Source of the DNA: Melieria omissa
Taxonomy: Eukaryota > Arthropoda > Insecta > Diptera > Ulidiidae
DNA: 64,000 bases
NCBI GenBank assembly: GCA_963971225.1
Contig: OZ020270.1
Location: forward strand, 18,029,817 to 18,093,816
Reading direction: 5' to 3'
Shown here: one piece after another, positions 1-64,000 of the stretch
How positions within the stretch are numbered: the first letter of the stretch is position 1
Layout of the letters: each line of letters begins with the position of its first letter
Program-made: the position numbers and the translations under genes
The notes under the pieces: model-generated
What the model was told of the DNA's origin: nothing
The model's database searches: none
What the model saw: the letters and a program-made list of their open reading frames with translations, nothing else

Positions 1-2172
1 AAACGCAGTGTACTTTCGAGAATTGTGTTCAATCGGGACATGGAAAAACCCATTTTTAAGATCAAGTGTGGTAAAGACCTTTGCACCCTGCAACTTGTCT
101 AACACTTCATCCACCAAAGTCATTGGAAAGTTATCCCTCACGATTTTCTCGTTAACTTTGCGAAAATCGCAACAAAATCGTTTGGTCCCATTCTTCTTCG
201 TCGTCAGTACGACCGGAGACGCGTACTCCGATGTACTCTCCTGAATTATGCCATCGCCCAGCATAATGGCCACCTGTTCATCTATATAGCGTTGGTCAGC
301 GTACGATACGCGACGAGGGCGCTGATAAACGGGCCGGTCATCTGATAAAACGAGCTTCATTTGTATCGGCGAAACCTTTGGTTTCTCTGGCTTGTACGCG
401 GCTATCAGTGCCTCTACAATTTCTGCTTCGCATTTCTCTAAGTGTGCCAAATCATTGTTCTCAGATTCCTTTTCTAACCCCGATTCTGCGGCCAACCACA
501 ATTGTGCAAATTCCTCCTTCAGGCCATTTTCACTCTCAGCTGCCATAAGGTTTGCCTCTACTACTCTTGCTGCGTCGGCACTTTCTCTAGCGTTTCCCCC
601 GTGGACTGACGGCACAGCTCCACCTGACGCACGTTCCCGTAAAACCTCACCGGGGCTTGACTCAACCACTTCCATATCTCTGTTCCCGAAACCATTGAAG
701 CCTGACACAACCGCTTTACTACCAACCTTCACAACATCTTTTTGGACTGGCACAACCACTCCAGCACCACACTTTGCAATCTCGCTACCCCAAGCAGATT
801 CCTCGCTTACCGTGCCCCTCTCGGCTACGGCCTTCTCAACCACCGCATTCTTTGGTTTTCGAAACTCAACGCTCCCTTGCCTAAAGACTAACTCCACGTC
901 CTTAAGAACGTCATTACCAATCATCGCAGCATACGGTATGTCTCTTTCCTTTACGATGTGAAAGGTTATCCTTAACACCACCTCGTCAATGGCTATTTCG
1001 GCCTCGAAGCTGCCTAATGTCGTAAGCTTGCCTCTACCTACTCCAACCAATTGACGCTTTTCCTGACTGAGTTCTATATCGCCTAGCGACATGAGGGTAT
1101 CGTATCTCATCAAGCATGTATCGGCTCCGGTATCCACTAGAGCACTAAAAGTAAAACCGCTAATCGTCACGTCGATGAAAATCATACCGCCATCTTTCTC
1201 ACCTTTATATCGATGGGCCAACGTATTTACCCGTTCCTTTTTTACTGACTCATTTGTCACCTCTTTTTTACATTCACGCGCAAAATGACCTTTTTGTTTG
1301 CACTTAAAACAAATAACGTTGTCTGAACCTGCATTTGGACACTCCTTGGCCAAATGGCCTTCGCTGTCGCATTTAAAACACTTTCTTTTCTGCTGGGTTT
1401 TCTTGCCTGAGTTCCTATCTGAGAATACCTGAGCTACGTTCGACTTATTTGACGATACTTGTGAACCTCTTATTTTTTCATACACGCGTATCTGCTCTTT
1501 CAGTTCCTTAACGCTCTTGGCCTGATACAACATGCTTTTATTCGCTCGGGTATCGGGTAGTCCCTCTATGAAATATTCCAAAACGCTTTTTTCGTCCAAT
1601 GCGATAGCTTTTCCCATCTCTATTATGGCGTATAAGTATTCCTGAAAACTTTCTTTTGTACTTTTTCGCCTGTTTCTTAATGCTCTGTGCACCTCTGAGG
1701 CACATAGCTTTTCCCCGAATTCCTCGACCAGCGCCTGCTTTAGATTACCCCATCCTTTAACGCCTACCATACCGCGAACAAAAAGCTTAGCGGCCCCTTT
1801 TAGCAACTGTTTGGCGTACACGTACCTTTGTAAGTCATTCCAGCCCACCGTGTCAGCTACGTCATCAAACTCCGCGGCCCAGCGGTTCACGTCTTGATCA
1901 CTGTCCCCCGAAAATGACGAAACACCATCTTCCACATCTCGCAACGTAAACATCACCTTAAGTGCCCCAGCTAGATTTGTTGTTGCGTCCGCGTACAATG
2001 AATTTGACGACTCATTGTCACTTTCTAGTTCTTCCTGATCGTTTTCACCAACCATATGCTGTAACAAACGCAATTGTAATTCCTTTTTCCTCCCAGTTAC
2101 ACTTAAGTTAAGCTCCCTCAGCTTATCCTTCAGCATCTCTACCGTCATTGCCCTAATCGTGTCAACGTCCAT
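1..2172 (-). CDS. Gag-Pol polyprotein, N-terminal 724 codons (copy 1, cut by window edge)
   Basis: This is identical in sequence and frame to the complete copies at 3694-8001 and 9523-13830. It begins at the same ATG (2172 on the minus strand) and is open to the window edge. It contains the SAP-like N-terminus, Gag, two CCHC knuckles, the protease and the first part of reverse transcriptase; the rest lies to the left. Like copy 3 it has Phe (codon read from about 1006) where copy 2 has Tyr. Nothing in the visible part is broken. Confidence 0.9.
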   Translation of the reverse strand, partial: MDVDTIRAMTVEMLKDKLRELNLSVTGRKKELQLRLLQHMVGENDQEELESDNESSNSLYADATTNLAGALKVMFTLRDVEDGVSSFSGDSDQDVNRWAAEFDDVADTVGWNDLQRYVYAKQLLKGAAKLFVRGMVGVKGWGNLKQALVEEFGEKLCASEVHRALRNRRKSTKESFQEYLYAIIEMGKAIALDEKSVLEYFIEGLPDTRANKSMLYQAKSVKELKEQIRVYEKIRGSQVSSNKSNVAQVFSDRNSGKKTQQKRKCFKCDSEGHLAKECPNAGSDNVICFKCKQKGHFARECKKEVTNESVKKERVNTLAHRYKGEKDGGMIFIDVTISGFTFSALVDTGADTCLMRYDTLMSLGDIELSQEKRQLVGVGRGKLTTLGSFEAEIAIDEVVLRITFHIVKERDIPYAAMIGNDVLKDVELVFRQGSVEFRKPKNAVVEKAVAERGTVSEESAWGSEIAKCGAGVVVPVQKDVVKVGSKAVVSGFNGFGNRDMEVVESSPGEVLRERASGGAVPSVHGGNARESADAARVVEANLMAAESENGLKEEFAQLWLAAESGLEKESENNDLAHLEKCEAEIVEALIAAYKPEKPKVSPIQMKLVLSDDRPVYQRPRRVSYADQRYIDEQVAIMLGDGIIQESTSEYASPVVLTTKKNGTKRFCCDFRKVNEKIVRDNFPMTLVDEVLDKLQGAKVFTTLDLKNGFFHVPIEHNSRKYTAF

Positions 2173-3391
2173 CTCCCAAATTTTAAGATTTATAATTCAA
2201 ATGCCAGGATATAAAAATCAAATTACAATATCAAGATCAAATTACAGAGTTGAAACTTAACCACTTTAATTTTCACATAAATTTGTAAGCCATTCCCTTC
2301 ACTGCAATGCAAACCAAAATACAAACTAAGAACTTATACATATAAATATGTGTCGCTCACGCTCCTTTTCGTTGCTGTTTTCTCTGCTGTTAGCTTCGCT
2401 GTCGCTTTCGCAACTGCGCTGCTCTTTCCTCCCCGTTCACGCTGCTTCGCTTTCCTAGGCTGTTGACCGTTTGCTGTACTCTGATTGGCTCTCCTCTACG
2501 TATGCCTTCGCCTTTTTACCGCGTACTCTCGGCGTCGCGTTGCTTGTCGCCTTTCCTTTGGTGTTGTTGTTGTTTTGTGTTTTTATCGCGCACTCTCGGC
2601 GTCGCGTTGCTTGTCGCCTTTTCTTTGGTGTTGTTGTTGTTTTGTGTTTTTATCGCGCACTCTCGGCGTCGCGTTGCTTGTCGCTTTTTGGTGTTGTTGT
2701 TGCTTTGTGTTTTTATCGCGCACTCTCGGTGTCGCGGTGCTTGTCGCTTTTTGGTGTTGTTGTTGCTTTGAGTTTTGATCGCGTACTCTCGGCGTCGCGG
2801 TGCTTGTCGCTTTTTGGTGTTGTTGTTGCTTTGTCTTTGCGCGTGCGCACGCTCAGATCCTTCTAGATGAAATTCACAAGTAACGGTAACTTTTCCGCTT
2901 AAAAAGTACCGGTTCTTTTTTCCTGCGCGACTGTACACGTCCCGCGGAGCACCCTAACAACAACACAATCACTGCGCAATTTTGCTGTTTCGCACCAGCT
3001 TTCGGCTGTATGTCCAGCGGAGCACCCGACAGCACTAACGCCGCGCGATTTTGTTGTTTCGCACCAGCTTTCGGCTGTATGTCCAGCGGAGCACCCGACA
3101 ACACTAACGCCGCGCGATTTTGTTGTTTCGCACCAGCTTTCGGCTGTATGTCCAGCGGAGCACCCGACAACACTAACGCCGCGCGATTTTGTTGTTTCGC
3201 ACCAGATTTCGGCAGTATGTCCAGCGGAGCACCCGACAACACTAACGCCGCGCGATTTTGCTGTCTCGCACTGAATGCAAAACTGGTTTTTTTTCCCAGA
3301 ATTGGCGCGCCTGTACAGTTTTTTGCGCGCAATCGTCACTCAAGTTTTTTGTTTTCCTTTTATTTTTTAATTCCCGGACGAGTCCCCAATT
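2173..3391 (-). other. 5' leader of gypsy-array unit, with two tandem-repeat blocks
   Basis: This 1.2-kb stretch between the 5' LTR and the gag-pol ATG holds no recognisable gene. Block one (about 2519-2840) has five units of 67, 67, 67, 63 and 63 bp built on ACTCTCGGCGTCGCG plus a (GTT)n run. Block two (about 2990-3270) has four and a half units of 69 bp centred on GTATGTCCAGCGGAGCACC. Because 69 is divisible by three, several frames stay open through block two on both strands; I read these as repeat by-products, not genes. Such a long repetitive leader is unusual and could hold packaging or translational control elements (inference). Confidence 0.75.
3371..3388 (-). promoter_or_regulatory. 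Primer-binding site, tRNA-Pro type
   Basis: Read on the minus strand, TGGGGACTCGTCCGGGAA lies three bases inside the LTR end (CCTACA-AAT-TGG). From memory it matches the 3' end of fly tRNA-Pro (with CCA) with about one mismatch. This would prime minus-strand DNA synthesis. Confidence 0.7.
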
Positions 3392-3657
3392 TGTAGGAAA
3401 AACACGTGCGCACGGTTTATTATTTCAAAACAATTTATTTATTGTTCCTTTGGTTACACAAATGTATTATAATTTAATTACAATAGGTGGAAATTGGCTG
3501 GCACTTAGCGGTGCTTACACTTGGCGATCACGGCAACAACTGCCGCGCTTTTGTATGGACGTTTCCGTTTGTCTTGTTCGTTTTGGTGTTGCCACCTCTT
3601 TCTTTATTTAACTCTCTCCTTTCTCCTTTCTAGGCACTTCCTAATCCCCTTCCCACA
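3392..3657 (-). repeat. LTR 1 of gypsy array (266 bp)
   Basis: On the minus strand it starts TGTGGGAAGG and ends TTTTTCCTACA, giving TGT...ACA termini. The 3' boundary is fixed by the primer-binding site and the 5' boundary by the junction of the last copy with Dong sequence at 15315/15316. It acts both as 3' LTR of the unit on the right and 5' LTR of the unit on the left. Confidence 0.88.
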
Positions 3658-3693
3658 ACCGGCCGTCCTGACCTATTATTCGACCCCGAATAA

Positions 3694-6600
3694 CTAGACC
3701 CAACGTTTCATATTTTCGGCTACTGTTGTGGTTCTGTTTTGTCCTTCCGTGTTTCCCACTTTCTGTACCTCATATCTCCCGTGCTGTAACTTTGCTGTTA
3801 CCTTATATGGTCCAAGATATTTCGGTCTCAATTTCATGGCCGTCCCCAACTGAGTCTTTTTAATCGCTACTAAGTCATTTAAGTTATAATCGATTTCTAT
3901 TTTTCTATTTTTGTTAAAAGTCTTACAGTTTTCATTTTGTATTTTTCTTATATTTTCTTGGGCATTTTCTCTTGCTTCATTTCTTTCGGTGTTTAATTCG
4001 TCTACCTCTAAGTCATTCAAAATATTTCGTAAGTCTGGGAAATCTGCTATACGCATGTCTAGTCCTGTAAGGATTTTGAAAGGTGTTGTTTTCGTGCTTC
4101 GGGGTGCAGTGTTATTTATAACTTGTTGCACTTTTGGCACGTGTTTATACCATTGGGCCGCGTTACCCTGACACCTTTTTGCAAGCATTGGAATAACCGT
4201 TTTGTGGACGCGCTCCACCTGTCCATTGCCGCGAGGTACCCCTGTTGCAATCAGCAAGTGTTGGACGTTTTCGCGATTGCAATACTCCTTGAAAGCGTTT
4301 GATGTAAACGCCACCCCTCTGTCTGATACGATCCGTCTTGGGTTCCCAAAGATTGTCGCCTGTTTTTCTAACTTATCGATAACTTCCTCCACCCCCGTAG
4401 ACTTCGTTGGGTATAGCCAAACGAATTTTGAAAATCCATCTACTATCACGAGAATGTGGTTATACCTTTTGCGCGTTTCTGTTAACGGCCCAACGTGGTC
4501 GATGTGGTACGTCCCTAAGGGTTCGGAGGCTTTATCGATTGGCGTCAATAACCCTTCCTTTTTCCCTCTTTTCGCGTCTATTATGATGCATTCGACGCAA
4601 CTTTTAACCGCATTACCCACTTTTTCTTTCAAGTTTGGTATGTAATAATTTTTCTCTACTAGCTCCTGAGTTTTTTTGACCGCGTAATGCCCCTGATTAT
4701 GTGCCAATTTTATTATTTCATTTTCCATTGCAGCGGGTACTACCAACAGCTCCTTGATGGGGTCGTAATACACCAATTCATTCCTCAAAAAAAAATTTTC
4801 GTAATCCCCGGATTTAAGGATTGTCCTTATTGCTCTTACCCAGTCGTCCTGTATTTGCGCTTCTCTAAGCCTAAATTTTAGCGAATCTTCAGCTAGAAGG
4901 CAATACACGCGACTCAAGGCATCCACGTGCTTCATGCGAGAACCTGCTCTGTGCTCTACCACATAGTTGTATTCTTGTAGATACATTGCCCACCTCATGA
5001 TTCTATCTGGTACGTCTTGTTTCTTTACTGTCATTGCAAAAGCATTGCAATCACTCACGATTTTGAACTTGATGTCTTTCAGGTAAATTCGCCATTTTTT
5101 TAGTGCCTTTACTACGGCTAATACCTCGAGTTCGTACGCGCTATACCGTTCTTCAGCTGGTGTGGTCTTACGACTCATGAACTCGACTGGGTGTAGCAAT
5201 CGGTCTTCCGAGTCTCTTTGCAACAAAACTGCACCATACCCATGTTTTGAGGCATCCGCGTGTACTTCTGTCTCCGCTATTGGGTTAAACAATTTAAGGG
5301 CGGGTGTATTCACTAACGCGTGCTTTAACTCTTCAATTGCCAACAACTGTTCCTCGCTCAATCTAAACTTTTCGTCCTTTCTCAACAAATCTGACAGTGG
5401 TTTAGCGACTACTGCGTAATTTGGCACGAAACGTCTAAAGAATGACGTTAACCCCAAAAATCGTTGTACTTCCTTCCTATTTGTGGGTATAGGAAAGTTT
5501 TTAACGGCCTTTGTTTTCTCTTCTGATGGCAAAATGTTCCCGTTTTCAATAATGTACCCCAAGAAACTAATTTGCCTTTTCAGAAACTGGCACTTCTCCC
5601 ACCTGATTTGCAGTCCACATTCACTCGCGCGCTCAAGGACTATCTGTAATTTTCGGAGACCTTCAGTTTCATCCTTAGCGGGAATGACGATGTCGTCCAT
5701 GTATACAATTACGGTACCATCCTTAAGTAAATCTTGAAAAATCGCGTGAATATATCGGCAAAACACTGCCGGTGAATTTGTAACCCCAAATGGTACAAAA
5801 CAAAATTCATATTGGCCACTGTGGGTCACAAACGCAGTGTACTTTCGAGAATTGTGTTCAATCGGGACATGGAAAAACCCATTTTTAAGATCAAGTGTGG
5901 TAAAGACCTTTGCACCCTGCAACTTGTCTAACACTTCATCCACCAAAGTCATTGGAAAGTTATCCCTCACGATTTTCTCGTTAACTTTGCGAAAATCGCA
6001 ACAAAATCGTTTGGTCCCATTCTTCTTCGTCGTCAGTACGACCGGAGACGCGTACTCCGATGTACTCTCCTGAATTATGCCATCGCCCAGCATAATGGCC
6101 ACCTGTTCATCTATATAGCGTTGGTCAGCGTACGATACGCGACGAGGGCGCTGATAAACGGGCCGGTCATCTGATAAAACGAGCTTCATTTGTATCGGCG
6201 AAACCTTTGGTTTCTCTGGCTTGTACGCGGCTATCAGTGCCTCTACAATTTCTGCTTCGCATTTCTCTAAGTGTGCCAAATCATTGTTCTCAGATTCCTT
6301 TTCTAACCCCGATTCTGCGGCCAACCACAATTGTGCAAATTCCTCCTTCAGGCCATTTTCACTCTCAGCTGCCATAAGGTTTGCCTCTACTACTCTTGCT
6401 GCGTCGGCACTTTCTCTAGCGTTTCCCCCGTGGACTGACGGCACAGCTCCACCTGACGCACGTTCCCGTAAAACCTCACCGGGGCTTGACTCAACCACTT
6501 CCATATCTCTGTTCCCGAAACCATTGAAGCCTGACACAACCGCTTTACTACCAACCTTCACAACATCTTTTTGGACTGGCACAACCACTCCAGCACCACA

Positions 6601-8001
6601 CTTTGCAATCTCGCTACCCCAAGCAGATTCCTCGCTTACCGTGCCCCTCTCGGCTACGGCCTTCTCAACCACCGCATTCTTTGGTTTTCGAAACTCAACG
6701 CTCCCTTGCCTAAAGACTAACTCCACGTCCTTAAGAACGTCATTACCAATCATCGCAGCATACGGTATGTCTCTTTCCTTTACGATGTGAAAGGTTATCC
6801 TTAACACCACCTCGTCAATGGCTATTTCGGCCTCGTAGCTGCCTAATGTCGTAAGCTTGCCTCTACCTACTCCAACCAATTGACGCTTTTCCTGACTGAG
6901 TTCTATATCGCCTAGCGACATGAGGGTATCGTATCTCATCAAGCATGTATCGGCTCCGGTATCCACTAGAGCACTAAAAGTAAAACCGCTAATCGTCACG
7001 TCGATGAAAATCATACCGCCATCTTTCTCACCTTTATATCGATGGGCCAACGTATTTACCCGTTCCTTTTTTACTGACTCATTTGTCACCTCTTTTTTAC
7101 ATTCACGCGCAAAATGACCTTTTTGTTTGCACTTAAAACAAATAACGTTGTCTGAACCTGCATTTGGACACTCCTTGGCCAAATGGCCTTCGCTGTCGCA
7201 TTTAAAACACTTTCTTTTCTGCTGGGTTTTCTTGCCTGAGTTCCTATCTGAGAATACCTGAGCTACGTTCGACTTATTTGACGATACTTGTGAACCTCTT
7301 ATTTTTTCATACACGCGTATCTGCTCTTTCAGTTCCTTAACGCTCTTGGCCTGATACAACATGCTTTTATTCGCTCGGGTATCGGGTAGTCCCTCTATGA
7401 AATATTCCAAAACGCTTTTTTCGTCCAATGCGATAGCTTTTCCCATCTCTATTATGGCGTATAAGTATTCCTGAAAACTTTCTTTTGTACTTTTTCGCCT
7501 GTTTCTTAATGCTCTGTGCACCTCTGAGGCACATAGCTTTTCCCCGAATTCCTCGACCAGCGCCTGCTTTAGATTACCCCATCCTTTAACGCCTACCATA
7601 CCGCGAACAAAAAGCTTAGCGGCCCCTTTTAGCAACTGTTTGGCGTACACGTACCTTTGTAAGTCATTCCAGCCCACCGTGTCAGCTACGTCATCAAACT
7701 CCGCGGCCCAGCGGTTCACGTCTTGATCACTGTCCCCCGAAAATGACGAAACACCATCTTCCACATCTCGCAACGTAAACATCACCTTAAGTGCCCCAGC
7801 TAGATTTGTTGTTGCGTCCGCGTACAATGAATTTGACGACTCATTGTCACTTTCTAGTTCTTCCTGATCGTTTTCACCAACCATATGCTGTAACAAACGC
7901 AATTGTAATTCCTTTTTCCTCCCAGTTACACTTAAGTTAAGCTCCCTCAGCTTATCCTTCAGCATCTCTACCGTCATTGCCCTAATCGTGTCAACGTCCA
8001 T
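3694..8001 (-). CDS. Gag-Pol polyprotein of Ty3/gypsy element (copy 2, intact, 1435 aa)
   Basis: One uninterrupted frame encodes all enzymes. Residues 1-40 look like a SAP DNA-binding motif. Gag follows, with two CCHC zinc knuckles near 265-278 and 288-301. The protease active site is LVDTGAD. Reverse transcriptase shows TLDLKNGFFHVP and VYMDD, then RNase H (EVHADASKHGYGA). Integrase has an N-terminal HHCC finger (HNQGHY...CVEC) and a DDE core (HIDHVGPL, VSDRGVAF, GNGQVERVH). There is no env and no gag/pol frameshift. Fusion of gag and pol in one frame is unusual for gypsy elements, and how the Gag excess is made is not visible. It is intact and probably competent. The exact Ty3/gypsy lineage was not resolved. 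Confidence 0.93.
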   Translation of the reverse strand: MDVDTIRAMTVEMLKDKLRELNLSVTGRKKELQLRLLQHMVGENDQEELESDNESSNSLYADATTNLAGALKVMFTLRDVEDGVSSFSGDSDQDVNRWAAEFDDVADTVGWNDLQRYVYAKQLLKGAAKLFVRGMVGVKGWGNLKQALVEEFGEKLCASEVHRALRNRRKSTKESFQEYLYAIIEMGKAIALDEKSVLEYFIEGLPDTRANKSMLYQAKSVKELKEQIRVYEKIRGSQVSSNKSNVAQVFSDRNSGKKTQQKRKCFKCDSEGHLAKECPNAGSDNVICFKCKQKGHFARECKKEVTNESVKKERVNTLAHRYKGEKDGGMIFIDVTISGFTFSALVDTGADTCLMRYDTLMSLGDIELSQEKRQLVGVGRGKLTTLGSYEAEIAIDEVVLRITFHIVKERDIPYAAMIGNDVLKDVELVFRQGSVEFRKPKNAVVEKAVAERGTVSEESAWGSEIAKCGAGVVVPVQKDVVKVGSKAVVSGFNGFGNRDMEVVESSPGEVLRERASGGAVPSVHGGNARESADAARVVEANLMAAESENGLKEEFAQLWLAAESGLEKESENNDLAHLEKCEAEIVEALIAAYKPEKPKVSPIQMKLVLSDDRPVYQRPRRVSYADQRYIDEQVAIMLGDGIIQESTSEYASPVVLTTKKNGTKRFCCDFRKVNEKIVRDNFPMTLVDEVLDKLQGAKVFTTLDLKNGFFHVPIEHNSRKYTAFVTHSGQYEFCFVPFGVTNSPAVFCRYIHAIFQDLLKDGTVIVYMDDIVIPAKDETEGLRKLQIVLERASECGLQIRWEKCQFLKRQISFLGYIIENGNILPSEEKTKAVKNFPIPTNRKEVQRFLGLTSFFRRFVPNYAVVAKPLSDLLRKDEKFRLSEEQLLAIEELKHALVNTPALKLFNPIAETEVHADASKHGYGAVLLQRDSEDRLLHPVEFMSRKTTPAEERYSAYELEVLAVVKALKKWRIYLKDIKFKIVSDCNAFAMTVKKQDVPDRIMRWAMYLQEYNYVVEHRAGSRMKHVDALSRVYCLLAEDSLKFRLREAQIQDDWVRAIRTILKSGDYENFFLRNELVYYDPIKELLVVPAAMENEIIKLAHNQGHYAVKKTQELVEKNYYIPNLKEKVGNAVKSCVECIIIDAKRGKKEGLLTPIDKASEPLGTYHIDHVGPLTETRKRYNHILVIVDGFSKFVWLYPTKSTGVEEVIDKLEKQATIFGNPRRIVSDRGVAFTSNAFKEYCNRENVQHLLIATGVPRGNGQVERVHKTVIPMLAKRCQGNAAQWYKHVPKVQQVINNTAPRSTKTTPFKILTGLDMRIADFPDLRNILNDLEVDELNTERNEARENAQENIRKIQNENCKTFNKNRKIEIDYNLNDLVAIKKTQLGTAMKLRPKYLGPYKVTAKLQHGRYEVQKVGNTEGQNRTTTVAENMKRWV

Positions 8002-9220
8002 CTCCCAAATTTTAAGATTTATAATTCAAATGCCAGGATATAAAAATCAAATTACAATATCAAGATCAAATTACAGAGTTGAAACTTAACCACTTTAATT
8101 TTCACATAAATTTGTAAGCCATTCCCTTCACTGCAATGCAAACCAAAATACAAACTAAGAACTTATACATATAAATATGTGTCGCTCACGCTCCTTTTCG
8201 TTGCTGTTTTCTCTGCTGTTAGCTTCGCTGTCGCTTTCGCAACTGCGCTGCTCTTTCCTCCCCGTTCACGCTGCTTCGCTTTCCTAGGCTGTTGACCGTT
8301 TGCTGTACTCTGATTGGCTCTCCTCTACGTATGCCTTCGCCTTTTTACCGCGTACTCTCGGCGTCGCGTTGCTTGTCGCCTTTCCTTTGGTGTTGTTGTT
8401 GTTTTGTGTTTTTATCGCGCACTCTCGGCGTCGCGTTGCTTGTCGCCTTTTCTTTGGTGTTGTTGTTGTTTTGTGTTTTTATCGCGCACTCTCGGCGTCG
8501 CGTTGCTTGTCGCTTTTTGGTGTTGTTGTTGCTTTGTGTTTTTATCGCGCACTCTCGGTGTCGCGGTGCTTGTCGCTTTTTGGTGTTGTTGTTGCTTTGA
8601 GTTTTGATCGCGTACTCTCGGCGTCGCGGTGCTTGTCGCTTTTTGGTGTTGTTGTTGCTTTGTCTTTGCGCGTGCGCACGCTCAGATCCTTCTAGATGAA
8701 ATTCACAAGTAACGGTAACTTTTCCGCTTAAAAAGTACCGGTTCTTTTTTCCTGCGCGACTGTACACGTCCCGCGGAGCACCCTAACAACAACACAATCA
8801 CTGCGCAATTTTGCTGTTTCGCACCAGCTTTCGGCTGTATGTCCAGCGGAGCACCCGACAGCACTAACGCCGCGCGATTTTGTTGTTTCGCACCAGCTTT
8901 CGGCTGTATGTCCAGCGGAGCACCCGACAACACTAACGCCGCGCGATTTTGTTGTTTCGCACCAGCTTTCGGCTGTATGTCCAGCGGAGCACCCGACAAC
9001 ACTAACGCCGCGCGATTTTGTTGTTTCGCACCAGATTTCGGCAGTATGTCCAGCGGAGCACCCGACAACACTAACGCCGCGCGATTTTGCTGTCTCGCAC
9101 TGAATGCAAAACTGGTTTTTTTTCCCAGAATTGGCGCGCCTGTACAGTTTTTTGCGCGCAATCGTCACTCAAGTTTTTTGTTTTCCTTTTATTTTTTAAT
9201 TCCCGGACGAGTCCCCAATT
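8002..9220 (-). other. 5' leader of gypsy-array unit 2
   Basis: Same sequence as 2173-3391: two blocks of 63-67-bp and 69-bp tandem repeats (about 8348-8669 and 8819-9099) between LTR and gag-pol ATG, without a gene. Confidence 0.75.
9200..9217 (-). promoter_or_regulatory. Primer-binding site, tRNA-Pro type
   Basis: Second copy of TGGGGACTCGTCCGGGAA, three bases from the end of the 9221-9486 LTR. Confidence 0.7.
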
Positions 9221-9486
9221 TGTAGGAAAAACACGTGCGCACGGTTTATTATTTCAAAACAATTTATTTATTGTTCCTTTGGTTACACAAATGTATTATA
9301 ATTTAATTACAATAGGTGGAAATTGGCTGGCACTTAGCGGTGCTTACACTTGGCGATCACGGCAACAACTGCCGCGCTTTTGTATGGACGTTTCCGTTTG
9401 TCTTGTTCGTTTTGGTGTTGCCACCTCTTTCTTTATTTAACTCTCTCCTTTCTCCTTTCTAGGCACTTCCTAATCCCCTTCCCACA
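9221..9486 (-). repeat. LTR 2 of gypsy array (266 bp)
   Basis: Same TGT...ACA termini and sequence as the LTR at 3392-3657. It is shared by two neighbouring units, so a single LTR separates two complete internal regions. Confidence 0.88.
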
Positions 9487-9522
9487 ACCGGCCGTCCTGA
9501 CCTATTATTCGACCCCGAATAA

Positions 9523-12500
9523 CTAGACCCAACGTTTCATATTTTCGGCTACTGTTGTGGTTCTGTTTTGTCCTTCCGTGTTTCCCACTTTCTGTACCTC
9601 ATATCTCCCGTGCTGTAACTTTGCTGTTACCTTATATGGTCCAAGATATTTCGGTCTCAATTTCATGGCCGTCCCCAACTGAGTCTTTTTAATCGCTACT
9701 AAGTCATTTAAGTTATAATCGATTTCTATTTTTCTATTTTTGTTAAAAGTCTTACAGTTTTCATTTTGTATTTTTCTTATATTTTCTTGGGCATTTTCTC
9801 TTGCTTCATTTCTTTCGGTGTTTAATTCGTCTACCTCTAAGTCATTCAAAATATTTCGTAAGTCTGGGAAATCTGCTATACGCATGTCTAGTCCTGTAAG
9901 GATTTTGAAAGGTGTTGTTTTCGTGCTTCGGGGTGCAGTGTTATTTATAACTTGTTGCACTTTTGGCACGTGTTTATACCATTGGGCCGCGTTACCCTGA
10001 CACCTTTTTGCAAGCATTGGAATAACCGTTTTGTGGACGCGCTCCACCTGTCCATTGCCGCGAGGTACCCCTGTTGCAATCAGCAAGTGTTGGACGTTTT
10101 CGCGATTGCAATACTCCTTGAAAGCGTTTGATGTAAACGCCACCCCTCTGTCTGATACGATCCGTCTTGGGTTCCCAAAGATTGTCGCCTGTTTTTCTAA
10201 CTTATCGATAACTTCCTCCACCCCCGTAGACTTCGTTGGGTATAGCCAAACGAATTTTGAAAATCCATCTACTATCACGAGAATGTGGTTATACCTTTTG
10301 CGCGTTTCTGTTAACGGCCCAACGTGGTCGATGTGGTACGTCCCTAAGGGTTCGGAGGCTTTATCGATTGGCGTCAATAACCCTTCCTTTTTCCCTCTTT
10401 TCGCGTCTATTATGATGCATTCGACGCAACTTTTAACCGCATTACCCACTTTTTCTTTCAAGTTTGGTATGTAATAATTTTTCTCTACTAGCTCCTGAGT
10501 TTTTTTGACCGCGTAATGCCCCTGATTATGTGCCAATTTTATTATTTCATTTTCCATTGCAGCGGGTACTACCAACAGCTCCTTGATGGGGTCGTAATAC
10601 ACCAATTCATTCCTCAAAAAAAAATTTTCGTAATCCCCGGATTTAAGGATTGTCCTTATTGCTCTTACCCAGTCGTCCTGTATTTGCGCTTCTCTAAGCC
10701 TAAATTTTAGCGAATCTTCAGCTAGAAGGCAATACACGCGACTCAAGGCATCCACGTGCTTCATGCGAGAACCTGCTCTGTGCTCTACCACATAGTTGTA
10801 TTCTTGTAGATACATTGCCCACCTCATGATTCTATCTGGTACGTCTTGTTTCTTTACTGTCATTGCAAAAGCATTGCAATCACTCACGATTTTGAACTTG
10901 ATGTCTTTCAGGTAAATTCGCCATTTTTTTAGTGCCTTTACTACGGCTAATACCTCGAGTTCGTACGCGCTATACCGTTCTTCAGCTGGTGTGGTCTTAC
11001 GACTCATGAACTCGACTGGGTGTAGCAATCGGTCTTCCGAGTCTCTTTGCAACAAAACTGCACCATACCCATGTTTTGAGGCATCCGCGTGTACTTCTGT
11101 CTCCGCTATTGGGTTAAACAATTTAAGGGCGGGTGTATTCACTAACGCGTGCTTTAACTCTTCAATTGCCAACAACTGTTCCTCGCTCAATCTAAACTTT
11201 TCGTCCTTTCTCAACAAATCTGACAGTGGTTTAGCGACTACTGCGTAATTTGGCACGAAACGTCTAAAGAATGACGTTAACCCCAAAAATCGTTGTACTT
11301 CCTTCCTATTTGTGGGTATAGGAAAGTTTTTAACGGCCTTTGTTTTCTCTTCTGATGGCAAAATGTTCCCGTTTTCAATAATGTACCCCAAGAAACTAAT
11401 TTGCCTTTTCAGAAACTGGCACTTCTCCCACCTGATTTGCAGTCCACATTCACTCGCGCGCTCAAGGACTATCTGTAATTTTCGGAGACCTTCAGTTTCA
11501 TCCTTAGCGGGAATGACGATGTCGTCCATGTATACAATTACGGTACCATCCTTAAGTAAATCTTGAAAAATCGCGTGAATATATCGGCAAAACACTGCCG
11601 GTGAATTTGTAACCCCAAATGGTACAAAACAAAATTCATATTGGCCACTGTGGGTCACAAACGCAGTGTACTTTCGAGAATTGTGTTCAATCGGGACATG
11701 GAAAAACCCATTTTTAAGATCAAGTGTGGTAAAGACCTTTGCACCCTGCAACTTGTCTAACACTTCATCCACCAAAGTCATTGGAAAGTTATCCCTCACG
11801 ATTTTCTCGTTAACTTTGCGAAAATCGCAACAAAATCGTTTGGTCCCATTCTTCTTCGTCGTCAGTACGACCGGAGACGCGTACTCCGATGTACTCTCCT
11901 GAATTATGCCATCGCCCAGCATAATGGCCACCTGTTCATCTATATAGCGTTGGTCAGCGTACGATACGCGACGAGGGCGCTGATAAACGGGCCGGTCATC
12001 TGATAAAACGAGCTTCATTTGTATCGGCGAAACCTTTGGTTTCTCTGGCTTGTACGCGGCTATCAGTGCCTCTACAATTTCTGCTTCGCATTTCTCTAAG
12101 TGTGCCAAATCATTGTTCTCAGATTCCTTTTCTAACCCCGATTCTGCGGCCAACCACAATTGTGCAAATTCCTCCTTCAGGCCATTTTCACTCTCAGCTG
12201 CCATAAGGTTTGCCTCTACTACTCTTGCTGCGTCGGCACTTTCTCTAGCGTTTCCCCCGTGGACTGACGGCACAGCTCCACCTGACGCACGTTCCCGTAA
12301 AACCTCACCGGGGCTTGACTCAACCACTTCCATATCTCTGTTCCCGAAACCATTGAAGCCTGACACAACCGCTTTACTACCAACCTTCACAACATCTTTT
12401 TGGACTGGCACAACCACTCCAGCACCACACTTTGCAATCTCGCTACCCCAAGCAGATTCCTCGCTTACCGTGCCCCTCTCGGCTACGGCCTTCTCAACCA

Positions 12501-13830
12501 CCGCATTCTTTGGTTTTCGAAACTCAACGCTCCCTTGCCTAAAGACTAACTCCACGTCCTTAAGAACGTCATTACCAATCATCGCAGCATACGGTATGTC
12601 TCTTTCCTTTACGATGTGAAAGGTTATCCTTAACACCACCTCGTCAATGGCTATTTCGGCCTCGAAGCTGCCTAATGTCGTAAGCTTGCCTCTACCTACT
12701 CCAACCAATTGACGCTTTTCCTGACTGAGTTCTATATCGCCTAGCGACATGAGGGTATCGTATCTCATCAAGCATGTATCGGCTCCGGTATCCACTAGAG
12801 CACTAAAAGTAAAACCGCTAATCGTCACGTCGATGAAAATCATACCGCCATCTTTCTCACCTTTATATCGATGGGCCAACGTATTTACCCGTTCCTTTTT
12901 TACTGACTCATTTGTCACCTCTTTTTTACATTCACGCGCAAAATGACCTTTTTGTTTGCACTTAAAACAAATAACGTTGTCTGAACCTGCATTTGGACAC
13001 TCCTTGGCCAAATGGCCTTCGCTGTCGCATTTAAAACACTTTCTTTTCTGCTGGGTTTTCTTGCCTGAGTTCCTATCTGAGAATACCTGAGCTACGTTCG
13101 ACTTATTTGACGATACTTGTGAACCTCTTATTTTTTCATACACGCGTATCTGCTCTTTCAGTTCCTTAACGCTCTTGGCCTGATACAACATGCTTTTATT
13201 CGCTCGGGTATCGGGTAGTCCCTCTATGAAATATTCCAAAACGCTTTTTTCGTCCAATGCGATAGCTTTTCCCATCTCTATTATGGCGTATAAGTATTCC
13301 TGAAAACTTTCTTTTGTACTTTTTCGCCTGTTTCTTAATGCTCTGTGCACCTCTGAGGCACATAGCTTTTCCCCGAATTCCTCGACCAGCGCCTGCTTTA
13401 GATTACCCCATCCTTTAACGCCTACCATACCGCGAACAAAAAGCTTAGCGGCCCCTTTTAGCAACTGTTTGGCGTACACGTACCTTTGTAAGTCATTCCA
13501 GCCCACCGTGTCAGCTACGTCATCAAACTCCGCGGCCCAGCGGTTCACGTCTTGATCACTGTCCCCCGAAAATGACGAAACACCATCTTCCACATCTCGC
13601 AACGTAAACATCACCTTAAGTGCCCCAGCTAGATTTGTTGTTGCGTCCGCGTACAATGAATTTGACGACTCATTGTCACTTTCTAGTTCTTCCTGATCGT
13701 TTTCACCAACCATATGCTGTAACAAACGCAATTGTAATTCCTTTTTCCTCCCAGTTACACTTAAGTTAAGCTCCCTCAGCTTATCCTTCAGCATCTCTAC
13801 CGTCATTGCCCTAATCGTGTCAACGTCCAT
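9523..13830 (-). CDS. Gag-Pol polyprotein of Ty3/gypsy element (copy 3, intact, 1435 aa)
   Basis: Same domain order as the copy at 3694-8001: SAP-like N-terminus, Gag with two CCHC knuckles, protease (LVDTGAD), reverse transcriptase (VYMDD), RNase H, and integrase with HHCC and DDE motifs. The only amino-acid difference seen is Phe for Tyr just after the protease active-site region. It has no stop or frameshift. With copy 2 it forms two complete coding units separated by one LTR, and the near identity means duplication was very recent or the copies are homogenised. Confidence 0.93.
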   Translation of the reverse strand: MDVDTIRAMTVEMLKDKLRELNLSVTGRKKELQLRLLQHMVGENDQEELESDNESSNSLYADATTNLAGALKVMFTLRDVEDGVSSFSGDSDQDVNRWAAEFDDVADTVGWNDLQRYVYAKQLLKGAAKLFVRGMVGVKGWGNLKQALVEEFGEKLCASEVHRALRNRRKSTKESFQEYLYAIIEMGKAIALDEKSVLEYFIEGLPDTRANKSMLYQAKSVKELKEQIRVYEKIRGSQVSSNKSNVAQVFSDRNSGKKTQQKRKCFKCDSEGHLAKECPNAGSDNVICFKCKQKGHFARECKKEVTNESVKKERVNTLAHRYKGEKDGGMIFIDVTISGFTFSALVDTGADTCLMRYDTLMSLGDIELSQEKRQLVGVGRGKLTTLGSFEAEIAIDEVVLRITFHIVKERDIPYAAMIGNDVLKDVELVFRQGSVEFRKPKNAVVEKAVAERGTVSEESAWGSEIAKCGAGVVVPVQKDVVKVGSKAVVSGFNGFGNRDMEVVESSPGEVLRERASGGAVPSVHGGNARESADAARVVEANLMAAESENGLKEEFAQLWLAAESGLEKESENNDLAHLEKCEAEIVEALIAAYKPEKPKVSPIQMKLVLSDDRPVYQRPRRVSYADQRYIDEQVAIMLGDGIIQESTSEYASPVVLTTKKNGTKRFCCDFRKVNEKIVRDNFPMTLVDEVLDKLQGAKVFTTLDLKNGFFHVPIEHNSRKYTAFVTHSGQYEFCFVPFGVTNSPAVFCRYIHAIFQDLLKDGTVIVYMDDIVIPAKDETEGLRKLQIVLERASECGLQIRWEKCQFLKRQISFLGYIIENGNILPSEEKTKAVKNFPIPTNRKEVQRFLGLTSFFRRFVPNYAVVAKPLSDLLRKDEKFRLSEEQLLAIEELKHALVNTPALKLFNPIAETEVHADASKHGYGAVLLQRDSEDRLLHPVEFMSRKTTPAEERYSAYELEVLAVVKALKKWRIYLKDIKFKIVSDCNAFAMTVKKQDVPDRIMRWAMYLQEYNYVVEHRAGSRMKHVDALSRVYCLLAEDSLKFRLREAQIQDDWVRAIRTILKSGDYENFFLRNELVYYDPIKELLVVPAAMENEIIKLAHNQGHYAVKKTQELVEKNYYIPNLKEKVGNAVKSCVECIIIDAKRGKKEGLLTPIDKASEPLGTYHIDHVGPLTETRKRYNHILVIVDGFSKFVWLYPTKSTGVEEVIDKLEKQATIFGNPRRIVSDRGVAFTSNAFKEYCNRENVQHLLIATGVPRGNGQVERVHKTVIPMLAKRCQGNAAQWYKHVPKVQQVINNTAPRSTKTTPFKILTGLDMRIADFPDLRNILNDLEVDELNTERNEARENAQENIRKIQNENCKTFNKNRKIEIDYNLNDLVAIKKTQLGTAMKLRPKYLGPYKVTAKLQHGRYEVQKVGNTEGQNRTTTVAENMKRWV

Positions 13831-15049
13831 CTCCCAAATTTTAAGATTTATAATTCAAATGCCAGGATATAAAAATCAAATTACAATATCAAGATCAAAT
13901 TACAGAGTTGAAACTTAACCACTTTAATTTTCACATAAATTTGTAAGCCATTCCCTTCACTGCAATGCAAACCAAAATACAAACTAAGAACTTATACATA
14001 TAAATATGTGTCGCTCACGCTCCTTTTCGTTGCTGTTTTCTCTGCTGTTAGCTTCGCTGTCGCTTTCGCAACTGCGCTGCTCTTTCCTCCCCGTTCACGC
14101 TGCTTCGCTTTCCTAGGCTGTTGACCGTTTGCTGTACTCTGATTGGCTCTCCTCTACGTATGCCTTCGCCTTTTTACCGCGTACTCTCGGCGTCGCGTTG
14201 CTTGTCGCCTTTCCTTTGGTGTTGTTGTTGTTTTGTGTTTTTATCGCGCACTCTCGGCGTCGCGTTGCTTGTCGCCTTTTCTTTGGTGTTGTTGTTGTTT
14301 TGTGTTTTTATCGCGCACTCTCGGCGTCGCGTTGCTTGTCGCTTTTTGGTGTTGTTGTTGCTTTGTGTTTTTATCGCGCACTCTCGGTGTCGCGGTGCTT
14401 GTCGCTTTTTGGTGTTGTTGTTGCTTTGAGTTTTGATCGCGTACTCTCGGCGTCGCGGTGCTTGTCGCTTTTTGGTGTTGTTGTTGCTTTGTCTTTGCGC
14501 GTGCGCACGCTCAGATCCTTCTAGATGAAATTCACAAGTAACGGTAACTTTTCCGCTTAAAAAGTACCGGTTCTTTTTTCCTGCGCGACTGTACACGTCC
14601 CGCGGAGCACCCTAACAACAACACAATCACTGCGCAATTTTGCTGTTTCGCACCAGCTTTCGGCTGTATGTCCAGCGGAGCACCCGACAGCACTAACGCC
14701 GCGCGATTTTGTTGTTTCGCACCAGCTTTCGGCTGTATGTCCAGCGGAGCACCCGACAACACTAACGCCGCGCGATTTTGTTGTTTCGCACCAGCTTTCG
14801 GCTGTATGTCCAGCGGAGCACCCGACAACACTAACGCCGCGCGATTTTGTTGTTTCGCACCAGATTTCGGCAGTATGTCCAGCGGAGCACCCGACAACAC
14901 TAACGCCGCGCGATTTTGCTGTCTCGCACTGAATGCAAAACTGTTTTTTTTTCCCAGAATTGGCGCGCCTGTACAGTTTTTTGCGCGCAATCGTCACTCA
15001 AGTTTTTTGTTTTCCTTTTATTTTTTAATTCCCGGACGAGTCCCCAATT
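13831..15049 (-). other. 5' leader of gypsy-array unit 3
   Basis: Same leader with both tandem-repeat blocks. It differs from the other two at one position near 14944 (T instead of G before a T-run). No gene is seen. Confidence 0.75.
15029..15046 (-). promoter_or_regulatory. Primer-binding site, tRNA-Pro type
   Basis: Third copy of the primer-binding site, next to the outermost 5' LTR. Confidence 0.7.
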
Positions 15050-15315
15050 TGTAGGAAAAACACGTGCGCACGGTTTATTATTTCAAAACAATTTATTTAT
15101 TGTTCCTTTGGTTACACAAATGTATTATAATTTAATTACAATAGGTGGAAATTGGCTGGCACTTAGCGGTGCTTACACTTGGCGATCACGGCAACAACTG
15201 CCGCGCTTTTGTATGGACGTTTCCGTTTGTCTTGTTCGTTTTGGTGTTGCCACCTCTTTCTTTATTTAACTCTCTCCTTTCTCCTTTCTAGGCACTTCCT
15301 AATCCCCTTCCCACA
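15050..15315 (-). repeat. Outer 5' LTR of gypsy array
   Basis: TGT...ACA LTR whose outer end directly meets Dong LINE sequence at 15316, giving a true insertion junction. The Dong copy at 41630-41650 shows the uninterrupted target. The duplicated target bases cannot be confirmed because the other flank is outside the window. Confidence 0.88.
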
Positions 15316-16960
15316 TTTCTTTTATTTCTATTGCAAGTTGTTCATATTTTTTTATTTTTTCTTCTTCTTTGTGTATTATGTTGTGGTCATTGGGGACGGC
15401 TATATCTATTAGGTGCGTTATTTTTTGATCTTTGTTTTGAATAATTATGTCTGGTCTATTGTGTGTTATTGTTCTATCTGTTAGTACTGTGACATCCCAA
15501 TATAGTTTTATTTTGTTATTTTCTAAGTTTTTTTCGGGTTTATATTTGTAGTACGGTGTGTATTCTGTTATTAGTTTATATTTTGTCGCAAGTTCTTGGT
15601 GGATTATTTTTCCTACTGTGTCATGTCTATCGGTGTATTGTGTTCCTACTAATATATTGCAGCTCCCGATGATGTGTTCTATTGTTTCTGTATGCTGAAG
15701 GCATCTTCTGCACATGTGTGTTTCTATGTTTTCTTTCAGTATGAATTTACGGTAGTTTCTGGTGGCTATAACCTGGTCTTGCATAGCTAGAACGAATCCT
15801 TCCGTTTCTGGGTAGATTTGTCCTTTTTTGAGCCATGCATATGATAGTGTGCTATTTATTTTGTTGTTTTGCATTATGGACATGTGTCTTCCATGTAATT
15901 CCTTTCCGGTCCAGTTTGCTTTTTTTCGTGCTGTAATTTCCTGTTTGGTTTCTATGTTTATGTTTTGTGTGTGTAGGTTGAGTGGAGTGTATTGTGTGTC
16001 TGAGCTTGAGATAGCTTTGTGTAGGGGGGTTTGTTTATTGTGGAAGTAGTTTCGTAGTTTTTGTATTTGTGTGTTGTGTAGTGCTGTGAGGTCTATAATG
16101 CCTCGGCCCCCTTCGTCCCTGTTTAGTGTTAATCTTTCGATGCATGAATTTGGGTGGAGATATCTATGTTGCGTCATTTTGGTTCTGTTTATCCTGTTCA
16201 TCCTTTCTAGATCTGTTGCTGTCCATTTTATTATGCCAAATGTATATGTAACTATTGGAATTGCATATGAGTTTATTGCTTTTGTTAGGTTCTTTGAGTT
16301 TAATTTTGTTTTCATTATCTTTGTTAGTCTTGAGATATACCGTTTTTCAATTTGTGTTTTGATTTGTGTGTGATTTATTTCGTTGTTTTGATTGAATCCT
16401 AGGTATTTGTACAATTCTCCTGTATTTAGGTAGTCCATTGGTTCGTTGTTAAGTATGACTGGAAGGGATGTCTTGATTTTATTGCCTTTTTCTATGTTAA
16501 TAAGTTTGCATTTTTGTATGCCGAACTCCATACATGTGTCGTTTGTGAATGTTTGTGTTAGTGTTAATAGATTTTGCATTTGCGTTATGTTAGGTGCGTA
16601 AAGTTTTATGTCATCCATGTATAGGAGATGGTTTATTATGTGATTTGTTTTGTTTTGCTGCTTTTTTTTGTATCCTATTGTACTGTTGTTTAGTAGATTA
16701 GATAGTGGGTTTAAGGATATGCAGAACCATAGGGCACTCAGCGAGTCTCCTTGGAAAATACCTCTTTTTATTTGAATTTCTTCGGTTTCAGTTTGGTGTT
16801 GCTTTGTGTGTAGGTGTATCTTTGTTCGCCATGTTTGCATAATTGTTTTTAAGAATTGTTGGATTTTGGTGTCTATTTTGTAGATTTGTAAGATCTCTGT
16901 TAGCCAGCTGTGTGGGATTGAGTCGAAAGCTTTTTTGTAGTCTATGTATCCGGTGAAGCG
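15316..16960 (-). pseudogene. R4/Dong-clade LINE, C-terminal half of the polyprotein (copy A)
   Basis: The open minus-strand frame begins in reverse transcriptase motif A (DYKKAFDSIPHSWL, near 16950) and contains QGDSLSALWF and the YMDD box (LLYMDDIKLY). Further on come a CCHC finger (CRRCLQHTETIEHIIGSC) and the restriction-like endonuclease signature RPDI...LIDIAVP, the domain order of R2/R4-type LINEs. The last codons are replaced by LTR bases, because the gypsy array is inserted about 60 codons before the natural end seen at 41452. The 5' part is missing: at 16960 the sequence switches to BEL/Pao pol. It is nearly identical to copy B (46460-49557), with an Arg/Lys change and few others. 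Confidence 0.9.
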
Positions 16961-18402
16961 TTAAAAACAACACGAAGTTTTGTTGTAAGACTTTCTGGTT
17001 TAATGACAGCATGATGCGGAAGATAACAATATGTGACCAAACTCTGATTTGAAGGCGGACCGACTAACTTCATATGCGATAACTGCAAGTATTCGTCAAC
17101 TACCTGGTCATAAAGAACTTTGAATTCGGGTTTTTTAAGAAGCGAAGCTTCGTACCGAAGGAACTGCCGTAAAGCACTATTACGAGAATCTCCCAAGCAA
17201 AGTTCGTTAGGATAATTAACTTTAAAAGGAAGAGAGACAATGTATCTCCCATCTTCATTCCGCCGAGTAGTAGCCATGTAGTTGTCCTCACACCATTGAT
17301 CAGCTTCCGCTAGAATCCTTTTCCTAGGGGGTTCTTCAATTTCCCAAAAGCGAGAAAGAATTGTGTCCAACCCAGAATCCGTTGAGATGTCCACCTTCGT
17401 TGTAAAACACCTGACTTCGGAATCCGGAATGGGGCCAGTAAGAGTCCATCCGAAAACGGTTTACTGGGCTGTCAGACTTCCAAGCAGATTGCGATGAATT
17501 CCATGGAGCACCACCTGTGGGTACAAGTCGGCGCCGATAAGTACGTCTATGGCGGAAGTCCTCCAAAAGTCTCCGTCTGCCCAATTAAGATTCGGTAGTT
17601 TATGACGTAGTCCTGAATCGACTGTACAGGATGGCAAATTTCCGGTGATTTGCGGAAGTACGAAGGCGAGGGCTTCGATTTTCACGTTTGGATCCGTAGG
17701 TGATCCGAGAACAAATGAGCTAAGTCGATTAGCGCTTCCAGAAAACGATTGATTAACCCCAGATATACTGGCTTGTGTAGCAAACGTAGGCAAGTTAATC
17801 AATTTACGAAGGCGATCAGAAATGAAAGATGCTTCTGATCCTGGATCAATCAACGCCCTAGCAGCATAATTGGTATTCAAATGGCAAATATAGATTTGCG
17901 CTGTACCTAAAAGTACTCGTTGGTTTCGAGGAAACGCAAGATTCGGAGAATTACTATTCGAAAATGTATTAGTAGTGGACTGTATTTTTTGATGGAAGCT
18001 ATGATGCTCACTCGTTTGAGCTACGGAAGAAGTAGAAGGCTGATTGGAGCGAAGCCCCGAAGAAGCACTCGAAGGTTGAAATCCTGGCGCGGTGGAGCGT
18101 AACTCGGACGACGCAGCCACTGTAGAAGTAGTAGAAGTAATGTTAGTTGGACGTAATCCCGACGGAGTCTTCGTAGAAGAAGGTGATTCGCGATGTAACA
18201 ACGTGTGATGGCGTTGATGACATACGGAACAATTGTAGGCGCTTTTACAATCCTTTAATTGATGGCCTTTCGATAGGCAGTTCAAACAGCACTGAAAACG
18301 CTTAACACTGGAAAACCGATCGCAAACTTGCATGTTAAGAAAACGTTTACAATTGCGCAATATGTGTGGTTGCTTGCAAAGAACACAGCTTGAATCAACC
18401 AC
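16961..18402 (-). pseudogene. BEL/Pao pol: CCHC fingers, protease and start of reverse transcriptase, with one nonsense codon
   Basis: The frame shows Cys/His-rich fingers (CKQPHILRNC, CLSKGHQLKDC), a Ser/Thr-rich linker, an aspartic protease (ALIDPGSEASFI) and then the BEL-type RT entry (DGRYIVSLPFKV, YLPHHAVIKP, TKLRVVFNAS). A TAA codon at about 17461-17463 interrupts it; the same frame continues at once on the other side (TVFGWTLTGP), so this is a single nonsense change. The natural start is upstream in the gag frame; at about 18431 the reading frame shifts, either by mutation or as a programmed shift. Pol is cut at 16961 by the fusion with Dong. Confidence 0.85.
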
Positions 18403-18430
18403 ATTCGCGTGAAAAGTATGTGTAAGTCGT

Positions 18431-19420
18431 TTAGAACCGCCGTCGTTTAGATGCCGGTCTGTTCGAATTTGATTTGTTGGAAGTAGAAGTTTTTAACTCA
18501 TCGACGTATTCGAGAGTTCGGTATCGCGTAGTAAGAAACTCGTCAAGTTCGCACCACTTTGGCAAAGCCGATTTGTCTTTAACACCTTGCTCCCAAAAAG
18601 CAATAGTGCGTTGAGGTAAACGCTGCATACACATATAAACAATGATTGGATCCCAATCGGAAGTATTAACGTCGTATAATTTCAGCGAATTCAAACAATG
18701 ATTAGTGCCGCGTTGCAAACTCTTAAGCCCAGAACCAGTTTCAGAAGAAAGAGCTGGTAAGTCAAAAAGAAGTTTAATTTGAGCGTTAACTAAAATTCGT
18801 TTATTATTAAAGGCTTGGTCTAAATTTTTCCAAGCGAGCTCGAAACCGTCATTGGTCAAAGGGGACCTTCGCACTATTTCTCTCGCTTCTCCACTTGTTT
18901 TCTGAATGAGGTGATACAGTTTTTCAACATTAGTTAAGCGATTGTTCCTGATATAGATGGCGGTAAACAAATCGCGGAAAGTTGGCCAAGACGTATAGTC
19001 ACCTTGAAAAACGTCAGTATCACAAGGCGGAAGTGCGATATTATTGTTTAAAATAGGTTCTGATAAAGCAGAACTATCGAGGGTGGATGTATGACGAGGA
19101 CAAGATGAAGCGAGATCGAAGTCGTGAATTTTTTCGTTAATTGTCGCTAAACATGAAACGTAGGTGCGATACGTGCTGTGATATTTCGCAGTAACGACAG
19201 CGATATCATCAGCATTTCTTTTCGTTTGACATTTCGATATTTGGTTCGATATTTGACATTTTTCATATTGAACTTTCACGGTAGCCCACAACTCCTTTAG
19301 CTCGGAGCGTTGAATTTCTAAAATGAATTTGCTATGACTACTTGATGGAGTTTCCGTAAAGGCATTTTCAAATTCAAAAACGCGATCAGAAGCACGGGTG
19401 AAATCGTCAAGTTTGGCCAT
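18431..19420 (-). CDS. BEL/Pao Gag (DUF1759-like)
   Basis: The likely start is the ATG at 19420 (MAKLDDFTRASDRVFEF). The central region carries the typical BEL Gag signature: YTSWPTFRDLFTAIY, NVEKLYHLIQKTSGEARE, and a long helical segment. Gag would assemble the intracellular particle. It ends in a basic tail (SKRRRF) just before the finger-containing frame, one frame apart from pol. BEL elements normally make Gag-Pol as one polyprotein, so the break near 18431 is probably a 1-base indel. Confidence 0.82.
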   Translation of the reverse strand: MAKLDDFTRASDRVFEFENAFTETPSSSHSKFILEIQRSELKELWATVKVQYEKCQISNQISKCQTKRNADDIAVVTAKYHSTYRTYVSCLATINEKIHDFDLASSCPRHTSTLDSSALSEPILNNNIALPPCDTDVFQGDYTSWPTFRDLFTAIYIRNNRLTNVEKLYHLIQKTSGEAREIVRRSPLTNDGFELAWKNLDQAFNNKRILVNAQIKLLFDLPALSSETGSGLKSLQRGTNHCLNSLKLYDVNTSDWDPIIVYMCMQRLPQRTIAFWEQGVKDKSALPKWCELDEFLTTRYRTLEYVDELKTSTSNKSNSNRPASKRRRF

Positions 19421-20985
19421 TTCGATTTGAATGGACGAAATCAAAATCAAAAGGTAAAATCGAAGTAGCCCAAAACTTTTTCACCTTAGCGCAACAAAGG
19501 TGAAATGCGAAAGAGAGAAGTAAAAAATGTGCGACACGAGATATAAAAAAAAGGAAAACAATAGAAAATTAACTCAACGCTTGCTTTATTATGTTTTGTT
19601 ACAATATTTCGCTTATGCACTTCAAAAATGTAAATCCAATTAATAGGTATGACAAGTAATTTGCCCTACGCATAGAATTGAATTCAAAAAATTTATAGTT
19701 TTGTGTGTCACCTCGTACTTCAATAGAAGGTGCACAATGCAGAAACTAATGCCGAAATGCCAAAAAAATGTATTCGCGCAAGGCCTACTTGTGCCTTTAC
19801 TTTCGTATGTACGTACCAGCAATTGTTATTGCTTGGCAGCTATGTACATATGCACTAGTGGTTGTTGTTGCACTACGGATGTGCACGTACAAGAGAAATA
19901 GAGAAGAAAAGCAAAGTCGCGACAACGTAGCACTGAGTTTACCGAATACAGGGTCGCGTGATATGCGCGATGCTAAAAGGTATTTTATATGAAAGGCAGT
20001 TTGAATCCGTTAACCGATATGTAAATGTATGAATATATATATAACCGTGTATATATATAACTAGCTGGTTCGTTAACGGAACCCGAGATAACTAAAAATA
20101 TGTAATTAATTTTGCGCCAAGTTTAGTCAAAAAACGTTGTTGTTATTTTCTTATGTATTTTCGACACATAAGAAAAGCGTTTTGTTTTTGTTTTTGTTTT
20201 TACACTCGCGATTTTGGGTTTTGTTTGTTAGAAAAATTATGTAAACACGCGAACCTTACAGCAGGTACAACAAAACACACTATATGCTCAATAAATCAAC
20301 TTTTGTAATATGCAAATATCGGTTCAACGCACCTGTGATAGCTTGTAATAGAGATGAGGATGATGAAAAACCCATGCACAATATGGTGGTTGATGATCGC
20401 GAGAAGATGTTAAGTCCCACCAGAAGATATTGAGGGAGAACGCAGGAGTGTAGGCAGCAGTGTATGGACGAGAAATCCGGAGTGCGCGGACGAAGATCCG
20501 GAATGCGTGGACAAAGATCCGGAGTGCGTGGACGAATATCCGAAGTTCGTGGACAAAATCCCAAGTGCGTGGACGAAGATCCGGAATGCGCGTACGATAT
20601 CCGGCTCGAAGGACCAGAATGTTGGGAGTTGTCGGCACGATATTAGAAAGAAGGAAATCGAAATACCATTAGAAAAAATGCAATAAGTAGCCGAACGATA
20701 TTATGGCTCGATACTCACGTGCGCGGTTCGGAAGCAACCACGAGTAAAACGGTGAAGAAGAAAAACGCAACGGGTGATGGATTTTGCTGTAGGGTTTTAT
20801 TGATGCTGCTGCCTCGCTGACGTCGGATGATCAAGTGAGTGAAGTAAAGAAAATGAGAAAAGGGCCGAGGCCTGGATTGCCGCGCAACAAGAGAGCGAAA
20901 GCTTTTGTTGCTAACGGCTTACAAAAAGTTCAGAGTTGTTACACTAAGTGCAGCTTTAGCGGAGACTTTGAAAGAGATTTGGTCT

Positions 20986-20989
<4 letters not shown>
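19421..20989 (-). other. BEL/Pao 5' LTR plus leader; no gene seen
   Basis: This is noncoding sequence upstream of BEL gag. A polyadenylation signal (AATAAA on the minus strand) lies near 19585, and the LTR 3' end is probably close to 19528 (...GTCGCACA), but no convincing primer-binding site was found, so the LTR/leader boundary is unresolved. Between about 20462 and 20605 there are six to seven copies of a 21-bp unit resembling GATCCGGAATGCGTGGACAAA, perhaps U3 enhancer repeats (inference). Confidence 0.55.
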
Positions 20990-22000
<1,011 letters not shown>

Positions 22001-22015
22001 CCTCACCCTTCAAGT

Positions 22016-22032
22016 ATCTGCGTCCCGCAGAT
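22016..22032 (-). promoter_or_regulatory. Hairpin next to the polypurine tract
   Basis: ATCTGC-GGGAC-GCAGAT, a perfect 6-bp stem, followed by the purine run GAAGGGTGAGG and the LTR start. The same 17 bases occur before the 3' LTR of element B (55625-55641). Confidence 0.6.
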
Positions 22033-23627
22033 CAATTACGTTCAACGGATATTTGGGTCGACGCGGTGTTGGCGGCGGGGCCCTTCTGATCGGTTGGACC
22101 CAGTTGTGTCCCAAGACTGATGATGGGCACGCCTTCCTTTGACGTTATTTTTTTCCAGATTCGATATGCTAGCAGAGTTATGAAGATAACGGCTAAAGTT
22201 TCTGTAATGATAGAAAGATTAAATTTGCCATTTAGGGTTCTCAAGTACTTCACATTCCGCTGGCTAAGGTCATGCACATATTCCAGATTCAAGCGTTGGC
22301 CTCCGTTTGTGACATTGACCAGAACAGCCGGCATCACGTGGAGCCCAATTATGGATCGGCTCGAGAATGTGTGGTCCTTTATTTGAGCGGTCTCGTTGTT
22401 AAGCTGAATGACAAAAGACCCCTCGAGGTAATCGGAAAAGTTCGCTGCCTTAACTGTACCCCGGAAATTCGTGAGGAATATCGTGCCTTCATCCATTAAT
22501 TCGATGATTTCCTGCTTGTTGGTTACATACTGGCAGTGGGCTTTGCCTCCTTTAATAATTCTCGGAACACAGTCCTCTTCGGGGAGTTTCTTTAATGCGT
22601 TTTCCCTGCATATTGTAGAATTATTCACCGACAGGCAGTCGCTTGTAATTCCATAGCTTTCTCTTTGATTTATTAAGAGTTTATGATATTGCAGGTCTAC
22701 TTGCGTTCCGTTGGCTATGGTAGCTCTCGTCAGCAGCAAGTGGTAGACATCCCTCTTCACTTTTGGCATTGCGAGAACGTACAGCAACATAGTCCCGTTA
22801 GTAAAAACAGATGGGCTCGCGTATTCCAGTGCTTCTATGACATTCTGGTACGGAAGTGTTTCTCTTTCGCCGATAAGATTGTTGATTTCTTCCTTATCGA
22901 GTAGATTTGTATTTACTACACCACCCTTCGCCATTTGGCAAGCTCGGATGATCTCGTTAATCTGCTCCTTGAGGATCAGGACCTTATTCAAAATATCGTG
23001 CTCTATACTAAGTGAGTGCGAACCTTTGTCAATCGTATTGATGCGCATAACTAATTGGTTTATTTTTTGTATTGCGTCATGTGTGCCCTTGAATAGCCTT
23101 TCATTAATTTTATACTGTTGATTGTTGTTTTCTACGAGGGCATTTTGACTACGCAGGATCTCATCCCAATCCGCAGCGTCTGGGGACCCTGCAATCCACT
23201 TCCAGGCAGACCCGAGCCAGTTAATTGAGCGCGCAGTTCTGGACCTAGGTAATTTCAATTGGTCCAGTCTTTCGATTGCATTAAACAGATGAAATTCGAT
23301 AATTGCTCTCGTCTGGTCGGCCTTAACGTCTTTCTTGAGGAGTTCGGTCATGCTGCGCAGTGCCTTGCTGAAGGTTTCGAGGTTGATGACATGAACCAGG
23401 TTGAAGTGCCCATTAATGATCCAGGCGTTGCCTCGTTGGAGTGTAACTATTGGAGCCTCATAGTTGAAGACCTGGAGTCCATCGCCGGCGGACGCTAGCA
23501 GCAGTCTTGTTATGATTAGGGTTTCGGAGTCAAGGGAAATGGAGATATTCGTTATTGGGATATAGGATAAAGGAAACAGAGGACATTTTAGTTCATGGGA
23601 TTGGTTCGGTACTTTTTGGAGAACAAA
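22032..23627 (-). CDS. env: Env glycoprotein of errantivirus A, without a visible ATG
   Basis: The frame is open from 23627 and ends at a TGA at 22032. Its N-terminal part aligns with the Env of errantivirus C, including a hydrophobic signal-like stretch. A furin-type site (RSRTARS) precedes a conserved segment with WKWIAGSPDA. Several N-glycosylation sequons follow, then a hydrophobic membrane anchor (ETLAVIFITLLAYRIW) and a short basic tail. In this family Env is made from a spliced mRNA and mediates membrane fusion. No Met codon lies in the first ~90 codons, so the start is either supplied by splicing or lost; the homologous protein of errantivirus C has its own ATG at 63061. Confidence 0.85.
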   Translation of the reverse strand, partial: FVLQKVPNQSHELKCPLFPLSYIPITNISISLDSETLIITRLLLASAGDGLQVFNYEAPIVTLQRGNAWIINGHFNLVHVINLETFSKALRSMTELLKKDVKADQTRAIIEFHLFNAIERLDQLKLPRSRTARSINWLGSAWKWIAGSPDAADWDEILRSQNALVENNNQQYKINERLFKGTHDAIQKINQLVMRINTIDKGSHSLSIEHDILNKVLILKEQINEIIRACQMAKGGVVNTNLLDKEEINNLIGERETLPYQNVIEALEYASPSVFTNGTMLLYVLAMPKVKRDVYHLLLTRATIANGTQVDLQYHKLLINQRESYGITSDCLSVNNSTICRENALKKLPEEDCVPRIIKGGKAHCQYVTNKQEIIELMDEGTIFLTNFRGTVKAANFSDYLEGSFVIQLNNETAQIKDHTFSSRSIIGLHVMPAVLVNVTNGGQRLNLEYVHDLSQRNVKYLRTLNGKFNLSIITETLAVIFITLLAYRIWKKITSKEGVPIISLGTQLGPTDQKGPAANTASTQISVERN

Positions 23628-24421
23628 CTAAATAAGTCTACCGATACTTAAATATTTAGGCAGGGCAATGGTTAGTAATGGTTAGTATAAGCTAATATGT
23701 ATATCAAATGTATTGAAAGTAATTTATTAAATGGATTAGCTTAATTGTTATATCTCAATTGGTTAGTAGTAATGTTATATAAAAGTGCCTCTGTGCATGG
23801 CAACATTTTCTTCTTTTTTTTCTTTTTTTTTTATATTGATTTTGTAACTTGATATACGGCAAGGAGTCGAACCTTGGTAACCCGTCATAATAGAGTGAGC
23901 ACCCACCATTTAAGCCAATATATTTTTATTACATATCGTGTATCTTGTGGCCGTAATAGGCATGTACATTTTTTATTTGGTTTTATATAAACTTATGTAA
24001 CTTAATATACGGCAAGGAGTCGAACCTTGGTAACTCATCGTAATGGAGTGAGCACCCACCATTTAAGCCAATATATTTTAACATGTGATGTATTTTGTGG
24101 ACGCCGTAGGCATGTAAAACATTTTTGATTTGGTTTTATTTAAACTTATGTAACTTAATATACGGCAAGGAGTCGAACCTTGGTAACTCATCGTAATGGA
24201 GTGAGCACCCACCATTTCAGCCAATATATTTTTACTACATATCGTATAACTTGTGGCCATAATAGGCATGTACAACATTTGTGATTTTACTTAATTTTTA
24301 GATAAGTAAATTTTTACAATCGTATTTTATTTTATTAAAGAAAAAACTTGGTGCAGTGGAATCTTGTGTGATTTGTTAATTAATTGATAAAGCATTACCT
24401 GGAGGTTGTATGAAGGAGGTT
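23628..24421 (-). other. pol-env spacer of errantivirus A
   Basis: AT-rich spacer without a gene, holding the three 153-bp tRNA-like repeats at 23852-24300 and a short T-rich run near 23810-23832. Confidence 0.7.
23852..24300 (-). repeat. Three 153-bp tandem repeats, each with a tRNA-like fold and A/B boxes
   Basis: Units start at 23852, 24005 and 24158. Read on the minus strand, each has a canonical T-arm (CAAGG-TTCGACT-CCTTG) with a perfect B box (GGTTCGACTCC), a 5-base variable loop, a 7-base anticodon-loop position and an A box (TGGCTTAAATGG or TGGCTGAAATGG). The A-to-B spacing is 44 bases, exactly as in a normal tRNA. Acceptor and D stems pair poorly, and the anticodon stem has mismatches. 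They lie at 23853-23924, 24006-24077 and 24159-24230, in the same sense as the element. This looks like a captured tRNA gene or tRNA-derived SINE unit that was then amplified. Confidence 0.7.
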
Positions 24422-27400
24422 CTAATTTCTTATATGTGACTTGTGAATCTTTTTACCTGATGCAGTTTTTATAGTTACAATCCCTTCTTGGTCTACTACT
24501 TCCGGGTTGTACCTACTTTTCTGTTTGCCTTTAATCTGTTTGTTAGCCACATAAACAACCGCCCCTGGCGCGTACTCTCTGGGATCCTCCCTGCTTTTGT
24601 TGAGATTTGAATTGCACAATTCTTGATTTCGTTTAATTTGTCCTCTTATATCGTCGAGCACTCTGTCTCTGAAGTTGACCAGGTTTTGGTAGTTTATTCT
24701 GTGTGTTCGGTTGAGGAATACATCGGCAGGTTTCTTTTTGGTTACAGAGTGCACGGAATTGTTGTAACGATCTACAGCTATATATACTAGCTCCCTGGGT
24801 CTGTAATGTGGGGACTCTCTTTTCAGGCACCTATAAATTTCAATGATTGTGGAGTGAAAGCGTTCTACCTGACCGTTCACCTCGCTTTTCTGTATTGGGG
24901 TCCTGTACAGTTCAATGCCAAGAGATTCTATGAAGTTTATTATTGTAGGGGTCAAAAGTCCTCTTTCATTATCGGTTACAATGAGTTTCGGGACTGAAAA
25001 ATAATGCAAAGCTTCAGTCAGCATTTCACGCAGGTGTATTGCTGATCTAGTTTGAATGTGAAAGAGTTTCCCAAACTTGGAAAATTTATCCAAGCAGCTT
25101 AGAAACTTTTCCTTTTCGAGCATAAAGATATCAATGTGGAGGATCTCGCATGGGTATGTTGGTATGGGAGTTGGCTGCAGTTTTGGTCTTAGGGGATGTC
25201 TATCGTATTTCTGGGTCTTACAAACCTTACACGATGAAGTATAGTTTTTCACTAAGTGATTCATTCGCGGAAAATAATATTTCTCAAGAATTTGTAATGT
25301 GTTCTCACGCGGATTCCTATGAGCTCTTCGGTGCTCACTCTCTATTATTTCACAGACTCTCTCGGGGTTGGCGACATCCTCCACTATTCTTTGTGTAATT
25401 CTTATCTTGTACCGAGCGAAGTGCTCTGTATAGACATGATTTAGTAGCTGTAGACAAGACTCGGGGGCTTTGATACCATTAATAATTGAGGGGTTAAGTA
25501 ACCGTCTTAAGGTTTCGGCGAGGTTTGTGTGGTTCCATTCTTCCTTGGACACATAGTGTCGGTTGAAACCAGGATGAGGCGACTCATGGCAACTAAGATC
25601 TTTCCCGACTCGAAGGATGATCTGGTTCCTAAATGCATTCAGGGGAGCTTCAACGTGAGGGATTAGGTCACTGGAGTCCTGTTCTGCACTGTGTATTGTG
25701 GCTGCGGTTGAACTTGCCACCCCTGCGTTGGGATTTCCCTCCGATGCTGTTTCAGTGCCCGAAACGCTGCCTTCTGAAGCCGTTTCAGTGCCTGAAACGC
25801 CGACTTCTGAAGCCGTCTCAGTGCCTGAAACATTGCCTTCCGAAGCCGTTTCAGTGTCTGAATCAGCGTTCCCTTCGCTGGCAGTATCTGTTGCCGAATC
25901 CGCCTGTGGCACCAAGGGTGACAAGTGATGGACCTGCGTGGGTAATCGTGAAAGTGCGTCAGCCACCATGTTTGATTTTCCTGGCTTATAGATTAATTGG
26001 CAGTTGTATTCCTCAATTCGCGCCTTCCATCGCTTGAGCTTGGCGTTGTAGTTCCGATTTCCAAGTGCATAGGTGAGTGGTTGGTGGTCTGTATAGATGC
26101 GAATGCTCTTCGCTCCGTACAGGTAAAACCGCAAGTTGTCCAATGCCCACACTATGGCCAGCATTTCCTTTTCATTTGTCGCATAACTTTCCTCAGTTTG
26201 GTTCAGCGATCTAGAAATGTAAGCTATTGGTCTGTCCTTCCCAGGTTCCCCTTGGGAGAGAACTGCCCCTATTGCATAGTTCGAAGCATCGGTCGTCAGG
26301 TTGTATGGTTTTGCGATGTCGGGAAAGGCTAGGATTTCAGCGGACGTCAAAAGGAGTTTTAGCTCCTTGAATGCTTGCAAGGCCTCTTCGTCCAATGATA
26401 TTGGTATTCGTTTGGACTGATTAGCCCTCACTTGGGCATTTTCACCTCTTGTCAAGTTGGTTAATGGTTTAGCGATTTTAGCGTAGTCGCAAATAAACTT
26501 TCTGTAATAGGAGGTCATCCCAAGGAACCTTTTAAGGTCCTTCAAATTTTCGGGTGGCAGCATCGAAATTATAGCTTCAACCTTTTTTGGGTCTGCGCAT
26601 ATGCCATTAGATGTAATTATGTAACCTAGGAACTCTACGTCTTCCGCCATGAATCTTGTTTTATCTAAGTTCACCTTAAGATTCGCCTCGTGGAGCCTAT
26701 AAAAGATTGTTTCCAGATTCTTTGCATGGTCGTCAAAATCCTTGCCAAAGACGATGATGTCGTCTATGTACACATAGCATATTTTGCCAATGTATTCCCG
26801 AAGAACATCATCTATCATTCTTTGGAATATTGACGGTGCGTTTTTAAGACCAAAAGGAAGGCGCAAAAACTCATATTTCCCATTCATCGTAGAGAAGGCG
26901 GTCTTCGCTATGTCTGATTCTTTCATGGGGATTTGGTGGAATCCTGAAGTCAGGTCCAGAGTAGAGAAATATTTAGCACCGCCCAAACTGGCTAGAGTGG
27001 AATTGATATCTGGTATTGGATAAGTGTCGGGAATCGTCACCGCGTTTAATCGTTTGTAATCTATCACCATTCTGTACTGTTTTTCTCCAGTCGGCTTTGG
27101 TTTTTTTGGAACTATCCATATTGGTGAGTTATAAGGGCTTTTTGATGGACGAATTATACCCTCATCTAAAAGTTCTCTAATCTGTTTGTCAACTTCATCT
27201 CTCATGCCGGCTGGATAGGGGTAGCTTTTCGTATATATCGGTTCATCCGTGTTGGTGTTGATTTCCGCCCTTACCGTGGTTCCTATCAACTCGTTTTTGC
27301 CTAAAGGACCAAAAAGGGTTGAGTAACTATTTACAAGAGCCCGTATTCCCGCATTTTCCCGCATGTTTCCCGCATTAGCGAAGAATTTACCAGAAACTTT

Positions 27401-27552
27401 TTGGGTTATTTGAATATTACCTCCCGCTGAGCGGACGAGGAAAGGTTTGGATATTGTAGAGCAATTTTGAGCGTGAGAAGGATTAATAAAGTTCTTGTTC
27501 GCTCCCGTATCAATCAGAAATTCTAGAACCTTACCCCCCGACGTAGCGTATT
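24422..27552 (-). CDS. pol: Pol of errantivirus A: truncated protease, RT, RNase H, integrase
   Basis: Pol is read from a frame overlapping the end of gag. The protease active site is FLIDTGANKNF (about 27500), followed by SAGG; then about 60 residues present in errantivirus C are missing, in frame, up to LFGP. RT shows LPFGLKNAPSIFQRM and YVYIDDIIVFG, RNase H LTTDASNYAIGAVLSQ, and integrase an HHCC finger (SEHRRAHRNPRE...CKVCK) and DDE residues (HIDIFMLE, VTDNERG, EVNGQVERFH). Between RNase H and integrase lies an acidic repeat (TETASEG, several copies). From residue MRENAGIRAL the frame is open for 980 codons. The protease deletion probably makes it inactive. Confidence 0.88.
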
Positions 27553-28821
27553 CTATATAAGGAACGCTGGAGAGGCGTTCGTCATAAAATTTATTTCTTC
27601 TAAATCTTCTTTTTCGAACTCGGGTTGTTGTTCTTCAGGTTCTTCTACTGGCTCCAGATGATAAAGTCGTTGCTGTTTCCTGGGGTACCTATCCATTGCG
27701 TTTCCTCTCTTAAATGAGCTCCTTCCGTGGGGGTAATTCATGTAGTTTACATTCCTCGTCTGAATCGAACTATCAATATCCATCTTTTCGGCTGGTTTCG
27801 GTCCAACTGGCCTAGGGGGAGCGCCGGTTCCTGTTGGACCTCCTACTGGACTGCTGGTCGGAAAAAATCGCCTCTCGTTAGCGAATGGATTATGGTGAGG
27901 AAGTCGATCAAATGGACGACTTCCTCCAGTAAGGGCTCTCGGAACTTGTCTCGGCGGTCCGTGTTCAGCTCTGGGTAGGTTATTTAAGGGAACAGTTATC
28001 CTGTTAGGACTACTGTTATGAATCGCATAATTCCTCATGCTCAAATTCCTGAATTCGAGGCACGCGGAATATGCCTCGGGCAAGCTCCTGGGTTTTTGAA
28101 TAATAAGCATCTTGGATAAGTCGCCATTGAGCCCCCGAACAAAAACGTCCAGTGCCCTATTTCTATACGATCCTATCAGAGCATTGATGGTTTCCGTTGA
28201 ATAGTTCTCTGTTTTGATCTTATTTATTATTAAAGAAAATTGATGGTTTACCATCGCATAATACTCGTCAAGGCTGGACCCCTTCTGTGCCAACTGATTG
28301 AGCTGGTGCTCCAGTGTACGGATATCCCTTTTATCCGCATAATGTAGCGACAGGACCTTTTTCATCTCACTCCAATTGTCGTCAAAAACATTATAGGACA
28401 CCAAAGCTGTGTCCGCGCCTCCCCGGATTTTCTGCCGAATGTGCTGCAGAATTGCCTTGTATATCGGCTTTCCCTTCACAATGTCGAAGTCTCGCAATAT
28501 GTTCTCCACACTGTGGACCCATGAAACAAACTGTACGGGGTTGCCATCAAACACCTGCAGCTCTTTAACGCAATCAGGCAATCTCGAAATCTCCCGAAGC
28601 TCCTGCTCGTTGCTCGGCCCAACTAACGGAATTGGGTCGCCATCGCTTCCCACATTCGTATCCGTTCCCTGTTCTAGTTGCCCTAGTCGGGTTTCCAGAA
28701 CTCCTACAACCGCCCTATCAGCCTCTAATGTTGCAAGTCTGCCTTCTAGGGCCTTCAGTTGCACCAAAACTAAGTTAAGTCCCCCATTCAGCTGAGTAAG
28801 TGACTCCTTCATTTCCTCCAT
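27553..28821 (-). CDS. gag: Gag of errantivirus A (422 aa)
   Basis: It starts at the ATG at 28821 (MEEMKESLTQLNGGLN) and ends NASPAFLI. An N-terminal heptad-rich coiled coil is followed by a capsid-like region (FDGNPVQFVSWVHSVENIL, LSLHYADKRDIRTLEHQL). The C-terminus is proline/arginine-rich and has no CCHC knuckle, as usual in errantiviruses. It is closely similar in layout to the Gag at 58240-59436, sharing the PAFLI ending where the pol frame takes over by a presumed -1 shift. The frame is intact. Confidence 0.92.
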   Translation of the reverse strand: MEEMKESLTQLNGGLNLVLVQLKALEGRLATLEADRAVVGVLETRLGQLEQGTDTNVGSDGDPIPLVGPSNEQELREISRLPDCVKELQVFDGNPVQFVSWVHSVENILRDFDIVKGKPIYKAILQHIRQKIRGGADTALVSYNVFDDNWSEMKKVLSLHYADKRDIRTLEHQLNQLAQKGSSLDEYYAMVNHQFSLIINKIKTENYSTETINALIGSYRNRALDVFVRGLNGDLSKMLIIQKPRSLPEAYSACLEFRNLSMRNYAIHNSSPNRITVPLNNLPRAEHGPPRQVPRALTGGSRPFDRLPHHNPFANERRFFPTSSPVGGPTGTGAPPRPVGPKPAEKMDIDSSIQTRNVNYMNYPHGRSSFKRGNAMDRYPRKQQRLYHLEPVEEPEEQQPEFEKEDLEEINFMTNASPAFLI

Positions 28822-29931
28822 GATAAATACGTTTGTTTTATATAATGTTTATATGCGTTTTATTTATTCTTCTTTTATTATATTGGACAAGATTCCACTC
28901 ACCAGCTTTCCGTTTTCCTTTCTTTTTATCTTCCTTGTATTAAGTAGTGGTCCACTCACAGCAGGATCAGTTGCAGCATTCCTGCATTACATAAAAAAAA
29001 GAAATCAATTAGTAATTTGACCCGGAAGGATCGCGTTGTCCCGTTTAGTCGACGGCGTTTATATTTGCCACCAACCTACTAGGGCGCGATTGACTTCACG
29101 CCCGCTTGGATGACCGTCTACGGCCTCCTATTAAGGAAACCCATTTTCACACGGGCTGCCGCCAGGTACATCCTCACGGTAATATTTGGCCTATTTTAAC
29201 AGCACGAGGGCGACAATTTGATAACCATCTGCGATAGTTAAAGAAGGTCGTTGATAATACGACTTATCGCCAGGAATATCATCGCCGCCCTAATGCAACC
29301 ACTTAATTTTTCCTAAAATTCACCACAAGGGGTGAAGTGATTCTGCACTTGACCACCGCGAGGCTCTGCGAGGCACCTTCACTCTTTCACTCAAATCCAA
29401 TTCAAAAAAATATTGGGGTTTCATTAACTTATTTTTGTAATGTGTGCGTGGTGATAATCCGTTCCATTATTTCCCAGTGGGAATTCAATTCTTGTTAAGT
29501 TTTAATGCCTTCCGGGCGCAGTTTTTTACAGATTGGAGGGTCCGGAGTTCGGAATCGCAGTCTGCTGCCAACTTCTTCGAAGAAGGCATATTCTCCCATA
29601 GGCAGTTATGAAAATGTTATTTGTAGCCTGAGGGTCTTCGGGGTCACAGGCTTTTTCTTTCGTTAGATCCTGGAGGGTCCGGAGTTCGGAATCGCAGGAT
29701 GAGGACGTATTTCTTTAAATCGTTATTATTTTAACCACATCACCACTCCGCACATTTTTCAATACATTTTTTCGTGCAGGAGGGTCCCCCGAAGGTAGGA
29801 ATCGCTGGCACGTACTTCAATTTCTCACATTTACACTTTTGCACGATCACTTTCTCCTTGGTACCTCGCAGAACCTTTTTATGTTTCTCCTTTGGGCACC
29901 CGCCTTTTAGACGGGTCCCTGCTCGGGCGCC
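28822..29931 (-). other. 5' leader of errantivirus A with conserved hairpins
   Basis: Noncoding. Class I hairpins (stem around CGATTCC...GGACCCTC) lie at 29529-29564, 29667-29700 and 29774-29811; a class II hairpin (TAGTAGGT...GACTAAACGGG) lies at 29040-29085. Both families recur in the leaders of elements B and C. No gene is seen. Confidence 0.8.
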
Positions 29932-29932
29932 A
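29915..29932 (-). promoter_or_regulatory. Primer-binding site, tRNA-Lys type
   Basis: TGGCGCCCGAGCAGGGAC on the minus strand, overlapping the last base of the LTR. It differs by one base from the tRNA-Lys3 site of lentiviruses, as remembered. The same site is used by elements B and C. Confidence 0.85.
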
Positions 29933-30276
29933 GTTAGCGTCGCCTTAAGGGCGACACTTAAAAAAATTAAAATTGTGGACCATCCACGGGTCCTTGGAAT
30001 AAATACACACCAATTATAATTTCACAATCAAATTATTTAATTAGAACAAGTTTGAAGAGTACTGCTCTCGACGGCGGCCAAATACAGAATGAATCCCTAT
30101 TCTATTTACATTAAAGTCCTAACCTAAGCTTAACTACAAAGATGCTGCTGCATCGCCGTTCCCACGCTGCACAGGTGTTCGCTGATCGCTTCCAGCGAAT
30201 CTGCATGCGCCGTCAGCACTTCTGCACTGCGCGCATGCTGTCTGGTTGCAGCTGTTGCTACTGGGCTGTGCTAACT
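29932..30276 (-). repeat. 5' LTR of errantivirus A
   Basis: 345 bp, AGTTAGC...CTAACT on either strand. It is flanked by TAA repeats on the right and the primer-binding site on the left. Confidence 0.93.
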
Positions 30277-31162
<886 letters not shown>

Positions 31163-32632
31163 GGCGAAGCTGGAAACTACGAATCTCGAAATTTCGGACA
31201 AAAGTCGAGACTGCAAATCGTGAAATGTCGGCGCAGATGTCAGCGAAAATGGAAACGGCGACCCAGGAAATATCGGCGCAAGTGGCGGAGCGAATGGAAG
31301 TCAAGCTTCAGGAAAATTCTGCGCGCTTGGAGCAGAAAGTGGAGGAAATCTCGGACAGGATTAATGGGAAATTCGAGCACCTGGAGACGCGGGTAGAGCA
31401 TTTGGATAAACGAGTCGACGACCCGGATACAAAAAGCCGGGCTTAAACTCAACCCAAAGAAGTGCTCGCTGTTCCAAAAGGAGGTCAAGTATCTGGGTCA
31501 TACGGTTTCCGCCCGCGGAGTACATACGGATGAAGGAAAATCACGGCGGTGAAGGAGTGGCCCCGGCCACGCAATCTACACGAACTCCGCAGTTTCCTGG
31601 GCCTGTGCACATACTACCCCAGATTTGTTCCGGGACTCGCGAACATAGCCAGCAGCCTGCACAAACTGACGAAAAAGGGCCAAGCTTTCGATGATTCCCT
31701 GAACAAACGAGTTGGCGACCTGGATGATTCCCTAAACAAACGTGTTGACGATCTTGATGATTCCCTGAACAAACGAGTTGATAGTCTGGAAGTTTCGGTG
31801 AACAGAAAAATGGACGAGCGGCTTAGGGAGGTACAGCCGCGAGAATGGTTGCCGCCGGTTTCGGAAAGTGTTGCCACCCGAGCAGAAGTGCCTACTTATG
31901 ATGGGACTACGCCATTCGATACCTTCAAGCTGCAATTCGACCTGGCTGCTCTGGAAAATCAGTGGACCGATGTAAGAAAAGGTCGGAAATTGGCGCTGGC
32001 TCTTAAAGGTGCTGCGGCTGAGGTAATAAAATTAGTTCCAGAATGTTTACGAAGTGAGTACGAGACCGTCATAAGGGCGCTGGCAGCCAAATACAGCGAC
32101 GAGCACAACAGAACGCTATATTACTGTGAGCTGAAGAATCGCAGGCAAAGATCCAACGAGGCGCTGCAGACATATGCAGCAGACATTGAGCGGCTCGTGC
32201 AGCTGTGCTACCCGTCCTTCGGCGCTGAGGATCTCGAGAGGATGAAGATTGAGGCGTTTGTTGAAGGTCTTCATGATCCGGAGACACGTCGCAGTGCGTT
32301 GATGATGGGCAAGCCGACATTTAGGGAGACGGTGACCAGCGCGATGACAAATGAGGCGACATGGATTGGGAGCACTCGGTATGCACCTGCAAGAATACGC
32401 CAGATCCAGCCGGACAACGACATTACGATCCAGGCCATAAGCTCTGAGCCACCGGACAGGCCAGGTCGCGTCTAAAGTTGTTTGCTGGGTATGTGGCAAG
32501 CAGGGCCACATATCACGAGACTGCCGCCAACGAAAGAGGCGTTCCCGATCTCGATCGCCTGAAGCGAGGAATACTGACAATCGAGGCTCAGTCAACAAGC
32601 GCAGGGCTGAGGACGAGGAGCCGTTAAACTAA
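31163..32632 (+). pseudogene. Gag of the truncated gypsy element, with indels and a pol-derived insertion
   Basis: The N-terminal part is a long coiled coil with repeats such as LDDSLNKRVDD. The capsid part follows (VPTYDGTTPFDTFKLQFD ... MKIEAFVEGLHDPETRRSAL). The C-terminus carries a CCHC knuckle (CWVCGKQGHISRDC) and an Arg/Ser tail, stopping at 32632. Damage seen: a frameshift near 31195, the 268-bp insertion at 31424-31691, and a frameshift near 32465. Pol follows in an overlapping frame. Confidence 0.85.
31424..31691 (+). repeat. Copy of pol 34075-34343 inserted in gag
   Basis: These 268 bases equal pol 34075-34343 except for one deleted C. The gag sequence resumes immediately after it in the middle of the LDDSLNKRVDD repeats. 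Short shared bases at the ends (GGAT on the left, GA on the right) fit a microhomology-guided template switch. Confidence 0.92.
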
Positions 32633-35600
32633 AACGGGTCAGCCCAAAGGGGCGTGAGCTGATCCCCACAATCTGCCGCCCCACCATCCTTGTCTCACAG
32701 CTGAAACGACAGCCCAGCAGCTTGACAATTGAAGGAAGGATAGATGGAAAGTTGTTCGTGTCGACACTGGATACTGGAGCGTCATATTCGATCATAAAAA
32801 GGAAGCTGCTGAGGAACTGGGAGCCGCTGCATGGCATACAGCTGCGGACTGCGATTGGCGAGCGCGCGCCGGTGAGAGGGAAAGTTACAAAAACGATTGC
32901 TATCGGCACCAGCAGCCTGGAACATGAGTTCATCGTCGCGGATATAATGGACGACGTGATTATCGGCGTGGATTTCATGATTAGGCACGGTTTTACGCTG
33001 GACCTGAAGGAAAATGTACTGAGATATGCCAACGTTGAATTCCCGCTGCACACCGGCTATGAGCGAAGCGTGGCGGTAAGGAAGGTTGTATCGTGTCAAC
33101 ACAGGAGGATACCAGCGAATTCTGAGGCGATTGTGTGGGCAACGGTGGACGAGGACGATGGGACGAGTCGGCTGTGGGTAGTAGAAGCCCCGAAACAAGG
33201 ACACGACAACATCATCATCGGACGTACATTAGTGGAGCCCAAAAATGGCAGAATACCAGTCAGAATACTGATCCCCCTGAATGCACCCAGATATGTCGGG
33301 AAAGGTGAGGTAATTGGCGAGTGTAAGGAAGCTGTAGCAGTGGTCAACTGCGAGAGTAGCCCGCCTGGAGGTAATAAGAAGAGCATGGACGCCATTCCGC
33401 AGGAGAACCAGTGGAGCAGCGAGTTGACGGTCAAGCAGAAACAGAAGGCGAGGTCACTCCTGCAGCACTATGGGTCAATATTTGCGGCGGAAGCAGGCGG
33501 AAGAACAGCCATAGTGAAGCACAACATCGACACCGGAAGTGCAAAACCGATTCGCCAACCGCCAAGACGAGTTCCTCTGGCCAAGAGGGAGGAGGTAACA
33601 AATTTGATCGAGAACATGCGGAAAGACAAGGTCATAGAGCCTTCTTCGGGCCCCTGGTGCTCGCCGGTCGTGCTAGTCAACAAAAAAGATGGCAGTACCC
33701 GGTTTTGTGTGGACTATCGGAAGCTCAATGATGTGACCAAGAAGGACAGTTATCCACTACCTCGGATCGATGACACCCTGGACACACTGTCAGGCACGCA
33801 GTGGTTCTCCACGCTCGACTTACGCAGCGGCTATTGGCAGGTAGAGCTTGCAGACAAGGACAAGGAGAAAACGGCTTTCAGTGTTGGCGATGGTTTGTGG
33901 CAGTTCACCGTCATGCCGTTTGGACTCTGCAACGCACCAGCAACATTCGAGCGGCTAATGGAACGCGTGCTAAAAGGGCTGCATTGGCGGACGTGTCTGG
34001 TGTACCTCGACGACATAATCGTAATGGGTAAAAGCTTCGACGACCACTTGGGAAAGCTGAAGGAGGTATTTGAGCGGATACAAAAAGCCGGGCTTAAACT
34101 CAACCCAAAGAAGTGCTCGCTGTTCCAAAAGGAGGTCAAGTATCTGGGTCATACGGTTTCCGCCCGCGGAGTACATACGGATGAAGGCAAAATCACGGCG
34201 GTGAAGGAGTGGCCCCGGCCACGCAATCTACACGAACTCCGCAGTTTCCTGGGCCTGTGCACATACTACCCCAGATTTGTTCCGGGACTCGCGAACATAG
34301 CCAGCAGCCTGCACAAACTGACGAAAAAGGGCCAAGCTTTCGAGTCGAACGAGGATCAGTTACAGGCTTTGCACGTCTGAAGGAAAAACTGTGCAGTGCT
34401 CCAATTCTGGCCTTCCCCGTGCCTGGGGAGATGTTTGTGCTGGATACAGATGCAAGCGGGAATAGTATTGGCGGTGTGCTATCACAGATAATAGAGGGCC
34501 AGGAACAAGTGATAGCGTACTACAGTAGGGTTCTATCGAAACCGGAACGAAATTACTGTGTGACACGGAGAAAACTGCTGGCGGTATTGGACTGCGTGAA
34601 ACACTCCCACAAATATCTGTATGGACAAAGGTTTCGCCTGCGCACAGATCATGCGGCATTGAGATGGCTCCTGAACTTTAAAGATCCTGAAGGGCAATTG
34701 GCGCGGTGGATCGAGCGACTGCAGAGCTACGACTACACGATAGAGCATCGCAAGGGCAGTAGCCATGGAAATGCCGATGCCTTGTCCCGCCGTCCGTGCA
34801 AAGTCGAATGCAGGCAATGCTCGCGAGCCGAAAGCAAAGAACAGATAGTCGACGTCCGGTTGGTAAGCGTCATGCCAGAGGAAGAGTGGTCTGCGGAGAG
34901 GCTACAAAAAGACCAGCGTGAGGATGCGGATCTTGCGAAAATCGTCGAAGGCAAGGAGCAAGGCGCACGTCCAGACTGGCAGGAGATGGCCGGTGAAAGC
35001 CCGATCGCTAAGGCTTACTGGGCACAGTGGAAAAGTCTGTGGCTGAAGGAAGGATGCCTGTACCGCGAATGGGAGAGCGCGGATGGTCGGACCAGCAACC
35101 CCCTAATGGTAGTACCGAAATGCAGAATCAACGAGGTCATCGAGGCATACCATAACGACTCCAGTGGAGGGCACCTAGGCATCACCAAAACCGCCGCCAA
35201 AATAAAAAGACGATTCTACTGGGTAGGATGTCAGGAGTCTGTAGCCGAGTGGATTAAGAGCTGCGACCGATGTTCAGCCGCGAAAGGGCCGACAAGAAGA
35301 TCTCGGGGCCGCATGCAGCAGTACAACGTGGGAGCGCCCTTCGAGCGGATTGCTATGGACGTCGCCGGCCCATTCCTAACTAGCACTCAAGGCAACAAAT
35401 ATGTGCTGGTGGTAATGGATTACTTCAGCAAATGGCCCGAAGTGTACCGTATTCCTAACCAGGAGGCCACTACGATCTCGGAAAAGCTGGTAAACAACTG
35501 GCTAGCCCGGTTCGGAGTTCCGTTGGAGTTGCACTCCGATCAAGGCCTGAATTTCGAATCTGCGGTATTCAAGGAAGTGTGTGAGCTGCTGGGGATAAGG

Positions 35601-36211
35601 AAAACGCGTACCACTCCTTTGCACCCACAGTCCGACGGCATGGTGGAACGCTTTAACCGGACACTGGAGGAATACCTGCGGAAAGTGGTAGGCAGGAATC
35701 AAACGGATTGGGACACGCATATCCCCCTGTTCCTAATGGCGTATAGGTCAGCCCCGCACGACACGACATCACTCACTCCAGCCCGAGCAGTATTCGGCAC
35801 AGAGTTGCGGTTACCCGCTGACTTGAAGTTCGGGGTAGTCAGCACAACGGGAGGCGCTAAGACGGACTACGTGGTCAATAAGCGGGCGGAACTGGAGGAA
35901 ATTCACCAGATTATAAGGAGCCGCACCAAACTGGTCAGCGATAAGGCGAAAGCCAGATATGATCTACGGGCCAACTCAGCAGGGTTCCAAGAAAGCGATC
36001 TGGTAATGCTCTACAACCCGCAGCGGAGGAAAGGTTTGTCTCCGAAACTTCAAGCGTCATGGGAAGGGAAGTCGTGACTAGGATTAACGACGTGGTATAC
36101 AGGATTCAACGTTGCAGCAATAGAGGCGCTAAGCTGAAGGTAGTCCATTTGGAGCGCCTGGCGCCTCATCACAGCGGAGCCTCGGCACTTGTTCGGGACG
36201 AACAAGTCTAA
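32633..36211 (+). pseudogene. Pol of the truncated gypsy element (protease, RT, RNase H, integrase), two frameshifts
   Basis: Protease: STLDTGASYSI. RT: CSPVVLVNKKDGSTRFCVDY, LDLRSGYWQVEL, FTVMPFGLCNAPATFERLM and LVYLDDIIVMG. RNase H: VLDTDASGNSIGGVLSQ. Integrase: HHCC finger (YHNDSSGGHLG ... CDRCSAAKG), DDE core (IAMDVAGPF, HSDQGLNFES, SDGMVERFN). Lesion one lies near 34365-34372, where one T seems lost from a T-run just after the RT/RNase H connection. Lesion two lies near 36066, after ASWEG. The last frame ends at the TAA at 36209-36211, just before the polypurine tract and LTR. Confidence 0.88.
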
Positions 36212-36222
36212 GTGGTGGGCAG

Positions 36223-36644
36223 TGTAACGATGAGACAGTCTGTCGCTTTGCAAAGCAACCCTGCCGCTACGTGCCGTGCTATAATCCAATCTGGCAACGA
36301 CGGCCGCGATAGTAACTTTTAGTCCAATCTGGCAGCGACGGCCGTGGTAATAACTTTTAGTCCAACCTGGCAATGATGGAAACTTTTAGTCCACTCCGGA
36401 ATGTGCGGGAACGATCTGCGCGATGGCCTGAGAGGTATAAAAGGCAGCCGGATGCGGCGCAGCGAGTCAGTCTGGTTTTGACAAGTGAAGTTGCCACATG
36501 GAGTAATTAAGCAAATACTTAAGTGTACGAACAGTAAAGTGTAAACTGTGAATAATAAAGTGACTGTTGGTTTATTTTATTGTCTGCGTTTAAGAAACTG
36601 ACTGTGTTTTATTTTCAAATTACACAATCCAGAGATACGTAACA
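36223..36644 (+). repeat. 3' LTR of the truncated gypsy element (422 bp)
   Basis: TGTAACGATG...GATACGTAACA, preceded by the purine run AAGTGGTGGGCAG. U3 has three direct repeats of about 39 bp (36281-36395, core TAGTCCAATCTGGCA). A TATA box TATAAAAG lies at 36436 and AATAAA at 36554. No partner LTR is in the window. Confidence 0.88.
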
Positions 36645-37257
36645 GCCCACTAGACTTAGTATTCGTAACATTATCATTATTATTATTACGGTGAGTAACC
36701 TGTGAAGGTCGCATTTGAAGGTGCTCCCGCGATAGTTGGCCAAAGAAAAGCTCGGGGATTCAGTGGCCGGCGCGTGCAGGTGTCCGTGACTGCTGGAGGT
36801 GGTCGTAATCTACAGTGCATCGATTTCGAGTTGTCTACATCGTGGATCGGCATCTTTTTGGCTTTCTTGCAAAGTTTAATCACAAATAGCTGCAATAATT
36901 TCGGAAGTGGTGAATTGCTGTTGTTTTTGCTTGACTCGTGTATTGCCCCGCCGACTAACCGTAAAGCTGACAGAGACAGTAAGTGGGGTTAGCGGCAGGT
37001 TGCCGAGAGACAGCTGATCTTGTCAGCAAATAGTGTGATCGAAAGGGGCAGCTGATCTAAAACTCTTCCCATTCACAATAGGGCTAAACGTGGTTGCCAA
37101 CTAAATAAATAACATTTATTAAGTGAGTTAAAACAGAGCGAGGTTAGAAAGTTTACGTCTTTAAATAAACAACACAAGCTGTTCTATTTGTCGAAATAGT
37201 GGGCGAAGCTAGCGCTCCCATACTTTTCGGCAAACGAAAATCTGCAACATCGCCTAG
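36645..37257. other. Unassigned sequence, probably including the 5' UTR of the next LINE
   Basis: No ORF or repeat was recognised here. The last ~100 bp before 37258 are likely the 5' UTR/internal promoter of the Jockey-type LINE, as its ORF1 ATG follows directly. The origin of 36645-37150 is unknown; it could be the target of the gypsy insertion. Confidence 0.4.
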
Positions 37258-38504
37258 ATGGCGCTAAACACGCCCCCTCCCGGAGGAGGGCAACACTATG
37301 ACATTCACAAACTATTATTAAAATTACAGGAGTTAGAGGACTTATGTCTTACCCTCAAAGAAGAAAATAAGTCCCTTAAAAATGAACTTAAAAACATAAA
37401 ACCATAAATGAAAGGCCGACTGCAAATGTAGAAAAGCCTGGAATTGAATATCATACTGATGAAGAAGAACTAGAAAAAGAAACCGGATGGGTACTCAAAC
37501 TATCTAAAAGAGCAAACAAAAAAAGAAAAATGGAATCGTCACCCGAAATTGATCCACCAGTGACAAAAGAACGGGTACATTCAACAGAACTACGGCCACC
37601 TCCAATAATATTAACAAATATGGAAATTAGCCATCAACATCTTCATAAAATTCTTAAAGAAAATTGTAAGAAAAACTTCTCAATAAAACTGATGGGAAAA
37701 AACACGTATAAAATTAACGTTTTCGATAGCCATGACTACAGAACAACCACTAAACTATTCACTGAGTCAATGCTGTCTTGGCACTCATATCAAAACAAGC
37801 AAACGAGACAATTAAGAGTAGTGGTCAAAGACCTCCATCACACTTGCCAACCGGAAGATATCATTGAAGACTTGATAAGTCAGGGCTTAAAAGCTACAAA
37901 TGCGTATAAAAACTAAAGTGGAAAACCAAAGAACCTCTAAACATGTTTACACTATGCTTTGACCCGAGTGAAGACATCAAGAAAATTTATGAAATCAAAC
38001 AAATACTTAACACTATTGTGAGAATTGAACAGCTGAAACCATCCAAACTGATCCCGCAATGTAAGTCATGTCAGGGGTATATGCATACCAAAAATTATTG
38101 CTGCAAGCCACCAAAGTGTGTAAAGTGCGCTGGCGACCATGCTACAATTGAGTGCAAGAAACCAGACAAAGAACCACCGAAATGCTGTAATTGTGGGCAA
38201 AATCATCCAGCTAGCTATAGAGGGTGCCAAGGATTTACAAAAACTTCGAAAGAAAACCGTTGCTAATCGCAACGAGGCAGATGGTAAAAATCCAGTAAGG
38301 AAAAATCAATTCGTTCCAATTATAAAAAGCCAACCCACAGCAGTTAAGGATGGGAAAACTTTCGCAGATGTACTAGCTAATAACGGAAATACCTCTAACC
38401 AAGATATGCTAGCTCAAATCCTATCAAAAATGGATAAGCAGACTTCCTTCAATGAGCTACTGCTAACCCGCATTGAAAAACTTGAAATAGTATTTAATGT
38501 ATAA
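37258..38504 (+). pseudogene. Jockey-type LINE ORF1 (Gag-like RNA-binding protein), several frameshifts
   Basis: A likely ATG at 37258 starts MALNTPPPGGGQ and a Leu/Glu coiled coil that runs to a stop at 37405. The frame then continues shifted, through an acidic stretch and a pre-C2HC-type RNA-binding region (RQLRVVVKDLHHTCQPEDII), and shifts again near 37912. Next come three CCHC-type fingers (CKSCQGYMHTKNYC, CVKCAGDHATIEC, CCNCGQNHPASYRGC), and the last shift lies near 38245. The C-terminus ends at 38504, overlapping the ORF2 ATG at 38497. ORF1 proteins of this clade coat the LINE RNA. This copy is dead. Confidence 0.82.
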
Positions 38505-41144
38505 CACAATGAACAAAAATATAAAAATAATGGCTTGGAATGCAAATGGTGTCTTGAAGCATAAACAAGAGCTCGAACTAGTGCTGAGTAAGGAGAAAAT
38601 CGATATTTGTCTAATATCTGAAACTCACTTAACCACCCAAATGTTTACCGTATTCCCTGGATATAACATGTATTGCTCAAATCATCCACTAAACAATGCA
38701 AGAGGAGGCAGTGCTGTTTTAATAAAAAAAACGATAGACCATTTCGAAGAAGAAATAATGAGCACACCAGCGTTTCAGGCCACAACAGTTGCCGTTAAAT
38801 TTTGCAAAACTGATCTCTTGGTGACGGCATTATATAGCCCACCAAAACATAACATAAAGTCAACAGACTACAAGCAGCTTTTCGAAAAATACAAAGGAAG
38901 ATCCATCATTGGTGGAGACTTTAATGCAAAGCATGTTAACTGGGGATCTCGCCTGACAACAACTAAAGGTCGCGAGTTATGGAAAGCATCCCAACAGGCT
39001 GGCTGCCAAATAATTTCAACCGGCAATCCAACCTATTGGCCATCAGACCCAAATAAAACTCCAGACTTGATCGATTTCTTTGTCGTCAAACAAATACCTA
39101 ACAGTTTGATATCTGTTGAAGACGGGTTAGATCTAAATTCAGATCACTCGCCAATATTTATGACCATTTATGGTGAATTAAAAGCCAGCGAACAAAATCT
39201 TACTCTCACAAACAAATTTACTGACTGGGAGTTCTTCAAATATAAACTAGACAAATACATAGATATCACTAGCCCAATCAGAAACACTGACGACATTGAA
39301 GACGAAACAATCAAGTTGACAACACAAATTCAAAGAGCTGCTTGGCTAAGTACACCCGAAATCAGTCCAAAAATTGCCCAACAAAAATACCCGCGTGAAG
39401 TACTAGAGCTTATAAAGGAAAAAAGGAAATTACGAAGAAAATGGCAGTCGATTAGGTCACCTTCACTCAAAAAGGAATTAAATAGACTCACTAAACTTTT
39501 AAAGGACAAGATACAAAAACACAAAAATAAAACTCTAAACATTAAATTACAAAACTTATCGGCTGAAAAAATATCAAATTATTCCCTTTGGAAGACTATG
39601 GCGTGCTTGAAGAGACCAACTTCTCATAATCCCCCAATTAAACAATTAAATAGCTCCCAAACCTGGGCAAAAAGCGATTCGGAAAAAGCTGATGTGTTTG
39701 CGCAACACCTTAAAAGAATTTTTCAACCCTTTGGAAGAGCAAACAGTTTCACTCCACCTTCCACTGCCCAAGAATCCACTGAAATCGCACCTTTTACTCC
39801 TGACGAGGTCGTCCATCAAATCACAAAACTAAAACTAAAGAAAAGTCCGGGTTTTGACCTAATCACTGCAGACGTACTAAAAAATTGGTCGACTAAAGCC
39901 GTAATAAAACTGACAACGTTAATGAATGCTTGTACAGACCTAAAATATATACCACTGCACTGGAAGGTGTCTGAAATAATAATGATTGCAAAGCCGGGAA
40001 AAAACCCTAACGAAACTACTTCTTACCGCCCAATTGCATTATTGCCAGTAATGGGCAAACTATTCGAAAAATTATTTGCCAAGCGCTTGAAAGAAATAAT
40101 TGCTTATAAACAATTTTATACAAACGTATTACAAAATGGCACCAAAAATATACAAATAAAAAGACAAATTTCTTTGGTCACAAAAAATGACTCACACCAG
40201 CTACACTGGCAATTTGAAATCAACTAGAACAACAACCCCGTTTTAGAAATTTATATGGAGGAAAAAGTACCTTCCTGATCAAGCTTGGGCCCTACTAGTA
40301 GGCCCCAAGGTTGCAATTTTGCAATAATATTAGTGTAATTCTGTGCATGTGTTTCTACCGGCTCTCCCAGTTTCACATCGCTTAATCGTTGCCAATACTG
40401 TATCTACTTTACACGTCTGATTTACCAACCCCCAAAACATGTAAAGTAGCCACATTTGCTGACGACACATGCATCTTAGCCGTTGGCCCAAACAATGAAG
40501 AATCTACCTTAAAATTGCAAGCTTCAATAGATGAAGTCGTTGCATGGACTGAAAAGTGGAACATCAAATTAAACGAGACCAAATCTGTGCATGTTGACTT
40601 TACAAATAAGAAATTGGACTACAATCCAGTGAAAATATCTGCAGCTGTCGTCCCCTATAGTAACACTGCCAAATATTTGGGTATGACTTTAGACTCAAAG
40701 CTCAAATGGAAGGAACATGTCAAAATTAAAGCAACTGAACTTAACCTCAAGTTACAAAAACTCCAATGGCTAATTGGAAGAAATTCCAGGCTGTCGATAC
40801 AAAACAAACTTTTGATTTATAACCAAGTGTTAAAGCCAGTGTGGACGTACGGCATTCAACTGTGGGGATGCACTGCTAAGTCCAACATTGAAAGTATACA
40901 ACGTTTCCAAAACAAGGTGCTAAGAGGTGTGGTAAACGCACCATGGTATGTACGGAACGATGACTTGCACAGCGACCTTAAGGTGGAAAAGGTAGCTGAC
41001 ACAATCTTTCTCTTTGCCACTAAACATGACAAAAGAATACAACTCCATACAAATGCAGAAGCATCGGTTCTCATCGATGAAGCCACCAATATAAGAAGAT
41101 TAAAAAGAACCAAGCCACGAGATCTCGTGGTTAATTTCCTGTGA
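38497..41144 (+). pseudogene. Jockey-type LINE ORF2 (endonuclease and reverse transcriptase), RT core scrambled
   Basis: The endonuclease is apurinic-type: MAWNANGVLKHKQEL, SETHLT, GGDFNAKHVNWGS and LNSDHSPI. The RT entry is seen (KSPGFDLITADVLK, YRPIALLPVMGKLFEKL) to about 40110. From there to about 40390 the sequence no longer encodes motifs A and B, which indicates a deletion or heavy decay. The frame resumes with LYLLYTSDLPTP and the catalytic FADDT box and continues to the stop at 41144. The 3' UTR is only about 40 bp before the TTA tract. Confidence 0.87.
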
Positions 41145-41183
41145 ATTCAATATAAAACAAACAGAATTATATTACTTGTTGGC

Positions 41184-41378
<195 letters not shown>

Positions 41379-41391
41379 GAATTTGACATTC

Positions 41392-41407
41392 CCAGCTTTT
41401 TTGCTGG
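41392..41407 (-). other. Dong 3' UTR hairpin
   Basis: CCAGC-AAAAAA-GCTGG in the short 3' UTR; the stub at 30731-31025 keeps a 4-bp version. It is a possible recognition structure for the element's own reverse transcriptase. Confidence 0.5.
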
Positions 41408-41451
41408 AATTCACCCACTTCGGGTATTGCTACCAAAGAAGTTGGGCTCGG

Positions 41452-41994
41452 CTATGTGTTGTGGTTTAGGAATTTGCGGGCTATTGTTGATGTTTTTAAG
41501 ACTATTGCTTTTTGTATCGTTGTGTGTGTTTTTGGGTCTATGTCTATTGCCTTTAGATGTTTTGTAAATGATTTGGTTGTTATTCCTGTTACCGACATGA
41601 CTATTGGTGTTACGCTAACTTGATTTTGACGCCACATTTCTTTTATTTCTATTGCAAGTTGTTCATATTTTTTTATTTTTTCTTCTTCTTTGTGTATTAT
41701 GTTGTGGTCATTGGGGACGGCTATATCTATTAGGTGCGTTATTTTTTGATCTTTGTTTTGAATAATTATGTCTGGTCTATTGTGTGTTATTGTTCTATCT
41801 GTTAGTACTGTGACATCCCAATATAGTTTTATTTTGTTATTTTCTAAGTTTTTTTCGGGTTTATATTTGTAGTACGGTGTGTATTCTGTTATTAGTTTAT
41901 ATTTTGTCGCAAGTTCTTGGTGGATTATTTTTCCTACTGTGTCATGTCTATCGGTGTATTGTGTTCCTACTAATATATTGCAGCTCCCGATGAT
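41452..41994 (-). pseudogene. Dong copy B, C-terminal part after the nested LINE
   Basis: This encodes the end of the restriction-like endonuclease domain (RPDIIIQ, THLIDIAVPNDHN) and the C-terminal tail to ARKFLNHNT with the stop at 41452. It is continuous in sense with 46460-47905 once the inserted LINE is removed; the split occurs inside the CCHC-finger region, at the same place where copy A reads through uninterrupted (15660-15690). Confidence 0.9.
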
Positions 41995-42242
41995 TATTAT
42001 TTTATTATTTATTTATTTGGGTCATTAAGGTTACACTACCTAAGAACATGGTTCTTTTATAAGTGCATCAACTAACATTAGGTAACAGTGGTATCGAGCT
42101 TAAAAAAAAAGAAAAAGAAAAATACAAACTGTATACTTAAGGCTATTACAGAAAAAGTACAGTATATAGGAGTTGAGATACAATGCAAAGAGTAAGAGAT
42201 GAGAAATAAGTTTTGATGATCTGCAATCGAAAGGCAAGCCCA

Positions 42243-45167
42243 TTACAATAATTCATTGAAATAGTCGGAAATTCGCGCTTTATAGTTGTTTCTATTCAGT
42301 CCAGCTTTCAAAGTGTCCGGAAGAGAGTTCCATAGTCTTACGGCGTTAATGAAAAAAAGTCTAGAAGAGGTCAGGTACACATACTTTGGAACAATAAGGT
42401 TGTGATGTCTTCCCGACTTAGGCATTTGAAGTTTGTCATATAAATATTTCGGCTCTTTTCATTCAACTAATTTAAATATGAATGCACAGTTTCTTGCTGA
42501 CAAGTAATTGGTGATGCTGCAACCAAGAATTTTATTCCTCCACAGCGAGACATGGTCATATTTTCCCACCCCATATACATATCGAGTAATGTTATTAAAT
42601 GTCACATTAATTTTGTGTGACGACTTGGAGTCAAGTTTGCTATAAACCAGCTCTGAGTATGTTATATGGGGCACAATAAGCTGCATGGCTAGCTTTCGTC
42701 TGGTCTCAAGCGGAGTGAAGGAGGCAGAAATTCTTAGTCTACGCAATATTGCGTATACATTTTTCACAATTTTGTTTATATGATCAGAGCAAGTCAGCTT
42801 GGAGTTTATCATGAATCCCAAGTTTTTTATTTTGTCAGTAAGCTTCAGTGCACTATTATTAATGAAAAGAGGGGGTATATTGTCAGATTGTACTACTCGA
42901 TTGCTTATAGGCAAAACATATGACTTAGATGCATTTAGATATAAAGCGTTATTAAGGGCCCAATCCGAGATGGCAGACAAATCACTATTAATTTTAAAAC
43001 ATAAATCCTCCACAAGACCAATACGACTAGACAAATACAATTGGATATCATCAGCATAAGCATGGACATTAACATATTTGCACACCAAGAAAACATCATT
43101 TACAAAGAGACTAAACAAAAGGGGACCAAGTACAGATCCTTGAGGAACACCAGCACCAATTGATTCAAACTGAGATGAGGAATGCGTTCCCCTCACTTGT
43201 TGAACTCTGCCAGCAAGATAGCTACGCATTAATTTAATGGAGCAATCAGAGAATCCGAAGTTGCACTTAAGTTTCTCACATAATAGTACGTGGTTAACCG
43301 AGTCGAAGGCTTTGGAAAAGTCCAAAAGGCATAAAAGCGTTAGTTCTTCATGGTCAAAAGGCACCCTAATATCATCTAAAATTTTCATCATTGCAGTGGA
43401 ACAGCTATGCTTTGGTCTAAATCCAGACTGCAGGGGTGACAGTAAATTGTTATCATGAATGAAGGTTGAGATTTGTTCCGCCATTAAGGACTCGCAAACC
43501 TTCGAGAATGCCGGTAAGATACTGATTGGCCGATAGTCATTTGGGCTTAGTGCTGTGGTTACCTTCGCAACAGGCAAGATGATTGCTCTTTTCCATGCTG
43601 CAGGAAAACAGGCACTCGTAAAGCAGTGATTAATTATATGCGTGAGAGGTTCAATAATAAAAGGTAATATAATTTTAACAAACTTAAGAGATATACCATC
43701 ATCCCCAACAGCATTTGACTTGATACGAGTAATGGATTTTACGACATCAGACTCGGTAACTCCAACAAATTGAAATCGCTTTTTAAATTCCACAGCAGGC
43801 GGAATAGCTTTAGCTAAAGGGAAGGAAATATTGCTATTGCTGGCACTAACGAAGAAGTTGTTCAAGACATTCGGGTCAATTTTGCAATCAACAGCCTGAT
43901 TGCCATGGATGTTTAAATTCTTTAAGTTGCGCCATAAATCTTTCGATGGGAGAGAGGCATTCAATTTTTCTTTGCAATAGTACCGCTTAGCCTGCCTTGT
44001 AGTCGCCGTCGCTTCATTTCTAGCAGATTTGCACTGACACCAAGATATATCTGTCCTCAGTCTTTTCCAGTTGGAGTGCATCTTGTTGCGCTTTTTAATT
44101 GCCAAATGGACTTTGTTGTTGTACCAAGGACATGCCGTATTTCTGACTCGAGTTTTACGAAGAGGGACATGCGCATCAAACAGTAGGATTAAATTATTAT
44201 TTAAAAATTCTAGCTTTTTATCAACTGTCTCGAGACTCCAACAATCATTCCAACAAATACAAGACAAGTCAGAGAACAGAGCAGCAACATTCAAAGACCG
44301 ATAATCACGATACAAAAAAGTAGCACCAAGTTCTGAACGCTGAAACACAACATCTACCGAACAAAAAATTAAGTCGTGGTCAGATACAAAAAACAGTTGG
44401 TCAAATTTAAGAATATGAGAATGGTCAGAGGTAATAAAAAAGTCCAAGAGGCTAGGGATAGAGTTAGTCGAATATCTGGTCGGTATGGTACTATTAACAA
44501 TCACCAAACCAGCAGCTGATATGTGATCATGCAGCTTATCAGTGCAGGAGTCATTCGAGAGCAGATTTACATTGAAATCACCACAAATCACGTAACGTTC
44601 ATAATCAATCACAAATACAGACAACTCTGCAAAGAAAGTATCTAACACAAAGCATCTATGTGGATTGTAAACACAGGATATTAGGACCTTCGAAGTGCCA
44701 TCAGATACTTCGGCAATTATGTACTCAGTATCAGAATTACTTGATTTTATCAATGGCCTGAGACTTAGTGGTTTTTTGTAATATATTGCTACTACTCCTC
44801 CTTTTCTGTGTTTGCGATCATTTCGAATAATGTTGTAATTATTGATTGAGTAGTAAAAATCAGGAATATCGTCACTGAACCAAGTCTCAGAGACACAGAT
44901 AATATCAATATGTGTCCCTTCAAACGTGCTCCTCACATAATCAAGTTTCTCGGTGTTTAAACTCCGTGCATTAAAGTGGACTATGTTTAGGCCAGCAGAT
45001 TGCTTGCAAAGAATATCAATAACCAATTTTTGGTTTTCACTAACGCCTGAACCTATTTTGCTAGTCAGTTTGAATATGGCAATACTGCACCGAACATGAA
45101 ACAACCGAAAACACGAAAGTACATAACAAAACAATTGCAAACCATCAAATTTATGCAATAAGAGCAA
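42243..45167 (-). pseudogene. CR1-type LINE ORF2: endonuclease and reverse transcriptase, one nonsense codon
   Basis: The endonuclease has NIVHFNARSLNTEKLDYV, VSETWFSDD, CGDFNVNLL and SDHDLIFCSVD. RT shows NDYRPISILPAFSKVCE, LLDFSKAFDSVNHVLL, GVPQGSVLGPLLFSLFVND and the AYADDIQLY catalytic box, in CR1/L2 style. A TGA at 42459-42461 lies in frame near the C-terminus; the same frame continues to 42243 with RLFFINAVRLWNSLPD, a typical CR1 C-terminal motif. One base change would separate it from a full ORF of about 975 codons. The true start within the first ~50 codons is uncertain. Confidence 0.88.
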
Positions 45168-45380
45168 AACAGAGAATGAAGAAAGAAAAGAGGAAGAATA
45201 GATAATAATATAATAATAACAAATGTTGAAATTAAGTTCAATATAGATGAAACAGGAAAATATAAATCAATTATAGTAAGTAATAAGCAAGAATTAATAA
45301 TAAGTAGAGAAACATAATTGTAACTTAATGTACACATAGATCTGGAAACAAGCAGGAACATGATGTTGTTTTTGTTGCTG

Positions 45381-46235
45381 TTATGCCGTACCAACAATTG
45401 CATCGACGCTCTTCTTGTCAAAAACGCGAATAGCTTCTCCTCCGTCTTTCTTCCTCACCAAGACTTCCCCACGTATTGAGAAAGCAGCCGAGAGAAGTTT
45501 TTGGCGTTTTAACCTAGCAGCATATTGCATTAGCTCACGATTCCCTTTCGTTAGACTTTCATGCACGTAAAAGTTCGCATTACTTTCCACACCAATATCT
45601 CTTAGCGCCATCGGTCGTCTAGTTGCCTTGCAGTGACCAGCTATAGATTTGAGTAGCTGATTTCGAGCATGAGCAGAGAGAAGTTTGATGATGATCGGAG
45701 AATTACCGCTAGTCTTTCCCACATCTTTCTTCTCAGGCAGTCGGAAGGCTTCACGTATGGTTGGCACTTCATGCCGGACCGCTTTACAGATGCTGGAGAG
45801 GATGTCAACACAGCTAGCACTCACGGAGTTCGGTACGCCGTTGACTATTAAGTCTGTGGCGACCATTTCCCTTTCAAATTTCGCTGTCTCTCTTTTAAGA
45901 GCAGTAACTTCAGCTTTTAGGGCACTAACATCCTCACATGACGCTTCAACAGCAGTCAGCCTCACTTCCATAAATTTCATTGTTGTTTTAATAGTCAGCA
46001 ACTCATCAGACAAACTATTAATTTTCTGCATCAGCCTCTCTTCACTGCATTTTACATACGCACTCAGCTGCTCCACGATAGACTCTCTTTGCTGGTCAAT
46101 TTTTGCCTCCAGTTGTTGTACCCAAGACGCCATCGGCGAGTTCTCAACACATCGGCCTTTCGAGTGGAGTGGAGTGTTGATCTCTAACGGAGACAGCTTC
46201 GTGCTTCTCGTCGTTTTCTTTGCAGCACCAGACAT
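45381..46235 (-). CDS. CR1-type LINE ORF1 protein
   Basis: The probable start is MSGAAKKTTRSTKLSP at about 46235; an open stretch upstream is probably untranslated. It has a basic N-terminus, a long coiled coil (about residues 35-120) for trimerisation, an RRM-like central part and a C-terminal domain (YVHESLTKGNRELMQYAARL ... RGEVLVRKKDGG), the plan of LINE ORF1 RNA chaperones. It is intact, and lies just upstream of ORF2 with a spacer of about 210 bp. Confidence 0.82.
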   Translation of the reverse strand: MSGAAKKTTRSTKLSPLEINTPLHSKGRCVENSPMASWVQQLEAKIDQQRESIVEQLSAYVKCSEERLMQKINSLSDELLTIKTTMKFMEVRLTAVEASCEDVSALKAEVTALKRETAKFEREMVATDLIVNGVPNSVSASCVDILSSICKAVRHEVPTIREAFRLPEKKDVGKTSGNSPIIIKLLSAHARNQLLKSIAGHCKATRRPMALRDIGVESNANFYVHESLTKGNRELMQYAARLKRQKLLSAAFSIRGEVLVRKKDGGEAIRVFDKKSVDAIVGTA

Positions 46236-46459
46236 TATTGGTAAATAATGTTTTTTTAAACTTTTAACACACAAAAGCTAGATGTATGGCCAAACCACCA
46301 AGACTTCAACAGCTGCAACCCAAAGAGGATCTCTTCACCAAGCTTTTCACAGTTTTTTAAGTATTATCGCGACTTTGTGTGGTAGAAACAGTGACTTAAA
46401 CGGCAGCGCAAAATTTAAACGTCTACTCGCCAGACATACTCGTATATGAATTCTGTGTC

Positions 46460-47906
46460 TGATGTGTTCTATTGTTTCTGTATGCTGAAGGCATCTTCTG
46501 CACATGTGTGTTTCTATGTTTTCTTTCAGTATGAATCTACGGTAGTTTCTGGTGGCTATAACCTGGTCTTGCATAGCTAGAACGAATCCTTCCGTTTCTG
46601 GGTAGATTTGTCCTTTTTTGAGCCATGCATATGATAGTGTGCTATTTATTTTGTTGTTTTGCATTATGGACATGTGTCTTCCATGTAATTCCTTTCCGGT
46701 CCAGTTTGCTTTTTTTCGTGCTGTAATTTCCTGTTTGGTTTCTATGTTTATGTTTTGTGTGTGTAGGTTGAGTGGAGTGTATTGTGTGTCTGAGCTTGAG
46801 ATAGCTTTGTGTAGGGGGGTTTGTTTATTGTGGAAGTAGTTTCGTAGTTTTTGTATTTGTGTGTTGTGTAGTGCTGTGAGGTCTATAATGCCTCGGCCCC
46901 CTTCGTCCCTGTTTAGTGTTAATCTTTCGATGCATGAATTTGGGTGGAGATATCTATGTTGCGTCATTTTGGTTCTGTTTATCCTGTTCATCCTTTCTAG
47001 ATCTGTTGCTGTCCATTTTATTATGCCAAATGTATATGTAACTATTGGAATTGCATATGAGTTTATTGCTTTTGTTAGGTTCTTTGAGTTTAATTTTGTT
47101 TTCATTATCTTTGTTAGTCTTGAGATATACCGTTTTTCAATTTGTGTTTTGATTTGTGTGTGATTTATTTCGTTGTTTTGATTGAATCCTAGGTATTTGT
47201 ACAATTCTCCTGTATTTAGGTAGTCCATTGGTTCGTTGTTAAGTATGACTGGAAGGGATGTCTTGATTTTATTGCCTTTTTCTATGTTAATAAGTTTGCA
47301 TTTTTGTATGCCGAACTCCATACATGTGTCGTTTGTGAATGTTTGTGTTAGTGTTAATAGATTTTGCATTTGCGTTATGTTAGGTGCGTAAAGTTTTATG
47401 TCATCCATGTATAGGAGATGGTTTATTATGTGATTTGTTTTGTTTTGCTGCTTTTTTTTGTATCCTATTGTACTGTTGTTTAGTAGATTAGATAGTGGGT
47501 TTAAGGATATGCAGAACCATAGGGCACTCAGCGAGTCTCCTTGGAAAATACCTCTTTTTATTTGAATTTCTTCGGTTTCAGTTTGGTGTTGCTTTGTGTG
47601 TAGGTGTATCTTTGTTCGCCATGTTTGCATAATTGTTTTTAAGAATTGTTGGATTTTGGTGTCTATTTTGTAGATTTGTAAGATCTCTGTTAGCCAGCTG
47701 TGTGGGATTGAGTCGAAAGCTTTTTTGTAGTCTATGTATCCGGTGATGAGGTTGCGGTTTTTGTCTTTTACTTGTTGTAGTATTACGCTGTCTATAATGA
47801 TCTGTTCTTTGCACCCTTGGCTGTTTCTTCGGCATCCTTTTTGTTCTTCCGCGAGTATGTTGTTTTGTATAATGTGGCTTTCTATTTTTTGTGTTAGTAT
47901 GGCATA
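46460..47906 (-). pseudogene. Dong copy B, reverse transcriptase to CCHC region
   Basis: Open from about 47905: RT motif A (GYIDYKKAFDSIPHSWL), QGDSLSALWF, YMDD (LLYMDDIKLY), thumb, and the start of the CCHC finger, where the CR1-type LINE cuts in at 46459. It is nearly identical to copy A at 15690-16960. Confidence 0.9.
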
Positions 47907-48870
47907 TGGTATATATTGTTGGCAGGCATGTTATCGGTCTGTAGTTTGCCGGATTTTTTGTGTCTTGGTTTTTCGGTTTGATGTATGTTTTTCCTAATGT
48001 TAAAAAGTTTGGTGTATCGTGGGGGTTTGTTATAATATGGTTTATCTGCTTTAAAAGTGTTAAATGGAGTGAGGTGAATTTTTTGTAACAGAAGTTATGT
48101 ACGTGGTCTATTCCGGGTGCTTTCCAGTTATGAGTTTTATTGATTGCATTTTTGAGTTCGTCTATTGATATGTTGGTTGTTTCTTGTTGGTTGATGTTGT
48201 TATGTCTATTTTTTTCGTCTGTTATCCACATTGCTTTTTTGTTGTGTTGTTTGGGGGTCGTCCATATGCTTTCCCAATACGATTGTATTTCGGGTGTTGT
48301 TGGTGGCTCGAAGTCTAATGTGTCATGTTGCTCCAGTGTTTTATAGAATTGTTTTTGATTCGTGTTGAATTTGTGGTTCTGTGTTTTACGGGCGTTGGAT
48401 TCTTTGTATCTTCTAAGTCGGGTTGCGTATACGGCAAGTTTTTGTTTGTATGTTTCTAGGATTTCGATAGTGTTTATGGTTTCTTGGTTTAGAATAAATT
48501 TCATTTGTTTCATTATAGTCTTAGAGTGGTTCCCTTTGTTATATTGTGTTAGCTGTCCAATTGTTTTTCTAATATTTCTTATCTTATTTTCGATACGTAT
48601 TTGCCATTTTGGTTTTCTATTATGTTGTTTATCTTTGTTCGGAGGTATCGGTTTTTGGTTGTTGAGTGTAATTGCTGTCATGGACGCTGCATAGATTAGT
48701 AGGAGGGTTTCTTCGAGATCGGTTGATTCGTACGCGTATTGGGTAAGTATGTTGTTTATTGTATTGATAATTTGGTTAGTATTTGTTTTGAAAATGAGTT
48801 TCGGAATTGGCGTCCTATATTGTGGGTGTATACCCTTCCATTTTATTATGGTCATTTCTATTGCAATTTT
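47907..48870 (-). pseudogene. Dong copy B, middle region up to RT fingers
   Basis: The frame includes MTIIKWKGIHPQ, a long Lys/Asn-rich helical region, WKAPGIDHVHNF and NPANYRPITCLPTIY (RT motif 0/1 region). A frameshift near 47905 separates it from RT motif A, and another near 48860 separates it from the N-terminal region. Codon use is strongly A-biased, like the rest of Dong. Confidence 0.85.
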
Positions 48871-49457
48871 AAGGTGCTGTTGTTCGTTGGTTGTTTGGTG
48901 GATTGTCTCGGAGGTCTCGATGTGTGCGTGTTGTCGGTATCTTGAATATTGTTGTTGGTGATATTGGTTGTTTCTATATGGTTCCTGTTGGGGCTTATGG
49001 AGTCATTATTGTTACTGTCTGTGTCATTTCCATTATTTTGTTGCATTTGTAATTCTATTGCTATCTGTTCTTTGATCTGTTGTATTTCGATATCTGTAAG
49101 GCGTTTGTTAACTAGGATTGTTCTCTTTTGATCTGCAAGTCGTTGTTGTGTGATGTTAATGTGTGGGTATATATTTGTAAAAAGTTCATACAATTTTTCT
49201 CTATATCCTATTTTAATTTTTTCGAGTTCTGTTGCTCTGTAGTAACAACGCATGACGTTTCTATTTATATCATTGTTCCATGTCATTCGCTGTCTTGGTT
49301 TTCCAGCCTTAGTGGTTGCTGTTTGTCTTAGCAAAGCACTAGCGGTTGGTTCATTGTTAGCTGCGGGGTCGTTATCGTGGTCGAGCTCTGTTGTCCCACG
49401 CCGTTCTCGACCGGTACGGCGTTCGTCCGAGGCTTGGTTTCTTGTTTTTGGAACCAT
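48858..49457 (-). CDS. Dong copy B, N-terminal region
   Basis: It starts MVPKTRNQASDERRTGRERR. It contains a conserved R4-type segment (WNNDINRNVMRCYY, GYREKLYELF, QRLADQKRTI) that may help bind RNA or DNA, then a Gln/Asn-rich stretch. It ends at a TAG just past 48858, where a 1-base shift leads into the next frame, so in an intact element this would be one polyprotein. Confidence 0.82.
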   Translation of the reverse strand: MVPKTRNQASDERRTGRERRGTTELDHDNDPAANNEPTASALLRQTATTKAGKPRQRMTWNNDINRNVMRCYYRATELEKIKIGYREKLYELFTNIYPHINITQQRLADQKRTILVNKRLTDIEIQQIKEQIAIELQMQQNNGNDTDSNNNDSISPNRNHIETTNITNNNIQDTDNTHTSRPPRQSTKQPTNNSTLKLQ

Positions 49458-49489
49458 TGGGCCACATCAGTAGGTGGTTGGCCTTACTG

Positions 49490-49557
49490 GTGGGTAACTA
49501 GGGTCCGCGGGATTGTCACACCCGTCATTCCTCGTCGAGAGGAATGCCCCTGCGGGC
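49490..49557 (-). ncRNA. Structured 5' end of Dong, partly HDV-ribozyme-like (candidate)
   Basis: From the first base: nt 1-5 (GCCCG) can pair with nt 34-38 (CGGGT), including a G1-U wobble. nt 12-19 and 25-32 form a perfect 8-bp hairpin, and nt 7-10 (AGGG) can pair with nt 55-58 (CCCT), making a nested pseudoknot. nt 46-54 could be a small P4. This layout is that of HDV-like ribozymes that free the 5' ends of several LINEs. Against it: P3 is too long and no clear J4/2 with a catalytic C was found. Confidence 0.35.
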
Positions 49558-52039
<2,482 letters not shown>

Positions 52040-52040
<1 letters not shown>

Positions 52041-52057
52041 GGCGCCCGAGCAGGGAC
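52040..52057 (+). promoter_or_regulatory. Primer-binding site, tRNA-Lys type
   Basis: TGGCGCCCGAGCAGGGAC, identical to the sites of errantiviruses A and C. Confidence 0.87.
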
Positions 52058-52871
52058 CTGACTGCGATTCCTACGGGACCCTCCAGTCAGGCTTGTAATT
52101 TCAAGTATAACAAACCAATCAATCCTGCGATTCCTACGGGACCCTCCAGGATATAACAATTATGCCGACTGCGACTCCTACGGGACCCTCCAGTCAGGTT
52201 AAACAATTGAATATGTAAATATATAAAAATTAAGAAACTGATCGACCCTGCGATTCCTACGGGACCCTCCAGGGTATAACCACCTGCTGGCTGAGATCCT
52301 GTAAATCAGGCCCTCCAGCTTATGTACGGATCCTTGGTCATGGTTAGACGACAGGTCATTCCGCTTAGCGGAGAATCATTACGGCCAGGATACTGTACGG
52401 TGGAGTTAGTCGTGCCATTAGTAGGTCGCTGACAAGCATAAACGTCAGCTTCCAAACGGGGCAACCACGACGCTCCCGAAGCAGTAAATCAGTAACAAAG
52501 GAACGTCGCTCGGGTGGACGCCAGGCCAACTAGCTCCAATCTTGTTTTTGCTAAAATTGCGGTGGAAAAAATAAAAAGAAAACCTACAACAAAAGAAAAA
52601 AAAAAAAAAATTTCAAAAATAAAAGTGAAAAAGAACCACGTATAGTTGCCGATACAAATTGCAGAAGAACTTACAAGATTTTGAAATAAAAGTGCAAGGT
52701 CGAAGGTGAAAAAGATCGAGAACTCAAAATATCTTCTCGAAAAAAAAAAAGCAGTGCAAAAATTTAAGAAAAAAACCTACATCAAGAACAAAGGTGCACG
52801 GACGAGGTAGAAGGGATCGAAGAAGAAGGCGCAAGGATTGCTGAAATCGACAAGACGTAGACGTAGCAAGG
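52041..52871 (+). other. 5' leader of element B with conserved hairpins
   Basis: Class I hairpins lie at 52057-52091, 52122-52152, 52167-52195 and 52245-52275, with a degenerate fifth near 52286-52320. Each has the loop CGATTCCTACGGGACCCTC (one C variant), and stems differ but stay complementary. A class II hairpin lies at 52418-52460. The remainder up to the ATG is A-rich. No gene is seen. Confidence 0.85.
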
Positions 52872-53678
52872 ATGGAAGATTTGAGTAAAGCAGTGACAGA
52901 ACTGACGGGGGCGGTGAATGCGCTCCTCGAGCAAATTCGCGGGCTCGAGCCCCGGCTAGGCGTAGATACCGCAAAGAAATCGCGTTATCAAGCAAATACT
53001 GTAAGTGTACCTACGGTTGACAAAAATAAAAACCGCTCTTCCCATTCCCAGATGCGCAAAATAGTCCAACCAACGTTTGCAACGAAAACATTTAGTTATA
53101 AGCGAGGTGATAACAAAATACTGGGACTGATAGGCGTTGAGTATGTAATCAAAATGCTTAAAGGCTCTGGTGACTTAAATGCGAGGTTTGAGTGTGGGTT
53201 ATGCGAACTTATGTCGGATGGGTCTGGTATGCAAGATCACTTGATGGGCTACAATCACCGTCTGAAATTTTGCGAAAACCACTTTCCGACTGCCATACGG
53301 CAATGCCGACAATATATCGGAAAAATTCCTGAAGAGGATGCTCAGAGAGTTATGTTACAAATTTTGAAAAAATTGGCTGTCGCTATAGAGAAACATCATG
53401 GCCGAGATTTGCCGTATGAATGCATGGAGCATGATTTTAATATCAATCGTTACGAGATTCTTTCAAAAATATTTTCAGTTCGTCATGCCTCTGAACTATA
53501 TGGCCCTACTTTTACTCATATAGTAAATTCAAGAGACGTTGATCAGTTAGTCGCAACAAGGCATAACCTTGTTCCCCCGAAATCTTCGAATAAGGCAGGT
53601 GACAGGGTTTACGTGAGAGATAAACAGAAAAAAGAAAATAAGCAAAAATATATATTTCCTCTCAGGCGCAATAAATAA
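52872..53678 (+). CDS. Gag-N / zinc-finger protein / Pol-tail fusion (268 aa), putative captured cellular gene
   Basis: Residues 1-30 (MEDLSKAVTELTGAVNALLE ...) match the Gag start of errantivirus C (MDSLAQSVTELTGSVNALLG). From about residue 61 to 240 the sequence is unlike any Gag or Pol part: FECGLCELMSDGSGM...H...H forms a C2H2 finger (C108, C111, H123, H129; C-X2-C-X11-H-X5-H) after an ILGLIGVEYVIKML stretch, and a helical region follows. Residues 241-258 (AGDRVYVRDKQKKENK) resemble the Pol C-terminus (VFVADKQIKGKHKK). Residues 44-60 coincide with a 51-nt intron-like segment, and residue 61 is a Met. The original gene was not identified. The finger type suggests nucleic-acid binding (inference). 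Confidence 0.8.
   Translation: MEDLSKAVTELTGAVNALLEQIRGLEPRLGVDTAKKSRYQANTVSVPTVDKNKNRSSHSQMRKIVQPTFATKTFSYKRGDNKILGLIGVEYVIKMLKGSGDLNARFECGLCELMSDGSGMQDHLMGYNHRLKFCENHFPTAIRQCRQYIGKIPEEDAQRVMLQILKKLAVAIEKHHGRDLPYECMEHDFNINRYEILSKIFSVRHASELYGPTFTHIVNSRDVDQLVATRHNLVPPKSSNKAGDRVYVRDKQKKENKQKYIFPLRRNK
53001..53051 (+). other. 51-nt intron-like segment inside the fusion ORF
   Basis: It begins GTAAGT and ends TTCCCATTCCCAG after an A-rich middle. The length is divisible by three, there is no stop, and it is in phase 0 (residues 44-60), so the ORF is open whether or not it is spliced. The acceptor region resembles 57716-57750 in the leader of errantivirus C (AATAAAAACCGCT shared). Confidence 0.5.
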
Positions 53679-53770
53679 AAAAGAAAATAAGCAAAAATAT
53701 ATCTTTCATCTCAGGCGCAATAAATAAAAAAGAAAATAAGCAAAAATACATATTTCCTCTCAGGCGCCCT
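53632..53770 (+). repeat. Three 49-bp tandem repeats, each ending in a splice-acceptor-like sequence
   Basis: Units begin at 53632, 53681 and 53730 (AAGAAAATAAGCAAAAATA...). Each carries TTTCCTCTCAG or TTTCATCTCAG followed by GCGC, at 53665, 53714 and 53763. The stop codon of the fusion ORF lies in the first unit. Confidence 0.75.
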
Positions 53771-53779
53771 GTGAACCCT

Positions 53780-53905
53780 AGGAATTCTTTAGTAATATGG
53801 ACGATATCCACAAGAGCCACATTAAAAACATAGACCAAACAACCAAAAATTCCAAAGGTAACAGAAGTAGTCAGGGCAACAGGGGGGGTTCACAGGAAAA
53901 ATAAA
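53780..53905 (+). pseudogene. pol: Remnant of Pol C-terminus
   Basis: A short frame contains DIHKSHIKN (near 53799-53826), the same ending as Pol of errantiviruses A (KIHKSHIRN) and C (RIHKSHIKN), and continues with a Ser/Asn/Gly-rich tail to a TAA near 53903. This shows that the 3' boundary of the replaced region lies inside the last ~60 codons of pol. Confidence 0.72.
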
Positions 53906-54501
53906 AAGAAAAAAAAAGAGATAAAAAAAAAAAAACACAAAAAAAAAAAAAAAAAACAAAAAAAAAAAAAAAAAAGCAAAAAACACAAATAAAAAACACG
54001 AAGAGAGGAAAGAACACAAAAGACAAATAAAAAAAAAAACACAAATAAAAAACACGAAGAGAGGAAAGAACACAAAAGAGAAATAAAAAAACACAAATAA
54101 AAAACACGAAGAGAGGAAAAAAACACCAAACATAAAAAGCAAAAAACACAAGGAAAAGACACAAAGAAAACAAGAGAAACGAATTGGCCCGAAGAAGCAA
54201 CAGAGAAAAGAAAAAACACACTATTCAAAAAAAAAAAAGAGGAAAAAATACATAAAGCCCAAATTAACAAAAACGGAAAAACACTTTTTACCAATAAAAA
54301 TAAAGGATAAATGTAATATAATATATATAATACAATACATCTACTAGGAGAAAAATTTTGATTGATTTCTAAATTAGCCTTAAGAATCCTTATGTAAACA
54401 ATTGTCAATTTACCCTTAAGAGTATGATAATAACAAACAGAATTAATGGTAATGGTCTAGTAGTAGTAACAGTAATAGAAATTCAACTCTGTAATCAATA
54501 A

Positions 54502-54551
<50 letters not shown>

Positions 54552-54997
54552 GTTATATTATAATCCGGCAACCCTTATTAACTACTACTATTTCTAACTA
54601 TTACTATTAATATTACTACTACAAATACTATAATAATTATAACAACATGTATAACAACTAAGTTTAACCAACTACTAATACTAATGTAACTACTGCTTAG
54701 AGAAGAAAATGAAAATTGTAAGGAGTTCAGTTCGAAAATAAAGATTGTTGAAACAGCATCGAACCTATTTTATAATTATATATATATATATATTAGCATA
54801 TATTAGCAATTACGGAAAATTACAACCTAGAAGCCACTACATAATACAGAAATCAATCAAAATCAAATCAAACAAAAGAAATTGCATACGAATAAGCAAA
54901 TGAGATGTCCTAGAACAAGGAAGAAGTCCACTCAAATGAATGGAACAATTTTTAGCAAGTAGTACAACATGTTTTAGCAAGTACAACATGTTTCAGA
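53906..54997 (+). other. A-rich pol-env spacer of element B; no gene
   Basis: Purine-rich low-complexity DNA with repeated ACACGAAGAGAGGAAA units (about 53983-54125), a long A-run with (TA)n at 54506-54551, and AT-rich sequence up to env. Hydrophobic reading frames on the other strand are by-products of the A-richness. Confidence 0.7.
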
Positions 54998-55656
54998 ATG
55001 ATTACGATGGCTATGACGACGGTACGCGGCCTACACGTGTTCGAGTATAAGTCTCCAATCGTCACCATGAAGGAGGGCAACGCTCGGATTCTGAATGGGA
55101 ACTTCAACCTGGTACACGTCATGAACATACAACAATACGAAGAGTTGGTGGGAGAAATAAAAGAAGCTGTCAAGGATGTTGAAGTGACCGAAAGGAAGAC
55201 ACACTGTTTCTCAGCAACTTTTTTGGCCCCGCCACGTCGGGAAACTACTCGAGAAATCTTAATGGAACCTACATCATCCAGATCCAGAACGAGTCGGTGC
55301 TAATAAAGGACAAGCTCTTTTCAACCCGATCGTATGTGAAAACTCAAATAATGCCCCCGATCCTCTCAAATATCACGAAAAGTATCCCCAAGATAGACGT
55401 AAGCTATTTGCACCAGCTAAGCCTGAAGAACATCGACAGACTCCAGGATCTGCAGGTTAAATCAAATGTTTCATTAGCCACCGACATAATTATCGTCACT
55501 ATAATAATTCTTTGCTCGCTGATAATATGGAAATATCTTACGAGGAATCTCCACATCCCTCGCATATACCCCATAATCGAGCACACGGCATCCCCCGCTA
55601 AACCACCACGCCTAACATCACTTAATCTGCGGGACGCAGATATTTTAAGGGGGAGG

Positions 55657-55662
<6 letters not shown>
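54998..55662 (+). pseudogene. env: Env of element B, internally deleted
   Basis: The first ~65 codons (from the ATG at 54998) match the N-terminus of the other two Env proteins, with a hydrophobic leader. Around 55195 the frame changes and the sequence continues as the C-terminal third of Env, including sequons, a membrane segment (TDIIIVTIIILCSLIIWKYL) and a cytoplasmic tail that runs into the 3' LTR start. The furin site and the central part are absent, roughly 250 codons. It cannot be a functional fusion protein; whether the C-terminal frame (55297-55662) is expressed is unknown. Confidence 0.8.
55625..55656 (+). promoter_or_regulatory. Polypurine tract with upstream hairpin
   Basis: The hairpin ATCTGC-GGGAC-GCAGAT (55625-55641) is followed by AAGGGGGAGG directly before the LTR. 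This is the primer for plus-strand DNA. The hairpin is conserved with errantivirus A. Confidence 0.75.
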
Positions 55663-56925
<1,263 letters not shown>

Positions 56926-56926
<1 letters not shown>

Positions 56927-56943
56927 GGCGCCCGAGCAGGGAC
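56926..56943 (+). promoter_or_regulatory. Primer-binding site, tRNA-Lys type
   Basis: TGGCGCCCGAGCAGGGAC, as in A and B. Confidence 0.87.
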
Positions 56944-58239
56944 CCGCGCAAAAATGCGGGTCGACGCGTGAAGGACTCAGGGCGAAGCAACCGCTTCGAA
57001 AAATAACAGTAAGTTTAAAATAGGAAAACGTAAAAGAAAACAAGATAAAGAAATACGTCTTCATCCTGCGATTCCTACGGGACCCTCCAGGATATAACAA
57101 ATACCAAAAGTGCTGCGACCCCGAAGCCCCTCAGCCTTTCATAAAAATTATTTGGGAACTGCCAGCGATTCACCACCTTCGGGGGGACCCTCCTGTGCAG
57201 TAAAAAATAAAAAGTGTACCACGATTCGCCAACTCCAGGGAATACTCCCGTACACTCGGCATATCCCCAAATATAAATTTATCAAAACCGGCGATCCAAA
57301 TGCTTGGATCTTTCGGTAACATAACACTGTGAAGAAAAAGTCCTGAGTTCCTAACGCCAACGAATTGTAAAGGATCGGCCTTATCCCACCTCACACCTTG
57401 TGCGTTCGCTTAAAAGTCGGAGTATATCCTCTGGACAAGTCGAGCGCCGAACGGTGATGAGCGGATAGGTGGAAGACACCGTGCCTTAGTAGGTCGGCTG
57501 CAATTATAAACGCGGTCGACTAAAAAGGATAACACGTGAAGCCAGTCGCTCCTTAGTAGGTTGCCCGCAATCAAATTGCGGACGACTAAAACGGATAAAG
57601 TGACCCTTCCGCGACGAAAATTGTCAAAAGCCGTTCCCTTCAGAACACGGTGAAACGAAGTTTAAAGGCAGACGCCGTTGAGCGCGAGCCGCCGTTAACG
57701 TAAGATCACGGTACACATAAATAAAAACCGCTTCCTTACTTTCAGATAAACAGAGAATAAGCACCGAACGAAAGGTGCCAGAGGATTATGGATTGTGGAA
57801 AATAAAACAAAAAAAAAAACAAAATTGTGTTAATGATTTAAAAGTGCTAGAAAACAAAAAATTGATAGGAAAAGTGCCAGAAAACAAAAAATTGATAGGA
57901 AAAGTGCCAGAAAATAAGGAAAAAAGTTGCTAATATATAAATAATAAGAAGTGTCAAACAATTTTTCCTTGGTGAAAAAGAGAAATCATAAGAATTCATA
58001 AGAATTCCTTGGTAGTTCAAAGAAACATAAAAAAAAAGAGATAAATATAAATAAAAAGATAAATGGTAAAAAAATTCTAAAATTGTAAAAATTTTTTGTT
58101 TTTTAAATTGTAAAAAAAAAGGAAGAAAATAAGAAGTGTGAAAGTGCCACCCGAAAGGTTCGAAAGGTGCTGAAAGGAAGGAGTACGAGAACATATAGAG
58201 GTGAGTCCTTGAACTGTTTGGTGTATTTGATTGGTGAAA
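56944..58239 (+). other. 5' leader of errantivirus C with conserved hairpins
   Basis: Class I hairpins: 57063-57093 and 57158-57201. Class II hairpins: 57485-57530 and 57551-57594. A possible short intron (GTAAGATC...CTTTCAG, about 57704-57749) and a 30-bp tandem repeat (57841-57920, two and a half units) are also present. No gene is seen. Confidence 0.82.
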
Positions 58240-59436
58240 ATGGATTCCTTAGCGCAATCAGTGACTGAATTAACTGGTTCAGTGAATGCCCTACTGGGCC
58301 AGTTGAGAGCGGCCGAAAGCCGTATCCGGCAACTCGAACAATCGTTCGCCCCAACCGCGGGAACGCCCGGGGAGGAACCGTTGTGTGGTCCTTCATCGGA
58401 GAGTGACTTGAGGGAAATCGAAAGACTGCCAGATTCAGTGAAGGAACTGCAGACTTTCGAGGGGAACCCGGCGCAATATGTGTCCTGGGTCCACTGTGTG
58501 GAAGGAATTTTAGGGGACTATAAAATAGTTAGGGGAAAACCTTTGTACAGGGCGATCCTTAAAAGCATTAGAGGAAAAATTAGGGGTAGTGCCGACACGG
58601 CACTCGTTTCTTATAATATTTTTGATGACGATTGGCCGGCTATTAAAAAATGTCTCTCGCTGCATTATGCTGACAAGAGAGACATTAGGACTTTAGAACA
58701 CCAACTAGGTCGACTCACACAGGGGGGAACGAAACTGGATGTATTTTACGCGAACGTAAATCACCAGTTCTCGCTAATAATAAATAAACTAAAAACAGAG
58801 GACTACTCTCCTGAGACATTGAATGCATTGGTAGAAACATATAGAAACAGGGCCCTAGACGTTTTCATCAGAGGATTTGACGATGATCTGTCAAAAATGA
58901 TCATCGTGCAGAAGCCCAGTACTCTGCCCGAAGCCTACACAGCATGTCTCGACATACAAAATTTAAACTTTCTTGGTCACTCTATACATAACACGAATGT
59001 GCGTAATTCCATAACAGTGCCCATCAACCACTCAAACCGTAGGGACAATCCCCCTCCTCTAATACCTAGGAGGTTCAACAATTTCACGCCAGGCGGGGGA
59101 AGTGGAAGATTCAATCCAGGAGCGCGAAGCTATTCCAAGGACAATCGGTACGTCTACACGAAAAATAACGTGCCAGGTCCTGCTGTGAAGATGGAAGTAG
59201 AACCCTCAACTCAAACGCGAATGACCAGCTACTCGCAAAAACCGCAACAGCAATTCCCCTCTAAAAGAAGTATTGGCTCAGACAATTTTCCTCAAAAACA
59301 ACAACGAATTTTCAATATTGAAACGGCTGAAGAAAGTCGGGGAGAACTCGATGGGGGAACCCGTGAAGGTCCAGAGATGAGCGAAAAGGACCAAATAGAT
59401 TTTACGAGAGGAGCCTATCCAGCGTTCCTTATATAG
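58240..59436 (+). CDS. gag: Gag of errantivirus C (398 aa)
   Basis: The ATG at 58240 starts MDSLAQSVTELTGSVNALLG, followed by a coiled coil and the capsid-like region (FEGNPAQYVSWVHCVEGIL, LSLHYADKRDIRTLEHQL, YRNRALDVFIRGFDDDLSKM). The C-terminal third is Arg/Pro/Gln-rich with no CCHC knuckle and ends GAYPAFLI. About half of the residues appear shared with Gag of A. The pol frame overlaps the end by a -1 shift. No defects were seen. Confidence 0.93.
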   Translation: MDSLAQSVTELTGSVNALLGQLRAAESRIRQLEQSFAPTAGTPGEEPLCGPSSESDLREIERLPDSVKELQTFEGNPAQYVSWVHCVEGILGDYKIVRGKPLYRAILKSIRGKIRGSADTALVSYNIFDDDWPAIKKCLSLHYADKRDIRTLEHQLGRLTQGGTKLDVFYANVNHQFSLIINKLKTEDYSPETLNALVETYRNRALDVFIRGFDDDLSKMIIVQKPSTLPEAYTACLDIQNLNFLGHSIHNTNVRNSITVPINHSNRRDNPPPLIPRRFNNFTPGGGSGRFNPGARSYSKDNRYVYTKNNVPGPAVKMEVEPSTQTRMTSYSQKPQQQFPSKRSIGSDNFPQKQQRIFNIETAEESRGELDGGTREGPEMSEKDQIDFTRGAYPAFLI

Positions 59437-62400
59437 AATACGTTAACAGCGAAGGCTCATTGCTGAAATTCCTTGTGGATACCGGAGCCAATAAACATTT
59501 TATTAGACCATTTCTTTCAAAAACCACCACTAAACTTGAGAAACGTTTTTCCGTTCAATCTGCTGGAGGCGGTATCCCGATCTCCGAGGAGGTGAAGGGA
59601 AGATTTTTCCACCAACTAGGGAACAATACTCTGATGACTTTTTACGTCCTGCCAGGACTCAAATCTTTTGACGGAATTATCGGCGACGATAGCTTGAAGG
59701 AGCTAGAAGCCGTGATTGACAGAAAACAAACTTTACTGATATTAAAACCAAACATTAAAATTCCACTACTAGAAAAAGCCTCGGAACAAGTGAACGCAGT
59801 ACTCGAGGAACGTCTATCAAGAAATGCAAAGGAAAAGTTGCACCGGATTATTGAAGAACACAACTCCCTTTTCGGGCCAATAAGTAATAGGGAAATTGTA
59901 GGCACGACAGTTAGGGCCGAAATTAAAACTACCACGGACGAACCTATCTACACGAAGAGTTATCCATATCCCGCATATATGAGGGCCGAGGTGGAACGAC
60001 AAGTACAGGAACTCCTGGATGAAGGCATCATCCAACCATCAAAAAGCCCGTACAACTCTCCTGTTTGGGTGGTGCCGACAAAGCCGAAGTCAAACGGAGA
60101 GAAACAGTACCGAATGGTAATCGATTTCAAGCGATTGAAAGCTGTTACCATTCCTGATACGTACCCTATCCCGGACATCAACTCTACTCTCGCCAGCTTG
60201 AGCAAGGCCAAATTTTTCACGACTCTGGATCTGACTTCTGGTTTCCACCAAATACCCATGAAACCATCGGACGTTCCCAAGACAGCATTTTCCACTATGA
60301 ATGGGAAATACGAGTTCCTGCGACTACCCTTCGGCCTGAGAAACGCGCCCGCGATATTTCAAAGAATGATTGATGACGTGCTTAAGGAATTTATTGGCAA
60401 AATTTGTTACGTATACATTGATGACATCATTGTATACGGCGCAGACGAGGACGATCATATCAAAAATATAGAAGCAATCTTCTCTAGACTCAGCGAAGCT
60501 AATCTGAAGGTGAATCTCGACAAGACCCATTTTATGAGGGATGAGGTTGAGTTCCTTGGCTATGTTGTTACTGCCAACGGCATCAGAGCTGACGAAAAAA
60601 AGGTAGCCGCGATTCAAAACATTCCTCCGCCGGAAAATCTTAAAGAGTTGAAGAGCTTCCTTGGGATGACTTCTTATTATAGGAAGTTCATCCGCGATTA
60701 CGCGAAGATAGCTAAACCCTTAACGAACCTAGCTAGGGGTGAAAATGCACAGGTTAAAGCAAATGCTTCCAAACGCATTCCAATCACACTCGACGCGGAG
60801 GCTCTGGGAGCTTTCAATGAGTTAAAAAGGTCGTTAGTTTCATCTGACCTATTAGCATTTCCAGACTTTGAGAAACTATTTAACATAACAACCGATGCGT
60901 CCGATTACGCAATAGGAGCGGTTCTGTCCCAGGGGGAAAATGGGAATGACAAACCCATCTCGTATATATCACGATCGCTAAACAAAACCGAAGAAAACTA
61001 CGCGACCAACGAAAAGGAGATGCTTGCGATTGTGTGGGCCCTGGACAACCTGCGATCCTACGTCTACGGTGCGAAGAAAATCCGTATCTACACGGACCAC
61101 CAACCTCTGACTTTCGCACTAGGAAACAGGAATCACAACGCTAAATTGAAAAGGTGGAAGGCGAGGATTGAAGAGTACAACCACGAATTAATTTACACTC
61201 CAGGTAAATCGAATGTAGTGGCCGACGCTCTTTCTCGACTCAAAACAAATTTATACCTTCTCACGAACTCCGAAACCGATACTGCCAGTGAGGGTAATCC
61301 TGAAACCGATACTGCCAGTGAGGGTAATCCTGAAACCGACACCGCTAGCGAGGGCAACACCGAAACTATAACGGCAAGCGAAGCCAACACTACAGGCGCG
61401 ACCGCCCACAGCGCCGATCGTGACGCAACCGACTTAATTCCCCACGTGGAAGTTCCACTGAACGTCTTTAGGAACCAAATTGTGTTTAGGTCGGGCAGGG
61501 AACTGCATTGCTTAGAGAACCCACATCCAGGCTACACTCGTCACTATGTAACCATAACCGAAATAAATGAAGAAAACCTAGTTGACATACTAAAAAGATT
61601 ACTTAATCCAGGAGTGATCAATGGCATAAAAATGCCCGAATCCCGGCTACAACTCTTACAGGACGTTTTTTCGCGACATTTTTCGAAATACAAGATAAGA
61701 ATCACACAAAGGTTGGTGGAAGATGTAGCGAATGAAGAAAGGAAGTGCCGAGTGATAGAAGAAGCACACCGCAGAGCACATAGAGGCCCTCGCGAAAATA
61801 CACAACAAATTTTAGAAAAGTACTATTTCCCGCGTATGACTAGTCTGGTTAAACAGTATACGTCCGGATGTCAGACTTGCAAATTACAAAAATACGACCG
61901 TCATCCGCCTAAACCTAAATACCAAGCCACCCCAACACCATCATACCCTTGCGAAATCCTTCACATAGACATTTTTGAAATAGAAAGGGAAAAGTTTCTG
62001 AGCTGCGTGGACAAATTTTCCAAATTTGCTAAGCTTTTCCATATTAGAAATAGATCAAGTGTACACCTACGTGAGAAATTGGCCAAGGTCATACACTTTT
62101 TCACTGCCCCAAAAATTATAGTAACAGACAACGAGCGAGGCTTTCTAAGCCCAACCGTGTCAAACTTTATCACGTCGCTCGGTATTGAGCTATACAAAAC
62201 ACCAGTCCAAAAAAGCGAGGTTAACGGCCAAGTCGAGAGATTACACTCGACGTTGTTGGAAATGTACCGATGTCTGAGAACTGAGCTTCAACAGTACAGG
62301 GTAAAAGAATTACTGTATATAGCAGTAGACCGCTATAACAACTCTGTGCACTCCATTACTAAAAAAAACCGAGTGACATATTTTTTAACAGAACATCTAG

Positions 62401-62686
62401 AATAAATTATCAGAATTTGACAAACTTCAGGGACACAGTCTATGACAATATTAAGGCCCAAATAGAAAATAACCAGGAAATTAGGAACCTAAGATCAAAT
62501 AGGAACAGGCAGGAACCAAAGAAATTTGATATAGGTGGGAAAGTGTTCGTTGCTGACAAGCAAATCAAAGGAAAACACAAAAAACGCTATAAACAAGAGG
62601 TTGTAGCCCGCGACAACAAAGTAACAGTAATTACCAGATCAGGCAAAAGGATCCATAAAAGCCACATCAAGAACACTAGACACTAA
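59413..62686 (+). pseudogene. pol: Pol of errantivirus C, one frameshift near the C-terminus
   Basis: Protease: FLVDTGANKHFI (about 59470) with a full-length flap region. RT: LPFGLRNAPAIFQRMIDD and YVYIDDIIVYG. RNase H: ITTDASDYAIGAVLSQ. A linker of 12-residue acidic repeats (ETDTASEGNP, 61267-61390) precedes integrase, which has an HHCC finger (EAHRRAHRGPRE...CQTCK) and DDE residues (HIDIFEIE, VTDNERG, EVNGQVERLH). Around 62361-62368 an A-run is one base short relative to the homologue, shifting the frame; a stop follows at 62405, and the true C-terminus (VFVADKQIKGKHKKRY ... RIHKSHIKN) continues at 62417-62686. A sequencing error in the run could also explain it. Confidence 0.9.
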
Positions 62687-63060
62687 GGATTCAGAAGAAT
62701 TTTTAAAGAGGAAATTATAAACAGCAAAAAAGAGCATAAATAAGATTTTATGAATAAGATTTTATGAAAAAAAAGCAATAAATAAAAAAAGGAAAACCAA
62801 TGCGGAATATATACAGGAAATTTAAATAGAATGGTGATGGGAGTAAGAAATAAAAAAAAAAAAAAAAAAAAAAAAAATTTTTCAACAAAAAATAAAACAA
62901 AACAAATAAAAAAGAATAGAGAATTACAAAAACTTTTAAGAAAAATGGCACAAAAAATATGTATATGTAAAACATACGGCACCCTTTAAATTGTATGAAT
63001 AAATATAATTACAGGCACACATATACACAAGAAAATTTAAGACATATAAAATAGGTAAAA
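62687..63060 (+). other. pol-env spacer of errantivirus C; no gene
   Basis: A/T-rich, with an A-run at 62850-62877. A CAG-type acceptor for the spliced env mRNA is expected here, but none was clear enough to assign. Confidence 0.6.
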
Positions 63061-64000
63061 ATGCACCTTAGGTCGACATTCCACTTCATCATCACGGTAG
63101 TAATAATCTCCGGGACAATTGCACTTAACATCTTTAAGTACGACTCCCCTCTGGTGGTCATCCAACACAGCGACGGATGGATAGTGAATGGGCACTTCAA
63201 GCTGGTGCATGCTCTTGACATCGGCTTCTTCGATGCAGCTTTAAGGAAGCTCGAAATAGCCAAGTCAACCATGAGGGACGATTTATCGAAATCTCTGGTC
63301 GATTACTACCTCAAGCAGACGAGGCTACGCCTTAATGAATTACTGAGTGACGGCAACAGGATGAAACGCTCCATAACCTGGATCGGAGCGGCATGGAAGT
63401 GGGTCGCAGGCTCACCAGACGCTACTGACTGGGATGAAATCCTCCAAAAGCAAAATGAGATGGTATCAAACAACAACAACCAATACCTGATCAACAAAAA
63501 AATCTTCAACGTAACAGAGGAGGCAATCAGGAAGGTCAATGATGTCATGGCCCACATAAACACTATCGGCAAGGACATTAACTCAGAAAGATCCGACACG
63601 TTAATGTCGCACAAGGTCCTGGTGCTCAAAGAACAGATATCCGAAATCATCAGGGCTTCAAAAATGGCCAAGGCAGGTATTGTCAACACCAACCTCTTAG
63701 ATCAAGCAGAAATAGATCGAGTAATCTGTGAAGAAGACGGACTACCTTACCGAAATCTAGTAGAGGCGCTTCAGTACGCGAAACCCTCTATCTACTCGAA
63801 CGGAACTCTGCTCCTCTACGTGCTCGCCGTACCGAAAGTGAAGAAAACCCGTTATAGTCTAATGTTGGTCAGAGCCTCAACGGCGAAGGGGAAACGAGTA
63901 GATCTGCAGTACAAAAAAATGCTGATGAGCAACGACGAAACCTATGGTCTCACCGGCGATTGCTACTCATCGAACAACTCCACGATTTGTGAGGCGAGTT
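63061..64000 (+). CDS. env: Env of errantivirus C, N-terminal 313 codons (cut by window edge)
   Basis: The ATG at 63061 is followed by a hydrophobic signal peptide (FIITVVIISGTIAL). A furin-type site (RMKRS, near 63360) precedes the conserved segment with WKWVAGSPDA, as in Env of A. Heptad-like helices and sequons (NVT, NGT, NNST) follow. The frame is open to the last base of the window. It is likely translated from a spliced mRNA and acts as a membrane fusion glycoprotein, by analogy with gypsy-type Env. Confidence 0.9.
   Translation, partial: MHLRSTFHFIITVVIISGTIALNIFKYDSPLVVIQHSDGWIVNGHFKLVHALDIGFFDAALRKLEIAKSTMRDDLSKSLVDYYLKQTRLRLNELLSDGNRMKRSITWIGAAWKWVAGSPDATDWDEILQKQNEMVSNNNNQYLINKKIFNVTEEAIRKVNDVMAHINTIGKDINSERSDTLMSHKVLVLKEQISEIIRASKMAKAGIVNTNLLDQAEIDRVICEEDGLPYRNLVEALQYAKPSIYSNGTLLLYVLAVPKVKKTRYSLMLVRASTAKGKRVDLQYKKMLMSNDETYGLTGDCYSSNNSTICEAS

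What the first reader, a model, noticed from the sequence alone, without database searches (positions are those of the whole stretch)
52872..53905. Transducing insect retroelement: a zinc-finger gene has replaced gag-pol in element B
One ORF joins an errantivirus Gag N-terminus (residues 1-30), about 180 residues of a C2H2 zinc-finger protein with no retroelement signature, and a Pol C-terminal tail; the IHKSHIKN ending of Pol survives just downstream. LTRs, primer site, leader, Env ends and polypurine tract are kept. This is the layout of acute transforming vertebrate retroviruses, which I do not know from an insect endogenous retrovirus. The two LTRs look identical and TTAT flanks both ends, so this form transposed recently, presumably with proteins from a helper element.
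Basis: partly seen in the sequence, partly recalled or inferred. Interest (0 to 1): 0.93.

Follow-up and report, generated by a model that had tools for sequence, protein, structure and literature searches.

The report
Jumping elements carrying a stolen zinc-finger gene
In this fly genome several kinds of virus-like jumping elements have swapped most of their own genes for a piece of a host gene related to a nuclear RNA-surveillance protein, which suggests, but does not prove, that they use the stolen piece to blunt the host's defence against jumping elements.

Summary
Element B (51682-56015) has two identical 359-bp LTRs and a 268-aa ORF (52872-53678): Gag residues 1-30, about 206 codons of a C2H2 protein, and a short Pol-like tail. 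The C2H2 part comes from a host gene. A locus on contig C1 encodes a 1295-aa protein with the same segment (88.5% DNA, 76-78% protein identity). Its closest solved relative is Drosophila Tesup-1 (PDB 9g7l/9g7u, complexes with dZfc3h1 and Pih1d1). Homologues occur in many flies. Trees group the mobile copies tested with this host gene, as one clade.

The case is larger than reported. A capped search lists about 130 copies. At least four LTR element groups carry the piece; one derives from the Gag-Pol-Env element C of this window. The 5' break at host residue 403 recurs across groups. None of 17 carriers examined keeps the proline-rich-binding domain (host 744-862). The segment evolves under purifying selection while mobile (omega 0.41-0.48).

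Best reading: one capture, then spread among element families, kept because the protein helps the elements, most likely as a decoy of a host RNA-surveillance/TE-control factor. Capture is strong; decoy function is inference. B's own helper was not found: that search did not complete.

The parts
51682..52040 (+). 5' LTR of element B, 359 bp
   Evidence: 100% identical to 55657-56015
52041..52055 (+). primer-binding-site-like stretch GGCGCCCGAGCAGGG
   Evidence: directly after the LTR; 24-31 bp around it repeated at 56921-56944 (element C) and 29914-29944 (beside element A)
52056..52871 (+). leader with internal repeats; no ATG ORF of 80 aa or more listed
52872..52965 (+). Gag N-terminus, about residues 1-31, fused in frame to the captured segment
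   Evidence: blastx to element C Gag residues 1-60, E 2.9e-6
52966..53591 (+). captured host segment, C2H2 (Tesup-1-like) region, host residues about 403-611
   Evidence: 88.5% DNA identity to L043 4033-4650; blastx 76% over host 403-613; trees
53592..53675 (+). Pol-like C-terminal tail closing the ORF
   Evidence: motif-level resemblance to Pol ends of elements A and L053; sequence reading only
53628..53774 (+). three head-to-tail copies of a 49-bp unit (96% and 86% to the first); the ORF stop lies at the border of the first and second
53806..53829 (+). IHKSHIKN remnant of the Pol end, in another frame after the stop
   Evidence: read
54974..55129 (+). Env N-terminal remnant
   Evidence: blastx to the translated region downstream of element C Pol, 35% over 52
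55195..55560 (+). Env C-terminal remnant
   Evidence: blastx to element A Env 288-409, 38%, E 2e-24
55657..56015 (+). 3' LTR of element B, 359 bp
56536..64000 (+). element C (runs off the window): LTR 56536-56918, Gag 58240-59436, Pol 59634-62405 (frame ends early in this copy), start of Env; source of LTR, leader and Env of the carriers L046, L047 and L060
   Evidence: blastn of L046, L047, L060 to the window; Pfam RT, RNase H, integrase in the Pol frame, none in the Gag frame

Best explanation
Element B belongs to a set of non-autonomous LTR retroelements that carry a captured fragment of a host gene orthologous to Drosophila Tesup-1. SHOWN by sequence: a host fragment starting at codon 403 sits where gag-pol should be; the host gene is present, with homologues in other flies; the mobile copies tested descend from the host lineage of this species; at least four element groups with different LTRs and leaders carry the fragment; the proline-rich-binding domain is absent from every carrier examined; the fragment is under purifying selection while mobile. 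INFERRED: it was captured once (shared 5' break, one clade), passed between families by recombination of co-packaged RNAs, and moves with proteins of helper elements. INFERRED, less certain: translated from the Gag start, the protein keeps the zinc finger and neighbouring helical region but lacks the part that binds dZfc3h1/Pih1d1. It would therefore act as a dominant-negative decoy of a host nuclear RNA-surveillance factor and raise expression of the elements that encode it.
For: Host locus: 78% aa in a 1304-aa stop-to-stop frame; 88.5% nt; Tesup-1 domain, E 5.5e-53, 183 bits against 92 for the tandem paralogue and 67 for the CG7065-type paralogue; structure titles. Fly homologues. Trees: mobile clade 96.7/99, mobile plus host 99.8/99 (11 mobile representatives); DNA tree 72/79 for the mobile clade (34 distinct mobile segments). 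Several families. Breakpoints. Selection: free against omega=1 lnL -1992.56/-2006.21 (all mobile), -1194.69/-1201.43 (group iii), -1150.95/-1155.38 (B plus related). Open frames: 42 of 43 B-type rows, 65 of 68 rows at 88-96% and 18 of 21 rows at 76-81% have no stop in the matched part (my count from the listing).
Against: No expression or protein data. The link to TE control rests on the PDB entry name and partners; reading Tesup as TE suppressor is my inference, and no paper on it was found. That the C2H2 region binds targets or partners is not shown; the model of it is poor (mean pLDDT 59.6) and no solved fold matched at E 0.001. L054 has lost one zinc-ligand cysteine. Pairwise omega is not below 1 in every pair (B vs L048 95% interval 0.18-1.07; 7 of 8 bootstrapped pairs exclude 1). 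B's helper was not found.
Confidence: 0.5

Rival explanations
1. The captured protein helps the element directly and not by opposing the host: it binds element RNA or a nuclear partner and stands in for a Gag function such as RNA selection, nuclear export or packaging.
For: It is fused to the Gag N-terminus in B and, read by eye, in L062, and lies in the gag-pol interval of L047 and 5' of the integrase frame in L051; purifying selection.
Against: In L046, L047 and L060 the match to element C stops before the Gag start, so fusion to Gag is not needed. No Pfam domain was found in the B ORF or in the 455-aa ORF.
Confidence: 0.2
2. Small-RNA weapon: the captured fragment matters as nucleic acid. 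Element-derived piRNAs against the 88%-identical host message would lower host Tesup-1, as reported for W-linked PxyMasc retrocopies.
For: 618 bp at 88.5% identity to the host gene; copies in tandem arrays; precedent by title and abstract start in a search listing only (PMC9674220).
Against: Selection preserves the protein (omega below 1), and silent sites diverge (dS 0.19-0.42 from the host in 11 comparisons), which weakens pairing.
Confidence: 0.12
3. Passive passenger: a captured stretch without function, spread because these element families are active.
For: Retroelements capture host pieces by read-through; copies are young (LTR or terminal repeat pairs 99.7-100% identical in B, L047, L051, L055, L057).
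Against: Spread over at least four different element groups and an omega below 1.
Confidence: 0.13
4. Reverse direction: the host gene acquired the region from retroelements.
For: The region occurs in more element copies than host copies.
Against: Homologues with the same region in Lucilia, Glossina, tephritids and Drosophila, and two paralogues here; mobile copies nest with this species' host gene.
Confidence: 0.02

Closest known systems
Acute transforming vertebrate retroviruses (recalled)
   Same: Host gene fused to Gag N-terminus in place of gag-pol; LTRs, leader and PBS kept; defective, so helper needed.
   Different: Insect endogenous elements; a fragment shared by several element families; parent is a nuclear zinc-finger gene, not a growth-control gene; no evidence of transformation.
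Maize Bs1 and other plant LTR elements with transduced genes (PMC13317346, passages read)
   Same: LTR retroelement carrying host gene pieces in an ORF.
   Different: Bs1 carries pieces of three host genes (membrane ATPase, xylan endohydrolase, glucanase) in one element family; here one gene piece is shared across families and lacks the proline-rich-binding domain of its parent.
Errantiviruses / gypsy-type insect endogenous retroviruses
   Same: LTRs, PBS-like stretch, Gag N-terminus, Env related to Pfam Gypsy family in the sister elements.
   Different: No gag-pol in the carriers B and L047; host ORF instead.
Transposon-encoded anti-silencing factors such as plant VANC (seen only as reference titles; name and function recalled)
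   Same: Element-coded protein thought to counter host silencing.
   Different: VANC is not known to me to be a captured host defence fragment.
W-linked PxyMasc retrocopies (PMC9674220, listing and abstract start only)
   Same: Repeated copies of a host gene fragment in an insect that may act on the parent gene.
   Different: Act through small RNA; not an LTR element cargo as far as seen.

Membership tests
Errantivirus (element B as a defective member) | paired LTRs with PBS-like stretch | tested here: met
Errantivirus (element B as a defective member) | gag-pol with RT, RNase H, integrase | tested here: not met
   only Gag-N and a Pol-like tail remain
Errantivirus (element B as a defective member) | env of gypsy type | tested here: inconclusive
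   only fragments in B, by blastx to A and C; sister L047 has a 509-aa Env frame, Pfam Gypsy E 7e-50
Retroelement transducing a host gene | insert derived from a host gene that still exists in the genome | tested here: met
Retroelement transducing a host gene | insert from processed mRNA (introns lost) | tested here: inconclusive
   captured stretch lies in one open frame of the parent
Retroelement transducing a host gene | chimeric element replicates as a unit | tested here: met
   dozens of near-identical copies with the same junctions
Retroelement transducing a host gene | helper element with shared ends | tested here: inconclusive
   a Gag-Pol-Env relative is shown for L046, L047 and L060, not for B (searches unanswered)
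Tesup-1 orthologue (host gene L043) | proline-rich-binding domain | tested here: met
   E 5.5e-53, 183 bits; Foldseek E 1.6e-12
Tesup-1 (captured protein) | proline-rich-binding domain | tested here: not met
   0 of 17 query sequences (16 loci and the B stretch 52872-53905) extend past host residue 727; the other B pieces do not match the host locus; the 455-aa ORF has no PDB match to it
Defence decoy / anti-silencing factor | raises TE expression | not testable with these tools
   needs RNA or cell work

The most novel reading that the evidence does not exclude
LTR retroelements of a fly captured once a fragment of a host RNA-surveillance gene that normally restrains transposons, dropped the proline-rich-binding part that docks exosome-adaptor partners, and pass it between different element families as a shared dominant-negative anti-defence cassette; the carriers gave up gag-pol and live on helpers while supplying counter-defence.
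Probability: 0.38. Interest if true: 0.97.

Novelty: new variant of a known kind. Interest (0 to 1): 0.88.

Why it matters
Transduction of host genes by retroviruses is a classic of vertebrate virology (recalled) and is described in plant LTR elements (passages of PMC13317346). I found no report of it for insect endogenous retroviruses in the searches made (listings only). Here the cargo appears to come from a nuclear RNA-surveillance gene and is shared by several element families, which would be a direct case of transposons turning a host control factor against the host. The parent's Drosophila counterpart has solved domain structures, so the idea can be tested in a laboratory fly.

Tried and rejected
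Assembly artefact: rejected, because the same ORF and junctions recur in dozens of copies on many contigs. Host acquired the region from an element: rejected by homologues and trees. Separate captures in each family: not favoured, because a recurring 5' break and one mobile clade are seen, but a lost host duplicate as source cannot be excluded. Fold comparison of the captured region led nowhere. Searches with the captured piece of phages (two matches at E 0.8 only), IMG/VR and the protein collection (32 candidates, none at E 1) found no relative; the protein search with 200 aa could not reach long host proteins by its length rule, so it says nothing on those. Origin of two other segments of the 455-aa ORF (N-terminal about 50 aa; C-terminal about 80 aa) stayed open: no match in the window, the held loci or the held homologues outside the carriers.

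Full report
WHAT IS THERE. Element B spans 51682-56015. Its LTRs (359 bp) are identical, and a primer-binding-site-like stretch follows the 5' LTR; 24-31 bp around it recur at 56921-56944 (element C) and 29914-29944 (beside element A). The only ATG ORF of 80 aa or more on the + strand between the 5' LTR and the Env remnants is 52872-53678, 268 aa. It has no Pfam match at E 10. Gag-N (39% over 64 columns to element C Gag) and two Env remnants are recognised by blastx. The Pol tail is a motif-level reading only. The element sits in an (ATT)n tract, so the TTAT on both sides is not informative.

GENOME COPIES. The window lies in G000, 490 Mb in 164 contigs. With 52872-53905 as query, 40 of 40 scored candidates (248 found) match over the full length at 99-100%. 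With the 200-aa captured region as query, 150 of 152 candidates were scored. My count from that listing of 150 rows: 43 rows at 99-100% over at least 199 residues (one with a stop) plus one partial 99% row; 65 rows at 88-96% with no stop in the matched part; 3 rows at 93-94% with two stops; 21 rows at 76-81%, three with a stop; 3 host-type rows; 14 short or weak pieces. The tool states that counts are lower bounds.

PARENT GENE. The host-type rows are C1:46829559 (78%, 1304-aa stop-to-stop frame, L043), C1:46809557 (37%, 1118-aa frame, L044, about 20 kb away) and C2:21452851 (31%, 742-aa frame, L045). L045 is a CG7065-type protein, best match 75% to Zeugodacus. The L043 protein (P0005, 1295 aa) matches the solved domain of Drosophila Tesup-1 at residues 744-862 (E 5.5e-53, 183 bits), against 92 bits for L044 and 67 bits for L045. 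The structure titles are 'proline-rich binding domain of Tesup-1 in complex with dZfc3h1 peptide' and the same domain with a proline-rich region of Pih1d1 (model of the L043 domain, mean pLDDT 82.9). The captured region of the host protein finds 41 homologues at E 0.001; those with a named organism are flies, such as Lucilia 61% and Rhagoletis 57%. I found no paper on Tesup (most subscription papers are not held). That the name means TE suppressor is my inference, and the PAXT role of ZFC3H1 is taken from passages of the review PMC13271354 about human cells.

TREES. In a protein tree of the captured region (175 columns, 34 rows, 11 of them mobile) the mobile copies group with L043 (99.8/99) and form one clade (96.7/99). 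A DNA tree of 35 distinct segments (34 mobile and L043, from 72 sequences) plus L044 gives the mobile clade with weaker support, 72/79. The source is thus this species' lineage. One capture is the simplest reading; a lost host duplicate as source is possible.

SEVERAL ELEMENT FAMILIES. B pieces match the other carriers only in the captured segment or in short stretches. L046, L047 and L060 (455-aa ORF) share LTR, leader and Env region with window element C at 88-100% per block, while the gag-pol interval of C, about 58136-62655, is absent. L047 has identical 478-bp LTRs and a 509-aa Env frame, Pfam Gypsy E 7e-50. L053 has another Env (Pfam Gypsy E 1.8e-13 for its N-terminal part). L051 holds two copies of a group with 636-bp LTRs, an integrase frame and the captured piece 5' of it. 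A comparison of the two sides, outside the host-derived segment, of nine sequences (B, C, L047, L048, L051, L053, L054, L059, L062) gives these groups: B; C with L047; L053 with L059 (2923 bp aligned in all, main blocks 96-97%); and L051, which shares nothing with B, C, L047, L048, L053, L059 or L062. B against C and against L047 has matches of at most 39 bp; C against L053 of at most 81 bp. L047 does share longer blocks with L053 (242 and 143 bp) and L059 (398 and 339 bp) at 92-99%. The pieces compared run up to the host-derived segment and so include the flanking ends of the ORF, so a cassette larger than the host piece may have moved between these two groups (location within the pieces not checked). 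The 455-aa ORF thus occurs in two groups. L048, L054 and L062 look like further groups; L062 is a distant relative of B and C (425 and 407 bp aligned in all, longest blocks 74-82%), and L054 has only one match, 141 bp at 73%, to L051.

JUNCTIONS. blastx to the host protein puts the 5' limit at residue 403 in B, L046, L047, L053, L059 and L060; L048, L054 and L062 start at 371-399 in the alignment but, read by eye, join the host sequence at about the same place. Group iii starts at 417-431 in the alignments, by eye at a shared ATG. The 3' limit is 613-614 in B and group iii, 639 in L054, 655 in L062, 673 in L053, and 727 in L046, L047, L048, L059 and L060. Thus 0 of 17 query sequences (16 loci and B 52872-53905) reach the proline-rich-binding domain at 744-862. 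The nucleotides just before the B junction (AGATACC) agree with those in L053 and L062, which suggests that B received the segment from another carrier and not straight from the host.

SELECTION. Codon models on the captured segment give omega 0.47-0.48 for all mobile rows, 0.41-0.42 for group iii and 0.46-0.48 for B plus related groups. Forcing omega to 1 costs 13.6, 6.7 and 4.4 log units. Codon bootstraps of pairwise NG86 values exclude 1 in 7 of 8 pairs; B vs L048 does not (0.18-1.07). Recombination between elements can disturb these values. Of 35 distinct segments, 2 contain a stop. The C2H2 ligands (my assignment) are kept in 13 of 14 aligned sequences, L054 having lost one cysteine.

HOW IT MOST LIKELY WORKS. 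Shown: capture, loss of gag-pol in B and in the element-C-derived carriers, presence in several families, selection on the protein. Inferred: movement by helper proteins; element C or its kin could serve the L047 group, while B's helper is unknown. Inferred, less certain: the truncated protein keeps the zinc finger and its neighbourhood but not the part that docks dZfc3h1/Pih1d1, a layout expected of a dominant-negative decoy. The main rivals are a Gag-like role in cis and small-RNA targeting of the host gene.

COMPARISON. It works like acute transforming retroviruses in layout (recalled) and like maize Bs1 (passages of PMC13317346). It differs in host, in sharing one cargo among families, and in the nature of the cargo. 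I know of no insect endogenous retrovirus with this layout, and my searches of open-access papers found none; subscription papers are mostly not held, and only listings were seen for those searches.

LIMITS. The captured region's fold is not reliable. The element groups were delimited on single loci, and most copies were not read.

Noticed in passing
5' flanks of 30 B-type loci L013-L042: Of 30 loci, 20 showed the LTR start by my pattern; 7 of these follow another copy head to tail through a shared LTR. Of the other 13, 12 abut a perfect trinucleotide ATT-type tract of 37 bp or more, in both orientations, and one (L034) lies next to an imperfect one. This points to a preference for (ATT)n targets, not compared with the genome background.
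   Followed up: partly
G000 C4:18.23-18.24 Mb, C31:80-84 kb, C4:4.44 Mb: Tandem arrays of B with about 3.8-4.0 kb spacing, as expected from LTR-LTR recombination.
   Followed up: partly
L046 1568-2932 (minus): The 455-aa ORF has an N-terminal stretch of about 50 aa and a C-terminal stretch of about 80 aa that match neither the host gene nor window elements; possibly a second captured gene.
   Followed up: partly
L053 about 3432-3463: A TTTA-type repeat reads as FIYLFIYLFI inside the captured ORF and keeps the frame open.
   Followed up: no
window 2502-15054: Three units spaced 5829 bp repeat the same ORFs, two with a 1435-aa Gag-Pol-like frame on the minus strand, nearly identical: a tandem retroelement array.
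   Followed up: no
window 59634-62405: Pol frame of element C ends before the Pol C-terminus seen in element A, so this copy may itself be defective.
   Followed up: no
window 53628-53774: A 49-bp unit repeated three times across the ORF stop; L001-L008 show the same self-matches there.
   Followed up: partly
L043 and L044: Tesup-1-like gene and a strongly diverged paralogue lie about 20 kb apart, with a CG7065-type paralogue on another chromosome-scale contig.
   Followed up: partly
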